Assembly (NCBI GenBank): GCA_001914695.1
Contig: MNCZ01000044.1
Coordinates: forward strand, 1 to 52,705
Reading direction: 5' to 3'
Source of the DNA: Gammaproteobacteria bacterium 13_2_20CM_66_19
Lineage (GTDB): Bacteria; Pseudomonadota; Gammaproteobacteria; Steroidobacterales; Steroidobacteraceae
DNA length: 52,705 nt
Under the pieces are notes generated by a model. That model saw only the letters and a list, made by a program, of their open reading frames with translations. It had not been told where the DNA came from and ran no database searches. A program made the position numbers and the translations under genes. Positions 1 to 52,705 of the stretch are shown piece after piece. Numbering within the stretch: the stretch's first letter is position 1; every line of letters starts with the position of its first letter.

Positions 1-84
1 GTGGAGGGGGAAGGATTCGAACCTTCGAAGGCGTAAGCCGGCAGATTTACAGTCTGCTCCCGTTGGCCGCTTGGGTACCCCTCC
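1..84 (-). tRNA. tRNA-Tyr (GTA anticodon), 3' CCA cut by window edge
   Basis: On the minus strand the acceptor stem GGAGGGG (78-84) pairs with CCCCTCC (3-9). The anticodon loop reads ACTGTAAATCT, giving anticodon GTA. The T arm contains GGTTCGAATCC. At 84 nt it is long because of the extended variable arm typical of bacterial class II tRNA-Tyr. Position 2 is the discriminator A and position 1 the first C of an encoded CCA, so the last two bases lie outside the window. Confidence 0.96.
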
Positions 85-448
85 GCAAAACGAGCCGCGT
101 ATTTTGATTTCGGGGTACCGGCGTGTCAATGCGGCCTGGCCCACTATTTGCTAGGTGGCGGGTCGCCTCGGGGGCTCGGCGGCCGGCGGGGCCGCCGACC
201 CCCCGTCCGGGAGGCGCCGGCCCGGCGGGGGCGGACCGGGGCTTGGAGCGCACCGCCGTGCCGCCGGGGCCGCCGACGGGCCTGTAATAAAGGAGTAGCT
301 CGCCCGGCACGGCCTCCCCCGGTTTGAGGTCGAGCCTCCTCCCGTCGAGGCCCACCGCCCGCGCCCGTCGCCCGGCGCGGATCCATTCCTCGATCGTGCG
401 GCGGGAACCGAGCCCCGCCTCCGCAAGGAGCTTCTGCAGTCTGATCAT
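47..448 (-). pseudogene. Decayed S4-domain RluB-like pseudouridine synthase remnant
   Basis: The first ~27 residues (MIRLQKLLAEAGLGSRRTIE and on to the IRAGR stretch) match the start of the S4 RNA-binding domain of RluB/RsuA-type pseudouridine synthases. A DGRRL stretch and LLLYYRPVG, equivalent to the 'YYKPxG' junction into the catalytic domain, follow. The S4 part is about 20 residues too short between AGR and DGR. After residue ~60 (below about position 269) the frame becomes low-complexity Pro/Gly/Arg sequence and runs into tRNA-Tyr. No catalytic domain with the RluB GRLD motif is present. I infer a degraded gene; a very short S4-only protein is the alternative. Confidence 0.55.
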
Positions 449-568
449 GCGATCATGACCGGGCGTCTCTAATAATCAGGAATAATGGGGTCGCTGATAA
501 CCGGAGCTGTTAAGCAGATGCCCCCGCGATCCTTGTGGGCGCACGCACTGGCGGCTTAGAAGGACGGC

Positions 569-1510
569 ATGATCTACGAGAACATCCTCAGGACGATCGG
601 CAAGACCCCGATCGTCGGAATCCAGCGGCTCGCGCCGCCGCACGTCACTCTGTACGTGAAGTGCGAGTTCTTCAATCCGGCCGCCTCGGTCAAGGACCGG
701 CTCGCCATCGCCATCATCGAGGACGCCGAGCAGAGCGGCGCGCTCAAGCCCGGGCAGACGGTGGTCGAGGCCACCTCCGGCAACACCGGCATCGCGCTCG
801 CCATGGTGTGCGCCGCCAAGGGCTATCCCTTCGTGGCCACGATGGCGGAGACCTTCTCGGTCGAGCGCCGCAAGATCATGCGCATGTTCGGAGCGCGGGT
901 GATCCTCACCCCCGCCGCCGAGCGCGGCTCCGGCATGGTGCGCAAGGCCGAGGAGCTCGCGAAAAAGCACGGCTGGTTCCTGGCGCGGCAGTTCGAGAAC
1001 GAGGCCAATCCCGCCTACCACCGCAACACCACCGGTCCCGAGATCCTGCAGGACTTCGCCGGCCGGCGGCTCGATTTCTTCGTCACCGGCTGGGGCACCG
1101 GGGGCACACTCACCGGCGCGGGCGAGATGATCCGGCTGGCGCGCCCGGAGGTGCAGATCATCGCCTCGGAGCCGGCGGCGGCGGCGCTCCTCTCGGGCAA
1201 GCCCTTCACGCCGCACAAGATCCAGGGCTGGACGCCCGACTTCGTGCCGAAGGTGCTGAAGCCCGAGGTGCCGCACCGGATCGTGACCGTAACGGACGCG
1301 GAAGCGGTGGAGAGCTCGCGCGCCCTCGCCCGCAGCGAAGGCATCTTCTGCGGCATCTCCTCGGGCGGAACCTTCGCGGCAGCGCTCAAGGTCGCCGCCG
1401 AGGCCCCCGCGGGCTCGGTGATCCTCGCGATGCTCCCTGACACCGGCGAGCGGTACCTGTCAACGGTGCTCTTCGAAGGGATCGCCGAGGGCAGCGATCC
1501 GGAGGCCTGA
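569..1510 (+). CDS. cysK: Cysteine synthase (PLP-dependent O-acyl-L-serine sulfhydrylase)
   Basis: This 313-residue cytoplasmic fold-type II PLP enzyme makes L-cysteine from an O-acylserine and sulfide. Lys42 in PAASVKDR is the PLP Schiff-base lysine. SGNTG (70-74) is the substrate loop, GTGGT (176-180) binds the PLP phosphate, and GISSGG near the C-terminus carries the pyridine-contacting serine. Length is normal for CysK/CysM. The start is ATG after AGAAGGACGGC. A MetX-family acyltransferase follows 47 nt downstream and is the likely supplier of the activated serine. CysM (O-phosphoserine or thiosulfate using) is the alternative subtype. Confidence 0.93.
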   Translation: MIYENILRTIGKTPIVGIQRLAPPHVTLYVKCEFFNPAASVKDRLAIAIIEDAEQSGALKPGQTVVEATSGNTGIALAMVCAAKGYPFVATMAETFSVERRKIMRMFGARVILTPAAERGSGMVRKAEELAKKHGWFLARQFENEANPAYHRNTTGPEILQDFAGRRLDFFVTGWGTGGTLTGAGEMIRLARPEVQIIASEPAAAALLSGKPFTPHKIQGWTPDFVPKVLKPEVPHRIVTVTDAEAVESSRALARSEGIFCGISSGGTFAAALKVAAEAPAGSVILAMLPDTGERYLSTVLFEGIAEGSDPEA

Positions 1511-1557
1511 GGGGCGCACGGGGCCGCCAGAGGTTCCCCCCGCGGGCGAGGATTCCC

Positions 1558-2652
1558 ATGGATGCGCGCAAGTACGCATCGATGTCCGATCCGTTTCCGA
1601 TGTGGCGGGGCGGCGCGCTGCACGGCGCGCGCATCGCCTACGAGACCTGGGGGACACTGAATGCCGCGCGCGACAACGCGCTGCTGCTCTTCACCGGGCT
1701 TTCGCCCCCGGCGCACGCCGCCTCCTCGCCTGCCGATCCGAGCCATGGGTGGTGGCAGGGCATGGTCGGGCCAGGGCTGGCGATCGACACCGAGCGCTAC
1801 TTCGTCATCTGCGTCAACTCCCTCGGCAGCTGCTTCGGATCGACCGGGCCCGCCTCAATCAATCCGGCCACCGGCAAGCCCTATCGGCTGACGTTTCCGG
1901 ACCTGTCGGTCGAGGACATCGCGCGCGCGGGTTTCGAGACCGTGCGCCGCTTAGGGATAGAGCGACTGGACACGGTAATGGGCCCCTCCCTCGGGGGCAT
2001 GGTCGTGCTCGCGTACGCGGCGCAGTTTCCGGGCGCCGCGCAGCGGCTGGTGTGCATTTCGGGCACCGCCGCGGCAGCGCCCTTTGCCATCGCGCTGCGC
2101 TCGATCCAGCGCGAGGCGATCACCCACGATCCCGACTGGAAGGGCGGCAACTACAGCGCCGAGCGCCCGCCGCTCACGGGGCAGCGCCTGGCGCGCAAGC
2201 TCGGCACCGTCACCTATCGTTCCGCCGCCGAATGGGCGCAGCGCTTCGGGCGCGAGCCGATCCGCGAAGACATGAGGAAGCGCGGCGACGCGTTCGCGTC
2301 CGAGTTCGCGATTCAGGGCTACCTCGAAGCGCTCGCTCAGCGCTTCGTGAATGTCTTCGACGCCAACTGCTATCTGTACATCTCGCGCGCCATGGACCGC
2401 TTCGATCTCGCTGCGCACGGTGACCCGGTGACCCTGCTCCGGCGCGCGGCCTTGAGCGCCGCGCTCGTGATCGGCGTGCAGACGGACCTCCTGTTCTCGC
2501 TCAGCGAGCAGCAGGCCATCGCGCGCAATCTCGAGGCCGCCGGCATCATCACGCGCTTCGCATCGCTCCCCTGCCTCGAGGGGCACGACGCCTTTCTGAT
2601 CGACCTCGAGACCTTCGGGCGCGAGATCGGCGCATTCCTGCGTAGCGGCTGA
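1558..2652 (+). CDS. metX: MetX-family O-acyltransferase, probably serine O-succinyltransferase
   Basis: This 364-residue alpha/beta-hydrolase-fold acyltransferase is of the MetX family. The predicted triad is Ser144 in GPSLGGM, Asp310 in QTDLL and His343 in EGHDAF. The family makes O-acetylhomoserine for methionine, but published work on Xanthomonadales-type homologues showed that some are L-serine O-succinyltransferases feeding cysteine synthase. Its position 47 nt after cysK, with no methionine gene nearby, favours the serine role here; that is inference. A GAGG lies about 11 nt before the ATG. The gene is intact and of normal family length. Homoserine O-acetyltransferase remains possible. 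Confidence 0.85.
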   Translation: MDARKYASMSDPFPMWRGGALHGARIAYETWGTLNAARDNALLLFTGLSPPAHAASSPADPSHGWWQGMVGPGLAIDTERYFVICVNSLGSCFGSTGPASINPATGKPYRLTFPDLSVEDIARAGFETVRRLGIERLDTVMGPSLGGMVVLAYAAQFPGAAQRLVCISGTAAAAPFAIALRSIQREAITHDPDWKGGNYSAERPPLTGQRLARKLGTVTYRSAAEWAQRFGREPIREDMRKRGDAFASEFAIQGYLEALAQRFVNVFDANCYLYISRAMDRFDLAAHGDPVTLLRRAALSAALVIGVQTDLLFSLSEQQAIARNLEAAGIITRFASLPCLEGHDAFLIDLETFGREIGAFLRSG

Positions 2653-2882
2653 GGCCGAGAGCCCGGCAAGCCGGTCAGGCACTCACCGCGCGCGTAGCCC
2701 GGGCGGCGAGATTACAGTCCCTCTTATGTGAGAACGGCGTCCGCGTCCGGCTCGGCCCGGTCTGGCGCCGAGAAAAGGTGCTGGGGAATAAGTTTACTGG
2801 CCCCGGCGGCCACTGGTCCGCAAGGCATAATGACCTGGGCGCACACTAGAAACTAGAATAACGCGAACAGCCGAGATCAGTA

Positions 2883-3164
2883 GTGGAACGCCGCCTGCAT
2901 ACCCGACACCGTGCTCGCACGATTGTCTACATCAACGTTCCGGGCGGCCGCCGCAAGCTCTGCAAAGCCGTGAACCTGAGCGCGACCGGAGTCTTCATCG
3001 AGACGTCCAACCTTGGGCTACGCAAGGGGCAGCAGGTCGTGCTCTCCTTCGCCATCAACCTCGGCGCCATCACCAAGCTCCACCGGCGCACGGCCGTGGT
3101 CGCGCACGTCTCGCGCGGCGGCACGGGTCTCTTGATGGAGTCCTACGCGCAAGCCTCGAGCTGA
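2883..3164 (+). CDS. Single-domain PilZ protein (predicted c-di-GMP binder)
   Basis: This 93-residue cytoplasmic protein consists of one PilZ domain. R4xxxR8 near the N-terminus and NLSATG (31-36) fit the RxxxR and [D/N]xSxxG motifs that bind c-di-GMP. The rest is beta-rich, as expected of the barrel. The start is GTG at 2883; no in-frame ATG preserves the arginine motif. It stands alone after a 230-nt gap that holds no other recognisable gene. A diguanylate cyclase is encoded at 8998-10473, so a c-di-GMP circuit exists in the neighbourhood, but the effector process cannot be read from sequence. Confidence 0.85.
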   Translation: MERRLHTRHRARTIVYINVPGGRRKLCKAVNLSATGVFIETSNLGLRKGQQVVLSFAINLGAITKLHRRTAVVAHVSRGGTGLLMESYAQASS

Positions 3165-3359
3165 AGCTCGGGCGCTCCGGTAGTCAACGCCGCACTCGGC
3201 GCGGGAACGCCGGCCGCCCGTGCGGGCGCGTGAATCCCTGAACCTTCGCGGCGCACGGGGGCCACCTACGATCACCGCGGCGTGCGCCGGAGCGCACCGT
3301 GCGCGCCTCGCGAGCCGCCGCGGCAACCACCAGGAAAAAAAACAACCATTGGAGGCCTC

Positions 3360-4454
3360 ATGGACGTGCGACTCTCACCCGGATTACTCCTTTCCGCCTG
3401 CGCCGCAGCGCTCACGCTGGCAGGGCTGCTGGCGGGCGCCGCGGCGGCGCGCCAGGATGGCGGCAACCTCAACCACGGCGGCGACATCCTCATCGCCGAT
3501 CAGTTCAACAACCGCGTCGTCGAGATCGAGCGCGGCACCCACCGCATCGTCTGGCAGTTCGGCGACGGCTCGGACAAGATCGGACCGCGCAGCATCGTCG
3601 GCACGAACGACGCCGAGCGCTTTGGGAGCTACACGCTCATCTCTGGCACCGGCATCCCGCCGAGCGGCCCGGTCGCCGGCACAGCGCTCCTTCCCGGCTG
3701 CTCGACCCCCGACACCGGCTGCCCGGACAACCGCGTGATCATCGTCAACAGGGCCGGCGAGATCGTCTGGCAGTACGGGCCGGCTGAGCTCAATACCCCG
3801 GTGCACGCGCTGTTCCTGTCGGAGTTTCCGCGACACCCCGGCTTTCACGTGATGATCACCGACCAGGCCAACGAGCGGGTGATCCTCGTCAACCTGCTCA
3901 CGAAGAGTGTCGACTGGCAGTACGGCACGACCGGAATGACCGGCAGCGCCGACAATCAGCTCAACAACCCCAACAGCGCCGAGCTGCTCCCGAACGGTCA
4001 CGTCCTGATCGCCGATGAGAATAACAACCGCGTCATCGAGGTCACCGTCGACCAGCACATCGTGACGCAGTTCACCGGCGCAGGGAGCGTGAGCGGTGCA
4101 GCCTTCGCGAGCCGCCTGCCGAACGGCAATACTCTGATCACCGACTCCAACAACAACCGCATCATCGAGGTGGACCCCACCGACAACATCGTCTGGCAGT
4201 ACGCGACCAACCTGCAGCGGGGGAGCAATCCGGCACCGCTCCCGACGCGCGCCGTGCGGCTGCGCAACGGCCACACGCTGATCAGCGACCAATTCAACGA
4301 CCGCGTGATCGAGGTGACGCGCGCCGGCGAGATCGTGTTCCAGCAGGGAGCGCTCAACGTGGCGGGCGCGGGCTTCGATCAGCTGAACGGTCCCTATGAC
4401 GCCAAGGCCATCGGCGACTTCACCGGGCTGACCCCGCCCTTCAACTCCCAGTAG
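3360..4454 (+). CDS. Exported NHL/PQQ-like beta-propeller protein
   Basis: This 364-residue protein has an N-terminal signal peptide ending near Ala-Ala-Ala-Arg at about residue 30. About six repeats follow of the pattern [G-x-x-L/I-I-x-D-x-x-N-N-R-V-I-E-V] then [I-V-W-Q-(Y/F)-G], for example ILIADQFNNRVVEIE, VLIADENNNRVIEV and TLITDSNNNRIIEV. This suits a six-bladed propeller of NHL or arylsulfotransferase-like type. The start is the ATG after GGAGGCC (about 3351-3357). A catalytic role cannot be assigned; such folds often bind proteins or carbohydrates in the periplasm. It is separated from the HiPIP gene downstream by 168 nt. Confidence 0.8.
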   Translation: MDVRLSPGLLLSACAAALTLAGLLAGAAAARQDGGNLNHGGDILIADQFNNRVVEIERGTHRIVWQFGDGSDKIGPRSIVGTNDAERFGSYTLISGTGIPPSGPVAGTALLPGCSTPDTGCPDNRVIIVNRAGEIVWQYGPAELNTPVHALFLSEFPRHPGFHVMITDQANERVILVNLLTKSVDWQYGTTGMTGSADNQLNNPNSAELLPNGHVLIADENNNRVIEVTVDQHIVTQFTGAGSVSGAAFASRLPNGNTLITDSNNNRIIEVDPTDNIVWQYATNLQRGSNPAPLPTRAVRLRNGHTLISDQFNDRVIEVTRAGEIVFQQGALNVAGAGFDQLNGPYDAKAIGDFTGLTPPFNSQ

Positions 4455-4622
4455 GCGCAACTCCGGGCAGGCGCCATTGAGGCACAGGCGCCTCGAGCGA
4501 GCGCCCGTGGGCCATCCGGTCCGCGGGCACCTCCGCGCAACCCGCGTCTGATACTCTCTCGGGCCGACCGCCCGCGGCCGCGACACAAGACTGCCGCGCT
4601 CACCGCGCATCCGGAGCACGCC

Positions 4623-4946
4623 ATGACCTCACCGCCGTCCCTCTCCCGCCGCCGCTGGCTCAAGCGCCTGGCGCTCGCGGCGTCGCTCACGCCCATAGCC
4701 CTGCGGAGCCTCCCGTCGGCGCTCGCCGCGGATGCGCAGCTGCTCTCAGCCACCGCCCCCGAGGCCCAGGCGGTGAAGTACGTCGAGAATGCGAAGGAAG
4801 CGAAAGCGGCCACGCCCGGAAGCAGCTGCGCCAGCTGCGCGCTCTACCAGGGCAGCTACGGCTCCACTCAGGGACCGTGCCAGCTCTTTCCCGGGAAGCT
4901 CGTGAAGGCCAGCGGCTGGTGCAGCGCTTGGGCCCCGCAGATGTGA
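4623..4946 (+). CDS. High-potential iron-sulfur protein (HiPIP), Tat-exported
   Basis: This 107-residue precursor has a twin-arginine leader (SRRRWLKRLALAA) cleaved near Ala-Leu-Ala-Ala at 36. The mature protein of about 70 residues has Cys69, Cys72, Cys86 and Cys100, the CxxC-x13-C-x13-C layout that ligates the [4Fe-4S] cluster of HiPIPs. HiPIPs are soluble periplasmic one-electron carriers between respiratory or photosynthetic complexes and terminal oxidases. No partner gene is adjacent. The gene converges tail to tail with the YCII gene at 4948, leaving one base between the stop codons. Confidence 0.93.
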   Translation: MTSPPSLSRRRWLKRLALAASLTPIALRSLPSALAADAQLLSATAPEAQAVKYVENAKEAKAATPGSSCASCALYQGSYGSTQGPCQLFPGKLVKASGWCSAWAPQM

Positions 4947-4947
4947 G

Positions 4948-5295
4948 CTATTCGTAACACGGCCCGACCTCGCGCACTTCGATCGCGGCCCACGCGGCGG
5001 CGGGACATTCCGCGGCATAGCCGAGTGCCTGCTCGCGGCTCGGGCAGTCGAGGAGAAAGAATCCGCCGACCAGCTCCTTGGCTTCGGCGAAGGGACCGTC
5101 GGTGACGCTGCGCCGGCCGTCGCGCACCTTGAGCCGCGCCGACTTCTCGCGCAGCGAGTTGCTCTCGAGGAGCACGCCGCGCGCTTTCAGGCTCTCGGTG
5201 TAGGCGAGCATCTGCCCGTAGACCGCACGACCTTCCTCCGGCGTGCGCGTGCGTCGCTGGCCCTGGGGTTCCACGATCAACAGCATGTATTGCAT
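4948..5295 (-). CDS. YCII-related DGPF-domain protein
   Basis: This 115-residue protein starts MQYMLLIVEP and contains TDGPFAEAKELVGGFFLLD, the signature of the YCII/DGPF family, a small dimeric alpha/beta ferredoxin-like fold. The biochemical role of the family is unclear. It is the last gene of a minus-strand cluster (7632 to 4948) with an ECF42-type sigma factor, a VOC protein and a second DGPF protein, a well-known association. A gap of about 73 nt separates it from the sigma gene. It may be a sigma-regulon target or a regulator of sigma activity. Confidence 0.88.
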   Translation of the reverse strand: MQYMLLIVEPQGQRRTRTPEEGRAVYGQMLAYTESLKARGVLLESNSLREKSARLKVRDGRRSVTDGPFAEAKELVGGFFLLDCPSREQALGYAAECPAAAWAAIEVREVGPCYE

Positions 5296-5368
5296 GAAGC
5301 TCTCCGGCAGGCGGGCGCTTGGGGCTCCCGCCCGCGCTCGTTGTGGCGGCGGGACGCGCTTGGCAGCG

Positions 5369-6643
5369 TCAGGACATTTCTCCCTGCTTGCAGGCGGCGG
5401 CGCGCTGGAGCAGCAGGCGGCTCTCGCGCGCATTCTGCGTGAGCGTCGCCGCACGCTCAAACTCGCCGCGCGCTTCCTCGTAGCGGCCGAGCCTGGCGAG
5501 GAGATCGCCGCGCACGCTCGGCAGCAGGTGATAGGAACGGAGCGAGCCCTCGGCCTGGAGCCGGTTCGCGAGCTCGAGTCCCGCCGCGGGCCCGTAGGCC
5601 ATGGCGACGGCCACCGCGCGGTTGAGCTCCACGACCGGCGACGGGGCGATGCGCGCGAGCTCGTCGTAGAGCGCGGTGATCTGCACCCAGTCCGTGTCTT
5701 CCGGGGTCGGAGCGCGCGCGTGGCACGCGGCAATCGCCGCCTGCAGGAGATACGGCCCGCGCGTTTCGGCGAGCGCCGCACCCCGCGCGAGCGCCAGCAG
5801 GCCCCGGTGAATGAGGAGCCGGTCCCAGTTCGCGCGGTTCTGATCCATCAGCAGTACCGGCTCCCCGTTCGGCCCCGTGCGCGCGCGGATGCGCGACGCC
5901 TGGATCTCCATCAGCGCCACCAGCCCGTGGACTTCCGGCTCCAGAGGCGCGAGCTCCGCGAGGATGCGACCGATCCGCAGCGCCTCCTCGCACAGCGCCG
6001 GTCTCATCCAGTCCTCGCCCGCGGTGGCCGAGTACCCCTCGTTGAACACGAGATAGATCACTTCCAGCACCGAGGACAGCCGCCCGGCGAGCTCCTTGCC
6101 GCGCGGGATCTCGAACGGCACGTGCGCATCGCTCAAGGTGCGCTTGGCGCGCACGATGCGCTGCGCGATGGTGGGCTCGGGCACGAGGAAGGCGCGCGCG
6201 ATCTCTTCCGTCGTCAGCCCCGCCAGCAGGCGCAGCGTCAGCGCCGTGCGCGCCTCGGTGGACAGCAGCGGGTGGCACGCTATGAAGATGAGCCGCAGCA
6301 GATCATCGCCGATCTCGTCGTCGGCCTTGGCTTCGAGCCGCGCCCCGTTGGTGTGCTGCTCCATCTCGAGCTCGTGACCGAGCGCCTCATGCTTCGCGGC
6401 ACGCATGCGCTCGTGCCGCAGGTGATCGATGCCGCGATTCTTCGCCGTCGCCATCAGCCAGGCCCCGGGGTTGTCGGGAATCCCCGACCGCGGCCATTCC
6501 TCGAGCGCTCTGACCAGCGCGTCCTGCGCCAGTTCTTCCGCGAGTCCCACGTCGCGGACCACCCGGGTGAGACCTGCGATGAGCCGTGCGGACTCGATCC
6601 GCCACACGGCGTCGATGGTGCGATGGGCATCCGTGGCCGTCAT
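5369..6643 (-). CDS. ECF42-type RNA polymerase sigma factor with C-terminal extension
   Basis: This 424-residue protein contains region 2 (VWRIESARLIAG, LAEELAQDALVRALEEWP, NPGAWLMATAKN) and region 4 (LTLRLLAGLTTEEIARAFLV, then TIAQRIVRAKR). An extension of roughly 220 residues follows (VIYLVFNEGYSATAGEDW, ARTGPNGEPVLLMDQ, helical repeats to the end). This matches the ECF42 group, whose extension takes the place of a classical anti-sigma factor in controlling activity. No anti-sigma gene is present here. The start at MTATDAHR fits the family; an in-frame ATG at 6661 would add six residues. It sits between DGPF and VOC genes. Confidence 0.92.
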   Translation of the reverse strand: MTATDAHRTIDAVWRIESARLIAGLTRVVRDVGLAEELAQDALVRALEEWPRSGIPDNPGAWLMATAKNRGIDHLRHERMRAAKHEALGHELEMEQHTNGARLEAKADDEIGDDLLRLIFIACHPLLSTEARTALTLRLLAGLTTEEIARAFLVPEPTIAQRIVRAKRTLSDAHVPFEIPRGKELAGRLSSVLEVIYLVFNEGYSATAGEDWMRPALCEEALRIGRILAELAPLEPEVHGLVALMEIQASRIRARTGPNGEPVLLMDQNRANWDRLLIHRGLLALARGAALAETRGPYLLQAAIAACHARAPTPEDTDWVQITALYDELARIAPSPVVELNRAVAVAMAYGPAAGLELANRLQAEGSLRSYHLLPSVRGDLLARLGRYEEARGEFERAATLTQNARESRLLLQRAAACKQGEMS

Positions 6644-6702
6644 GGCCACGGATGACACCATCGGGTGAGGAGCCGCGCAAGCCAAGGGCGTCCGGGTGAC
6701 TC

Positions 6703-7164
6703 TCAGGCGCGTCCGGCCGAGGCGGAGGAGCGCCCGCGCACCGCCTCGAGCGCTTCGGGCGGCTTGGCGCAGTTGACCATCCAGGGCGTCCCGAAGCGGT
6801 CGGTGCACATGCCGAAGCCGTGCGCCCAGAAGGTCTCCTGGAAGGGCATGGAGATGGTGCCGCTCTCGGCGAGCGCCTTGAAGACGCGCTCGGCGTCGGC
6901 CGGCTTCTCGAGCGCCGCCATCACCGCGAAGCCCTGCGGCGCCTGGTAGCGGTCCGCCGGCGCATCGCAGCCGAGCAGGTACTGGCCGCCAAAGTCGACG
7001 CGTGCGTGGATGATCTGCCGGCGCACTTCGGCCGGCGCGTTCTCGGATCCCGGGGCTTCGCCGTAGGTCATCGCGAACACGATTCTGCCGCCGAAAGTCT
7101 CGGCGTAGAAGTTGAAAGCCTCGCGGCAGTTGCCCTTGAAGTTGACGTGGGGAGCGGTTTGCAT
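6703..7164 (-). CDS. PhnB-like VOC (glyoxalase-fold) protein
   Basis: This 153-residue protein belongs to the PhnB/3-demethylubiquinone-like branch of the vicinal oxygen chelate superfamily. It starts MQTAPHVNFKGNCREAFNFY, with a centre rich in beta strands and WAHGFGMCTDRFGTPWMVN at the C-terminal half. Members are often annotated as glyoxalase or bleomycin-resistance-like; the substrate is not predictable. GGAGT precedes the ATG. It is between the first DGPF gene and the ECF42 sigma gene, 60 nt before the latter, and probably co-transcribed with them. Confidence 0.88.
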   Translation of the reverse strand: MQTAPHVNFKGNCREAFNFYAETFGGRIVFAMTYGEAPGSENAPAEVRRQIIHARVDFGGQYLLGCDAPADRYQAPQGFAVMAALEKPADAERVFKALAESGTISMPFQETFWAHGFGMCTDRFGTPWMVNCAKPPEALEAVRGRSSASAGRA

Positions 7165-7206
7165 GAGGTAACTCCGTGTTGAATGGACGTGAGGGGTCTT
7201 TAGGGC

Positions 7207-7632
7207 TCAGTTCTTGCGCGCCGCGAGGCGCTCGCGCTGGCTCTCTTCCTGCGCCTTGAGCTCCGGCGCCAGGTTGGCGCCGAAGTCCTCCGCCTCGAAC
7301 ACGCGGCGGATCTCGATCTCCTCGTTGCTCTTCTGGAACGGCGAGCGCCGGATCCACTCGATGGCCTCCTCCATGGACTTCACCTGCCACAGCCAGAAGC
7401 CGGCGATCAGCTCCTTGGTCTCGGTGAAGGGGCCATCGATCACGCGGCTCTTGCCGCCGCCGAACTTGACGCGCACGCCCTTGGCGCTCGAGTGCAGCCC
7501 CTCGCCCGCCAGCATCACGCCGGCCTTCACCAGCTCCTCGTTGAACTTGCCCATCTCGCTGAGAATCTCGCGGCTCGGCAGCACGCCCGCTTCCGAATCC
7601 TTGTTCGCCTTGACGATCACCATGACGCGCAT
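7207..7632 (-). CDS. YCII-related DGPF-domain protein, first gene of ECF42 cluster
   Basis: This 141-residue protein starts MRVMVIVKANKDSEAG and has VIDGPFTETKELIAGFWLWQ, the DGPF core, followed by a charged C-terminal tail (KAQEESQRERLAARKN). It is the first gene of the minus-strand cluster and has a strong GAAGGAG ribosome site. The sequence is clearly divergent from the other DGPF protein at 4948, so this is an older paralogue and not a recent duplication. Function is unknown. The 117 nt upstream, shared with divergent nhaA, should hold the cluster promoter, plausibly recognised by the ECF42 factor itself. Confidence 0.88.
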   Translation of the reverse strand: MRVMVIVKANKDSEAGVLPSREILSEMGKFNEELVKAGVMLAGEGLHSSAKGVRVKFGGGKSRVIDGPFTETKELIAGFWLWQVKSMEEAIEWIRRSPFQKSNEEIEIRRVFEAEDFGANLAPELKAQEESQRERLAARKN

Positions 7633-7749
7633 GACTGGCTCCTTCTTCGGTTACGCTTATGGCAGTACGACGAGTGAGCCCCGCGGGAATCGACATGGGC
7701 GCCCTGCACGTTTGTCTTGCCGGCGCCAAGTCATTGAAAGTCCAGTGAA

Positions 7750-8970
7750 TTGACCTCACGTCAGCCTACGCATGCGGCGCTCTGGCCGCTGCGGTTCATC
7801 AGCATCGAGGCGGTGAGCGGAGTCGTGCTGCTCGCCGCAGCGGCCCTCGCCCTCATCTGGGCGAATTCCCCCTGGTCGCAGTCCTACGAGGCGCTCTGGC
7901 AGGTCAGGCCGGGCTTGGGGGTCGCAGGGCTCATCCCGCCGCAGGACCTGCGCTTCTGGGTGAACGATGGACTCATGAGCGTTTTCTTTCTCGTGGTCGG
8001 GCTCGAGATCCGCCGCGAGATGCACCAGGGCGTGCTCTCGGATCTCAAGGTCGCCACGCTCCCGATCGTCGCCGCGGCGGGCGGTGTGGTGCTGCCCGCG
8101 CTGCTCTACCTTCTCGCCAACGGCGATCCGGCCACGCGGCGCGGCTGGGCGATACCGACAGCGACCGATATCGCCTTCGCGGTCGGGGTGCTGTCGCTCA
8201 TCGGGCGGAGCGTGCCGGCGGCGCTGCGCATGCTGCTGCTGACGCTCGCCATCATCGACGACGTCGTGGCGATTCTCGTGATCGCGTTCTACTACTCGGG
8301 CGGCGTTGCGGCGGCCGGTCTCCTCGTGATCGCGGCGGGCGTGATTGCCGTTCTCCTGCTGCAGTGGCTCGGCGTGCGAGCGGCTCTCGCCTACCTGCTG
8401 CCGGGAGCCGTGGTCTGGATCGGCATGCTGCGCGCGGGACTCCACCCGACGCTCGCGGGCGTGCTGCTGGGCCTCATGACTCCAGCCTCGAGCGAGTTCG
8501 GACGCCGGCGGGCTGCGCCGGCGCCACACCGAGCGGACTCTCCGCTCGTGAGGCTCGAGGCGAGGCTCCATCCCTGGGTGGCCTTCGCCATCATGCCGCT
8601 TTTTGCGATGGCGAATGCGGGAGTGAGCCTCACGGGGGTCATGAGCGGCGCCGCGGCCTCACGTGCGGTCGGCGGCGGCATCGTGGCGGGGCTCGTGCTC
8701 GGCAAGCCGCTCGGCATCGTGCTCGCCTCGGTCGCCGCCGTGCGCCTCAAGCTCTGCCAGCTCCCGGAGGACGTCCGCTGGCCTCAGATGGCGCTACTCG
8801 GGCTCCTGGGGGGCATCGGGTTCACGATGTCGATCTTCATCGCGAACCTCGCCTTCGAGGATTCGCGGCTCCTCGTCGCGGCCAAGCTCGCGGTGCTCGT
8901 GGCCTCAACGCTCGCCGCCGCGCTGGCGCTCGTCTTCGGACGGCTCCAGGCCGCTCGCGGACGCCGCTGA
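7750..8970 (+). CDS. nhaA: Na+/H+ antiporter NhaA
   Basis: This 406-residue inner-membrane antiporter exchanges sodium for protons, supporting pH and sodium homeostasis. About 12 hydrophobic segments are visible. Family hallmarks are FISIEAVSGVVLLAA in TM1, NDGLMSVFFLVVGLEIRRE, ATDIAFAVGVL (the position of E. coli Asp133) and AIIDDVVAI (the Asp163/Asp164 pair that binds the ion). The C-terminal GFTMSIFIANLAF is also typical. The start is TTG: no ATG or GTG precedes TM1 in frame, and the next ATG would delete the first membrane helix. Confidence 0.95.
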   Translation: MTSRQPTHAALWPLRFISIEAVSGVVLLAAAALALIWANSPWSQSYEALWQVRPGLGVAGLIPPQDLRFWVNDGLMSVFFLVVGLEIRREMHQGVLSDLKVATLPIVAAAGGVVLPALLYLLANGDPATRRGWAIPTATDIAFAVGVLSLIGRSVPAALRMLLLTLAIIDDVVAILVIAFYYSGGVAAAGLLVIAAGVIAVLLLQWLGVRAALAYLLPGAVVWIGMLRAGLHPTLAGVLLGLMTPASSEFGRRRAAPAPHRADSPLVRLEARLHPWVAFAIMPLFAMANAGVSLTGVMSGAAASRAVGGGIVAGLVLGKPLGIVLASVAAVRLKLCQLPEDVRWPQMALLGLLGGIGFTMSIFIANLAFEDSRLLVAAKLAVLVASTLAAALALVFGRLQAARGRR

Positions 8971-8997
8971 CCGCGTGCCCAGGGCGCGGACGAGTGG

Positions 8998-10473
8998 CTA
9001 GACGAGCTCGCCGACCGGTGCAGCTGCCGCCGTCGCCGCGCGCGCCGCGGCCTTGTTCCGATACAACTCCCGGTCGGCCGATGTCAGCAGCTTCTCCGCG
9101 GTGGCGCCATCGCGCGGATACACGGCGACGCCCGCGCTGACGGAGAGCCGCGGCGATTCCTCATCGGCCATGAGACGTGCGTTGATCCGCTCCACGAGCT
9201 GCCGCGCTCCCGTTTCCGAGGTCTCCGGGAGGATGATCGCGAACTCATCGCCGCCGAAACGCGCCGCGGTGTCGGTGACGCGGCACGAGGCCCGCAGGCA
9301 CTCGGCGACGCGACACAGCGCCCGGTTACCGACCAGGTGCCCGTAGTGGTCGTTGATCTGCTTCAGGCGGTCCATGTCGAGCAGTGCCGTGCTGAACCCC
9401 CGCCCCGCACCCGCGCGCTGCGCCCGTCTGATCTCGGCTTCGAGGCTGCTCATCATGCAACGATAGTTGGCGAGCCCGGTCAGCTCATCCTTCACCGCCT
9501 GCCGGCGCAGGCGCTCCTGCGCCTCACGGTACTGCCAGACGACTGCGGCGGCGGCCAACATGGTCACCGCCTGTACCGCGAGGAACCCGTGCAGCAGCAG
9601 CAGCGACACATTGGTCGGGCCCCGGGCGAAGGGGCCTAGGCCGCGCAGCGTGCCGACAATCGCGATGAAGGCGAGCACCAGCACGCACGTGGCCACGGCG
9701 CGGCGTCCGAGGCGGAACGCCGCCCAGAAGAGGAACGGCGCGCACAGGAACTGCACCGGAAGACGCCCGTCCCCGGGCAACGGAACCAACCCGTCGAATA
9801 CGACCAGCGCCACCAGCGACAGCCCGATGACCAGCGTGGCGGCCTCGAGCAGCCGGCGCCTGTGCCATGGCGGGCGCGGCGCCGTGCTCCACAGAATCAA
9901 CACCGGCGCCACGATCAGGTCGCCCGCCGCATCCCCCAGCCACCAGGTGAGCCAGATATTTCCGTAGTCCTTCCATGGGGCGAACCCGCCGAGGGCAAGG
10001 CTCGTCAGACCAACGGTGGGGCTCACCGTGGTGCTGAGACCCACCGCCAGACCTGTGAACATCACAATGTCGCTCGGCCGGATGAAGAACTTGCGGCCGT
10101 GCGCGTACCGATTCACCAGCATCGCGCCCAGGAGCCCCTCGAGCGTGTTGCCGACGCCGACGCAGAGCGAGGTGGCGAGCGAGCCGTACGTGGTCAGGTT
10201 GGCGAGAAGCGCGCCGAGGAAGATCGCAGGCCACATCTCCAGCCCCAGGACGAGGAAGGCGGCGAGCGCGATGCCCGCAGGCGGCCAGATGGCGCTCGCG
10301 CTCGGGTGCACGAGCGCGAACCCGAGGCCCAGTTTGGCGGCGGCGAAGTAGACGCCCGCCAGGGCCGCGAGGGTCAGCCATTCCGTCGATGTCGGGAATT
10401 TCGGCAGCGCGAATTCCCGGTGCGCCCGCTTAAAGGGCCCTCGCGGGGCCTCCTCGTCCACTGAGATACGCAT
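8998..10473 (-). CDS. MASE1-GGDEF diguanylate cyclase
   Basis: This 491-residue membrane protein has an N-terminal MASE1 sensor of about 8-10 helices (from LTLAALAGVYFAAAKLGLGF to about residue 310). A GGDEF domain follows with RFGGDEFAIILPE (GGDEF at 407-411) and SAGVAVYP. RVTD at 398-401, five residues before GGDEF, is an intact I-site, so product inhibition by c-di-GMP is expected. There is no EAL domain, so it makes c-di-GMP from two GTP. I chose the ATG at 10473; an in-frame GTG at 10533 would add 20 residues unlike MASE1. The MASE1 ligand is unknown. Confidence 0.93.
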   Translation of the reverse strand: MRISVDEEAPRGPFKRAHREFALPKFPTSTEWLTLAALAGVYFAAAKLGLGFALVHPSASAIWPPAGIALAAFLVLGLEMWPAIFLGALLANLTTYGSLATSLCVGVGNTLEGLLGAMLVNRYAHGRKFFIRPSDIVMFTGLAVGLSTTVSPTVGLTSLALGGFAPWKDYGNIWLTWWLGDAAGDLIVAPVLILWSTAPRPPWHRRRLLEAATLVIGLSLVALVVFDGLVPLPGDGRLPVQFLCAPFLFWAAFRLGRRAVATCVLVLAFIAIVGTLRGLGPFARGPTNVSLLLLHGFLAVQAVTMLAAAAVVWQYREAQERLRRQAVKDELTGLANYRCMMSSLEAEIRRAQRAGAGRGFSTALLDMDRLKQINDHYGHLVGNRALCRVAECLRASCRVTDTAARFGGDEFAIILPETSETGARQLVERINARLMADEESPRLSVSAGVAVYPRDGATAEKLLTSADRELYRNKAAARAATAAAAPVGELV

Positions 10474-10566
10474 CCGGTTCAAGCGGAGCCCGAGAATAAG
10501 AGCGCACCCCCCCTGGGTCAACGAGCGTTCCACTTAATCTGGCCGCCCGGCTGTCACCAAGGGGGG

Positions 10567-10607
10567 CCGTCTCGGCATCGACCGGGACCGGCCCGATGTC
10601 GAGACGG
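10567..10607 (-). terminator. Long stem-loop directly after the DmpA-like gene
   Basis: CCGTCTCGGCATCG (10567-10580) pairs with CGATGTCGAGACGG (10594-10607), 13 of 14 bases, around a 13-nt GC-rich loop. It begins immediately after the stop codon of the minus-strand peptidase gene (10608-10610). There is no clear U-tract on the minus strand, so a classical Rho-independent terminator is not certain. An RNA-stabilising 3' hairpin is also possible. Confidence 0.5.
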
Positions 10608-11822
10608 TCAGTGCGCCAGGCGGTTGTACCGCGCCAGTACAGCTCGCAGCTGCTCGTGCGGAAGCGCCCGGACATGATGGCCGTCGATGCCCGTCATGTC
10701 CTCCGCGGCCACCATGGCGTTAACGACGGCTTCCTCGGTGGCCTGCACGGTCGCGGCGAAGAGCGGATCCATGGAGTCGTTCGGCACCATCCTGAGGTCG
10801 ACCACGTGGCCGACGTCGCTCGCCGCGGCGTTCGCGGTCGAGAAAGCAATGAAGATGTCGCCGGAGCCGTTGCCGGCAATGCTGCCGGTCCGCCCGATGC
10901 CGAGCGACACGCGCCGCGCGATGCGCTTCAGCTGGTGCGGCAGGAGCGGCGCATTGGTGGCCACGACCACGATGATCGAGCCGCGCTCGCTGGCTTCGGA
11001 CGGCAGGAAGGCGTAAGGGTCCTCGGACTCGATCTCCCGGCCGACCGGAATACCCGCGATCCTGAGGTTCTGACGCCGACCGTAGTTGCATTGCACGAGC
11101 ACCCCGACGAGGTAGCCACCGTCCTTCTCCGCGACCTTGCGGGAAGAAGTCCCGATGCCGCCCTTGAAGCCGTTGCAGATCATGCCGGTGCCGCCGCCGA
11201 CCGAGCCTTCCTCCACCACTCCGGAGTGCGCGCTGTCGAGCGCGCGCAGCGCATGCTCCGGCCTCACGTGAAATCCGTTGATGTCGTTGAGCCAGCCGTC
11301 CCAGGTCTCGGCGACGACCGGCAGCGACCACCAGGCGCCGGTGGCGTCCGCCGCGCCGTGCGCCACGCGCCAGGCGATGACCGCATCGCGCACCACACCG
11401 ACGCTGTGGGTGTTGGTGATCATCACCGGTCCCTCGAGGAAGCCGGATTCCTCCACCCACGTGGTGCCGGTCATCTCGCCGTTGCCGTTCTGAGAGTGCC
11501 AGCCGGCGAAAGAGAAGCGCTGCATGGAGGCAAATCCACGCGGCAGCACGGCCGTCACACCGGTGCGGACCGGTCCCTTGCCGACGACGAGCTTGCCGCT
11601 GCCCGCGACGAGAGTCGTATGACCGACGAGCACGCCGTCGACATCGGTGATCGCATTGAGCGGCCCCGGCGTGCCGTCGAAGGGCACGCCGAGGTCACGG
11701 GCGCGCGGACGCGGCTTCGCAGCGGCCGCAGCCGGATCCGCCGCGGTCGCGCTCGCCGCTGATAGCGCGAGCGCAAGGAGGGCGGTGATGGCGACGGGCC
11801 GACGCAGCATGAGGCAGCGCAT
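10608..11822 (-). CDS. DmpA/BapA-type self-processing aminopeptidase (family S58), exported
   Basis: This 404-residue precursor has a signal peptide (about 1-28, ending ASATA). DmpA-family enzymes are Ntn-like hydrolases that cleave themselves before a serine, which becomes the N-terminal nucleophile of the beta chain; they remove N-terminal D- or beta-amino acids from peptides. Family blocks present are NAITDVDGVLVGHTT, MITNTHSVG, GSVGGGTGMICNGFKGG and VGVLVQCNYG. The likely cut is Gly281-Ser282 in ERGSIIVVVATNAPLLP. After signal removal this is near residue 254, close to Ser250 of DmpA. Specificity cannot be read. It is monocistronic, followed by a hairpin. Confidence 0.9.
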   Translation of the reverse strand: MRCLMLRRPVAITALLALALSAASATAADPAAAAAKPRPRARDLGVPFDGTPGPLNAITDVDGVLVGHTTLVAGSGKLVVGKGPVRTGVTAVLPRGFASMQRFSFAGWHSQNGNGEMTGTTWVEESGFLEGPVMITNTHSVGVVRDAVIAWRVAHGAADATGAWWSLPVVAETWDGWLNDINGFHVRPEHALRALDSAHSGVVEEGSVGGGTGMICNGFKGGIGTSSRKVAEKDGGYLVGVLVQCNYGRRQNLRIAGIPVGREIESEDPYAFLPSEASERGSIIVVVATNAPLLPHQLKRIARRVSLGIGRTGSIAGNGSGDIFIAFSTANAAASDVGHVVDLRMVPNDSMDPLFAATVQATEEAVVNAMVAAEDMTGIDGHHVRALPHEQLRAVLARYNRLAH

Positions 11823-11957
11823 CGCATCATGAAGGCGGTCGGAGATGCAACTTTTTCCTCCGCCTCATCTGGAGTACTCTCGAGTCGGGGAGCTTCGGCG
11901 GCTCGCTCTTTGCCACGCCGGACGTCATAACAACCAACTCACCGGGAGGGGCAGCTC

Positions 11958-12515
11958 ATGGAGACCATCAAAGGACATCTGGCGTCCATCCTCGCGCGTC
12001 GCTGGTGGCTGCTGCTTCTGCGCGGCCTGATTGCGATCGCATTCGGAGTCGTGAGCTGGGTCCAGCCCGGCATCTCGCTCGCCTCGCTGGTGCTGCTCTT
12101 TGGCGCTTACTCGCTCGTGGATGGAGTGCTCAACGCCTGGGCGGCCCTCGAGGGGAGGCGTGAGCACGAGCACTGGTGGGTGCTGTTCCTCGAGGGATTG
12201 CTCGGAATCGGCGTCGGCGTGCTGACCTTCCTGGCTCCGGCGATCACCGCACTCGCACTCCTCTTCTATATTGCGGTCTGGGCAATCGCCACGGGAGTTC
12301 TCGAGATTGTGGCGGCGATCCGCCTGCGCAAGGAGATCGAAAATGAGTGGATGCTGATCATCGCGGGCCTGGCCTCCGTGGTGTTCGGCACTCTGCTCAT
12401 GGCGCAGCCGGCAGCGGGTGCGCTCGCCCTGCTCTGGCTGATCGCGTCCTACGCCATTTTCTTCGGCGTGCTGCTCGTGGTCCTCGCGTTCAGGGTGCGC
12501 AGCTTCGCGGCCTGA
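11958..12515 (+). CDS. HdeD-family (DUF308) membrane protein
   Basis: This 185-residue protein has six predicted membrane helices in three pairs, the layout of HdeD/DUF308 proteins. Recognisable stretches are WWLLLLRGLIAIAFGVVSW, LVLLFGAYSLVDGVLNAWAA and IAVWAIATGVLEIVAAIRLR. E. coli HdeD is linked to acid resistance at high cell density, but the family has no defined activity. The ATG follows GGGAGGGGCAGCTC, a strong ribosome site. It stands alone between the divergent peptidase gene and the phosphoesterase gene. Confidence 0.88.
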   Translation: METIKGHLASILARRWWLLLLRGLIAIAFGVVSWVQPGISLASLVLLFGAYSLVDGVLNAWAALEGRREHEHWWVLFLEGLLGIGVGVLTFLAPAITALALLFYIAVWAIATGVLEIVAAIRLRKEIENEWMLIIAGLASVVFGTLLMAQPAAGALALLWLIASYAIFFGVLLVVLAFRVRSFAA

Positions 12516-12736
12516 AGGCAAGGCTGACGCTCGTTCGGATCGGCGGTGGGTGCGCGCTATGCCTGCGGCCAAGTAGTTGACCCAACTTAGAATTTTCCCG
12601 GACGCGGCGTCCTGTCATCGGCCCGCCTTAGGCTCGTCGAGGGCTCGTGCCCGCTCGCGGGCCTCGCACCCGCAAAGCCTGGCGTGCGATCTTTGAGGTC
12701 GACTTCAAATGGGCCGAAGGACCCGAGGGCCGCGCG

Positions 12737-13738
12737 ATGGATCGGGCAGCATCAAGGCTGGTCTCCTTATTTTTGGGCATGTTGCTGCTCGCGACGCAGG
12801 GAAGCGCGGGCGCCGCATCGGGCGATGAGCCGCCCCGATTCGAGGTGGCGGCACCGGTGACCGGGGCTCCCCTCACCTTCGTCGTCTACGGCGACACGCG
12901 CTTCAGCCGGCGCGAGCAGGTCGTGAACGCGCCCGCGCGGCGCGCACTCGTCAGGCGGATCGCGCGCGAGAACCCGGCCGCGATCCTGATCGGCGGGGAC
13001 CTCGTTTACGAAGGCACCGATCCGGACGACTACGCGACCTACGAGAGCGAGACCCTCGAGTGGGCGAAGCAGAAGATCCCGGTGTTTCCCGCGCTCGGCA
13101 ATCACGAGTTCACGGGATGCACCCGCGGCGAGGCAGCCCCGTGCCTCGAGAACTGGTGGAAAGCGTTCGGCGCATTGGCCTTGCGGCCGTACCGGTGGTA
13201 CTCGGTGAGCCTCGGCCCCACGCTCCTCGCGTTGATTCTGGATTCGGACTCGCCGCTCAGGCCGGGCAGCGAACAGCGGGAGTGGCTCGAGCGGCAACTC
13301 ACCCATGCCGACCCGCGCGTCAGGTTCATATTGATTGCGTTGCACTATCCTCCGGTCAGGGACCCTTTCTATCCGAGGATGAAGGATGAGAGGGAGATCG
13401 AGCGGTACCTCTCGAAGCACGCCGCGACGCTGCGCCCCCAGGTCGTCGTCGTCGGCAGTCACGTCCACAACTACGAGCGCTACTTCCGGGACGGCGTCAC
13501 TTACCTCGTGAGCGGCGGCGGGGGCGCGCAGCCCGTGCCGGCCGCGCGCATGTTCGGAGAGCTCTCGAAGCTGACCACCTCGGTGAACTTCCACTATCTG
13601 CGCTTCACTCTCGAGGCTGATCGACTGACCGGAACCATGGTCCGCTTCGATGCCGAGGATCGAAGCGGGAACCCCTGGAGCGAACCGGATCGCTTCGAGA
13701 TCCGAGCCAGGAGCTCCGCGCCGGCCGCGTCGAGGTGA
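12737..13738 (+). CDS. Exported calcineurin-like metallophosphoesterase
   Basis: This 333-residue protein has a signal peptide (about 1-26, ending QGSAGA). The binuclear metal-site motifs are in order: GDTRF (Asp53), GGDLVYEG (from 86), GNHE (121-124), ALHYPP, and GSHVHNYER near the C-terminus. This arrangement resembles the purple acid phosphatase-like branch, although the tyrosine ligand of true purple enzymes cannot be confirmed. It probably hydrolyses phosphoesters in the periplasm. The ATG at 12737 places the signal peptide correctly. It converges with the CHAT gene, leaving one base between the two stop codons. Confidence 0.88.
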   Translation: MDRAASRLVSLFLGMLLLATQGSAGAASGDEPPRFEVAAPVTGAPLTFVVYGDTRFSRREQVVNAPARRALVRRIARENPAAILIGGDLVYEGTDPDDYATYESETLEWAKQKIPVFPALGNHEFTGCTRGEAAPCLENWWKAFGALALRPYRWYSVSLGPTLLALILDSDSPLRPGSEQREWLERQLTHADPRVRFILIALHYPPVRDPFYPRMKDEREIERYLSKHAATLRPQVVVVGSHVHNYERYFRDGVTYLVSGGGGAQPVPAARMFGELSKLTTSVNFHYLRFTLEADRLTGTMVRFDAEDRSGNPWSEPDRFEIRARSSAPAASR

Positions 13739-13739
13739 C

Positions 13740-16700
13740 TCAATCCGCCAGGCGCCGCCACTTCCCGTGTGGATCACTGACCCAGGATCCGGTGTCTTTG
13801 AGCTCGCCCTTCTCGTCGTAGCGATTCAGCAGCAGCACGGGCGCTCCGCGCTCGCGGGACAGGGGGAGCGACATCTCGGCGGTGAACAACAGCCAGGTCT
13901 TGTAGCTGCTGGCCCGGCACACCCAGACGCGCCCCTGCTGCGAGGCCTCAGCCACGGCCTTCTGCAGCGGTAACGGCAGTGCGGCAGGGTCGCGAATCTG
14001 ATAGGAGTCCTTCGGCGAGAGCTGCCGGTCCGAGATGAGACCGTCCAGCAGCCTCTCTACCCGAGCAGGCGCCTGAATGGCGCGCAACCGCCGTGTCTCC
14101 AACTCCGCTCCCTCGTGTGCCGTTGCAGGTCCCCGACTCGCTACGCCGCGGGCCGGTGGCCCCGGCCCGAGCGCGACGACCGACACCTGGTAAGCGGCCC
14201 AAAGCGCCGGATCCGCCGCCCCGCTCGACACCACCGATCGCATGGCCGCGCCAAGCGCCGCCGCCGGGCTCATGGAGTCCCGCAGCAGGTGTCGATAGAA
14301 CTCTGTCATGAGACGCGCGCCAATCTCATCGGAGACCGGCCAAAGCGAGGCCACGACCGCTCGCGCACCGCGGGCGAGCATCGTGGAGCCGATGCCGAGC
14401 AGGCCTTCGCTCGGCACCTGCTTGCCGAGGGCCGTGTCGCACGCGCTCAACACTGCGACGTCCGCCGCGAGTGACTCGAGCGACAGGTCGGCCACGCGCA
14501 CCGCACCGTCCACGACCCTTCCGCTGCTGTCGTAGGAGCTGAGAATCAGGGCGGATAACTGCGGAACCTGCGCATCCACGATCCCGTGGGTCGCAATGTG
14601 GATGAATCGGTACGCTGACCAGTCGAGCGACAGGAGCCGGTCGCGCGTGGCGTCGAGTCCGATGAGCCGATCCACATCCGCAGGCGGGAACTGCGCCGAG
14701 ATCTGCGCGGCCTCCTGAGCCGTGAAGGGGAGACGCTGGTACTGGCCACGATCTGGATCCAGCGAGTGCCTGGCTGGGGGCTGTGAGGTGGCGGACGTTC
14801 TCATGACCACCGCGAGCCGCGGGTCGTCCGGCTGGTACACGGGATCGGCCACGAGCAACAGTGCCCGGCGGGCGCGCGACCTGACCCGCGCCCCGCTGGT
14901 ATCGAGCATCCACGCGGCGGGCGCGAGGGCGACATCGTGACGCGTCGCAACAAACGAGTCTGCTTTCGGGTCCGGCATCGCGAGTGCCGCAAACGGAACG
15001 TAGTCGAGGGCCCCGTCCGGAATGACGACCCATTGCCGCGCGCCCGACAGCCACGGCTCAATCGGCCGAATGATCATCTCGTACAGGGCCTGAGCGTCGT
15101 GCAGTCGACGCTCGAGGGGGACGTCGACGAGGCGCGTCAGCGAATGGTGGAAAGCGACGGCCTGGTCCGCAACGGCCACGGGTGAGGGCAAGCGCGTCCA
15201 GTGAATTGCCCTCGGCAACACCACCCACGCGTAGGCGGATTCGGACCCGAGCCAATAGGACACGAGCGCCGTATCAGCGGGAAGAGACGGCAGACTCGCT
15301 CGTCCGGTGCCCGCCCGGCGGGCGGTCCCGGCGGACACGGCCCGGCTTGCGATCACGGTATTCACCGCGTCCGCCTGACGCTCGAGCTCCGCAATGTCAC
15401 TCATCAAGTGCCTGGCGTGCGGGTCATCGGAGCCGGAGCGGTCGACCCGGGCGTCGAGAGCAAACTGACGGGCGGCAAGCGCCCGATAGAGCGCTTCGCG
15501 GCGCTGAAACTCGGAGGCGAGTGCCCGCCGAACGGCGGGGGCGTACTTCTGCGCCGCGACGTCGCCCAAGGACTGGGCGCGTGAGGCATCGGCGCTCACG
15601 AACGCGGCGGCGGCGATGGCGTCGGCCTCTTTATCCCGGCCGGCCGCGAGCGCCCGCTCGTAGCGCTCGCGGAGCAACTCCAGCTCGAGGTCGTAGGCGG
15701 GCCGCAGCGGGGCTTGCAGTTGTGCGCGCAGCTCGGGATTCGCGCTCTGCAGGCGGACCGCATCCGAGTGTCCCAGGGCGCCCTCGACCGCCGCGAGCGC
15801 CGCGTGAGGTCGCCCGATCATCCGCAGGGCGCGGGCCTGCTCGAGGTCCGCCTCAAACTCCTCCAGGACACCGCCGAGCCTGTGAAGAGGCGGCCGCGCG
15901 GCCGCCAGGTCCGCGAGCGCCTCGCGCGGCCGGCCCATCTCACGCAGCAGCACCGCGCGTTGCAGCAGGGCTTCCGCGCGAATGAGCGAATCGGCTTTGG
16001 CGCGCGTCGAGATGACTTCATCGAGCTGCGCCCTGGCCTCCGTGAGGCGGCCGGCGGCGGCCGTGTGGGCGGCCAGCTGAACTTTGATGCGCGCGGCCGC
16101 TGACGGCGCGACAGCGAGGCGGAGCGCCTCCCGATCGAAGGCGATGGCGCTCTCCACCCTCCCCTGTTCCGCATCGATGTTCGCGAGCGCCCGCAGAGTG
16201 GCCATGCGTCCGCGGCCGTCGAGCGCCACGGTGCGGATCGAGAGCGAGCGGTCGAGAAACTCGCGCGCGCGAACCCGGTCGCCGAGCGCGTAGTAGTTCA
16301 CGCCGATTCCATAGAGACTCTGCCCTTCATCCCTCTGGGCTTGAACCTCCTGCGCGAACGCCAGCGCGCGATCGAACAGACGCAGCGACGTATCGAAACG
16401 ACCGACGGCGTAGTTTGCCAGCGCCGTGTTATTGACCACGGCGAGGTACAGTTTGGGATAGGGCTGTTCGGGGATATCCTTGCGCGCCCGATCGAACCGG
16501 CGCAGCGCCTCCGGCAGACGCCCGAGGCCCCACAGGCACAGCGCCTGGTTCTGCCACGCCAGGGCACGGCGGAGCGTCTCGTCGATCGCTTCGAACAATT
16601 GACTTGCGCTCTGCGAAGCGGTCACACATTGCGGGTAGCGACCCTCATGGAGATAAGTCAGCGCAATGTTCGTCAGTTGCAACCCCGCGTCATACCGCTC

Positions 16701-17552
16701 GCCCCGCTGCAAGTGGAAGCGGCTCAAGCGCTGTAGCAGCCTTCGTGCGCGGGCCCGAAGCTCGGTCGAATCCACGCCGTACCCGGGCACGGGTCGTCCG
16801 GCGGGGGCAGCCGATCCGAGCTCGATCCAGGCTGCGGCAGCGAGTGCCTCGGCACGCGCCTGCCGGTAGGAATCGCCGGGCCCGAGCGCCTCTGACGCCG
16901 CCTCGGCCCACTCGGCAGCCTTCGCCCAGTCCTGCAGGTCGAAATACTCGACCCCCGCGAGGGCCAACGCCGTCTCACCCCGTAGCGGCCGATCCGCCGG
17001 CGCGGTGAGTGCGCTCACGGCGGCCGCATATCCTTCAGCTGCCCGCAGGAAAGCGGCGCGCGCGTCGCCAGGGGTTGGCGAGCCTGAATGGCCCCTCGAA
17101 ATCTCCTCTCCTGCCGCGTAATCGGCATCGGCCGCGGCGAGTGCCTTCACGATCGCGATGCAGTCAGGTCGCGTCCCGAGCGCCGCGAGATCGAACACGC
17201 GCACGGTCGCCGTCCCGGCGGCGCCCGCGTGCTCCTTCCCGGTCACGCGAACGACGAGCGAGGGTGGATCCGGCGCTGTCACGACGGCGCGTCGACTCCC
17301 CGTCCGCCGCTCCGGGTGGTCGGCGCGGGCAATGACCTGGTTCCTCGAGTCGAGAATCTCGACGAGCGCGTCGTTGTCGCGCTCGTCGACCTCGATCAGG
17401 TACGCGTGGCCCGGCGCGATGGCGACCCGTGCGGCCGCCGGCTCCGTGCCTGCGGTCTTCAGCGGGCCTTCGGCGAGCGCTGGAGCTCCGAGTGCCGCAG
17501 TGCACGACATGCTCGCCGCAGCCCGTGGCGTGGCCCACCCTGCCAGAACCAT
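13740..17552 (-). CDS. Exported TPR-CHAT protease-like protein (1270 aa)
   Basis: An N-terminal signal-like segment leads into a beta-sandwich of about 100 residues (AYLIEVDERDNDALVEILD), which resembles PPC domains. Many TPR helices follow (about residues 150-700) and then a C-terminal CHAT domain. CHAT is the caspase/separase fold. The catalytic pair is visible as His989 in IHIATHG and Cys1038 in LSACDTALG, with WVVIPDGALDYVPFAAL upstream. About 145 extra residues follow the CHAT core (ends DPHGKWRRLAD). The first in-frame ATG is at 17552; hydrophobic residues just upstream (RPAWLLLTA) suggest a non-ATG start, perhaps CTG at 17564. It is divergent from an ECF sigma/anti-sigma pair. Confidence 0.88.
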   Translation of the reverse strand: MVLAGWATPRAAASMSCTAALGAPALAEGPLKTAGTEPAAARVAIAPGHAYLIEVDERDNDALVEILDSRNQVIARADHPERRTGSRRAVVTAPDPPSLVVRVTGKEHAGAAGTATVRVFDLAALGTRPDCIAIVKALAAADADYAAGEEISRGHSGSPTPGDARAAFLRAAEGYAAAVSALTAPADRPLRGETALALAGVEYFDLQDWAKAAEWAEAASEALGPGDSYRQARAEALAAAAWIELGSAAPAGRPVPGYGVDSTELRARARRLLQRLSRFHLQRGERYDAGLQLTNIALTYLHEGRYPQCVTASQSASQLFEAIDETLRRALAWQNQALCLWGLGRLPEALRRFDRARKDIPEQPYPKLYLAVVNNTALANYAVGRFDTSLRLFDRALAFAQEVQAQRDEGQSLYGIGVNYYALGDRVRAREFLDRSLSIRTVALDGRGRMATLRALANIDAEQGRVESAIAFDREALRLAVAPSAAARIKVQLAAHTAAAGRLTEARAQLDEVISTRAKADSLIRAEALLQRAVLLREMGRPREALADLAAARPPLHRLGGVLEEFEADLEQARALRMIGRPHAALAAVEGALGHSDAVRLQSANPELRAQLQAPLRPAYDLELELLRERYERALAAGRDKEADAIAAAAFVSADASRAQSLGDVAAQKYAPAVRRALASEFQRREALYRALAARQFALDARVDRSGSDDPHARHLMSDIAELERQADAVNTVIASRAVSAGTARRAGTGRASLPSLPADTALVSYWLGSESAYAWVVLPRAIHWTRLPSPVAVADQAVAFHHSLTRLVDVPLERRLHDAQALYEMIIRPIEPWLSGARQWVVIPDGALDYVPFAALAMPDPKADSFVATRHDVALAPAAWMLDTSGARVRSRARRALLLVADPVYQPDDPRLAVVMRTSATSQPPARHSLDPDRGQYQRLPFTAQEAAQISAQFPPADVDRLIGLDATRDRLLSLDWSAYRFIHIATHGIVDAQVPQLSALILSSYDSSGRVVDGAVRVADLSLESLAADVAVLSACDTALGKQVPSEGLLGIGSTMLARGARAVVASLWPVSDEIGARLMTEFYRHLLRDSMSPAAALGAAMRSVVSSGAADPALWAAYQVSVVALGPGPPARGVASRGPATAHEGAELETRRLRAIQAPARVERLLDGLISDRQLSPKDSYQIRDPAALPLPLQKAVAEASQQGRVWVCRASSYKTWLLFTAEMSLPLSRERGAPVLLLNRYDEKGELKDTGSWVSDPHGKWRRLAD

Positions 17553-17633
17553 CGCTGTTAGAAGCAGCCAGGCGGGGCGTCGACGGTGCGTCCGCGGCTG
17601 CCTTGTCTCGCGCCTGCGGCTTATACTGCGCTC

Positions 17634-18359
17634 ATGCCCGGTATCGATAACCACGCTGCACCCGTAGCGATCCTTCCCGCGCAAGCCGATCTCCCCGCGC
17701 CGGTATCGGACCCGGTTTCCCACCTGGCGGCAGTCTATCGCGACTATCCGGGTCTTCGGGCCCTGATCCTGCGGCGGGTTGGCGATGCCGAGGTTGCCGC
17801 GGACATTCTGCAGGACGCCGCTGTCACGACGCTCGAGAAGCTCCGCAGCGGAGAGATCGCTCACCCGGAGAATTTGGGCGGTTATCTTTACCGCGTGGCT
17901 CTCAATCACCTGCGGAATCATCGCCGCAAGGACCGCTCGCCAGCCTCGAGCGCCGACGCCGTGGAGGATCTGCGGGACGCCGAAGACGACCCCGACTGGG
18001 CACGGGTCGGGAGGCCTCAGTGGGCCAGGGCGGCGCGCCGCATGCTCGAGGAGATGCCGGTTGCGCGGGACCGGGAAGTGCTGGTCCGCTTCTACCTTGA
18101 CGACGAGGACAAGGAGGGAATCTGTCGCGAGCTTCGGCTGTCGGAGGAGCACTTCAATCGCGTGATCTTTCGCGCGCGACATCGCTTCAGAGAGCTCCTC
18201 GAGCGTCGCGGCTTCTGGAAAGCCGATTTGCTCGCGATCGTTGCGATCAGCCTCTGTGTCTCGGACGGCGGAGGAGGGACCCTGGGCCCCGCGGCGCGAG
18301 CCGTGCATGCCTGGAATTCCGCCGCGGATGCGGTCCATGCGCTTCGGAAGGAGACGTGA
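17634..18359 (+). CDS. ECF-type RNA polymerase sigma factor linked to CHAT protein
   Basis: This 241-residue protein has region 2 (VSHLAAVYRDYPGLRALILR, EVAADILQDAAVTTLEKLR, GGYLYRVALNHLRNHRR) and region 4 (MPVARDREVLVRFYLDDEDK, then ICRELRLSEEHFNRVIFRAR). It extends about 50 residues past region 4 with a hydrophobic stretch (LLAIVAISLCVS), unusual for a simple ECF. A TATACT at 17622-17627 is only 6 nt before the ATG, with no ribosome site, so a leaderless transcript is possible; GTG at 17586 is an alternative start. The anti-sigma-like gene follows after one base. The CHAT gene is divergent, 81 nt away. Confidence 0.85.
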   Translation: MPGIDNHAAPVAILPAQADLPAPVSDPVSHLAAVYRDYPGLRALILRRVGDAEVAADILQDAAVTTLEKLRSGEIAHPENLGGYLYRVALNHLRNHRRKDRSPASSADAVEDLRDAEDDPDWARVGRPQWARAARRMLEEMPVARDREVLVRFYLDDEDKEGICRELRLSEEHFNRVIFRARHRFRELLERRGFWKADLLAIVAISLCVSDGGGGTLGPAARAVHAWNSAADAVHALRKET

Positions 18360-18360
18360 A

Positions 18361-19080
18361 GTGATCAGCGCCGGCCGCGACTACGAGAGGATGCAGGACT
18401 ACATCGTGGGACGCCTGTCGGACGATGATAGCCACGCATTCGAGGATCGACTGCTGAATGATCCGGGGCTCGTGCGCGAGCTCGAGCAGTCATTGCGGCT
18501 GCGCGACGGGCTCGAGCAGCTGCGCGAGCAAGGCTATTTCGGCAAAGCTGTCTCGCGCGGCATGAGCCCTCGGATCTGGCTTCCCGCTCTGGTGGCGGCG
18601 GCGGGCGCCGGGGTTGCTCTGTTTCTGTGGGTGCACCGTGACACGTCGCTCCACCGTGGCGCGGGCGCCTCAAGCGTTCTGATGGCATCGCTCGAATCGC
18701 GCGCCGCCGGTGTCGAGCCGTTGATCGCGGCGCACTTCACTTTTGTCTCGGTACGCGGAAGCTCGACGCCCGACCTGGATCTTCCGTCGGGTGGCGTGAT
18801 CGAGTTTCGCGCAGCGCCGGTGTCACGCATGACGGTTCCCCGCTACCGCGTGACGCTCTTTCGTACAGACCCGGGAGAATCCTTGCAGCCCCTCGGCACC
18901 GTGGCCGGCCTTGCCTTGAGCGCTGACGGGTACCTGCACGGCTTTGCCGACGCCGCCCGCCTGCGACCCGGCGGTTACGTGCTGCGCGTCGAGCCCGACG
19001 CTGAAGTCCCGGGCACGACGGATAGCTTCCCGTTCAATCTTCGAGCCCGCGGCGCCGCGCCCTCCGTGACTCACGACTGA
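18361..19080 (+). CDS. Membrane anti-sigma-like protein paired with the ECF factor
   Basis: This 239-residue protein has an N-terminal cytoplasmic segment of about 60 residues (YERMQDYIVGRLSDDDSHAF, EDRLLNDPGLVRELEQSLRL) like the sigma-binding part of zinc-less anti-sigma factors. One membrane helix (IWLPALVAAAGAGVALFLWV, about 70-90) and a periplasmic domain of about 145 residues follow. The periplasmic part is beta-rich (YRVTLFRTDPGESLQPLG, LRPGGYVLRVEPD). The start is GTG at 18361, one base after the sigma stop, with GGAG overlapping the sigma C-terminus, so the two are translationally coupled. It has no zinc HxxxCxxC motif. I infer it holds the sigma factor until an envelope signal arrives. 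Confidence 0.75.
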   Translation: MISAGRDYERMQDYIVGRLSDDDSHAFEDRLLNDPGLVRELEQSLRLRDGLEQLREQGYFGKAVSRGMSPRIWLPALVAAAGAGVALFLWVHRDTSLHRGAGASSVLMASLESRAAGVEPLIAAHFTFVSVRGSSTPDLDLPSGGVIEFRAAPVSRMTVPRYRVTLFRTDPGESLQPLGTVAGLALSADGYLHGFADAARLRPGGYVLRVEPDAEVPGTTDSFPFNLRARGAAPSVTHD

Positions 19081-19286
19081 AACCCGCGCTCGACCTCGAC
19101 CGCAAGGACACCGGGGATAGCCCAGAGCTTCGCGAGGGTCGCGAATTCCACCGACCCCGTCAGGACGCCGACACTCGTGAGCGTCGCGGTGTGGTCGAGG
19201 CCGACTGCGCGGCACGCGGCGGCGACCTCGTAAATGCAGTCTCGCGCGTCCTCCGCGACCGCGACCGCGACATTGACTCGGTTCAC
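19071..19286 (-). CDS. Small conserved protein of about 70 residues, possible inhibitor-I9-like fold
   Basis: This 71-residue protein starts at GTG. It has the beta-alpha-beta pattern VNVAVAVAEDARDCIYEVAA, HTATLTSVGVLTGSVEF and GVLAVEVERGFQS. This resembles small proteins built like the I9 peptidase propeptide, some of which are mislabelled ketohydroxyglutarate aldolases. It overlaps the end of the anti-sigma gene by 10 nt, tail to tail. Function is unknown. Coding is supported by the structured composition, not by a strong ribosome site. Confidence 0.55.
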   Translation of the reverse strand: MNRVNVAVAVAEDARDCIYEVAAACRAVGLDHTATLTSVGVLTGSVEFATLAKLWAIPGVLAVEVERGFQS

Positions 19287-19629
19287 GGCATGGCGCCCGC
19301 GTCGCGTTGCGCAGACGAGCCGCGGCTCGCTCGCTCCTTAAGCTTCATCATCGCGGTCCTCCTCAACTAGCTCCGGCAGGCGGTCCTTTGATCCCTCCGC
19401 CGCAGGGTTGCAAGGGCTCTCCCCGCTCAAGTGCTAGCTGTCCCCGAAGGCCGGCGCCTCTCACTCGCGAGATCAATTTTTTCCTCACGAGGGAAGTGAG
19501 ATTCCGCGGTCCGCCGGAACAGTTACCCGATGCGGCGCGTTGTTCGAAGCGTCGGCGGGCGACGTCCTCTGCGGATTGCGTACTGGCGTCGCCATCGCTG
19601 CGCCTTCCTGCGCCCGAAGGAGAGTCAGT
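19287..19629 (+). other. Intergenic stretch without recognisable gene
   Basis: I see no frame with protein-like composition and no RNA family in these 343 nt. A T-run (about 19477-19482, CAATTTTTTCC) is flanked by CTCACT and AGTGAG, a weak inverted pair that could be part of a terminator. GAAGGAGAG at the right end is the ribosome site of the next small gene. Confidence 0.4.
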
Positions 19630-19815
19630 ATGAAATATGCGATCGTCACCTTCCTGGTCATTGCATCATCCGCCGCGACCATCACCGTTGCGCAGGATGG
19701 CGCCGGACAGGGCCCGCCAAAGCCAAAGTCGGTGGTCATCATCAACCCGTTGCCGATACCCACTTCACCAACGACAGGGCCCGTGCCGACGACTTCGCAG
19801 CCCAGGCTGCGATAA
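19630..19815 (+). CDS. Small exported proline-rich peptide
   Basis: This 61-residue peptide has a signal peptide (MKYAIVTFLVIASSAATITVA) followed by a short mature part rich in Pro and Thr (KPKSVVIINPLPIPTSPTTG). The ATG follows GAAGGAGAGTCAGT, a strong ribosome site, which supports real translation. There is no family assignment. Similar tiny exported peptides occur at 30166 and 32905 in this window. It stands alone, between the anti-sigma region and alkB. Confidence 0.6.
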   Translation: MKYAIVTFLVIASSAATITVAQDGAGQGPPKPKSVVIINPLPIPTSPTTGPVPTTSQPRLR

Positions 19816-20048
19816 GGCCGCCGAAGTCTCGGGGGGTCGGGTGAGATTCTGACGCTGGTTGCGACAGATAGTGAGCGCGGCGGTTGTGCTTAAGGGAAAC
19901 GTCCACCGGCGTTGTGGCTGACGGATCGCGTACCAACACCGCCACCGCCGCGCCTCACTGTCTTCGCGCCAGCCGGGGGCACGCTCGCCTGTGCGGGTGA
20001 GGATCGCGCTCTCTGGAGGAAGGCGCGACGCGGTCCCTCGGAAATGCC

Positions 20049-20702
20049 CTAGCGGACCTTGCGAAACGACAGGTTGATCCGACAGACCCCGAGCATCGGA
20101 TGGTGTCCGGGCTTGAGGGGCTGCACGCCGTGAAAGCGCAGCCGCGCGGGGCCTCCCCATACCACGACGTCACCGTGGCTGAGCGGCACGCGCCGGGGAC
20201 GCTCGGCCCGGCGCTGACCTCCGAAGAGAAACACGGCCGGCAATCCGAGCGAGACGGACACGATGGGCGATTCCAGGTCCTGCTCATCCTTGTCCTGATG
20301 AAGCGAGAGCCGCGCGCCGGGCTCGTAGCGGCTCATGAGGCAGGCGTCGGGCACAAAAGCGGGGAAGCCCGCTTCCGCCGCCGCGTGCGCCGCGAGCTCC
20401 CGGAAGACCTGCGGCATCGCGGGCCATCGCTCAGCGCTCGCCGGGTCGAGGGCGTCGTAGCGATATCCGCTGGGATCGGTGACCCAACCTGCATCGCCGC
20501 AGTTGGTCATGGCCACCGACATGCGATAGCCGCCCGGTGTCGTCATGCAACGAAAGGGACTCCGCCGGATCACGCTCTCCAGAGCCTCGATCAGCGTGCG
20601 CTCGCCCGAGCGTGCAAACGCGCGTAGCACCACGGCGCCAGGAGCGAGCGGCTCCTTGCGTTCCGTAACGGCCGGGGTCTCCGGGAAAAGATCGAGACTC
20701 AT
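20049..20702 (-). CDS. alkB: AlkB alpha-ketoglutarate-dependent DNA/RNA demethylase
   Basis: This 217-residue 2OG-Fe(II) dioxygenase oxidatively removes 1-methyladenine and 3-methylcytosine lesions. Visible elements are MSVAMTNCG...GWVTD and GYRYDALDP (nucleotide lid), iron ligands His135 and Asp137 in LSLHQDKDE and His191 in RFHGV, and 2OG-binding Arg208 and Arg214 in CRINLSFRKVR. Length is normal. It is the last gene of an alkylation-repair operon after ogt and a second 2OG oxygenase, 49 nt downstream of the latter. Substrate scope (DNA versus RNA) cannot be read from sequence. Confidence 0.96.
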   Translation of the reverse strand: MSLDLFPETPAVTERKEPLAPGAVVLRAFARSGERTLIEALESVIRRSPFRCMTTPGGYRMSVAMTNCGDAGWVTDPSGYRYDALDPASAERWPAMPQVFRELAAHAAAEAGFPAFVPDACLMSRYEPGARLSLHQDKDEQDLESPIVSVSLGLPAVFLFGGQRRAERPRRVPLSHGDVVVWGGPARLRFHGVQPLKPGHHPMLGVCRINLSFRKVR

Positions 20703-20751
20703 ACGAGAAAAGTGATTGGAGGTCGTGCGGCGCGTGGCGGGCGCGGTGCGC

Positions 20752-21531
20752 TCACCTCGCGTCGTGAAAGATTACGCCGAGCGTGTGGCGGCGTCCCGAG
20801 CGAACCCGGCTCACGCCGTGCCTGTGATTCACACGATATGCGCCGCGGGCGCCGCTCACCGGCCGATGATGCACGGCGAAGATGACGGCATCCCCCTGGC
20901 GAAGCGGCACGACCTCCGGGCGCGACTGCATGCGAGGCCGCTGCTCTGTGATGATGAACTCACCTCCCGTGAAATCCTTCCCCGGTTGCGAGAGCAGGAT
21001 CGCCACCTGCAACGGGAAGATACACTCTCCGTAGAGGTCCTGGTGCAGGCAGTTATAGTCACCCGCGCCGTACGCGAGCAGCAGCGGGGTCGGTCGGGTC
21101 TGGCCGGCCTCGTGGCAGCGAGCGAGAAATTGCGAATGCTCGCTCGGGTACTGCACGGCCACGCGCAACCGCTCGTTCCAGCGGTTGGCGAGCGGCGCGA
21201 GCTGTGGGTAGAAGGCGGCACGCAGCGTGGCGACGAGCGGCGGCAGGGGGTAGATGAAGTACTTGTACTCACCGCGCCCGAACCCGTGACTGCTCATCAC
21301 CACGCGGGAGCGGAACAGCGCATCGTCCGTGTACCAGCGGCTCACCACCCGGCACTGAGAGGGCACGAGGACGCTCCCGATGATCGCGTTGCCGTGCTCG
21401 TCGAGATCCTGCGAGATGCGCTGCCAATCGAGTGCCTGCAGCCGCTCCGCAACGCCGCGGTCGGCAGCGCTCTCAGCCTCATGGATGGCGGCGCGTCCCG
21501 CTGCCCGGGTGGAAAGCCCGTGGGCGCTCAT
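20752..21531 (-). CDS. 2OG-Fe(II) oxygenase of the ada/ogt-alkB neighbourhood
   Basis: This 259-residue protein has a prolyl-hydroxylase-like double-stranded beta helix. Probable iron ligands are His163 and Asp165 in CLHQDLYGE and His236 or His238 in RVNHRHGV; Arg248 (SGRRHTLG) is the likely 2OG anchor. FIYPLPPLV and GGEFIITEQRPRMQS are recognisable family stretches. The ATG overlaps the ogt stop by ATGA, so the genes are translationally coupled. Its place between ogt and alkB strongly suggests a role in the alkylation response, but the substrate is unknown. It is not an AlkB paralogue: the lid and C-terminal motifs differ. Confidence 0.85.
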   Translation of the reverse strand: MSAHGLSTRAAGRAAIHEAESAADRGVAERLQALDWQRISQDLDEHGNAIIGSVLVPSQCRVVSRWYTDDALFRSRVVMSSHGFGRGEYKYFIYPLPPLVATLRAAFYPQLAPLANRWNERLRVAVQYPSEHSQFLARCHEAGQTRPTPLLLAYGAGDYNCLHQDLYGECIFPLQVAILLSQPGKDFTGGEFIITEQRPRMQSRPEVVPLRQGDAVIFAVHHRPVSGARGAYRVNHRHGVSRVRSGRRHTLGVIFHDAR

Positions 21532-22133
21532 CGCCGCGCTTCCCGCTCGAGCAGCGCTCGCTTGCGGTCGGCGCCCCAGCGATAACCCGACGGCGTGCCA
21601 TCGCTGCGTACGACGCGGTGACAGGGAACCGCGACGGCGAGTGCGTTCGCCCCGCAGGCCTGCGCCACCGCCCGCACGGAGCGAGGTGCCCCGATGCGCC
21701 GCGCGACCTCCGCGTAGCTCACGGTGGACCCCGCCGGAATGGTTCTCAGCATCTGCCACACCCGCCGTTGGAATGTCGTCCCCCGCACGTCGAGCGGAAA
21801 GTCGACGACAAGATGCGGATTCTCGACGACGCGCGCGACCTTGGCCAGGAGTGCCTCGGTGTCGGGATCGCGGCCTGGCAGGGGCGCCTGCGGGAAACGC
21901 CTGCGAAGATCGCGCTCGAGCGACTCGGCGCGATCGCCGAGCAGAATGGCGCAGATACCCTTCTCGCTGCGGGCGACCAGAATGGAACCCAGCGAGCACT
22001 TCCCGACGGCAAAGCGCACGAGCGTGGCCGCGCCCGGCGTGCGGTCGGGCTTGCGGGGCATCACCGCGGCCCAGCGTGGGTCAAGGCCGGTTGCACGCGG
22101 TGACCCTCGCGTGCGCAAGTGCGAAGCAGTCAT
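21528..22133 (-). CDS. ogt: Methylated-DNA-protein cysteine methyltransferase (Ada C-terminal type)
   Basis: This 201-residue protein transfers the methyl group of O6-methylguanine to its own cysteine. The active site PCHRVV is present, preceded by AVAQACGANALAVAV and by YAEVARRIGAPRSVRAV, the DNA-binding wing. IRFAVG-like VRFAVGKCSLGSILVA aligns with the start of the Ada C-terminal half, yet the Ada methylphosphotriester domain and AraC domain are absent. It is thus an Ogt-type protein derived from or close to Ada. I chose the ATG at 22133 with a nearby GGAG; a start at 22061 (177 residues) would remove a poorly conserved leader. Confidence 0.93.
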   Translation of the reverse strand: MTASHLRTRGSPRATGLDPRWAAVMPRKPDRTPGAATLVRFAVGKCSLGSILVARSEKGICAILLGDRAESLERDLRRRFPQAPLPGRDPDTEALLAKVARVVENPHLVVDFPLDVRGTTFQRRVWQMLRTIPAGSTVSYAEVARRIGAPRSVRAVAQACGANALAVAVPCHRVVRSDGTPSGYRWGADRKRALLEREARR

Positions 22134-22320
22134 GAGGTTTGGCTCCATGTGTGTGAACATGGCGCCATGATTGCCGGCGGCGCCGGCTGGGGCAGCCCGA
22201 TTCTTGCTTTGCGCCTCAGACGGCGGCCTGAAGCTCCGTATCGAGCCTGGCCACTTCGTCAGCCGCCCGCACCGCCTGCGGAAGGAGAGGGTGCGAGCGC
22301 ATCGTGGATCACCGTTGGCC

Positions 22321-25104
22321 TCATCGCGGGGCAAACGAGTAGGTGACAGACCCGTACATGTAACGTCCGCGCGGATCCGCATAGCCCGGGTCGTAGCCCG
22401 CCTGGAAGTAGTTCTGCCCCCCGACATTCGAGTACGGCGGGTCCTTATTGAGGAGATTCCGAGCCCCGACCGCGATCCGGACTTGCTCCATGGGCCGGTA
22501 GGCGGCCTGCAAGTCAACGGTCGTATAGGCGGCGACGTCCCGCAGCGCTCCGCTCACGGTGCCCGCCAGATCCCGGTAACTTGACTGATAATTCTCCGTC
22601 GCCGCGATCTCGACCGGACCCTTGGTCCAGGTGAGCATCGCGTAGTGGTGCCAGCGTGGAATCACCCCGCCATTGCCGTTGGTGATCAGAGAAACCTGCC
22701 CTGCACTGTTGAGGAAGGTCCCATCCGGCTGTTCGATCCTGTAGGTCGCGAAATACGAGCCGACGAGACTGCACGTGAATGCGCCCACCCGAGTGACCGG
22801 CGTGCGGTAGCGGAAATCCACGTCGAACCCTTTGACGTCCGTCTCGCCCAGATTTCTGTTGGTCTGGTCGATCGACGTGATGGGTCCGGGACAGCCGGGG
22901 CAGTCTGGCGTCGGGGCACCGCGAGTGATCAGAGAGCCGAATAGGTTCTGATGGCCGAGGATGGTACCCGTGTCAATGCCGAATATGATCGTGTTCTGCA
23001 GCTTGATCGCGAATCCATCGACACCGAGGGATAGATCCCGGATCGGCTCCACCACGAGTCCGAGGGTGTAGGTGTCGGAGGTCTCGGGGGTGAGCCTCGT
23101 GTTGCCCCCGGTCAGTATGTTGAACTGCGTACTGCAGTCCGTCGAGCTGCCCGTGGTCGGGCACCGCAGCGGGTCGCTCTGGCCTGGCGCGGTTACGCCC
23201 AAGCCTCTCGGCTGGTACGCGTCCGTGAGACTCGGTGCGCGAAAGCCCTTGCCGTACGACCCACGGAACAGCAACTGATCCAGCGGCTTCCAACGCAAGC
23301 CGATCTTCGGAGTCGTCTTGGCGCCGGTGCCCTGGTAGTGGTCGTAGCGCACGGCGGGACTCGCAGTCAGTGACTTGAGAATGGGCACCTGGAACTCGAG
23401 CGCGGCACCGAATACGTTGCGCTGAGACTCCTGGGGTATGACGTTGATTCCGTAACCGACGATGTCACCGACCTGGATCTCGGGGGACGGGTCGGTTGCG
23501 AACTTCTCCTTGCGGATCGAGCCATCGACCGCCATCTGCAGACGACCCGCCGGCAGGTCGATGAGCGGCCGGCTACCCGAGGCCTCGAACTCGGCAAGGG
23601 TCGTCCTGGTCTTGTAGGAATCGCCGATGAAGTTGGTGGCCTGCAACGCCGCGACCGTTGCGGGGGCGTTCGGTCCGAAGAAGTTGACCTGGCCGCTGTT
23701 GAGCAGCGGCAGAATCTTCGAGTAGAGCGGCCAGCCGTTGTTGTCGTGCTCCCTGAGCTGAGTCTGGCTATAGAGGAAACCGGCGTCGAAGTCCCAGCCC
23801 GCGCTCGTCCCCTTGAGGCCGAGGGTGAGGCGCGGCTGCCGCGCGGTGTCCGTATAGTCGCGGCCTCCAGTCAGGACGGACCTGTAGCGGATATCGAGCA
23901 CCGGTGTCGGTCCGCCGGTGATCGACTTCACGAAAGCCGTGGGATAGAAGGGACTGGAGGGATTGAGGAGGATCGTTGCGCAAACGGCCCCACAAGGCCC
24001 TCCCTGGTTGTAGGGAGCCTGATTGGCGAGCGGATCGGTCGCAGGGAACGCGAACTGGTCCGAGAGCGGTGAGGGCTGGAAGCGGTACTCCTGCCTGCTC
24101 TGATTGTAGGAGGCGGAGCCGTAGAGCTGCAGGTCGTTGGTCAGGACGAGATGGCCGGCGGTGTAGAGGTTATAGCGCTCCGCCGGGGGCAACAGGGCCA
24201 CCAGTGCTGAAGGATCGAAGCGACAGCGACCCGCCGGATCAATGAGCGGATCGGAGATGGACGGCGCGCAGTTGCCGGCACCCGGGTTGTGGGTTCCCGC
24301 GAACGAACCGTCGGCGGCGACAAAGTTCGCGGGGAACGTGTTGCCGGACGTGCTGTCATTGCCCGCGCCAACGTTCACACCCGAGCTGGCGAATGGGCGC
24401 TGGTAACCGAACAGGGAGTTCTCCTTCTCGTAACTCACCGAGAGCAGCACGTTGTAGCGATCGGCCGCGAGGTCGCCAAAGCCCGCCACGCCGTTGATGC
24501 GCTTGATGTCACCGCCGCCATCGCTGGTTCCGCCACCGGAAGCGCTCAACTGGCCGCCTCGATAGTTGTCACGGATGACAAAGTTGATGACGCCGCCGAT
24601 CGCGTCACTGCCGTACACAGCGGATGCGCTGTCCTTCAGCACGTCGACCTTCTCGAGGGCTGCGAGCGGGATGCTGTTCACGTCGACGGTGGTGCTGTCC
24701 GTAAAGGTCCCGCCCCCGGATACGCGCTTGCCGTTGATCAGCACCAGAGTGCGCTGTGACCCGAGTCCGCGCAGCGAGACGCCCGAGACGCCGCCGGTGG
24801 TCGCTCCCGCGCCAGAGGCGGCAACGACATTGGTATTGCCCTGCACGGCGACGCTGACCGAGTGCAGAAACTGCTCCGGTGTTGCGGCACCGGACTGCTG
24901 GATCTGCTCCTGAGTGATGCTCTGAACCGGCAACGCTCCCTGGTCGGTCGTGCGAATGCGGGTACCGGTAACGACGATTTCCTCGACCGGAGGTTGTGCT
25001 TGCGACGGCGCAGGAGTCTGGCCCAGCGCCGACACGCTGAGGCCGGTTCCGACGATCGAGCCGACGAGGTGCGCCAACAGCCATCGACGTGTTTTCGTTG
25101 CCAT
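22321..25104 (-). CDS. TonB-dependent outer-membrane receptor (927 aa)
   Basis: A signal peptide ends near ALGQ. A TonB box-like EEIVVTGTRI follows, then the plug (GVSLRGLGSQRTLVLINGKR, SAVYGSDAIGGVINFVIRD) and a long 22-stranded barrel ending YMYGSVTYSFAPR with a terminal aromatic-rich strand. The type resembles oligopeptide/polysaccharide-linked receptors common in Xanthomonadales and Caulobacterales rather than siderophore receptors, but the substrate is unknown. GGGGGAGT precedes the ATG. It is divergent from a LytS/LytTR two-component system across a 378-nt region. Confidence 0.93.
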   Translation of the reverse strand: MATKTRRWLLAHLVGSIVGTGLSVSALGQTPAPSQAQPPVEEIVVTGTRIRTTDQGALPVQSITQEQIQQSGAATPEQFLHSVSVAVQGNTNVVAASGAGATTGGVSGVSLRGLGSQRTLVLINGKRVSGGGTFTDSTTVDVNSIPLAALEKVDVLKDSASAVYGSDAIGGVINFVIRDNYRGGQLSASGGGTSDGGGDIKRINGVAGFGDLAADRYNVLLSVSYEKENSLFGYQRPFASSGVNVGAGNDSTSGNTFPANFVAADGSFAGTHNPGAGNCAPSISDPLIDPAGRCRFDPSALVALLPPAERYNLYTAGHLVLTNDLQLYGSASYNQSRQEYRFQPSPLSDQFAFPATDPLANQAPYNQGGPCGAVCATILLNPSSPFYPTAFVKSITGGPTPVLDIRYRSVLTGGRDYTDTARQPRLTLGLKGTSAGWDFDAGFLYSQTQLREHDNNGWPLYSKILPLLNSGQVNFFGPNAPATVAALQATNFIGDSYKTRTTLAEFEASGSRPLIDLPAGRLQMAVDGSIRKEKFATDPSPEIQVGDIVGYGINVIPQESQRNVFGAALEFQVPILKSLTASPAVRYDHYQGTGAKTTPKIGLRWKPLDQLLFRGSYGKGFRAPSLTDAYQPRGLGVTAPGQSDPLRCPTTGSSTDCSTQFNILTGGNTRLTPETSDTYTLGLVVEPIRDLSLGVDGFAIKLQNTIIFGIDTGTILGHQNLFGSLITRGAPTPDCPGCPGPITSIDQTNRNLGETDVKGFDVDFRYRTPVTRVGAFTCSLVGSYFATYRIEQPDGTFLNSAGQVSLITNGNGGVIPRWHHYAMLTWTKGPVEIAATENYQSSYRDLAGTVSGALRDVAAYTTVDLQAAYRPMEQVRIAVGARNLLNKDPPYSNVGGQNYFQAGYDPGYADPRGRYMYGSVTYSFAPR

Positions 25105-25482
25105 GACTCCCCCAGAAGCATCGTTGCATTTCAGCGACGAACGCCAGCGCGACGGCGCGTGCGTGTTCGAGCGGAAGAATATTCGCGAGCCAATGCGATC
25201 TGGCAAGAATGTGACGTCCTGCACCGCCCGTGTGACGAGCGGCCTCTTTGGCGTTGTGAAGAGACCGGAGCGCGCTTAGGACAAGCCTCACGGTGACGAA
25301 AGCACCATTTTTCGGGATGAGAGCCAGGATCCGAGTGACGAAATCAGCGAGCGTCCGATGCCTCGCAGATCCCGCCCGGCGCCCGGGCTGCTTCACGGAG
25401 CGCTGGCCGGGTGTTATGTCGGCCCCAGCGGACTCCCCACTGCGGCTCGTCCCGCTGTGGTCCGCGGACCGGCTAGAATCGG
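25105..25482. promoter_or_regulatory. Divergent intergenic region between TonB receptor and LytTR system
   Basis: No protein-like frame or RNA family is visible in these 378 nt. Both flanking genes point outward, so each promoter must lie here. A LytTR response regulator encoded 1.1 kb away would bind paired direct repeats; I could not pick out an unambiguous pair by eye. Confidence 0.4.
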
Positions 25483-26628
25483 ATGGTGTCGGCCCGAAAC
25501 ACGCGAATTCCTCGGCTGGTGCGTGACTACGCACTGGCGATCGCGTTCTGGCTTTCCGTCTCAGTGCTCGTTGCGTGGCAGATGTACGGCTTCGAACGGC
25601 TCCTGAGTAAGCCGGTGGTCTTACATGATCTGCTGCTCGTTTATGGGGCACGCTACCTCACGGTTGCGATTCTCACGCCGCCCATCTTCTATCTCGTTGA
25701 GCGTTGGCCGGTGACCGGCGCGGTGCTGCGCCGGACGGCGGGATACGCCCTCGGGTACCTGCCCTTCTCCTGCGCGTTCGCCGTGATCCGCTGGCTGCTG
25801 CTTCCGCCCTGGCGGGAAGAGACCACCAGCTGGGGGCCACGATCGCTCGAGATGCTCTTCGAGCTCCTCTACGGCACTTTTGCCGATGTGCTGCTGCTCT
25901 ATCTGAGTGTGGTCGTCGCGGCACACGCCTATGCCTATTTCGTTCACGGTCAACGCCAGGAGATCGAGCGCCTGGAGCTGCGGCAGAGCCTCGCGCAGAG
26001 CGAGCTGCAGGCGTTGCGCGCGCAGCTGCACCCGCATTTCCTGTTCAACACCCTGCAGGGAATATCGACTCTCATCGAGACCGACCGCGTGACGGCGCAG
26101 GGTATGCTGCGCGCGCTCGCGGCGCTGCTGCGCACCGTGCTCAAGCACGGCAGCGCCGATCTCGTCCCGTTCCGGGAGGAGCTGGATTTCCTCGAGTCCT
26201 ATCTGAACCTGGAGAAGATGCGCCTGGGCAAGCGGCTCGAGATGCGCTGGCAGATTGCGCCGGAGACTCATACCGCGCCGATTCCGCAGCTGCTGCTGCA
26301 ACCGCTCATGGAGAACGCCCTGGTGCACGGGATCGCCAGCTCGCTCGAGGGTGGCTGGATCGAAGTAGAGGCGGCGGTGCGGGACGGCCGGCTCCAGGTT
26401 CTCATCCGTAATACGATCGGCGGCCGCTCACAGCCGGGCCTCGGGGTCGGCATTGCGAATGCCAGAGCGCGGCTCAAGTACCTGTACTCCGACGATGCCT
26501 CCCTGGATTTCCGGCTGGAGCAGGACGGCGCCCTTGCCATCATCTCCCTGACGCTGCCCGCATTCGCGACGGTGGCGGACGAAGACTCGGATGAGCCTGC
26601 GCGCGCCGCGCGCACGAGCGAGTCGTGA
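25483..26628 (+). CDS. LytS/YehU-type sensor histidine kinase
   Basis: This 381-residue inner-membrane kinase has four predicted N-terminal helices (AIAFWLSVSVLVAWQ, YLTVAILTPPIFYL, GYALGYLPFSCAFAVIRWLL, TFADVLLLYLSVVVAAHAYA) and a short coiled coil. The His_kinase domain carries QLHPHFLFNTLQ, with His185 the phosphorylation site. LLLQPLMENALVHGI (N box) and LGVGIANARARLKYLY (G box) complete the ATPase. There is no periplasmic loop large enough for a ligand domain, so sensing is probably intramembrane. Its stop overlaps the response-regulator start by one base (TGATG), indicating coupling. Confidence 0.93.
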   Translation: MVSARNTRIPRLVRDYALAIAFWLSVSVLVAWQMYGFERLLSKPVVLHDLLLVYGARYLTVAILTPPIFYLVERWPVTGAVLRRTAGYALGYLPFSCAFAVIRWLLLPPWREETTSWGPRSLEMLFELLYGTFADVLLLYLSVVVAAHAYAYFVHGQRQEIERLELRQSLAQSELQALRAQLHPHFLFNTLQGISTLIETDRVTAQGMLRALAALLRTVLKHGSADLVPFREELDFLESYLNLEKMRLGKRLEMRWQIAPETHTAPIPQLLLQPLMENALVHGIASSLEGGWIEVEAAVRDGRLQVLIRNTIGGRSQPGLGVGIANARARLKYLYSDDASLDFRLEQDGALAIISLTLPAFATVADEDSDEPARAARTSES

Positions 26629-27407
26629 TGCGCGTCCTGGTCGTCGACGATGAGCCTCTCGCGCGGGCTGCTTTGACGGAGCTGCTGTCGCAGAGGTCCG
26701 ACGTGGAGAAATTCGACGTCGCCGAGGATGCGCACGAGGCCCTGGCGACGCTCCGCGCCCACCCGTACGACGTTCTGCTGCTCGACATTCACATGCCCGA
26801 TCTCTCGGGATTGCAGCTCATCGAGCGGCTCAGCAAGCAGGACGGGCCGATGCCGTCGGTCGTCTTCATCACGGCCTACCAGGAGCACGCCGTCGAGGCG
26901 TTCGAAAAGCGCGCCGTGGACTACGTTCTGAAGCCGTTCGACCCAAAAAGGGTACACGAGGCTCTGGACGTGGCCGTGCGGCGCTCGACTCAGGAGCGTG
27001 CCGCGCGGCTGCTCGAGATGCTGGGCGATCTCAATCTGCGAGCCGAGCGCACGACGCGGATAGCGATCAAGGACAAGGGGCGCGTGGTGTTCGTCGATTC
27101 AGGCGAATTGATCAGCGCCGAGGCGCACGGCAACTACGTACTGCTGCAGCAGAAATCGGGCTCCTATCTGCTGCGGGAGACGATCTCTGGAATAGCCGAG
27201 AAGCTCAGACCCTACGGGTTCATCCGCATCCACCGCTCGGTGCTGGTCAATGTCGCGTTCGTCGATACCATCCAACCGGGCGCCGGCAGCGAATATCTCC
27301 TGCGCACCAAGACCGGCAGGCAGTACCACGTGACGCGCACCTACCGAAAGAACCTTCGCGGGCTTGCGCAGTTCTGGATCGGCACCGAAGGCTTCGATTC
27401 CGACTGA
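26628..27407 (+). CDS. LytTR-family response regulator
   Basis: This 259-residue protein has an N-terminal receiver (MRVLVVDDEPLAR; acidic Asp8/Asp9; phosphoacceptor Asp53 in LLDIHMPDLSG; switch ITAY; Lys in YVLKPF) and a C-terminal LytTR DNA-binding domain (DSGELISAEAHGNYVLL, YGFIRIHRSVLVN, GRQYHVTRTYRKNL). It is the partner of the upstream kinase. The ATG at 26628 overlaps the kinase stop; a GTG directly before it is a trivial alternative. LytTR regulators bind paired direct repeats and commonly control neighbouring receptors or exported proteins, here the divergent TonB receptor and the following gene. Confidence 0.94.
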   Translation: MRVLVVDDEPLARAALTELLSQRSDVEKFDVAEDAHEALATLRAHPYDVLLLDIHMPDLSGLQLIERLSKQDGPMPSVVFITAYQEHAVEAFEKRAVDYVLKPFDPKRVHEALDVAVRRSTQERAARLLEMLGDLNLRAERTTRIAIKDKGRVVFVDSGELISAEAHGNYVLLQQKSGSYLLRETISGIAEKLRPYGFIRIHRSVLVNVAFVDTIQPGAGSEYLLRTKTGRQYHVTRTYRKNLRGLAQFWIGTEGFDSD

Positions 27408-27418
27408 CGGGAGGAAAG

Positions 27419-28039
27419 ATGCAAGCATTGCACGCTGCTCGGAAGTACCTTTTGCCGAGTGCGCTGACTGTGACGTTGTGCGCGGCAGCCATAGCGGCCC
27501 GAGCGAGCTCGGGCGATGCAACAGCCGGACCCCGGGAAATGACCAAGGAACGGGACGGCCAACACGATTTCGATTGGGACATCGGTACCTGGAGGGTTCA
27601 CATGAGGCGCCTCCTGCATCCGCTGACAGGCTCCACCACCTGGGTCGAATACAACGGTACCGACGTCGTTCGCAGCGTCTGGGACGGACGCGCCAACCTC
27701 GGCGAAGTCGAGGTCGAGGGCCCGGCAGGTCACTTCGAGCTCCTGACCCTGCGCCTCTACAACCGCGAGGCCCATCAGTGGAGCATCAATATTTCCAGCA
27801 GTGCGACGGGTACCCTGAGCCCACCTGCGATCGGCGAGTTCAACAGCGGACGCGCCGAGTTCTACGATCAGGAATCATTCAACGGCAGAACCGTTCTGGT
27901 TCGATTGGGCATCTCGGACATCACTGCGGATTCGTGCCGTTTCGATCAGGCGTTCTCGGCTGACGGCGGCAAGACCTGGGAAGTGAACCTGATCGTTACG
28001 GAGACGCTGATGAAGGGCGAACCTGACAAAGCGCATTGA
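27419..28039 (+). CDS. Exported hypothetical protein downstream of LytTR system (DUF1579-like)
   Basis: This 206-residue protein has a signal peptide ending near AAAIAARA. The mature part starts with a charged stretch and then HDFDWDIGTWRVHMRRLLHP and RLYNREAHQWSINISSS, which resembles the small lipocalin-like beta barrels of DUF1579-type exported proteins. It begins 11 nt after the response regulator with GGGAGG as ribosome site, so it is probably in the same transcript. The role is unknown. Binding of a small hydrophobic ligand is suggested by the fold guess only. Confidence 0.7.
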   Translation: MQALHAARKYLLPSALTVTLCAAAIAARASSGDATAGPREMTKERDGQHDFDWDIGTWRVHMRRLLHPLTGSTTWVEYNGTDVVRSVWDGRANLGEVEVEGPAGHFELLTLRLYNREAHQWSINISSSATGTLSPPAIGEFNSGRAEFYDQESFNGRTVLVRLGISDITADSCRFDQAFSADGGKTWEVNLIVTETLMKGEPDKAH

Positions 28040-28070
28040 GCTTCGAGACCCGTCTGTGGCGCCGCCTCCG

Positions 28071-28715
28071 TCATGCCGCGACCCTGAAGTCTCCAATCTG
28101 CGCATCGAGCGCGCGCTTGAAGGCCGGCCGCGACGTGCAGCGCGCGACATACTCCGCGAGACGCTTGTCGCTGGAGACAATGTCGGTGTGCTTGAGGATG
28201 CGCAGCACCGTCGTCATCATGAGATCGCCGGCCGTAAACCGGTCGCCATCGAGGAAGGGCTTGTCGCCCAGCGACCTGGACAGCGCAGACAGGCGCCTCT
28301 GAACGAACGCCACAGCGCCCGGGCGGCGCAGCTTCGCCCACTCCTCGTTGGCGTAGAACAGGTCGATGAGGGCGACATTCATCACGAAGGGCTCGATCGA
28401 ATTGAGCGCTGCAATGAGCCACTGCACTGCGCGGGCACGGGCGCGGGAATCCTTCGGCAGGAGCGCCTCGCTGCGCTCGCCGATGTACAGCACGATGGCT
28501 CCGGACTCGAACAGAACAGCGCCGTCTTCCTCGAGGATCGGCACCTGGCCGAAAGGCTGCAGAGCGCGGTACTCCGGCCTGTCCTGATCTCCCTGCTCGA
28601 GAAGGCGTGTTTTGTACGGCAGGCCCGCTTCCTCCAGCGCCCAGCGCGCGCGCAGGTCGCGTACCTGACCCCGGGCTGATTCAGGGACCCATTTGAAGGC
28701 GGAAATCGTGATCAC
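28071..28715 (-). CDS. Glutathione S-transferase family protein
   Basis: This 214-residue cytoplasmic protein has an N-terminal thioredoxin-like domain (RARWALEEAGLPYKTRLLEQ, then FGQVPILEEDGAVLFESGAI with the cis-Pro and Glu-Ser glutathione contacts). An all-helical C-terminal domain follows (GDKPFLDGDRFTAGDLMMTT, the family N-capping box region). The first-strand catalytic residue is not the standard Ser/Tyr/Cys in an obvious place. The start is GTG at 28715 with GGAGT seven bases upstream. A LysR gene lies upstream in the same direction, 242 nt away, and may regulate it. Confidence 0.92.
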   Translation of the reverse strand: MITISAFKWVPESARGQVRDLRARWALEEAGLPYKTRLLEQGDQDRPEYRALQPFGQVPILEEDGAVLFESGAIVLYIGERSEALLPKDSRARARAVQWLIAALNSIEPFVMNVALIDLFYANEEWAKLRRPGAVAFVQRRLSALSRSLGDKPFLDGDRFTAGDLMMTTVLRILKHTDIVSSDKRLAEYVARCTSRPAFKRALDAQIGDFRVAA

Positions 28716-28957
28716 GTTAGGCACTCCTATCCATTCTATAAATAAGTTGCCCGCCACCATCTGACGGCGTGCGACCGCTCGCACAGCGCAGCCAAAGCTA
28801 ACTGACTGTCCGCGGCCGTCAGACCCGCGTATATGACACGACGAGTGACGGGTCGAGTTTTCGACATCAGGGCAGCGAAAAAAGATCACTTCACCGCAAG
28901 CCTGGCCTAAGCTCGCACGCCTCGCACCCCTCGCACCAGCCGCCGACGGCCGGCTCG

Positions 28958-29980
28958 TCAAGCGCGTGCCGCGCCAGCCTCGGGTGGCGACGGAAAACCG
29001 GCGCACTCGCTCACCAGCCATTCCCGGAAGGCAGCGACCTTCGCCAGCGCAAGATGCGCCGGGGGACACACAAAGTGGTAGGCGTGTGCCGAGCGCACTG
29101 GCCGACCGGCGACCGCGAGTCGACCCATCGCGACTGGGTCGGCGACCAGAGACCAGCGCGAGAGGGCGAGTCCATGCCCGGCTTCGGCGGCCCGCACGAT
29201 GGCAATCGCGTCGTCGAAGGCCGCGCCGGAGCTCGGCCACACTTCGTCGGGTCCCCCTTCCAGCAACCAGGCCGTCCACGGCTCATAGGTGCTGTGCAGG
29301 AGCTTGTAGTGCCTGAGATCCCGCGCCTCGGTGACCAGACCATGGCGCTGCAGCAGCTGAGGCGTGCCCACCGGGACCAGCCACTCGTCGAAGAGCTTCT
29401 GCGCGTGCAGGCGGGGCCAGGTCCCCCCACCAAAGCGGATCCCGGCGTCCATTCCGGTCTTGACGAAATCGACGAGCTCGGTGGAGGTGTGGATCTGCAC
29501 GTCGATGCCCGCGTGTTGCGACGTGAAACTCGGGAGTCGCGGCAGGAGCCACTGCGCGAGGAAGGAGGCGATGGTCGTCACGCGCAAGGGCCCGGAGCCG
29601 CGATCGGCCCGCGCCTCGTCGATCGCACGCTCGAGATCGGCGAGCGCCTCCTCGACCTTCGGCCGCAGCAGCGCGCCCTGCGGGGTCAGCTCAACCTGGC
29701 GCCCATTGCGGCGAAAGAGCGGCACGCGCAGATACTCCTCGAGCGCCTGCACCTGCATGCTGGCGGCGCTCGCGGTGACGCCGAGTGCGTCGGCGCCGCG
29801 GGTGAAGCTCTTGTGTTCGGCCACTGCGACGAAGACCCGCAGGCTCGCGAGCGGCGCCCGCCGATACGCCGTGCGGGGTGCCGAAGGCGCGGTCGTACGG
29901 CGGGGAGCCCGGCCCGCCCCGGGCGTCGGCTCCGGCGGCGTCGTGCCCTTCTTTCCACGATGGGTTGCGCGTATCGGCAC
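28958..29980 (-). CDS. LysR-family transcriptional regulator (GcvA-like)
   Basis: This 340-residue protein has a helix-turn-helix (LASLRVFVAVAEHKSFTRGA, ALGVTASAASMQVQALEEYL, then VPLFRRNGRQVELTPQG) and a LysR substrate domain of GcvA/DsdC-like type (LRVTTIASFLAQWLLPRLPS). An N-terminal extension of about 43 residues rich in Arg, Thr and Pro precedes the HTH; a later start is possible but no in-frame Met exists before the HTH core. The target is unknown. The glutathione transferase gene downstream is the closest candidate. Confidence 0.9.
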   Translation of the reverse strand: MPIRATHRGKKGTTPPEPTPGAGRAPRRTTAPSAPRTAYRRAPLASLRVFVAVAEHKSFTRGADALGVTASAASMQVQALEEYLRVPLFRRNGRQVELTPQGALLRPKVEEALADLERAIDEARADRGSGPLRVTTIASFLAQWLLPRLPSFTSQHAGIDVQIHTSTELVDFVKTGMDAGIRFGGGTWPRLHAQKLFDEWLVPVGTPQLLQRHGLVTEARDLRHYKLLHSTYEPWTAWLLEGGPDEVWPSSGAAFDDAIAIVRAAEAGHGLALSRWSLVADPVAMGRLAVAGRPVRSAHAYHFVCPPAHLALAKVAAFREWLVSECAGFPSPPEAGAARA

Positions 29981-30165
29981 GGGTCGATGCTGACTGATCC
30001 TCCCCTGGATTGCCGATCATACGCCCGGAATACCGGGCGCCCTCGGCTGCACCCTCCCTTCAGCGGCGCTTAACGGCCCTTCAGCTCTTTTGACGGTGCG
30101 CCTCCCCTCGACGCTCACCATTGCACTCGAGTCGTAACCACCTGACCCACTAGAGGAGAGCCATC

Positions 30166-30348
30166 ATGAACGTCAGCCGTGTAGTCAGTCTCGCAGCCGC
30201 GCTCGTCATCACCGCAACCGAGTGGGCGGCATTTTCCACCCTGCCACTGCATACTCAGGCGGTGCGGGCCGCTGCCGCCCCCGTTGCCCGCGACGCGCTC
30301 GACCCTGAGTTGCCGGTGATCGTCGTCACGGCACGTCGTCCGTCGTGA
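30166..30348 (+). CDS. Small exported peptide ending in a TonB-box-like motif
   Basis: This 60-residue product has a signal peptide (MNVSRVVSLAAALVITATEW to about residue 30). Its mature part, about 25 residues, ends LPVIVVTARRPS, which closely resembles the TonB box consensus (E-x-V-V-V-T-A-x-R) at the start of TonB-dependent receptors. The ATG follows AGAGGAGAGCCATC, a strong ribosome site. There is no plug or barrel behind it, so it is not a receptor fragment of normal form. Its function is unknown; one idea is that it engages TonB, which is speculation. Confidence 0.6.
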   Translation: MNVSRVVSLAAALVITATEWAAFSTLPLHTQAVRAAAAPVARDALDPELPVIVVTARRPS

Positions 30349-30364
30349 CGGGAGAGAGCCGCGG

Positions 30365-32032
30365 TCAGGCCACTTCGCTGCGGGCCGCCGCGACGGCGGG
30401 CAAGGTGACGGTGAAGCGCGTGTATTTCCCGGGACGCGTGCTCACCCCGATCCTGCCGCCCAGGCCATGAACCGCGCGGGCCACCTCATCCATGCCGAGG
30501 CCGCGGCCGATGTCGTTGGTAGGTTTCTTCCACGTGGAAAACCCGGGGCGGAAGATCATGGCGACGGCGGCGCGGCTGTCCATGGCGGCCGCTTCCTCGA
30601 GGCCAAAGAGCTGCTGACGGAGCGCCGCCTGCTTCAGCGACTCTGCACTGATTCCGACGCCATCGTCCTCGAAGACGAGTTGGTATCCGTCGGCGGCGGC
30701 CGCGAAGGTGATCTTGATCGTGCCGGTCTCGTCCTTGTTCTCGGCGCGGCGCACTATCGGACTCTCGATGCCGTGCATGGCGGCATTGCGCAGCATGTGA
30801 ATCAGGCAGCTCTTGATCGTGGCGAGATAGGGGCCGGGCACCTTATCCAGGCCGACGACCGTCAACGCCAGGCGCTTTTCGTGCTCCTTCGCGAGGATCT
30901 CCGTGATCCCCGGAAGGGTGGCGAACTCTTCCGCGCTACGCGGGCTCGCCGCCTCGGCACGTCGAGTCGCGGACTCGGCGCGCGGACTCGCGGACACGGA
31001 CGTGGGCCGTTTCGAGCGCGGCGTCTTGCTCGCCGCTTCCGACTGCGGCTTCCTTGCGAACACGGCGGCATCGGCAATCGCGGTCGACCCCGTCGTCTCT
31101 TTCTTGACGACTGCGAGCCGGGTGGCCACGTCACGCACGACCGTCAGGTGGGCGAGCAGCTCGTCGAGTTTCAGCACCATCGGGAAAAAATCGGCCCCCG
31201 ATAGGCGTGGCGCCTTCCTGCACTCGGTCACCAGCTCCTCGAGGTGCTGCAACCGGGCGGCGATGCTCTTGAGGTTCAAGGCCGAGGCTTCGCCCCTGAG
31301 CGACTGGAACTGCTGGGAGAGACCGTGCAGCTTATCGCGGAACTCTCCATCGCTGCGCGCCGGCTTGCGCAGCATCGTGTTCACGATCTCGAGACCCGTG
31401 TCGGCGGTCATGAGAAAGGCGCCCAGCCGCAGCGGATCGACCTGAATCAAGTCGAGCATCATCTCGACGTGCGCGTTTGCATCCTGTGGCGATTCCTGCA
31501 CTCCCCGTGTCTCCCGGGCGAGCATGACTGCGGCAGTGGCATCGGTCACGCTGCACAGGATGTGCTTGACCCCCTGCGGGCCCATGACGCGATTGAAGGC
31601 GAACTGCAGGAAACGACTCTCCCTGCCGCCCCGAGCCTTGTCCGGCGCGATTTCGAGCTCACTGAGTGGGTTGATGTCCTTGATCAGGTGCTGAGCGCGC
31701 TCGCCCCAGAGCAGCTTGATGTACTTCTGCGCCGTAGCCAGGGTATCGGGCGTTACCAGGTCCTTCAGCAGGTCTTCGAACGACAGACCGCCAAGATCCG
31801 TGCGGCCAAACAGGCGGGACAGCGCGTCGGACCACACGCCCGTGATGCGGTGCTCGGCGTCGAGAAGGAATACTCCTTCCTGGACCGTCTTCAGAATCTC
31901 GCGGGTCTGTTCCTGAGCTTCGAGAACGGTGCGCTGGAGACGCGCACGGGCAAACTGCAGGTACGCTGCGAGCGCGCCCAGGGCGACTACCAGAAACCAG
32001 CCGACTGCGCCTGCCGACGGCACCGAGAGCAT
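30365..32032 (-). CDS. CheA-like membrane histidine kinase with PAS and degenerate HPt
   Basis: This 555-residue protein has one N-terminal membrane helix, a PAS domain (ILKTVQEGVFLLDAEHRITG, about 45-165), an HPt-like helical bundle (about 190-290) and a CheA-type ATPase (HMLRNAAMHGIES, EDDGVGIS, IFRPGFST, GRGLGMDEV). In the HPt the usual H-S-I-K-G becomes Q-S-L-R-G, so the phospho-accepting His is Gln243. No CheW-like regulatory domain follows and no response regulator is adjacent. AGGAGGAG abuts the ATG; a GTG at 32023, nine bases farther, is better spaced and may be the true start. It may act in trans or as a pseudokinase scaffold. Confidence 0.83.
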   Translation of the reverse strand: MLSVPSAGAVGWFLVVALGALAAYLQFARARLQRTVLEAQEQTREILKTVQEGVFLLDAEHRITGVWSDALSRLFGRTDLGGLSFEDLLKDLVTPDTLATAQKYIKLLWGERAQHLIKDINPLSELEIAPDKARGGRESRFLQFAFNRVMGPQGVKHILCSVTDATAAVMLARETRGVQESPQDANAHVEMMLDLIQVDPLRLGAFLMTADTGLEIVNTMLRKPARSDGEFRDKLHGLSQQFQSLRGEASALNLKSIAARLQHLEELVTECRKAPRLSGADFFPMVLKLDELLAHLTVVRDVATRLAVVKKETTGSTAIADAAVFARKPQSEAASKTPRSKRPTSVSASPRAESATRRAEAASPRSAEEFATLPGITEILAKEHEKRLALTVVGLDKVPGPYLATIKSCLIHMLRNAAMHGIESPIVRRAENKDETGTIKITFAAAADGYQLVFEDDGVGISAESLKQAALRQQLFGLEEAAAMDSRAAVAMIFRPGFSTWKKPTNDIGRGLGMDEVARAVHGLGGRIGVSTRPGKYTRFTVTLPAVAAARSEVA

Positions 32033-32282
32033 CTCCTCCTGTCCGGGTGAGGCCGGGGCCGAAGCACCGGCACTGCCTCAGTGTCTGAGGGTAGATACAC
32101 ATCCGGGCCACGGCCTTGCTTAAGTTCACAGAGTCGCGAGCTCTCGACGACCTTCGGCAGCGCAGTGCTCAGGACTCAGAACCAGGCCACAGAGCACGCG
32201 GGCCCAACTGCGCCCCTCAATGGCGCCACCGATCGCCGCGCGGCGTTATGACAAGCGGACTTGAGAGCGCGAGGCGCGACGG

Positions 32283-32663
32283 CTATCTCACGCTGCGCTG
32301 CACGTCGACCGTAAAGATCCGCGCGTCTTTGCGCATAGCCTCGACCACGGCCTGGCAACCGACGTCAGGGCCAGACCCGGTGAGGTCGACCATGATGACG
32401 GAAGCGTTGTCCAGGTCCTGCCTCCGCAAGCTCAGCCGGTAGCCGGGATGATCGCGCAGGAGCGAGCTCAGGGTCCCCGCATCGCTCGGGTTCGTGACGT
32501 CCGGGGTCAGCTCGACACGCAGCCGCATGTCGCATCGTACCGGCGGCGCTGCCGGCGGAGCCGGCGCGGCATGAGCGGGAATGCCGGCGGCAGTGAGCAC
32601 CGTCAATTGCGCGACGCCGATCAGCACTGATGTGGCGCGAGCGAGCCATCGGTTCCTGTTCAT
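32283..32663 (-). CDS. Small exported hypothetical protein
   Basis: This 126-residue protein has a signal peptide (MNRNRWLARATSVLIGVAQL to about residue 33, ending AHA). The mature domain of about 90 residues has MRLRVELTPDVTNPSDAG, HPGYRLSLRRQD and two cysteines (VRCDM, DVGCQAV) that could form a disulfide. The ATG follows GGAGA. There is no family I recognise. It lies upstream of and in the same direction as the CheA-like kinase, 250 nt away. Confidence 0.6.
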   Translation of the reverse strand: MNRNRWLARATSVLIGVAQLTVLTAAGIPAHAAPAPPAAPPVRCDMRLRVELTPDVTNPSDAGTLSSLLRDHPGYRLSLRRQDLDNASVIMVDLTGSGPDVGCQAVVEAMRKDARIFTVDVQRSVR

Positions 32664-32904
32664 GAGCGTCTCCGCGGACATCGACCGCCCTCGGTCGTTG
32701 CGCCGACTCTGCGCGGGAGCGGTAAACGGCGTATGTCGCCCCCGGTGCGCGGCGTTTCGACCGAAACAATCCCGAGCGCCGAAGGGGCAGGTATTGCAGC
32801 TGAAACCACCGGACCGCGCGGTGAAATCGTCTCCACGACATCGCCTGACATAGTTGAGCCTGGAAACCGAGTGGCGCCGCCAAAAGCTCAGCAGGTGATG
32901 CGAA

Positions 32905-33108
32905 ATGAGGAACTTGCTCTTTTTTCTTCTTGGGTTGGCGGCCACGTTGATCGTGGGATTCGCCTCCGTGAGCCCGGTGCACCTGGCTGAAACGGGCGCT
33001 CCGCAGAATGCGCCGAGGATCGCCGTTGTTACCCCGGGGACCGCTGCGATCACTCCGCTGCCAGCGGATCCGAGAACTACCGATGGGCGCGATGGCCGCC
33101 GTGAGTGA
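32905..33108 (+). CDS. Small membrane-anchored or exported peptide
   Basis: This 67-residue product begins MRNLLFFLLGLAATLIVGFA, which is either a signal peptide or an anchor. A Pro/Thr-rich tail (ITPLPADPRTTDGRDGRRE) follows. AGGTGATG lies upstream of the ATG. No homologue comes to mind. It is convergent with the GNAT gene, with 5 nt between stops. Confidence 0.5.
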   Translation: MRNLLFFLLGLAATLIVGFASVSPVHLAETGAPQNAPRIAVVTPGTAAITPLPADPRTTDGRDGRRE

Positions 33109-33113
33109 GGGCC

Positions 33114-33566
33114 TCAGACGTCGTGGCTGTAGACGATGAACCCGTGGTGCCTGGCTATGCGCTCGTAGAGTCTACGGCCCGGAGTATTGGACTCCTGGGT
33201 TTGCCAGTACACCCGCTTCAAGCCGGCCCGACGGGCCTCGGCATAGGCGCCCTCGATCAGCGCTCGCGCGATCCCATGACCGCGTCGCGCGGGTGTCGTG
33301 TAGAGATCCTGCAGGTAGCACACCGGCTCCACGCGAGTCGTGCTGCGGTGATAGAGATAATGAGCCAGCCCTTCCAATGAGCCGCCCGCATCCGCTACCA
33401 GTGCGAACACGGGCTCGCCCGGGTCGAAGAACCGCTTCCACGTCGTCTCCGTAATCGCCGGATCGAGCGCGGTCGCGCCGGCGCGCCCGTAAAACTCGTT
33501 GTAGCCGTCCCACAGCGGAAGCCATGCATCGTAGTCGGTCGGTCGAACGGGTCGGATTTCAATCAC
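33114..33566 (-). CDS. GNAT-family N-acetyltransferase
   Basis: This 150-residue protein starts at GTG (VIEIRPVRPTDYDAWLPLWD). The acetyl-CoA motif A is visible as LQDLYTTPARRGHGIARALI (Q/RxxGxG/A variant R-R-G-H-G-I-A), followed by WQTQESNTPGRRLYERIARH, typical of motif B. The substrate is unknown; the N-terminal form resembles amino-acid or small-molecule GNATs. It begins 4 nt after the DedA-rhodanese stop codon and is probably translated from the same transcript. Confidence 0.88.
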   Translation of the reverse strand: MIEIRPVRPTDYDAWLPLWDGYNEFYGRAGATALDPAITETTWKRFFDPGEPVFALVADAGGSLEGLAHYLYHRSTTRVEPVCYLQDLYTTPARRGHGIARALIEGAYAEARRAGLKRVYWQTQESNTPGRRLYERIARHHGFIVYSHDV

Positions 33567-33570
33567 AGGC

Positions 33571-34497
33571 TCACCGCGGCCGCTCGATGGCGAGGCCGGC
33601 ATCGAGCCAGGCATGAATACCACCTGCGAGCGGCCGAACGGGGTGAAAGCCCATGGAGATGAGTCGCTTCGCAACTCGCGCCGCGGTCGCCTCGTTCGGG
33701 CATGCGCAATACACGACCACCTCGCCGCGGTTACCGGCTCCAGTGGCGTCTTTCTCGAGCATTTCGAAGGCGACCGCTCCGGGTATCATCCCGTCCCGGG
33801 CGCGGCTCTCGCTCGGCCGCGCGTCGATCACCATGAGCGGGCGGCCCGCCTCCCGCAGGCGCGAGAGCTCCCCGACCGATATGCGGCTCATTCGAAGCTC
33901 GTGGAAGAACTGATGGCGTCGCCACCACTTCAACGTGAGGAAAGCCGCGAAGATACCCAGGATGAGGATGGCTCCCAGCCGGCCGAGAGCCGCGAGCTCC
34001 ACGAATACGCTGTCGACGGCGTCGTGAAAGATGACGCCGAGTGCGATGCCTACGCCCGCCCAGAGCGTCGCACCGATCAGGTCGTAGAGCAGGAAACCGC
34101 CCAGCGGCGCTCCCACGACTCCCGACATTGCGGTGGCCACGGCACCGAGCCCGGGAACGAACTTCGCAAACGCCAGCACCCGCGTCCCGAAGCGCGTGAA
34201 CATTCGCTCGGTGTCCGAGACGCAGGAGTCGGGCTCGAGGGTCAGCCTGCACATCGCGCGCAACACGCGACTGCCGAGACGGCGTCCCGTCACGTACCAC
34301 CCGAGATCCGCAATCAGGCACGCGGCGACCGCGACGGCCGTGATGGACGCGTAGGGCGCGCCGCCCTGCGCCGACCAGGCTCCGGCGATGATCAGCAGCG
34401 GATAGGCCGGAAGCGGGAGTCCGGCTTGTTCCAGGAGAACGAACAGGAACACGAATGTGACGCCGACATGCTCGAGCCACCCGATGACCGTTGCCAT
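33571..34497 (-). CDS. DedA-family membrane protein fused to a rhodanese domain
   Basis: This 308-residue protein has an N-terminal DedA/SNARE-associated domain (about 1-190) with LEQAGLPLPAYPLLIIAGAW, FGTRVLAFAKFVPGLGAVAT and LWAGVGIALGVIF; the two re-entrant helix motifs are intact. DedA proteins are membrane scramblase or transport factors. A C-terminal rhodanese domain (about 205-305) has LMVIDARPSESRARDGMIPG and the loop CACPNEATAA, with Cys264 as the likely sulfur carrier. This fusion occurs in several proteobacteria; the link between the two activities is unclear. The ATG at 34497 starts at the family N-terminus. Confidence 0.9.
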   Translation of the reverse strand: MATVIGWLEHVGVTFVFLFVLLEQAGLPLPAYPLLIIAGAWSAQGGAPYASITAVAVAACLIADLGWYVTGRRLGSRVLRAMCRLTLEPDSCVSDTERMFTRFGTRVLAFAKFVPGLGAVATAMSGVVGAPLGGFLLYDLIGATLWAGVGIALGVIFHDAVDSVFVELAALGRLGAILILGIFAAFLTLKWWRRHQFFHELRMSRISVGELSRLREAGRPLMVIDARPSESRARDGMIPGAVAFEMLEKDATGAGNRGEVVVYCACPNEATAARVAKRLISMGFHPVRPLAGGIHAWLDAGLAIERPR

Positions 34498-34555
34498 GCT
34501 GATCGCCCCGCCGCGAGAGCCGGAGACGGAGTATGCAGCTATCGGGCCTGCGCGA

Positions 34556-34779
34556 TCACGTGCCCGGGCACTCGCTTCCGCCCGCCAGCCACTGCCGCGC
34601 CACCTCGACGAGGGCCTCGTGCGACAGAGGTGGCGTGGAGCGGGGGGCGCCTTGCGCGTTGCTGCCGGGCGCCGAGGCCCAGCGCACCAGAGCGGTGTTG
34701 AGATGCGCGACGAGTCCGGCGGCATGCCACCCCGTTGCGGATCGAGGAGCGCGACCAGCAGGCGCCGGCAACGGAGCAT
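34556..34779 (-). pseudogene. Possible frameshifted C-terminal remnant of a TetR-like regulator
   Basis: Read on the minus strand, MLRCRRLLVALLDPQRGG (from 34779) and, in another frame, AGLVAHLNTALVRWASAPGS...LSHEALVEVARQWLAGG ending at 34556 join across one frameshift near 34727. Both halves have protein-like composition and resemble the helical C-terminus of a TetR-family regulator. No DNA-binding domain is visible upstream. The rest of the 429-nt gap (34498-34926) holds nothing else recognisable. This is a tentative reading; chance open frames are the alternative. Confidence 0.3.
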
Positions 34780-34926
34780 GAAGGGAACATGCCACTGCCG
34801 GCGTGTCGATTTCAACGCAGCACTTGGAAAGCAGCCAGGCGTCCGTCAATCGGGGGTCTTGACGACAGCTGTGGTAATGAGTAACAACGATTTCGACGGA
34901 CCGACCGCGACTCATACGGCCGCACG

Positions 34927-35346
34927 ATGAAACGCAAGGTGTCTTCGCTGGTGTTCCTGCTGACTGCGATCAGTATCGCACTGGGCGCCTTCGGTCACGG
35001 ATCTCAGTGGCCGAAGCACGTCCGAGCGGACGTAGCCGGGCTTGCCCCCGACACGATCAGGCTGCTTGCGCTCGTCTGGTACTGGGTCAGCGGCACCATG
35101 CTGGTGTTCGGACTTCTGCTCCTCTGGGCGTGGTGGCGTATGCGCCAAGGAGACAGAAGTCCGGCCTTTCTCGCCGGGCTGGTGGGCGCTTTCTATTGCG
35201 CGGAGGGCATCCTCGGCGCCGCGTCTCTGGGTCCCTTCTTCCTGATATTCGTAGTGCAAGCCGTTGCGCTGTGTGCATCGGTCTGGGTGCTGTATCGAGC
35301 CGCAGACGCCAGCTCTGGACCGCACGGTTGCCCTCCAAGTGCTTGA
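34927..35346 (+). CDS. Small integral membrane protein, function unknown
   Basis: This 139-residue protein has four predicted membrane helices: SLVFLLTAISIALGAFGHG, DTIRLLALVWYWVSGTMLVF with LLLWAWW, LAGLVGAFYCAEGILGAA and FFLIFVVQAVALCASVWVLY. There is a short charged loop (RMRQGDRSP) between helices 2 and 3. No catalytic motif is seen. It is monocistronic between the remnant region and a small gene at 35488. Confidence 0.65.
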   Translation: MKRKVSSLVFLLTAISIALGAFGHGSQWPKHVRADVAGLAPDTIRLLALVWYWVSGTMLVFGLLLLWAWWRMRQGDRSPAFLAGLVGAFYCAEGILGAASLGPFFLIFVVQAVALCASVWVLYRAADASSGPHGCPPSA

Positions 35347-35487
35347 ATTCATGAGCGAATGCGTCTCGCAAGCTCACTCAGAGGGGGAAGTGCGTCAGGC
35401 GCGAAGCGCGTCACTGAATCAGGAGCTGTCACGAGATGATGTTAAATCGCGCTTGGCAAACGCCCCGAAGTAAGAAAACTGGCCCAC

Positions 35488-35673
35488 ATGGAACACGCAC
35501 TGCCAGCCGATTTGCCGCTCCCTCTGCTCGAGCGCCTGCGCGCCGAAGGCATCGCCACACTCGAGGCCTGGGTCGCCCTCGGGCGGCGGCGCCGCCAGAT
35601 CTTCGGCGTCACGCGCGCCGCGGTCACGCAGCTCGACGCGCTCGCGAAGGCGGCGTTGAGAGCCAAGCCGTAA
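35488..35673 (+). CDS. Small helical conserved-looking protein
   Basis: This 61-residue product has two short helices with LPLPLLERLRAEGIATLEAWV and RRRRQIFGVTRAAVTQLDAL. The pattern of a Leu-rich helix, a basic turn and a second helix suggests a small nucleic-acid- or protein-binding unit, without a family name. The ribosome site is weak. It could be a chance frame. Confidence 0.4.
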   Translation: MEHALPADLPLPLLERLRAEGIATLEAWVALGRRRRQIFGVTRAAVTQLDALAKAALRAKP

Positions 35674-35767
35674 CCCGCGCCCCGCGCCTGGGCTCCAGCG
35701 CCAGCCCTGGCGTTCTCGGCGGACGGCCCCGGATCCGCCGGTCGGGTATCGAGCGCGAGGACCGAGC

Positions 35768-36313
35768 TCACCGGTGCGTAACCATCCACTGCCGGAACGC
35801 TTGCGCAACCTTCCTCAAACCCGATGAAACTTCCGCGTCGTGCAATCGGCCGCTCGGATCGAAGCGCTCGTTCGCCCGTGCGACGAACAGCATCGGTTGT
35901 GGCATGACGAAAGCTCCGGTCGCTGTCAACGCCTGACGCACCGCCGCTTGCGCTAGGCGAGTGCCCCAATTCCCGACCGTCGCGCCGATGACCGCTACGG
36001 GTTTAGCCTCGAGCACCGGCTCAGTGCGGGAGAGCCAGTCGATCGCATTCTTCAAGACGCCGGGCATTGATTGATTGTATTCCGGCGTCGCGATCAACAG
36101 CCCATCGGCCCCGCGAACGGCCTCACGCAGCTGTCGAACCCCGGGGGGCGTCGGTTCCTCCGCGTCCTCGTTGAATAGCGGTATCTGCTCGAGCCCGTCG
36201 TAAACCGTCAATCGGAGATCATCGCCCGCCAACTCCGCCAGTGCGCCCAGCAAGCGCCGGTTCCACGAGTCATGACGGAGGCTTCCGGCCACACCGAGGA
36301 CATTCGGGGACAT
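35768..36313 (-). CDS. NAD(P)H-dependent FMN reductase (ChrR/ArsH-like flavodoxin fold)
   Basis: This 181-residue cytoplasmic flavoprotein has the FMN phosphate loop GSLRHDSWNRRL and the PEYNQSMPGVLKNAIDWLSR motif of NADPH-dependent FMN reductases; VIGATVGNWGTRLAQAAVRQ follows as in the family. It reduces FMN, quinones or metal oxyanions; which of these is not predictable. It begins 9 nt after the LysE-type exporter on the same strand, and the two are likely co-transcribed from the promoter facing the LysR gene. Confidence 0.93.
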   Translation of the reverse strand: MSPNVLGVAGSLRHDSWNRRLLGALAELAGDDLRLTVYDGLEQIPLFNEDAEEPTPPGVRQLREAVRGADGLLIATPEYNQSMPGVLKNAIDWLSRTEPVLEAKPVAVIGATVGNWGTRLAQAAVRQALTATGAFVMPQPMLFVARANERFDPSGRLHDAEVSSGLRKVAQAFRQWMVTHR

Positions 36314-36322
36314 ACGCTTGAG

Positions 36323-36928
36323 TCACGAACCGATGAGCGAGGCGGCCGACGCAATCAGCAGCATTCCCATTGCTCGCGCAAGCCATGCCTGTCTTCGTGC
36401 GTCCTGCACGCAGCGCATCAGCGCTCGCCCCAGGAGCGCCCAGCCCATGAGACAAGTGATCGGAATGACTGTCAACAGAGCGACCAGTGTGATCAGTACA
36501 TCAGAGGGAGATCTGCCGCTGCGGCGCGCGGCGGCAGCGGCGGTCAGGATGAGCACCCAGGCTTTCGGGTTGGCAAACTGAAACGCAAAGAGTGACCACG
36601 CGCCGCTCAGAGGTTTCCGAGCCGGGGCCAGTGTGCCCTCCGTGGTCCCGACGCTTCGATAGATCGTGCTCGCTCCAATGTAGAGCAGGTAACCGACACC
36701 GCCGACAGTGATCGCACCCCGCAGCCACTCGTGGCGAGCCGCCACGAAGTCCAAGCCCGCCTGAGTCACGATGAGGAGAGCGAGGCTCCCCAAGACAACA
36801 GCAAGGATCGCGGCAGCCGTCGCCTTGAGTCCCTGCTCGCCCGCGATCCGGAGCACCGCAATATTATTGGGCCCCGGCGTCACCGCCGAGACGAAAATCA
36901 GGCCGCTGACGCCGAGGAGCACATTCAT
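36323..36928 (-). CDS. LysE-family amino acid exporter
   Basis: This 201-residue inner-membrane protein has about six helices and the family signature VSAVTPGPNNIAVLRIAGEQ near the N-terminus, then WLRGAITVGGVGYLLYIGA and FQFANPKAWVLILTAAAAA. Members export amino acids or related compounds. It is divergent from a LysR gene, with only 91 nt between start codons, the classical arrangement in which the LysR protein controls the exporter. The substrate is unknown. Confidence 0.92.
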   Translation of the reverse strand: MNVLLGVSGLIFVSAVTPGPNNIAVLRIAGEQGLKATAAAILAVVLGSLALLIVTQAGLDFVAARHEWLRGAITVGGVGYLLYIGASTIYRSVGTTEGTLAPARKPLSGAWSLFAFQFANPKAWVLILTAAAAARRSGRSPSDVLITLVALLTVIPITCLMGWALLGRALMRCVQDARRQAWLARAMGMLLIASAASLIGS

Positions 36929-37019
36929 CGGGTGACGCCTCTGATGGCTCGAACACCGGACCGAGTGTGGGGCATTAGCCCGGTCACCGAGCCGCGACCA
37001 GCGGTCTATAATTGAGACC

Positions 37020-37922
37020 ATGAATGAGCTGCCGCTCAATGCCATGCGCGCCTTCGCTCTCACCATCGAGCGAGACGGGGTGCGAGCCGCCGCGCGCGAG
37101 CTTCATGTATCGCATTCGGCGGTGAGCCGGCATTTGAGGGAGCTGGAGCGGTGGCTCGGGGTCGCACTCTTCGAGCGAGGCGCCGGGCGCGAAGCCTTTC
37201 GCGTAACCCCTCAAGGGCGGCAACTGGCGACTACGGTTCTGGGTGCGCTAAGAGACATCGGGAGCGCCGCCGAAGCTGTGCGCGAGCGCCGGTCGCGGCA
37301 TGCCGTCACGATCTCCTGTGCGCCGTCGTTTGCCAGTCGTTGGCTTCTGCCTCGCTTGCCAGCCTTGGAGCGCCGCTATCCTCACCTCGAGTTATCGATT
37401 CACGTCGATCAGCGCGTCGAAGATCCACGTCAGTCTGGATGCGATCTCGCCATACGGATGGGCCGCGGTCCCTGGGCGCGTGTCAAGTCGCAAGCGCTGA
37501 TGGACGATGCCCTGTTTCCGGTGATGAGCCCCGAGGCCTGGATCAAGGCCGGTCGTCCAGGAGTTCCCGCGGATCTCTGTAAGCTCCGGCTTCTTCATGA
37601 TCGGGACCCGAGCGCGAGTTGGCTCCTCTGGCGCCAGGCGCACGGACCGGTCAACCTGGACGTCCGGAAGGGCCCGCGCTTCAGCTCGTCGGATCTCGTT
37701 CTGCGGGCTGCCGCTCAGGGACTGGGAGTTGCGCTCGCTCGCCAACGGCTTGCGGCGGGGGATCTCGAAGCGGGCACACTCGTGCGGCCGATGGGTACGC
37801 TGGCCGTCTCGCTCAAAGATGCCTATTGGGTGGTCAGCCCACTCGCCCAACCCAAACATGACGCAGCTGCCCTTGTCACCGCCTGGTTGCAACGAGAAGC
37901 CGGCACACAACAGAAATCCTAG
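37020..37922 (+). CDS. LysR-family regulator divergent from LysE exporter
   Basis: This 300-residue protein has a winged HTH (MNELPLNAMRAFALTIERDG, ARELHVSHSAVSRHLRELER, GVALFERG) and the GcvA-type effector domain (VTISCAPSFASRWLLPRLPA, CDLAIRMGRGPW, LVLRAAAQGLGVALARQRLA). It probably regulates itself and the divergent lysE-reductase pair from the 91-nt intergenic region. The tail reads AQPKHDAAALVTAWLQREAG, normal for the group. Confidence 0.93.
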   Translation: MNELPLNAMRAFALTIERDGVRAAARELHVSHSAVSRHLRELERWLGVALFERGAGREAFRVTPQGRQLATTVLGALRDIGSAAEAVRERRSRHAVTISCAPSFASRWLLPRLPALERRYPHLELSIHVDQRVEDPRQSGCDLAIRMGRGPWARVKSQALMDDALFPVMSPEAWIKAGRPGVPADLCKLRLLHDRDPSASWLLWRQAHGPVNLDVRKGPRFSSSDLVLRAAAQGLGVALARQRLAAGDLEAGTLVRPMGTLAVSLKDAYWVVSPLAQPKHDAAALVTAWLQREAGTQQKS

Positions 37923-37940
37923 TATGCCGCCGGCCGCGGA

Positions 37941-38810
37941 TCAGATATTCCCCGCGAGCCACGCCGCGATGTTGCCGACGTAACTATGCACGTCGTCCAG
38001 AGCGTTGGGAGTCGAAAGTACCTCGTCTCCAGGGGGCTCGTCGACGAAGCTCGGACAACCCTTGCGCGGGTCCCAGTTGTAATCGCAGAAATGGTGGAAG
38101 CTCGAATCCGAAACGGCGCGCCCCATGCCCGGCTCGTCGACCGCAACGCAGATGTTGAATATCGCGCCAGTCGTGGCGCTTCGTCCCCGGGCCACGAGCC
38201 GCGCACTCTCCTGCAGCGCGTCCGGAACGCCGACCGCGCCCTCGTGCGGATGCGCCGGCAGGCGGCGAATCGCCTGTCCCGAAATCGCTCTCATCAGCGG
38301 ATGAATGGGTTCGACCGCGTCGATCGTCTGAAGATCACCGTTTGAGCCGGAGTGAAAGTTGGGCCAATTGATCGACGGTGTCTCGGTGTCGTCCCGGCAG
38401 CGGCGGGACGCATCCGGATCCGGGTTGACGGTCTGGAAGAATTGCGTTGCCCCGACTGCTCCCAGCTTTGTGAGGCAGGCGCCAAGATCCTGGTGATCGC
38501 GGGTGAGGAGAATTCCGCCTCCACTCTGGCGAAACCTGCTGATATTCCCGACATCGACCTGCGTCAACGCGCCCGTGGCGTCGACCGCAATCAGCCACAA
38601 CTGGTCATAGGCACCCCGAGCGGCCTGCTCGAGGTCGGTATCGTGGCCCTGGTTGTGCTCGATGCGATCGCGCGCGACCACCTCATAAAGGCTCGCGCCT
38701 GCCGGATCGGTCAGCCCCCGCAGATGCTCCGCGAGCAGCGAGAAACGCGTGATGTTCCAGTCGTCAGTGACCGGGCCGATTGTCGTTTTCAAGAGAATGC
38801 GCGTGCGCAT
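37941..38810 (-). CDS. Conserved-looking hypothetical protein (possible ThuA-like fold)
   Basis: This 289-residue protein has no signal peptide. Notable stretches are LLAEHLRGLTDPAGASLYEV, GAYDQLWLIAVDATGALTQV, FRQSGGGILLTRDHQDLGA, HPHEGAVGVP and SSFHHFCDYNWDPRKGCPSF. The succession of strands and a Gly-rich turn before a polar segment recalls the ThuA/glutamine-amidotransferase-like alpha/beta fold, and the histidines could bind a metal; this is a weak inference. It is convergent with the LysR gene and isolated on the other side by 447 nt. Confidence 0.6.
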   Translation of the reverse strand: MRTRILLKTTIGPVTDDWNITRFSLLAEHLRGLTDPAGASLYEVVARDRIEHNQGHDTDLEQAARGAYDQLWLIAVDATGALTQVDVGNISRFRQSGGGILLTRDHQDLGACLTKLGAVGATQFFQTVNPDPDASRRCRDDTETPSINWPNFHSGSNGDLQTIDAVEPIHPLMRAISGQAIRRLPAHPHEGAVGVPDALQESARLVARGRSATTGAIFNICVAVDEPGMGRAVSDSSFHHFCDYNWDPRKGCPSFVDEPPGDEVLSTPNALDDVHSYVGNIAAWLAGNI

Positions 38811-39257
38811 GGAGTTCTATCCCATCGGCCACGACTCGAGATCCCCGGACATCCGTTCCCCTGGCCCCGGGATTTCCCAGGGGTCGGCGACAGATACCTC
38901 AATGATAGGGTGTCCGTGGCGCGATCGGGCAGAACCCCGTGTCGGCGATGCGGACTTCGCGGCGACCGCAGGCCGCAACGAATGTCGTGCGTCGGGTTGA
39001 CATGCTGCGATGCAGTAAGGGGGCTGCGCTCGCCGCTCCTTGGCTACGTGCACATGAGCACAGGCACTCATCTCACCCGCAAAGCGAAGACCCTCGAGAA
39101 CCCCGCCGTAGCGCTCGTCGGGCCGGATTTAGTGGCGCGGCACTCTGTTCGTGACACGCCTGGCGCAGCTGATTACGATCACGTGCAGGGGTCCCTTGGG
39201 AGCGTACCAATACATCCTCTAGCTCGGCCTAAACGGGATCGTTCTGTGCCTCTCGAC
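38811..39257. other. Intergenic stretch with nothing recognised
   Basis: These 447 nt between divergent genes contain only short chance frames with no protein-like composition. They must hold the promoters of both the hypothetical gene (minus) and the beta-helix gene (plus). I found no strong inverted repeat or RNA family. Confidence 0.4.
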
Positions 39258-40523
39258 ATGAAACCATCAAAAACAGTTGTCGCGATTCCGATCAGTCTGC
39301 TGCTGCTTGCCGCCGTGGTGACGCTGCGCAATCCGGACGCCAACGGCGCCCCGGCACGAGCCGCGGCCGCGGAGCTGGTCGTCTCGAGCGCCCGGGATGC
39401 CGGCCCGCAGACGCTGCGCGACGCCATCCTTGCCGCCGACCGCCTCTCGGGCCGCGCCCACATTCTCGTCACGGCCAAGCTGATCGCGCTCGCCAGCCCG
39501 CTCCCGGCGCTCATCAACCCGCGCGGTGTCGATATCGAGGCTGCAGCGGACTCGGGAACCCTCGACGCCGACCATCTGGCCAGCGGCGTGGTGCTCCAGA
39601 TCAACAGCCCCGGCTCGACGCTCAAGGGACTGCACATCGTGCACGCGCACGGCACAGCCATCCTGGTCAACGCGGCCGATGTGCAGCTCGACTCGGTGAT
39701 CATCGGCGACTCCAAGGCCGGGATCCTGGTCAATGCCGCGGCGCGGGGCTGTGCGATTCGCGCCTCGACCTTCGAGCGGGACGAGACCGGTGTCATAGCC
39801 GAGGCGGGGGTGCGCGACCTCACCGTTGCGGGCGGCGTGTTTCGTGACAACACGCGCGCCGGAATCTGGTCCGTCGCCGCCACGGGCAAGGGCGCCACTG
39901 CCCCCGATCCCGGCACGGAGGGCAATCGCCCGCAGGAGCCCGTGCGGATCATCGACGGCGTCTTCGAGCGGAATGCGTCCGGCGTAGTGATCGCCAATCA
40001 ACCCGCCTTCCTGCACAGGGACCGCTTCCTGGGAAGCCATGACTCCGCCGTCCTGATTCTGAGCGGCGCCGCGCGGATCGAGGATAGCGAGATCCGCGAT
40101 TCGGGCGGCACCGCGCTCTCGGTGACGGCGGGCAAAAGCGTGCACCTCACGCACAACACGTTCGCCAACAACCCGAAGGTCGCCATCATGATGAGCGACA
40201 GCGACGTGACGATCGAAAACAACACCCTGTCGCACAACGGCTTCGGCATCGTCTCGATCCTGACCCAGGGCTCGCTCACGCCCCAGATCCGGGGCAACCT
40301 CATCACGGGCACGACCGGGGATGGGATCACGGTCATCGGCGGCAGCCCGCGCCTCGAGCGCAATCAGGTTCTGGACGGCCATAGCGCGGGCTTGCGGCTG
40401 CTCGACGTGGTTCAGCCGAACGGCGGGCTCAAGGCCACGCCCACTCTCGAAGCCAACGTGTTCAAGGGCAACGCGCTCGACCAGCCGGTGCATGGCGTCT
40501 ACAAGATGCCGGGTGCGCCCTGA
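39258..40523 (+). CDS. Exported right-handed parallel beta-helix protein
   Basis: This 421-residue protein has a signal or anchor segment (MKPSKTVVAIPISLLLLAAVV). The N-terminal block SARDAGPQTLRDAILAADRL is typical of the start of secreted beta-helix proteins. More than ten coils of about 22 residues follow, with N-rich turns (LTHNTFANNPKVAIMMSDSD, IENNTLSHNGFGIVS, IRGNLITGTTGDGITVIGG, LERNQVLDGHSAGLRLLD). This is the Beta_helix/NosD-like repeat pattern. No catalytic Asp cluster of pectate lyases is evident, so binding or structural roles are more likely. The ATG at 39258 places the signal; it is monocistronic. Confidence 0.85.
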   Translation: MKPSKTVVAIPISLLLLAAVVTLRNPDANGAPARAAAAELVVSSARDAGPQTLRDAILAADRLSGRAHILVTAKLIALASPLPALINPRGVDIEAAADSGTLDADHLASGVVLQINSPGSTLKGLHIVHAHGTAILVNAADVQLDSVIIGDSKAGILVNAAARGCAIRASTFERDETGVIAEAGVRDLTVAGGVFRDNTRAGIWSVAATGKGATAPDPGTEGNRPQEPVRIIDGVFERNASGVVIANQPAFLHRDRFLGSHDSAVLILSGAARIEDSEIRDSGGTALSVTAGKSVHLTHNTFANNPKVAIMMSDSDVTIENNTLSHNGFGIVSILTQGSLTPQIRGNLITGTTGDGITVIGGSPRLERNQVLDGHSAGLRLLDVVQPNGGLKATPTLEANVFKGNALDQPVHGVYKMPGAP

Positions 40524-40535
40524 CCGAATTGCGAA

Positions 40536-40958
40536 TCACGCCGCTGCCACCTCGCCGCTCCCGCCCATCTCTTTCGGCAGGTCCTTGAACTTCGGCTTGC
40601 TGTCCTGCAGGCGCAGGGCCGTCTCCTGATAGTGCACATGCAGGGTCGGCTCGAAACGCAGCGTTGGGAGCAGCGCGGCATAAACATCCACCAGGCCGAT
40701 CGCGGGATGATCGGTAAACAGATGTCCTCCGCACCTCGTGCACCACTTACGGGAGCTGCCAGGCGTCTTATTGAAGGTTGCGATGTGACTCGCGCCGCGC
40801 TGCACCGTGAGGGCAGAGGGCTGCCACAGCGTGAATGCGTTGACCGGCCCCGCCGACCAATGTCGACACGAGCTGCAGTGGCAGTAGCCCATCGCCACCG
40901 GCTCACCCGATAGCTGAAATTGAACCTCGCCGCAAAAGCAGCGTCCGACGTGTACCAT
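40536..40958 (-). CDS. GFA-family zinc-binding protein
   Basis: This 140-residue protein has the GFA (glutathione-dependent formaldehyde-activating) fold with cysteine pairs RCFCGEVQF (CxC), YCHCSSCR (CxCxxC) and WCTRCGGHLF (CxxC), which bind structural and catalytic zinc. Most short GFA proteins have no proven formaldehyde activity. GGAGT lies about 9 nt before the ATG. It is divergent from an AraC-type regulator 122 nt away, which may control it. Confidence 0.92.
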   Translation of the reverse strand: MVHVGRCFCGEVQFQLSGEPVAMGYCHCSSCRHWSAGPVNAFTLWQPSALTVQRGASHIATFNKTPGSSRKWCTRCGGHLFTDHPAIGLVDVYAALLPTLRFEPTLHVHYQETALRLQDSKPKFKDLPKEMGGSGEVAAA

Positions 40959-41080
40959 GGCGTTGACTCCTGACTGAAGCTGGCACGGAACTCTTCGCGA
41001 CTGCACGGTATCGAAGCGGCTCCCCGATGCGAATGCTCGGCCTGCCGGCTCTCATGCTCGATCGTCCACGAGGTTAGGCA

Positions 41081-42049
41081 GTGGATCCCTTATCAGATGT
41101 CCTGCGATCGGTGCGCCTGACCGGCGCTTTTTTCTTCGACGTTCAGGCGGGGGAGCCCTGGGTCGCGGAGACACCTCGCGGCGAGTCCATAGTCGGGGCG
41201 ATGTTCCCGGGCTCGGAGCACCTGATCTCATACCACCTGATTCTCGAGGGAGGGTGCTGGATTTGCCTGGAGGGTGAGCCGGCTCTGCGGCTCGTTACGG
41301 GAGACATCGTCGTGCTGCCGCATGGCGACACGCATACGCTCTCGAGTGCACCCGGCCTTCGTCGCACGCCCGAGATGCAAATGTACCGGCGGCCCGATGA
41401 CCGTCACCTGCCGGTATCCATTGCGGTCGGAGATGACGTCGGGAACGGAGCGCGCTTCGTTTGCGGCTTCGTCGCCTGTGACGCGCGCCCGTACAATCCG
41501 CTGCTCTCCGCGCTACCGCGGATGTTCCGGCTGGGCGATCACGTCAGCGGTTCGTTGGGCGCCTACTTCCAGGCCGCGCTCGCGGAAACCAAGGACTCGC
41601 GCCTCGGGGGCGCCGGGATCCTGCACCGGCTCAGCGAACTCATGTTCGTGGACGCCGTGCGGCGCTACCTCGAAGGATTGCCCGCCGGTCACAGCACGTG
41701 GCTCTCCGGCCTGCGCGATCCATACGTCGGGCGGGCGCTCGCCTCGCTTCATCGCGAGCCCGGCCGCTCATGGACGATCGAATCGCTCGCCCGCCAAGTT
41801 GCGCTCTCCCGGTCGGCGCTCGCGGAGCGCTTCGGCCATTTTGTCGGCCAACCGCCCATGCAGTACCTGACGAACTGGCGGATGCAACTTGCAGCAAACG
41901 AACTGCGCGCTGGCACTGACAGCATTGCCGTGATAGGGCATCGCGTCGGCTACGAGTCCGAGGCCGCCTTCAGCCGTGCCTTCAAGAAAGCGGTCGGGGT
42001 TCCCCCGAGCGCCTGGCGCGCCTCGTTGACGAGCGGTGAAAACTGGTAG
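41081..42049 (+). CDS. AraC-family transcriptional regulator with cupin sensor
   Basis: This 322-residue protein has an N-terminal cupin (ISYHLILEGGCWICLEGEPA, VTGDIVVLPHGDTHTL) and a C-terminal AraC double HTH (WTIESLARQVALSRSALAER, GQPPMQYLTNWRMQLAANEL, AVIGHRVGYESEAAFSRAFK). The group (cupin_6 AraC) often regulates neighbouring oxidoreductases or efflux genes. The start is GTG at 41081. The divergent GFA gene is the closest candidate target; the B12 operon downstream has its own riboswitch and is not likely to depend on this regulator. Confidence 0.93.
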   Translation: MDPLSDVLRSVRLTGAFFFDVQAGEPWVAETPRGESIVGAMFPGSEHLISYHLILEGGCWICLEGEPALRLVTGDIVVLPHGDTHTLSSAPGLRRTPEMQMYRRPDDRHLPVSIAVGDDVGNGARFVCGFVACDARPYNPLLSALPRMFRLGDHVSGSLGAYFQAALAETKDSRLGGAGILHRLSELMFVDAVRRYLEGLPAGHSTWLSGLRDPYVGRALASLHREPGRSWTIESLARQVALSRSALAERFGHFVGQPPMQYLTNWRMQLAANELRAGTDSIAVIGHRVGYESEAAFSRAFKKAVGVPPSAWRASLTSGENW

Positions 42050-42063
42050 ATGCTAAAGGCGCG

Positions 42064-42252
42064 TTCAGGTGCTCGTCCGGCATGGCATGCCGGCGAGTGA
42101 AACGGGAAGCCGGTGAGCCCCTCGGGGCAATTCCGGCACTGCCCCCGCAACGGTAGGTGAGCAAAGTCGAGTCAGTTTGCCACTGTGCACGAGCACGGGA
42201 AGGCGACTCGACGGGAAACCCCTCTCACGAGTCCGTAGACCGGCCTGCGACG
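42064..42252 (+). promoter_or_regulatory. Cobalamin riboswitch upstream of the B12 operon
   Basis: Conserved cobalamin-aptamer elements appear in order: GGGAAGCCGGTGAG (42104-42117), ATTCCGGCACTGCCCCCGCA and CAACGGTA (the B12 box core), GCCACTG followed by GGGAAGGCG, and GAGTCCGTAGACCGGCCTGC at the 3' end. It begins just after the AraC stop and ends about 130 nt before btuB. In Gram-negative btuB leaders this aptamer commonly represses translation when adenosylcobalamin binds. Confidence 0.95.
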
Positions 42253-42354
42253 TGGCGGCACGTGTTGCGGCGGGCAACGGCGATGCGGATCGGTCTCTCT
42301 TCCCTCTGACCCTTCCGTACCGGCTCCTACCCAACCGGGTCATTTCAGACTGCG

Positions 42355-42373
42355 CATGCACGGTGGGTGCATG
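42355..42373 (+). promoter_or_regulatory. Hairpin next to btuB ribosome site, candidate expression platform
   Basis: CATGCAC (42355-42361) and GTGCATG (42367-42373) form a perfect 7-bp stem with a GGTGG loop. It directly abuts the likely Shine-Dalgarno GGGGGTAGG (42373-42381) of btuB. It may help hide or expose the ribosome site in response to the upstream riboswitch. This is inferred from position; no U-tract is present, so transcription termination is less likely. Confidence 0.5.
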
Positions 42374-42384
42374 GGGGTAGGCCT

Positions 42385-44274
42385 GTGGACTTTCACGTCT
42401 ATCGCGCGCCCGGCTGGCAGCGCTCGGGTCTCGGTCTGCTGCTCGCCGGTTTCAACGTGACGGCGCTCGCGCAGGGCGACTCCAAGCTCGGGTCGGGCAC
42501 GGTCGTCATCACGGCCACCCGCACGCCGGAGCTCGCCGAGGAGACCCTCTCGGCGGTCACCGTCATCGATTCGCGGGAGATCGCCAGACGCCAGGTGCTG
42601 TCGCTCGAGGAGCTCTTCCAGGGCGAGGCCGGGATTCAGATCAACAACAACGGGGGCCTCGGCAAAGTCTCATCCGTTTATCTCCGTGGCACAGAGGCCG
42701 AGGAAGTGCTCGTGCTGGTGGACGGGATCCGAATGGGATCGGTGAGCCTGGGCACCACGGCCTTTCAGTACCTCCCCGTCGATCAGATCGATCATGTCGA
42801 GATCGTGCGCGGACCCCGTTCGAGCATGTACGGCTCCGAGGCCATCGGAGGCGTCATCCAGATCTTCACGCGCCGTCCAGCGGATGGATTCCGTTCCGAA
42901 GCGAACGCTGCGACCGGAAGCCATTCGACGCAGAGCTACGCCGGCGCGCTTTCAGGCCAGGCAGCCCGGCTGGGCTACAGCGTTTCGGCGAGCTATCTCG
43001 GCAGCGATGGCTACCCGAACTGCCGCGGCGTCCCCTATCCACCCGGCGGCGGCTGCTATGTGCTCGACCCGACGCCCGACGGCTATCACAACGCATCGGA
43101 ATCGGCGCGCCTCAGGTATGAGCTCTCCGATGAGGCGGACGTTGAGGCCTCGGCGCTCCGCGCGCAGGGCCAAACTCGTTACGCGGGACTTGCGAGCAAT
43201 CACGAGGACTTCCTCCAGCAGGCCGCATCCGTCGGCGCACACTGGTCGCCCGCCGCCACGCTGAGACTCACGGCTCTGGTCGGTCAATCGCGGGATGAGG
43301 CGCAGGAAAGCCTCAATCTCGTGATCACGCCCGGCTCGCGCTTCGACACCACGCGCGACAGCGCGTCGGTGCAAGCCGACTGGCAACTCGCCGCCCGGCA
43401 GCTTCTCAGTCTGGGCTCCGATTATCTTCGCGACCAACTCTCGAGTGATACCCCGTTTCCGGTCACTGCGCGCCGGATCGTCGGCGCTTTCGGCATCTAT
43501 CAGGGAGCGCTCGGGCGGCAGCAGTGGTCAGTCAGCGCGCGCCACGATCGAAATCAGCAGTTCGGGGAGCGCTCGACCGGCAGCCTCGCCTGGGGCTTCC
43601 GCTTCGACCGGGGGCCGAAGCTCCTGGTCTCGTACGGGAGCGCGTTTCGAGCGCCGAGCTTCGACGATCTCTACTTCCCGGGCTTCGGGAATCCGGCACT
43701 GCGTCCGGAGACCTCGCGCACGGCCGAAGTCGGTCTCGAGCAGCGCTTTGCCGCCAGCGCCTGGTCGCTGCACGCGTTCGATACACGCGTGCACGAACTG
43801 ATCGGCTTCGATTCGAACTTCATTGCCGCCAACACGGACGAGGCGCGCATCCGCGGCGTCGAGGCTGAGGGCGCGAGGACGCTCGGCGCCTGGCATGCGG
43901 CCTACACCCTGGGCTGGCTCGATCCCCGCAACCGCACACCAGGCTCTCCCAACTACGGCAACCTCCTGCCGGGACGCGCGCAGGCAACCGCACGCCTCGA
44001 GTTGGCGCACGAGAGCGCCCGGCTACTCATCGCCGGGCGGGTGAACGTGGCGGGCCCGCGCTTCGATGATCTCGCCAACGCAGCGCCGCTCGGGGGCTAC
44101 AGCACCGTCGACCTCCTCGTCGAATGGCGTCCCACGCGCCGCTTGAGCGTGCAGGCCAAGGCCGCAAACCTCACCGACCGCCGGTACGAGCTCACCTTGT
44201 ACTACCCGCAGGATCGTCGCAATTACCTGCTGACCGTCCGCTACCACGGTATCGCGCCCGGAGACACCCCATGA
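42385..44274 (+). CDS. btuB: TonB-dependent vitamin B12 receptor
   Basis: This 629-residue outer-membrane receptor has a signal segment ending ALAQ, a TonB box region GTVVITATRTPE, the plug (LEELFQGEAGIQINNNGGLG, SVYLRGTEAEEVLVLVDGIR, IVRGPRSSMYGSEAIGGVIQ) and a barrel ending NYLLTVRYHGIAP. Overall length and plug match BtuB. Control by a cobalamin riboswitch makes B12 (or cobinamide) the confident substrate. I chose GTG at 42385 because GGGGG lies 7 nt upstream; GTG at 42367 would fall inside the leader hairpin. Its stop overlaps the next ATG (ATGA). Confidence 0.94.
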   Translation: MDFHVYRAPGWQRSGLGLLLAGFNVTALAQGDSKLGSGTVVITATRTPELAEETLSAVTVIDSREIARRQVLSLEELFQGEAGIQINNNGGLGKVSSVYLRGTEAEEVLVLVDGIRMGSVSLGTTAFQYLPVDQIDHVEIVRGPRSSMYGSEAIGGVIQIFTRRPADGFRSEANAATGSHSTQSYAGALSGQAARLGYSVSASYLGSDGYPNCRGVPYPPGGGCYVLDPTPDGYHNASESARLRYELSDEADVEASALRAQGQTRYAGLASNHEDFLQQAASVGAHWSPAATLRLTALVGQSRDEAQESLNLVITPGSRFDTTRDSASVQADWQLAARQLLSLGSDYLRDQLSSDTPFPVTARRIVGAFGIYQGALGRQQWSVSARHDRNQQFGERSTGSLAWGFRFDRGPKLLVSYGSAFRAPSFDDLYFPGFGNPALRPETSRTAEVGLEQRFAASAWSLHAFDTRVHELIGFDSNFIAANTDEARIRGVEAEGARTLGAWHAAYTLGWLDPRNRTPGSPNYGNLLPGRAQATARLELAHESARLLIAGRVNVAGPRFDDLANAAPLGGYSTVDLLVEWRPTRRLSVQAKAANLTDRRYELTLYYPQDRRNYLLTVRYHGIAPGDTP

Positions 44275-44897
44275 ACACCGGAACTCATCTCAACAACCTG
44301 ATGCTCAGGCCGCTGAGCGCGGCCGCCGATAGCCGCTTTCTGAATCGCCGCGACGCCCTGGGCGCGCTCGGACTCGTCTGGGCGATGGTGCTCACGCGGG
44401 CCGGCCAGAGCGGTTCACACCCGCTCCCGGACGCCTCTGTTGCCGTCTTCTTTCTCCTCGGCTTCTTCAACCGATCCGCTCTCTGGCTCCCGATTGCCTT
44501 AGGTTTCGCAGCCGCCGTCGATGCCTGGGTGGTCACGGGCGATATCACTGCCTACTGCACGACGCCCGCCTCCCTCTTTCTCATTCCGACCTACGCGACG
44601 GTGTGGCTCGCCGGGCGCTTCGCGCGCAAGCGCCGCCCAACCGCAGTCCTGACTACCGCCGGGATAGCCGCAGGGGCGGCGTTTCTCATATCGAGCGGGA
44701 GCTTCTATTTTCTCTCCGGTCAATTCCCCGACCTGCCTCTCGCCGAATACTCGCGCCAGGTGCTGATCCGCTATCTCCCGCCCTACGTCGCGCACTGCCT
44801 CCTGTACGTCGCGGCGGCCGTGGTGGTCTCGCACGCTGCCAGGTGGCTGCGCCCCGCCGCAGTGACCCGCCGGCGCGAACCCGCGGCACACGCCTGA
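44271..44897 (+). CDS. btuM: BtuM-like inner-membrane cobalamin transporter
   Basis: This 208-residue protein has about six hydrophobic segments (ALGALGLVWAMVLTRAG, ASVAVFFLLGFFNRSALWLP, FLIPTYATVWLAG, TAGIAAGAAFLISSGSFYFL, VAHCLLYVAAAVVVSHAARW). After an Asp-containing helix (AAVDAWVV) it has DITAYCTTPASLF, with Cys96 placed like the conserved cobalt-binding cysteine of BtuM, a solitary ECF S-component-like B12 transporter described from Thiobacillus denitrificans. ATGA overlap with btuB couples translation. No BtuCDF genes are nearby, so this is the probable inner-membrane route. The assignment rests on motif and context; an unrelated membrane protein is the alternative. Confidence 0.75.
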   Translation: MNTGTHLNNLMLRPLSAAADSRFLNRRDALGALGLVWAMVLTRAGQSGSHPLPDASVAVFFLLGFFNRSALWLPIALGFAAAVDAWVVTGDITAYCTTPASLFLIPTYATVWLAGRFARKRRPTAVLTTAGIAAGAAFLISSGSFYFLSGQFPDLPLAEYSRQVLIRYLPPYVAHCLLYVAAAVVVSHAARWLRPAAVTRRREPAAHA

Positions 44898-44914
44898 CGC
44901 GCAGCACGAAGCCG

Positions 44915-45439
44915 ATGACTCGCCGCACGCTCATACTCGGGGGCGTTCGCTCGGGAAAGAGCCTCTACGCGGAGAGTCTCGCCCGCGCGGACGGGCGAGA
45001 GGTCACGGTGGTCGCGACCGCGACGGCCGGCGATGCCGAGATGGCCGCGCGGATTGCGGCGCACCGCGCTCGTCGCCCCCCGGCCTGGTCGGTCATTGAA
45101 ACGCCCGTCCGCCTGGCGGAGACGCTGCGGCAGACCTGCCGCCCGGAGCGGGTCGTGATCGTCGACTGCCTGACCCTCTGGATCAGCAATCTCCTCTCTG
45201 CCGATGACGAGGCGCTCGCGGACCGCGAGACGCAGGCGCTGTGCGCGAGGCTCCCGGAGCTGCCCGGCGGCCTGATTCTCGTGAGCAACGAGACCTCCCT
45301 CGGCATCGTGCCCGTCGGCGCGCTCACCCGGCGCTACCTCGACTGCGCCGGCGCGCTGCACCGTCGGGTCGCTGCCGAAATGGACCGGGTGGTTCTGCTC
45401 GTCGCGGGACTGCCCCTCACGCTCAAGGGATCGTCATGA
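44915..45439 (+). CDS. cobU: Bifunctional adenosylcobinamide kinase / cobinamide-phosphate guanylyltransferase
   Basis: This 174-residue cytoplasmic P-loop enzyme phosphorylates adenosylcobinamide and then transfers GMP to give AdoCbi-GDP. The P-loop is GGVRSGKS (9-16). His50 in RIAAHRARRP matches the region of the guanylylated histidine in Salmonella CobU. VDCLTLWISNLL (Walker B-like) and LVSNETSLGIVP are diagnostic. It starts 17 nt after btuM, and its stop overlaps the cobT start (ATGA). Length is normal for the family. Confidence 0.96.
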   Translation: MTRRTLILGGVRSGKSLYAESLARADGREVTVVATATAGDAEMAARIAAHRARRPPAWSVIETPVRLAETLRQTCRPERVVIVDCLTLWISNLLSADDEALADRETQALCARLPELPGGLILVSNETSLGIVPVGALTRRYLDCAGALHRRVAAEMDRVVLLVAGLPLTLKGSS

Positions 45440-46473
45440 CCGCTACTATCGTTCCCGCCGACGGCGCAAGCCGCGCGCTCGCGCTCGAGCGGCTCGACTC
45501 CCTCGCCAAGCCTCTCGGCTCCCTGGGGCGACTCGAGGCACTGGCTGCCCAGCTCTGCGCGATCCAGGGGACCGTCTCTGCGCGCCTGTCGGCTCCGCAC
45601 GCGCTGGTGTTCGCCGGCGATCACGGCATCGCGCGTCGTGGCGTGAGCGCCTACCCGCCGGAGGTGACCGCCCAGATGGTCGCGAATTTCGTGCGGGGCG
45701 GAGCCGCAATCAGCGTCCTGGCACGGCGCGAGGGGTTCTCGCTCACGGTAGTCGATGCCGGCGTCGATGCGCACATCGCGCCGGATCCGCGCCTGATCGA
45801 TGCCAAGGTGCGCCGCGGGACGAGTGACTTCGGCTTCGAGTCGGCCATGACGCCCGCCGAATGCCGTGAGGCGCTGGCGCGCGCCGAGCGCATCGTGGAT
45901 GGGATCGCCGCCCGAGGATGCAACACGTTGGTCCTGGGCGAGATGGGTATCGGCAACACGGCGTCCGCTGCGGTGCTGATGCATGGACTCACGGGGCTGG
46001 CGCTCCCGGACTGCGTGGGTCGCGGCACGGGCCTGGACGATCGGGGCCTGGCGCGCAAGGTCGAGCTGCTCAGCGCGGCTTGCGCCCGATGCGCACCGCC
46101 CGGCGAGCCCCTTGACCTGCTGACGGAATTCGGCGGCTACGAGATCGCGATGCTGGTCGGCGCGGCGCGCGCGGCGGCGCGGGCGCGGATGGTCGTTCTG
46201 GTGGACGGGTTCACCGTCACCGTGGCGGTGCTGCTCGCGTCCCGCATGGCGCCCGAGCTCCTCGACTACTGCGTTTTCGGTCACTGCTCGGCGGAACGGG
46301 CGCATCGCGCCTTGCTCCAGATCATGCAGGTGCAGCCCGTCCTGGACCTCGACATGCGTCTCGGGGAAGGGAGCGGTGCGGCCCTCGCACTCTGCGTGCT
46401 GCGCGCGGCGCTCGCGCTCTACTCCGATATGGCGACGTTCGAGCAGGCGGGCGTGAGCGAGCGCAGCGCATGA
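45436..46473 (+). CDS. cobT: Nicotinate-nucleotide-dimethylbenzimidazole phosphoribosyltransferase
   Basis: This 345-residue enzyme activates the lower-ligand base to its alpha-ribotide. Recognisable stretches are LDSLAKPLGSLGRLEALAAQ, VFAGDHGIARRGVSAYPPEV, LGEMGIGNTASAAVLM and GRGTGLDDRG. RLGEGSGAALAL contains Glu311, the counterpart of the catalytic Glu of Salmonella CobT. The ATG overlaps the cobU stop; the stop overlaps the next ATG. Together with CobU and CobS it assembles the nucleotide loop. The base accepted (5,6-dimethylbenzimidazole or another) cannot be read. Confidence 0.96.
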   Translation: MTATIVPADGASRALALERLDSLAKPLGSLGRLEALAAQLCAIQGTVSARLSAPHALVFAGDHGIARRGVSAYPPEVTAQMVANFVRGGAAISVLARREGFSLTVVDAGVDAHIAPDPRLIDAKVRRGTSDFGFESAMTPAECREALARAERIVDGIAARGCNTLVLGEMGIGNTASAAVLMHGLTGLALPDCVGRGTGLDDRGLARKVELLSAACARCAPPGEPLDLLTEFGGYEIAMLVGAARAAARARMVVLVDGFTVTVAVLLASRMAPELLDYCVFGHCSAERAHRALLQIMQVQPVLDLDMRLGEGSGAALALCVLRAALALYSDMATFEQAGVSERSA

Positions 46474-47153
46474 GCACCGCCAACCTCCCAGCGCTCTGTT
46501 CCTGGAGCGGAGGCAAGGACTCCTGTCTCGCCTTGCACCTGGCCCTCGAGTCAGGAATCCCCGTGACGCGTCTCCTCACGGTGTTCGAGCCGGACGCCGA
46601 TCGCAGCCGCTCGCACGCCCTGCCACTCGAGCTGCTGGCCGATCAAGCCGCCGCGCTCGGACTCGAGCTGCGCTCGCCACGGGCCGATTGGGCGACCTAC
46701 GAGCGCGTGTTCGTCGAGGAGCTCGAGCACGCCCGCGAGGCCGGGATCGGACAGGCAATCTTCGGCGACATCGACCTGTTGCCGCATCGCGAATGGGAAG
46801 AGAAGGTCTGCCGGCGGGCGGGCCTCGCGGTCCATCTGCCGCTCTGGAACTGGGCCCGCGAGCGTGTCGTCGCGGAGATTCTCGCCCGCGGAATGAAGGC
46901 GATCTGCGTGTGCATCAATACCCGCTTCCTTCCCGAGGAGTTTTGCGGCCGGGCGTACGATGAGACGTTCATTCGCGATCTGCCGGGCGGAGTGGACGCC
47001 TGCGGTGAGAACGGCGAGTTCCACACGTTCGTCACGCACGCCCCGAGGTTCACCCGACCGGTCGACGTCAGGATGAGGACACGTCGCCGCTACGTCGGCC
47101 CGGCCGAGTACGGCAGCGAGGTCTACTGGTTTGCAGACCTCGAGCGCGCCTGA
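46470..47153 (+). CDS. DUF71/Dph6-like ATP pyrophosphatase, B12-salvage group
   Basis: This 227-residue protein of the adenine-nucleotide alpha-hydrolase (PP-loop) fold has LCSWSGGKDSCLALHLAL (PP-loop at 13-18), GDIDLLPHREWEEKVCRRAG, and CGENGEFHTFVTHAP, typical of DUF71/COG2102. In eukaryotes and archaea the family makes diphthamide (Dph6). Bacteria lack diphthamide, and comparative genomics has predicted a bacterial subgroup in B12 salvage. Its location between cobT and cobS, with ATGA overlap to cobT, supports that. It could activate a carboxylate for amidation of a corrinoid, which is inference; the reaction is not established. Confidence 0.88.
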   Translation: MSTANLPALCSWSGGKDSCLALHLALESGIPVTRLLTVFEPDADRSRSHALPLELLADQAAALGLELRSPRADWATYERVFVEELEHAREAGIGQAIFGDIDLLPHREWEEKVCRRAGLAVHLPLWNWARERVVAEILARGMKAICVCINTRFLPEEFCGRAYDETFIRDLPGGVDACGENGEFHTFVTHAPRFTRPVDVRMRTRRRYVGPAEYGSEVYWFADLERA

Positions 47154-47154
47154 C

Positions 47155-47946
47155 ATGGAGGCGGCATTCGAAGCGCTGCGCGGAGCTCTCGGCCGGGAGA
47201 GGCTCCGCCTGCTTGCAGCGGTTCAATACTTCACGCGCTTGCGGGTCCCGGGTCGCACCGGCCATGCGCAAGAGACTCTCGAAGGAGCCATCCGTTACCT
47301 GCCCGTGGTCGGCGCCTTCGTCGGAGCCGCCGGGGCGGCGATCTACCTGTTGGTACGCGCCGTGCTTCCCGCAGGCGTTGCAGTCGCGCTCAGCATGGCC
47401 GCCACGGTGATCATCACGGGGGCCTTGCACGAGGATGGCCTCGCGGATGCCGCCGACGGACTCGGAGGAGGATTGAGCCGCGAGCGCGTACTCGCGATCA
47501 TGAAGGACCCGCACGTCGGAGCCTTCGGCGCAACGAGCCTGATGCTCGCGCTCCTCCTGAAGTTCAACCTCCTGCTCGCCGTGCCGACGAGCCGGATTCC
47601 CGCGATGCTGATCGCCGGTCATGCATTAAGCCGGCTCGCCGCCGTCGGGGTCCTGATGACGCTCCCGTACGTCCGGGACGAGGAGCGCTCACGCGCGAAG
47701 CCGCTGGTCACCGCCACCTCGGGCGCCTCGCTCGTTGTCGCGGTCGTCACAGGCCTTGCCCCTCTCGCTCTCGTGGGAAAGCCAGCCCTCACGGGCGCGG
47801 GCTGCGTCGTGGTGGCGAGCCTTGTCTGGCGCGCCTACCTGCAAGGTCGATTAGGCGGTTACTCGGGAGACTGCCTCGGCGCCGCCCAGCAACTCAGCGA
47901 GATCGCGTTCTACGTGGGAGCCGACGCGTCGGCCTTTCCGCACTAG
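47155..47946 (+). CDS. cobS: Cobalamin synthase (adenosylcobinamide-GDP ribazoletransferase)
   Basis: This 263-residue integral membrane enzyme joins AdoCbi-GDP and alpha-ribazole(-phosphate) to make cobalamin(-phosphate). The family signature LHEDGLADAADGLGGG (from 91, with metal-binding Asp residues) is intact, then ERVLAIMKDPHVGAFGATSL. LLAAVQYFTRLRVPG at the start and GGYSGDCLGAAQQLSEIAFY near the end are typical. It is the last gene of the operon, starting one base after the DUF71 stop. No CobC phosphatase or BtuR adenosyltransferase follows; these must be elsewhere or missing. Confidence 0.96.
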   Translation: MEAAFEALRGALGRERLRLLAAVQYFTRLRVPGRTGHAQETLEGAIRYLPVVGAFVGAAGAAIYLLVRAVLPAGVAVALSMAATVIITGALHEDGLADAADGLGGGLSRERVLAIMKDPHVGAFGATSLMLALLLKFNLLLAVPTSRIPAMLIAGHALSRLAAVGVLMTLPYVRDEERSRAKPLVTATSGASLVVAVVTGLAPLALVGKPALTGAGCVVVASLVWRAYLQGRLGGYSGDCLGAAQQLSEIAFYVGADASAFPH

Positions 47947-47978
47947 CGGTACCAGCAGGCAACATCGGGTGGACAGCG

Positions 47979-49349
47979 TCACTTCCGCCGGCGTCGGAAA
48001 AGCACGTACGCGAGCAGCGTGACGCCGATCGAAATGGTGCTGGTCCAAACTTCCGCGCGGTGCGAGGGCGTCAGCGCCATCGCGATCAGCACCAGCACCA
48101 TCGCCGCGATCGCCAGGTAGCTCAGCCACGGAAACAGCCACATCGGCAGCGCCGGCGCGGGTCCGCCGGCCCTTTCCCGCGCGCGTCGCGACCGCACCTG
48201 CGACACGGCGATCGCGAGATAAATCACCGCAATGATCGCTCCGGAGGCATTCACGAGGAAGGCAAAGACCACGCTCGGCGAGAGGATCGCGGCGATCACG
48301 CCCGCGAATCCCACCGCGCCCGCGAGCAGCACCGCCCGCGCGGGCACCTGGCGGCGGTTGGTCCGCACCAGCCAGCGCGGCGCATCGCCACGACTGGCGA
48401 GGACGAACAGCACGCGCGAAGCGACGTAGAAAGCCGAATTGAGGCACGACAGCACGGCAGTGAGGATCACCGCCGCCATGAACTCACTTGCGTACGGGAA
48501 GTGGATCTCGTCCAGCGCCAGGGTGAACGGCGACTGACCGGCCACCACACGGTTCCACGGAACCGTGGACACGATCACGAAGACCGAGCCGACGTAGAAC
48601 ATCAAAATGCGGCTGATGATGGTCGAGGTCATCCTCGCCACAGCGCGTGCGGGCTCGGGCGACTCCGCCGCGGCGATCGTGACCACCTCGGAGCCCATCA
48701 TGGACCAGATGACCGTGACCACGGAGGCCAGCACCGCAAACGCCCCCTGCGGCGCAAACCCGCCGTGAGCGACGAGATTCGAGAACGTCGGCCCGCTCGG
48801 AGACCGATAGCCGCAGGCGTAGGCGCCGACGAAGACGATGAAGGAGATGATGGCCGCTACCTTGATGGACGAAAACCAGAATTCGAACTCGCCGTAGGCG
48901 CGCACCGACATGAGATTCACCCACGTCATGAGCGCCATCAGCGCCAGTCCGACCTCCCACCGCGGCAACGGCAGCCAGTGCTCGATGATCCCGGCTCCGG
49001 CGATCGCCTCGACCGGGATCACGACCACCCAGAAGTACCAGTAGAGCCAGCCGACCGAGAATCCGGCCCAGTTGCCGAGCGCCGCCCGGGTGAACTCCGT
49101 GAACGAGCGCACCTGCGGCATGTCGACGGCCATCTCGCCGAGCATGCGCATGATCAGCAGCACGAGCGAGCCCGTGAGCGCGTAGGTGATGACGATTGCG
49201 GGCCCTGCGGCGGTGATGGCCACGCTGCTGCCGACGAAGAGCCCGGCGCCGATGATGCCGCCGATGGTGATCATCGCGACGTGGCGCGGCCGCAGCGACC
49301 GGCTGAGCGCGTTCCCGTCAGTCTGAGCCGCTGCCACTGCTTCGTTCAT
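47979..49349 (-). CDS. APC-superfamily amino acid permease
   Basis: This 456-residue inner-membrane transporter has twelve predicted helices. The first contains ITIGGIIGAGLFVGSSVAIT, the substrate-binding GxG of the amino acid transporter (AAT) family, and VRSFTEFTRAALGNWAGFSV, TVIWSMMGSEVVTIAAAESP and VLSCLNSAFYVASRVLFVLA are family stretches. It resembles GabP/AroP/LysP-type symporters; the amino acid is not predictable. It converges with cobS (32 nt between stops) and is unrelated to the B12 operon. Confidence 0.94.
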   Translation of the reverse strand: MNEAVAAAQTDGNALSRSLRPRHVAMITIGGIIGAGLFVGSSVAITAAGPAIVITYALTGSLVLLIMRMLGEMAVDMPQVRSFTEFTRAALGNWAGFSVGWLYWYFWVVVIPVEAIAGAGIIEHWLPLPRWEVGLALMALMTWVNLMSVRAYGEFEFWFSSIKVAAIISFIVFVGAYACGYRSPSGPTFSNLVAHGGFAPQGAFAVLASVVTVIWSMMGSEVVTIAAAESPEPARAVARMTSTIISRILMFYVGSVFVIVSTVPWNRVVAGQSPFTLALDEIHFPYASEFMAAVILTAVLSCLNSAFYVASRVLFVLASRGDAPRWLVRTNRRQVPARAVLLAGAVGFAGVIAAILSPSVVFAFLVNASGAIIAVIYLAIAVSQVRSRRARERAGGPAPALPMWLFPWLSYLAIAAMVLVLIAMALTPSHRAEVWTSTISIGVTLLAYVLFRRRRK

Positions 49350-49359
49350 CTGCCACCGC

Positions 49360-49731
49360 TTAGAACGTCAGATAGTCGAGCCGGGGTACCCGTTCGAAGG
49401 CTCTTTCCCGGCCGACCAAGGTCGCCTCATAATATAGTGCGGTTGCGGCGATCCACGCGTCATTTTCGCCCAGCCGGCGGCTGCGCGAGCCTTGCAGTGC
49501 AGCCATGCGCCAGGCAATGGCGCGTGAGAGCTGCACGACACGAAAGGGTGCCAGGAACTCCACCAACGCTTTGGGATCCGTAAACCCTTGCGCAAATTCC
49601 CCGAGCGTGATGATGCTGATCGCCACCGCCTGTCGACGGTGACTGGTTAGGACAGCTCTTGCGGCACCGGTCTTTCCGTTGGCGAGCTCAGCTTCGAATT
49701 CGATAAGAAAGCTGGTGTCAAGCAGCAGCAT
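49360..49731 (-). CDS. vapC: VapC-type PIN-domain toxin
   Basis: This 123-residue PIN nuclease has acidic residues in MLLLDTSFLIEFE (Asp5), ITLGEFAQGF (Glu) and LGENDAWIAATALYYEATLV (Asp), the usual metal-binding set. VapC toxins cleave tRNA or rRNA and are held by their antitoxin. The ATG at 49731 lies 14 nt inside the antitoxin gene, as common for vapBC. It ends 10 nt from the amino acid permease gene, which reads in the same direction. Confidence 0.92.
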   Translation of the reverse strand: MLLLDTSFLIEFEAELANGKTGAARAVLTSHRRQAVAISIITLGEFAQGFTDPKALVEFLAPFRVVQLSRAIAWRMAALQGSRSRRLGENDAWIAATALYYEATLVGRERAFERVPRLDYLTF

Positions 49732-49930
49732 TGCGGTCGCGTCTGCGCCGGGGCCCTGCCCCCCTGCCCTCAAACGCCTTCATCGCCTCCAGCAAATCCC
49801 CGGCAGTCAACGCAGGACGCTCCGAAAGAACGCGTCGAATCACCCTGGAGAAGGACTCCTTGGGATCCCGCTTTTCACGAACCAGCAGTTCGTAGGCGTC
49901 GATTTCGATCGAAATGGTCTTGGTAGCCAT
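49718..49930 (-). CDS. vapB: VapB-type antitoxin
   Basis: This 70-residue protein starts MATKTISIEIDAYELLVREK, with a beta strand followed by RDPKESFSRVIRRVL, the ribbon-helix-helix-like/DUF217 pattern of VapB antitoxins. The tail LTAGDLLEAMKAFEGRG is the likely toxin-binding part. It precedes and overlaps vapC. In-frame upstream Met codons (49945 and 49987) exist, but the operator palindrome at 49939-49957 would then be coding, so I prefer 49930; no clear ribosome site is present. Confidence 0.85.
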   Translation of the reverse strand: MATKTISIEIDAYELLVREKRDPKESFSRVIRRVLSERPALTAGDLLEAMKAFEGRGAGPRRRRDRNAAA

Positions 49931-49938
49931 GCACAGAT

Positions 49939-49957
49939 CATGCATGGGCCATGCATG
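49939..49957. promoter_or_regulatory. Palindrome upstream of vapBC, candidate operator
   Basis: CATGCATGG (49939-49947) and CCATGCATG (49949-49957) form a perfect inverted repeat around a single G. It ends eight bases upstream of the vapB ATG, where VapBC complexes usually bind to repress themselves. The core CCATGCATGG occurs again at 51179-51188 at the start of the nucleotidyltransferase gene. Confidence 0.6.
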
Positions 49958-50147
49958 GGAGTCAAACAGTCCGAAGATGTCGGGCAACTCTTATTCCCAC
50001 TGTAACTCCTCGGTTACGCTGAAATTTAAGCTTTGCGGGTCAGACCGTTCTTGCGGCTCAAGGAGAGTTTCACGCACGTCCGTTCGCGCCCGGTCTGAGT
50101 CGAGGACACGTGAGTCGCCCTGGGCGCTGTGCCGCCGGGCTTGCGGC

Positions 50148-51182
50148 TTATGCATGAGATTTCAGCGCCTCCCAGGCGACCTCAGCAGAACCCGGCAGAT
50201 AGCGCGAGAGCGCCCCTGCTGCACGCCGAACATGCTTAACGGCACCCTTCGGAATTGCGCTCAGGGCGTCCTCGACCGCACCGGGAAACCGCTCGACGAG
50301 CGCTTCAATGAGGGTCGCGGCCTGACGGAGATCCTTTGCGGGTTTGCCGCTGCTCTTGCTGCGGAGCTGCGAGACAACGAGCTTATGGATCGCATAACGC
50401 TCGGGGACCGGCACGCGTACCAAGACAACTCCAAGGGGACTCAGTACCGGCACTTCCTGTGAATCTCCCAGCAGGTAGCTCAGATACGGCAGGCCCTTGG
50501 CGTGGGCCTCGAGCTCGGGAACCGAAATTATTGGGTAGCCCTCTCCCGGCGATGGCACGAGCAGATCGACTCTCAGTCGGGAGCCCCCGCCTTCCTTAAA
50601 AGACGTCGGGTGCTGGCGGCGATTCAGGGCCGGGACTTCGAAGAACTCGATGCCCGTCTCGCGCAGCATGTCGAGAAACGGGGGTAACTCCGGGAGCGCG
50701 AGCGCCTCGGAGCGCGCAATGTCGACGTCTTCGGTCGTGTACGGCACGGCCTTCACGCCGAGCGCATTCAGCAACGCCCCAAACGCGTGAGAGCCGATCA
50801 GGACGGCGCCCGCTCGGAATAGCCGGTAATTGTGCAAGCTCGCCAAGGTGGAATACGTTTTGCGATCAACCGTAGCGAAGCCCGCGCGTGCGAGCACCCT
50901 TACTCTCGCAATCGTGGCGTTGGCCTCCTCGATCCGTTTGCGCAAAGGCTCCAGGCGAGCGATCACTGCCGGATCGTTATTCGTCCCCAGGTAGGTTTCA
51001 TGCCGCCGGCCGACCGCATCCGAGTAACGATGGACCCAAAATCTCGTACCGCTTTCGTTGGCCCGCGGCGTAAGGTTCCCCGGCGTCCCCAGAAACGCTT
51101 CGCGCTGCTCTTCTGCTGTGGCCCCCAACTCGGCAAAGAGCAGGGTCAGGGCCTTCTCATGAGCGGAAATGAGCACGGCCAT
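50148..51182 (-). CDS. Nucleotidyltransferase-fold protein (GSU2403-like, NTP_transf_8 type)
   Basis: This 344-residue cytoplasmic protein has an N-terminal helical segment of about 110 residues (KALTLLFAELGATAEEQREA, RKRIEEANATIARVRV) and a polymerase-beta-like nucleotidyltransferase domain. The GS motif is LIGSHAFGALL (130-134), the paired aspartates are Asp152 and Asp154 in EDVDIA, and a third is Asp206 in RVDLLVP. A helical C-terminal domain follows (AIHKLVVSQLRS, RQAATLIEALVERFP). The fold is shared by toxin-type transferases such as AbiEii. The ATG at 51182 lies in CCATGCATGG and is preceded by two inverted repeats. No antitoxin gene is adjacent. Confidence 0.82.
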   Translation of the reverse strand: MAVLISAHEKALTLLFAELGATAEEQREAFLGTPGNLTPRANESGTRFWVHRYSDAVGRRHETYLGTNNDPAVIARLEPLRKRIEEANATIARVRVLARAGFATVDRKTYSTLASLHNYRLFRAGAVLIGSHAFGALLNALGVKAVPYTTEDVDIARSEALALPELPPFLDMLRETGIEFFEVPALNRRQHPTSFKEGGGSRLRVDLLVPSPGEGYPIISVPELEAHAKGLPYLSYLLGDSQEVPVLSPLGVVLVRVPVPERYAIHKLVVSQLRSKSSGKPAKDLRQAATLIEALVERFPGAVEDALSAIPKGAVKHVRRAAGALSRYLPGSAEVAWEALKSHA

Positions 51183-51188
51183 GCATGG

Positions 51189-51217
51189 TATCCCACAAGG
51201 TGGAATTCTGTGGGATA
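51189..51217. repeat. Inverted repeat 1 upstream of nucleotidyltransferase gene
   Basis: TATCCCACA (51189-51197) and TGTGGGATA (51209-51217) are perfectly complementary, with an 11-nt spacer. It starts six bases upstream of the ATG, so protein binding or RNA folding here would cover the ribosome site. The same half-site recurs in the second repeat 48 nt farther upstream. Confidence 0.75.
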
Positions 51218-51235
51218 TGGTACAAGGACCAGGTC

Positions 51236-51266
51236 GTATCCCACAAGCGTGCAGATTGTGGGATAC
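51236..51266. repeat. Inverted repeat 2 upstream of nucleotidyltransferase gene
   Basis: GTATCCCACAA (51236-51246) and TTGTGGGATAC (51256-51266) are perfectly complementary with a 9-nt spacer. The arms contain the half-site TATCCCACA shared with repeat 1. On the minus strand TTGTGG and TACCAT (18 nt apart) between and inside the repeats could be the gene's promoter. Two matched sites about 48 nt apart suggest cooperative repressor binding. Confidence 0.75.
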
Positions 51267-51350
51267 CCCCCTGCTAGACATGCCGCACTGCCAGAGCCGC
51301 GTTGACGGCGCCAGTGAGATCGAGGTGTCCGTCTCCGGGGCCGCCAGGTG

Positions 51351-51713
51351 CTAGAGTGCAGCCGACTCTGGCTGCTGGGCGAGGCGCTGTCGAAACAGTT
51401 TCTGCAAGCTGGTTGTCGACTGGTGCTCGCGGCACAGAGTAAAGAGTTTCGTGTCGCGGCCTAGCCTGGCACGCAAAGTGGTCGGGGCACCGCAGATTTC
51501 ACAGTCGCGCGGCGTGGCGCGGCGCTCGAGCCACAGGTCCGTCTCGCGATCGAGTTGATACTGCAGGTGATGAGCCAGCGCTTCCGCCGATGAGTCGTGG
51601 CCGGGGCACCCGAGCGCGCAGTAGCCGACACGTCGGGTACCCTGCCGCTCGATCACGACCGTGTACCATTTGCCAGCATCAGCGCCGGTTTCGCACTTGC
51701 GCGTGGTAAACAT
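51351..51713 (-). CDS. Cysteine-rich putative zinc-binding protein
   Basis: This 120-residue protein has cysteines and histidines in YCALGCPGHDSS, DCEICGAPTT and LCREHQST, spaced as two zinc-knuckle pairs. The middle part is helical (AEALAHHLQYQLDRETDLWL). The start is ATG at 51713 (MFTTRKCETGADAGK). No family comes to mind. It lies between the repeat-controlled nucleotidyltransferase and a truncated ATPase fragment, an accessory-island setting. Confidence 0.6.
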   Translation of the reverse strand: MFTTRKCETGADAGKWYTVVIERQGTRRVGYCALGCPGHDSSAEALAHHLQYQLDRETDLWLERRATPRDCEICGAPTTLRARLGRDTKLFTLCREHQSTTSLQKLFRQRLAQQPESAAL

Positions 51714-51787
51714 GTCTGCGCCTCTGTCTCCTGGAGCAATCTGCAGATGCCGGCTGCCGCTGCAGGTGTCCGGTTCACAAGCCGGTC

Positions 51788-52057
51788 TCAACGGTAACAC
51801 GACGTACGGTACGCTGCTCGCGTTTCGTAGCCGCCGTGCTCAATTGTCTTCGCGTGCGCGTCGATGCTGTTCTCGACGAACTCGGCGATCGCCTTCAATG
51901 GATTCCCCTGCGAGAGCGCGATGATACGGATTGCGTTCCAGTCATCGCCGATCTTGAGCTTGCCGCGGTCGGCGATCTTAGCCTCACGAGGGGTCTTCGG
52001 CTTCGAGCGCCGCGCGGAGCTGTCGCCTGGATCTAGAGATAAGTCCTTTTCGCTCAC
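51788..52057 (-). pseudogene. Truncated GHKL-ATPase N-terminal fragment
   Basis: These 89 residues start with a basic leader (SARRSKPKTPREAKIADRGK). KLKIGDDWNAIRIIALSQGN and LKAIAEFVENSIDAHAKTI follow, where E-F-V-E-N-S-I-D-A matches the N box of GHKL ATPases (MutL/Hsp90/histidine kinase type). The frame then ends within about 15 unrelated residues. No G boxes exist, so it cannot be an active ATPase. I infer a deletion removed most of a GHKL protein; the junction is near 51840. GHKL proteins of this kind are often part of defence or repair systems. Confidence 0.6.
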
Positions 52058-52080
52058 CCGTTAACCCTGCCGTTCGGAGG

Positions 52081-52545
52081 TTAAACCCGAGTCCCGCGTC
52101 GCTGCGGAGGTTCCGGCGATGGATCAAGCCAAGGATTGAACACCGCGACCTGTGCTTTGAGGTAATCGCCAGTGTCGCGCGAGACGATCGTGAGGCCATG
52201 ATGCTGGCCGGTTGCCGCGATAATCAGGTCGGGCTGGAAAAAGGTATGGCCCGCTTTGCGGCCCTCCTCCACCAGCAGTCTCCACTTAAACATGATGTCT
52301 TCGGTAATCGGCAGCACACGTTGCTCGAACATCGGACGCACTTTGTGGGCAAGCCAGTCGTTGAGCGCGATGCGGCGTGCAACCTCGGGCAGCAATTCGA
52401 TGCCGAAGCGAATCTCGGCCAGCGTCACCGTACTGACGTAGAGCGATTCGAGCGGCTGCGCCTCGATGAACGCAAGCACCTTGGGCTCCGGCCTCGGGCG
52501 CCGAATTTCCGACAGGATATTAGTATCGAGCAGCCATCCCGTCAC
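52081..52545 (-). CDS. vapC: PIN-domain toxin of a Phd/VapC-like pair
   Basis: This 154-residue PIN nuclease has MTGWLLDTNILSEIRRP (Asp8), STVTLAEIRFGIELLP (Glu) and FFQPDLIIAATGQHHGLTIV (Asp), then SRDTGDYL (Asp). This resembles the FitB/VapC type common in proteobacteria. The start is GTG at 52545, overlapping the antitoxin stop by GTGA, so translation is coupled. It extends about 20 residues beyond the usual PIN end (SPEPPQRRGTRV). Confidence 0.93.
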   Translation of the reverse strand: MTGWLLDTNILSEIRRPRPEPKVLAFIEAQPLESLYVSTVTLAEIRFGIELLPEVARRIALNDWLAHKVRPMFEQRVLPITEDIMFKWRLLVEEGRKAGHTFFQPDLIIAATGQHHGLTIVSRDTGDYLKAQVAVFNPWLDPSPEPPQRRGTRV

Positions 52546-52705
52546 GGCGTCACGTCGCGCACGGGCAGCGGGGTGCGCCTTGCCTCGATGTCAATGTCAC
52601 GATGCGGGGATGCCTGCACGGCCTCAATCAAGGCTTTGCCCGTGATGCTGCCCTTGAGGCGCCGGAAGTCCTCCGCGGCAATGACGACGACCTCGTCCCG
52701 TCCGT
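52542..52705 (-). CDS. Phd/YefM-family antitoxin, 5' end outside window
   Basis: The minus-strand frame reads DEVVVIAAEDFRRLKGSITG, KALIEAVQASP, and ends PVRDVTP. D-x-V-V-V-I-x-x-E-D-F-R-R-L is the typical Phd/YefM antitoxin core after its DNA-binding part. The beginning lies beyond position 52705. It precedes the PIN toxin and overlaps it by 4 nt. Confidence 0.85.
   Translation of the reverse strand, partial: GRDEVVVIAAEDFRRLKGSITGKALIEAVQASPHRDIDIEARRTPLPVRDVTP

What the first reader, a model, noticed from the sequence alone, without database searches (positions are those of the whole stretch)
42064..47946. Riboswitch-controlled B12 salvage operon built around BtuM and DUF71
One transcript appears to carry outer-membrane uptake (BtuB), a BtuM-like inner-membrane step, and nucleotide-loop assembly (CobU, CobT, CobS) plus a DUF71 ATP pyrophosphatase. 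Overlaps of 4 nt link btuB-btuM, cobU-cobT and cobT-DUF71, and one base separates DUF71 from cobS. No BtuCDF, CobC, BtuR or corrin-ring gene is present. The gene set implies import and remodelling of B12 or cobinamide by a bacterium that does not make the corrin ring.
Basis: partly seen in the sequence, partly recalled or inferred. Interest (0 to 1): 0.75.

Follow-up and report, generated by a model that had tools for sequence, protein, structure and literature searches.

The report
Vitamin B12 salvage operon with DUF71
A bacterium that seems unable to build vitamin B12 carries one B12-sensing switch and six genes to import and finish B12; one of them, an enzyme of unknown job called DUF71, is also found with B12 uptake genes in some bacteria where the genes its proposed job would need were not found.

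Summary
In detail: a cobalamin riboswitch (42050-42263) precedes btuB-btuM-cobU-cobT-DUF71-cobS with the overlaps given. BtuM keeps the cobalt-binding cysteine; DUF71 has the ENGEFH motif of the published DUF71-B12 subgroup.

In this 82.6%-complete draft genome CbiC, CbiB and BtuR gave no hit, so salvage is likely. But a BtuC-type permease, an ABC ATPase and a BtuF-like protein lie on other contigs, and a PduO adenosyltransferase can do BtuR's step.

The operon is a known kind in a new arrangement. The useful result concerns DUF71, whose proposed role (CbiZ substitute, making cobyric acid) needs CbiB. No CbiB hit in 20 of 27 chosen DUF71 genomes. In a relative with no CbiB, CobS or CbiC hit, DUF71 overlaps btuB behind a riboswitch. 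Against this, DUF71's nearest betaproteobacterial relatives show no B12 linkage. I think DUF71 acts on imported corrinoids; amide repair is a guess.

The parts
42050..42263 (+). Cobalamin riboswitch aptamer (RF00174)
   Evidence: Rfam, 103.8 bits, E 5.8e-25, full model
42326..42381 (+). Predicted hairpin: CCUACCC (42326-42332) pairs with GGGUAGG (42375-42381), which would mask the btuB ribosome-binding site; possible translational expression platform
   Evidence: Fold of 42264-42402, MFE -56 kcal/mol, z -1.46, 13 of 200 shuffles as stable: weak support
42385..44274 (+). btuB, TonB-dependent cobalamin receptor (GTG start at 42385 behind GGGGGTAGG; GTG at 42367 is the alternative)
   Evidence: TIGR01779 TonB-B12 497.7 bits, below its cut-off of 599.7; Plug and barrel
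44271..44897 (+). btuM, small inner-membrane cobalamin transporter, 208 aa, Cys96 aligned to Cys80 of T. denitrificans BtuM
   Evidence: phmmer to 8c7p E 2.5e-20; alignment; Cys position
44915..45439 (+). cobU, cobinamide kinase / cobinamide-phosphate guanylyltransferase
   Evidence: PF02283 E 8.2e-54; NCBIfam NF004469 over cut-off
45436..46473 (+). cobT, nicotinate-nucleotide--DMB phosphoribosyltransferase
   Evidence: PF02277 E 1.5e-124; TIGR03160 over cut-off
46470..47153 (+). DUF71 (COG2102, Diphthami_syn_2 family) ATP pyrophosphatase, 227 aa, PP-loop SGGKD at 13, ENGEFH at 180
47155..47946 (+). cobS, adenosylcobinamide-GDP ribazoletransferase
   Evidence: PF02654 E 3.2e-50; best NCBIfam NF001277 265.7 bits against a cut-off of 273

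Best explanation
This is a riboswitch-controlled cobamide/cobinamide salvage operon of a bacterium that probably does not make the corrin ring. BtuB brings the corrinoid through the outer membrane; BtuM (and possibly a separate BtuCDF-like transporter encoded elsewhere) brings it through the inner membrane, BtuM stripping the upper ligand with its cysteine; a PduO enzyme encoded on another contig adenosylates it; CobU and CobT/CobS attach a new nucleotide loop when the import is cobinamide. AdoCbl closes the riboswitch, probably by hiding the btuB ribosome-binding site. DUF71 is an ATP-using adenylating enzyme of the N-type PP-loop fold that acts on the imported corrinoid itself, independently of CbiB and of nucleotide-loop assembly; the chemistry I think most likely is ATP-dependent amide formation on a corrin carboxylate (side-chain repair or similar). 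Shown: gene content, order, overlaps, riboswitch match, families, predicted fold, no CbiB/CbiC/BtuR hit in the draft genome, presence of PduO. Inferred: transcription as one unit, transport route, riboswitch direction, DUF71 substrate and chemistry (about 0.3 for action on whole corrinoids, less for amide repair in particular).
Against: G000 is 82.6% complete, so every absence there is soft; CobC, CbiZ and B12-dependent enzymes were not searched. Completeness of the genomes reached through L loci is not told, and several are MAGs. The genome sets were chosen by me, not drawn at random: the 14 loci with cobS beside DUF71 were left out, and two loci with cbiB beside DUF71 (L051, L057) were not. 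CbiB was not searched in the genomes of L049 and L061. In the window's nearest DUF71 relatives (proteobacterial loci L008-L023) 0 of 16 had recognised B12 genes (TonB-receptor matches under 100 bits and general ABC matches not counted; several flanks are cut by contig ends) and 0 of the 10 scanned had a cobalamin riboswitch, so this branch may do something not tied to B12. The ENGEF/YH motif does not separate B12-linked from unlinked members. DUF71 and CobS are not associated within the family (2 of 7 against 8 of 53, Fisher p 0.33). Nothing here shows the substrate.
Confidence: 0.65

Rival explanations
1. DUF71 is a stand-in for bacterial CbiZ: it cleaves pseudo-B12-type cobamides to adenosylcobyric acid, which CbiB then rebuilds (the 2012 published proposal), so the operon is a remodelling operon.
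For: Published phylogenetic profile: strict anti-correlation of DUF71-B12 and CbiZ in bacteria, 75 of 102 DUF71 next to transport genes and 18 of 102 next to cbiB (PMC3541065, passages). Seven of 27 DUF71 genomes searched do have a CbiB-family hit over the cut-off, and three of 80 DUF71 loci carry cbiB on the fetched stretch (L051, L053, L057).
Against: No CbiB hit in G000 nor in 20 of 27 DUF71 genomes; no CobS hit in 25 of 49. Riboswitch-btuB-DUF71 in G022, with no CbiB, CobS or CbiC hit. Cleavage to cobyric acid would be a dead end there.
Confidence: 0.12
2. DUF71 in this proteobacterial branch has no specific B12 role; it is a general PP-loop enzyme that was inserted into the salvage operon (between cobT and cobS) and is carried along.
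For: 16 of 16 proteobacterial neighbour loci L008-L023 have no recognised B12 genes; no riboswitch in the 10 scanned; DUF71 is not beside btu/cob genes in G002, G005, G003, G044 and G033 by the HMMs used (TonB-receptor matches of 80-89 bits and general ABC matches in G003 and G044 not counted, and in G033 a BtuF-type gene lies 5.7 kb away); G050 and G033 have btuB-cobU-cobT-cobS without it on the fetched contigs.
Against: Two operons of different make-up in this branch, the window and G022, put DUF71 behind a riboswitch and btuB, and 23 of 80 wider loci have B12-type genes on the fetched stretch.
Confidence: 0.2
3. BtuM is the sole inner-membrane B12 importer of this organism and the BtuC/BtuF-like proteins carry siderophore or haem instead.
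For: BtuC-, BtuD- and BtuF-like proteins lie on two contigs and all are below NCBIfam cut-offs; no riboswitch on the C28 stretch or at L176; Peripla_BP_2 proteins are common (8 of 8 genomes searched); 4 of 9 BtuM genomes of the family have no FecCD permease over the cut-off.
Against: BtuC is the best NCBIfam match of the permease; permease, ATPase and PduO lie near each other in G000, G054, G022 and G002, and in G036 and G053 they lie with btuB, btuM and btuF on one stretch.
Confidence: 0.35
4. DUF71 replaces CbiB: it ligates aminopropanol (phosphate) to adenosylcobyric acid, so that the operon can salvage cobyric acid.
For: It has an ATP-dependent ligase-type fold and no CbiB hit is present.
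Against: Published adjacency of DUF71 to cbiB in 18 of 102 cases; strong CbiB hits (over 250 bits) in 5 of 27 DUF71 genomes; no use in the genomes without a CobS hit that have riboswitch-linked DUF71.
Confidence: 0.05

Closest known systems
DUF71-B12 subgroup of COG2102 (de Crecy-Lagard et al. 2012, PMC3541065)
   Same: PP-loop, ENGEF/YH motif and linkage to B12 genes; same fold as PF0828/PH1257.
   Different: Here it lies inside cobU-cobT-DUF71-cobS with btuM, in a draft genome without a CbiB hit; the paper tied its function to CbiB/CbiZ. The paper's main text does not mention BtuM (0 occurrences).
BtuM of Thiobacillus denitrificans (PMC6072759, PDB 8c7p/8ovv)
   Same: Homologous over residues 29-189; cobalt-ligating cysteine, pocket Asp67 and His28 aligned.
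   Different: Pocket Tyr85 is Ser here, Arg153 not assessed; no adenosyltransferase gene beside it, whereas most BtuM hosts have btuR next door; here cobU follows.
btuB-cobU-cobT-cobS stretches of the same bacterial family (G050 L173, G033 L167) and flavobacterial clusters (L047, L071, L080)
   Same: Same core genes; the Flavobacteria also carry DUF71 within the cluster (cobU-DUF71-cobT-cobS).
   Different: G050 and G033 lack BtuM and DUF71 on those short contigs; the flavobacterial clusters have btuC, btuD, cobC and a weak btuF match, and no BtuM hit.
CbiZ and CbiR cobamide-remodelling enzymes (PMC7733943)
   Same: Known entry points for reusing imported cobamides.
   Different: The product of CbiZ has to be rebuilt from cobyric acid; CbiR is an AP-endonuclease-2 superfamily enzyme giving Cbi-P. 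DUF71 is a PP-loop ATPase unlike CbiR; CbiZ was not compared here.

Membership tests
DUF71-B12 subgroup | PP-loop SGGKD motif and DUF71 domain | tested here: met
   SGGKD at residue 13, PF01902 119.6 bits over the 23.2 cut-off
DUF71-B12 subgroup | ENGEF/YH in place of the Dph6 EGGE/DXE motif | tested here: met
   ENGEFH at 180; H185 invariant in 40 of 40 aligned. The motif also occurs in members with no B12 genes nearby, so it is not specific.
DUF71-B12 subgroup | Gene clustering with B12 salvage genes | tested here: met
   Between cobT and cobS behind a cobalamin riboswitch
DUF71-B12 subgroup | Anti-correlation with CbiZ in bacteria | not tested
   CbiZ was not searched; the 12 genome searches went to other families
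CbiZ-type remodelling function | CbiB present to use the cobyric acid product | tested here: not met
   PF03186: 0 matches in G000; soft, as G000 is 82.6% complete
BtuM | Homology to T. denitrificans BtuM | tested here: met
   E 2.5e-20 to 8c7p over residues 29-189
BtuM | Conserved cobalt-ligating cysteine (Cys80) | tested here: met
   Cys96 aligned with Cys80; one of the 9 family BtuMs (G032) has Ala there
BtuM | Host lacks an ECF module | not tested
   Not searched
BtuM | Usually beside an adenosyltransferase gene (btuR); a frequent, not a defining, feature | tested here: not met
   cobU follows btuM; the PduO gene lies on contig C28
Cobalamin riboswitch RF00174 | Score over gathering threshold, full aptamer | tested here: met
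   103.8 bits against 31.5, model 1-189
De novo corrin synthesis in this genome | Precorrin-8X methylmutase CbiC/CobH | tested here: not met
   PF02570 0 matches in G000, found in 1 of 36 genomes searched, G038 of the same genus; only one ring marker tested, draft genome
BtuCDF | BtuC, BtuD and BtuF over curated NCBIfam cut-offs | tested here: inconclusive
   Homologues of all three present, none over its NCBIfam cut-off

The most novel reading that the evidence does not exclude
DUF71-B12 enzymes are an unrecognised ATP-dependent step that acts on intact imported cobamides, for example re-amidating damaged corrin side chains, expressed with BtuB under the B12 riboswitch even in bacteria that only import finished B12. 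They are not CbiZ substitutes.
Probability: 0.3. Interest if true: 0.75.

Novelty: new variant of a known kind. Interest (0 to 1): 0.5.

Why it matters
The function of DUF71-B12 proteins was proposed in 2012 and listed as unknown in a 2016 table (PMC5041015, passage); the standing proposal ties it to CbiB. Genomes that have DUF71 in riboswitch-btuB operons but gave no CbiB and/or CobS hit narrow the possible reactions to ones on whole imported corrinoids, and they give small, clean test systems (a two-gene operon in G022; Roseivirga sp. E12). The window itself is a compact salvage operon that joins BtuM to nucleotide-loop assembly.

Tried and rejected
BtuM-DUF71 as a conserved pair: rejected; both present in 2 of 60 family genomes and on different contigs in the second (G003: C9 and C11).

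DUF71 as a CobC replacement, because relatives have a cobC-type gene after cobS and the window does not: set aside, since Flavobacteria carry DUF71 and cobC in the same cluster and the fold is a PP-loop ATPase.

DUF6580 of L061 as a BtuM homologue: no meaningful BLASTP similarity. PADLOC scan of DUF71: 0 families. Promoter scan of 41900-48100: 0 sites; terminator-like sites 2 against 2.1 expected. Association of DUF71 with CobS in the family: none (p 0.33).

Literature: searches (open-licence PMC only; one search listed 20 of 697) showed no paper that tests DUF71-B12 function after 2012 or describes a btuM-cob operon with DUF71. Papers seen: PMC3541065, PMC7733943, PMC10378866, PMC8305020, PMC5041015 and PMC8123684 as passages; PMC6072759 as outline, abstract and passages; PMC5481537 as one reference-list passage; the rest as listings with the start of the abstract.

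Rows dropped and choices made: G013 DUF71 (23.9 bits) and the second G044 hit were left out of the 2x2 tables, but G013 is among the 27. One search left out L088 and L023 (overlong reading frames) and L091 (copy of the window). CbiB-family hits of 35-61 bits in 8 family genomes, and G016 below the cut-off, were not counted as CbiB; G061 and G062 (84 and 102 bits) are among the seven of 27. One search took 19 of the 80 DUF71 loci and one search took 49; the 14 loci with cobS on the fetched stretch and 17 others (near copies, short contigs and some left out without a special reason, L014, L034, L055 and L078 among them) were not. In one search cobT was first read out of frame; corrected.
Full report
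What is there. A full-length cobalamin riboswitch aptamer lies at 42050-42263 (+), 103.8 bits. Its match begins at the base right after the stop codon of an AraC-type regulator with a Cupin_6 domain (41081-42049). Six genes follow on the same strand: btuB 42385-44274, btuM 44271-44897, cobU 44915-45439, cobT 45436-46473, DUF71 46470-47153, cobS 47155-47946. An amino-acid permease gene points the other way after cobS (47979-49349, -).

Expression. The btuB start most likely is GTG 42385 behind GGGGGTAGG. In a fold of 42264-42402 CCUACCC (42326-42332) pairs with GGGUAGG (42375-42381) and would hide that site. The fold is only mildly better than shuffles (z -1.46; 13 of 200 as stable), and no terminator-like site was reported there. 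Translational repression by AdoCbl is therefore an inference. One transcript is inferred from the overlaps and short gaps, not shown.

BtuM. The 208-aa protein has no Pfam or NCBIfam match (scanned with a longer upstream frame) but matches the BtuM structure 8c7p at E 2.5e-20. Cys96 aligns with Cys80 of the T. denitrificans protein, the cobalt ligand needed for growth and decyanation (PMC6072759, passages). His28 and Asp67 also align, while Tyr85 is Ser; Arg153 was not assessed. Of the 9 other rows (8 family members and T. denitrificans), 8 keep the cysteine; the G032 protein has Ala.

The rest of the genome. The window is contig C117 of G000, 3,135,672 bases in 136 contigs, 82.62% complete. 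No hit in G000: CbiB (PF03186), BtuR (PF02572), CbiC (PF02570). Found: PduO-type adenosyltransferase at C28:2204-2683 (TIGR00636 over cut-off), FecCD permease at C28:10600-11508 (best NCBIfam match BtuC, 197 bits against 334), an ABC ATPase between them, and a BtuF-like protein at C48:31419-32108 (such proteins were found in 8 of 8 genomes searched). Permease, ATPase and PduO also lie near each other in G054, G022 and G002. In G036 and G053 they lie within 15 kb of btuB, btuM and btuF. Of the 9 BtuM genomes of the family, 5 have a FecCD permease over the cut-off and 4 do not. So BtuM and a BtuCDF-like transporter coexist in some members, and the 'no BtuCDF' premise does not hold for the genome, though the substrate of that transporter is not proven. 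A second cobalamin riboswitch with another btuB lies on C41.

Operon history. In G050 and G033 of the same family a btuB end is followed by cobU, cobT and cobS with neither BtuM nor DUF71 recognised on those short contigs (L173, 3,334 bases; L167, 4,431 bases; G033 has a DUF71 on another contig). The window CobU is 61% and CobT 60% identical to those of G050. The window operon looks like that core with btuM added after btuB and DUF71 between cobT and cobS. BtuM is in 9 of 60 family genomes, DUF71 in 7 strong plus 1 weak, both in G000 and G003 only, and in G003 on different contigs.

Three counts bear on that proposal; the genomes were chosen by me, so they are existence counts, not rates. First, in 36 genomes searched for CbiB, 27 carry DUF71 (8 of the family, one of them weak, and 19 named ones from the 80 loci), and 20 of these 27 have no CbiB-family hit; the seven with a hit are G060-G064, G075 and G077, five of them strong. 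The 10 flavobacterial genomes searched where DUF71 sits in a cob/btu cluster (G065-G074) are among the 20; an eleventh such locus, L078, was not searched. Two loci with cbiB beside DUF71, L051 and L057, were not in the set. Second, CobS was searched in 49 DUF71 genomes and found in 24; 25 gave none. The 14 loci with cobS beside DUF71 had been left out of that call, so over both it is 25 of 63 without. In the family, 2 of 7 strong DUF71 genomes have CobS. Third, in genomes without a CobS hit DUF71 can still sit behind riboswitch and btuB: G022 (riboswitch L121 10446-10231, btuB ending in the ATGA that starts DUF71; no CbiB, CbiC or CobS hit, 96% complete), L084 Roseivirga sp. E12 (riboswitch, binding protein, btuC, btuD, btuB, DUF71; no CbiB or CobS hit), L049 Urechidicola MAG (riboswitch, btuB, two DUF71 genes in tandem), L061 Ferruginibacter MAG (riboswitch, btuB, DUF6580, DUF71). 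CbiB was not searched in the last two. A product that only CbiB and CobS can use would be a dead end in such cells. What is left is a reaction on the imported, complete corrinoid, or no B12 reaction at all.

Results that go against a B12 role. The nearest relatives of the window DUF71 are betaproteobacterial (clade 98/82 with family members; 57.6% identity to Janthinobacterium). None of the 16 loci L008-L023 has recognised B12 genes (TonB-receptor matches under 100 bits and general ABC ATPases not counted), and none of the 10 scanned has a cobalamin riboswitch (single loose B12-box matches in L017 and L019 were not borne out by it). In all, 23 of 80 loci had B12-type genes on the fetched stretch (btuB and btuF counted from 150 bits; L037 rests on btuR and L046 on btuF alone), and 18 of 80 a B12-box match with at most one mismatch (L019 among them; 8 matches, up to 3 mismatches, in 1.3 Mb of shuffled loci). 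So linkage is frequent but far from universal. Many flanks are cut by contig ends. In G033 a BtuF-type gene lies 5.7 kb from DUF71.

How it most likely works. Import by BtuB and BtuM, ligand removal by BtuM, adenosylation by PduO, loop assembly by CobU, CobT and CobS for cobinamide; feedback by AdoCbl on the riboswitch. DUF71 most likely adenylates a carboxylate of the corrinoid and forms an amide, as its relative Dph6 is thought to do on diphthine. I put action on whole corrinoids at about 0.3, a role unrelated to B12 at 0.2 and the CbiZ-like role at 0.12.

Novelty. Every gene is of a known family and the operon is a salvage operon of known kind in a new arrangement. What is new here is the set of genomes that separates DUF71 from CbiB and CobS while keeping it beside riboswitch-btuB. 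The paper searches made showed no later test of DUF71-B12.

Noticed in passing
L120 (G000:C41) 10172-15151: Second cobalamin riboswitch, a second btuB, then a 695-aa protein with a lipoprotein-like start and a PQQ_2 beta-propeller match, then DUF4870; by layout reminiscent of the Bacteroides BtuB-BtuG pair (BtuG fold recalled).
   Followed up: partly
window 41081-42050: The riboswitch match begins at the base right after the stop of an AraC-type regulator with a Cupin_6 domain, so the operon promoter probably lies in or before that gene.
   Followed up: no
L126, L162, L163 (G018, same genus): Riboswitch-btuM-CbiA/CobB-type-btuF, plus cbiB, cobU, cobT, cobS and a cobC-type gene, in a 99% complete genome without a CbiC hit: perhaps a late-steps-only B12 gene set.
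   Followed up: partly
L048, L056, L063, L066, L049: Flavobacteria carry two DUF71 paralogues of different clades around one B12 locus (tandem in L049), suggesting two distinct reactions.
   Followed up: no
L104 (G032) 1462-2013: A BtuM homologue with Ala in place of the cysteine described as invariable.
   Followed up: no
L061 753-4622: Riboswitch-btuB-DUF6580-DUF71: a DUF6580 protein occupies the place of BtuM but shows no sequence similarity to it.
   Followed up: partly
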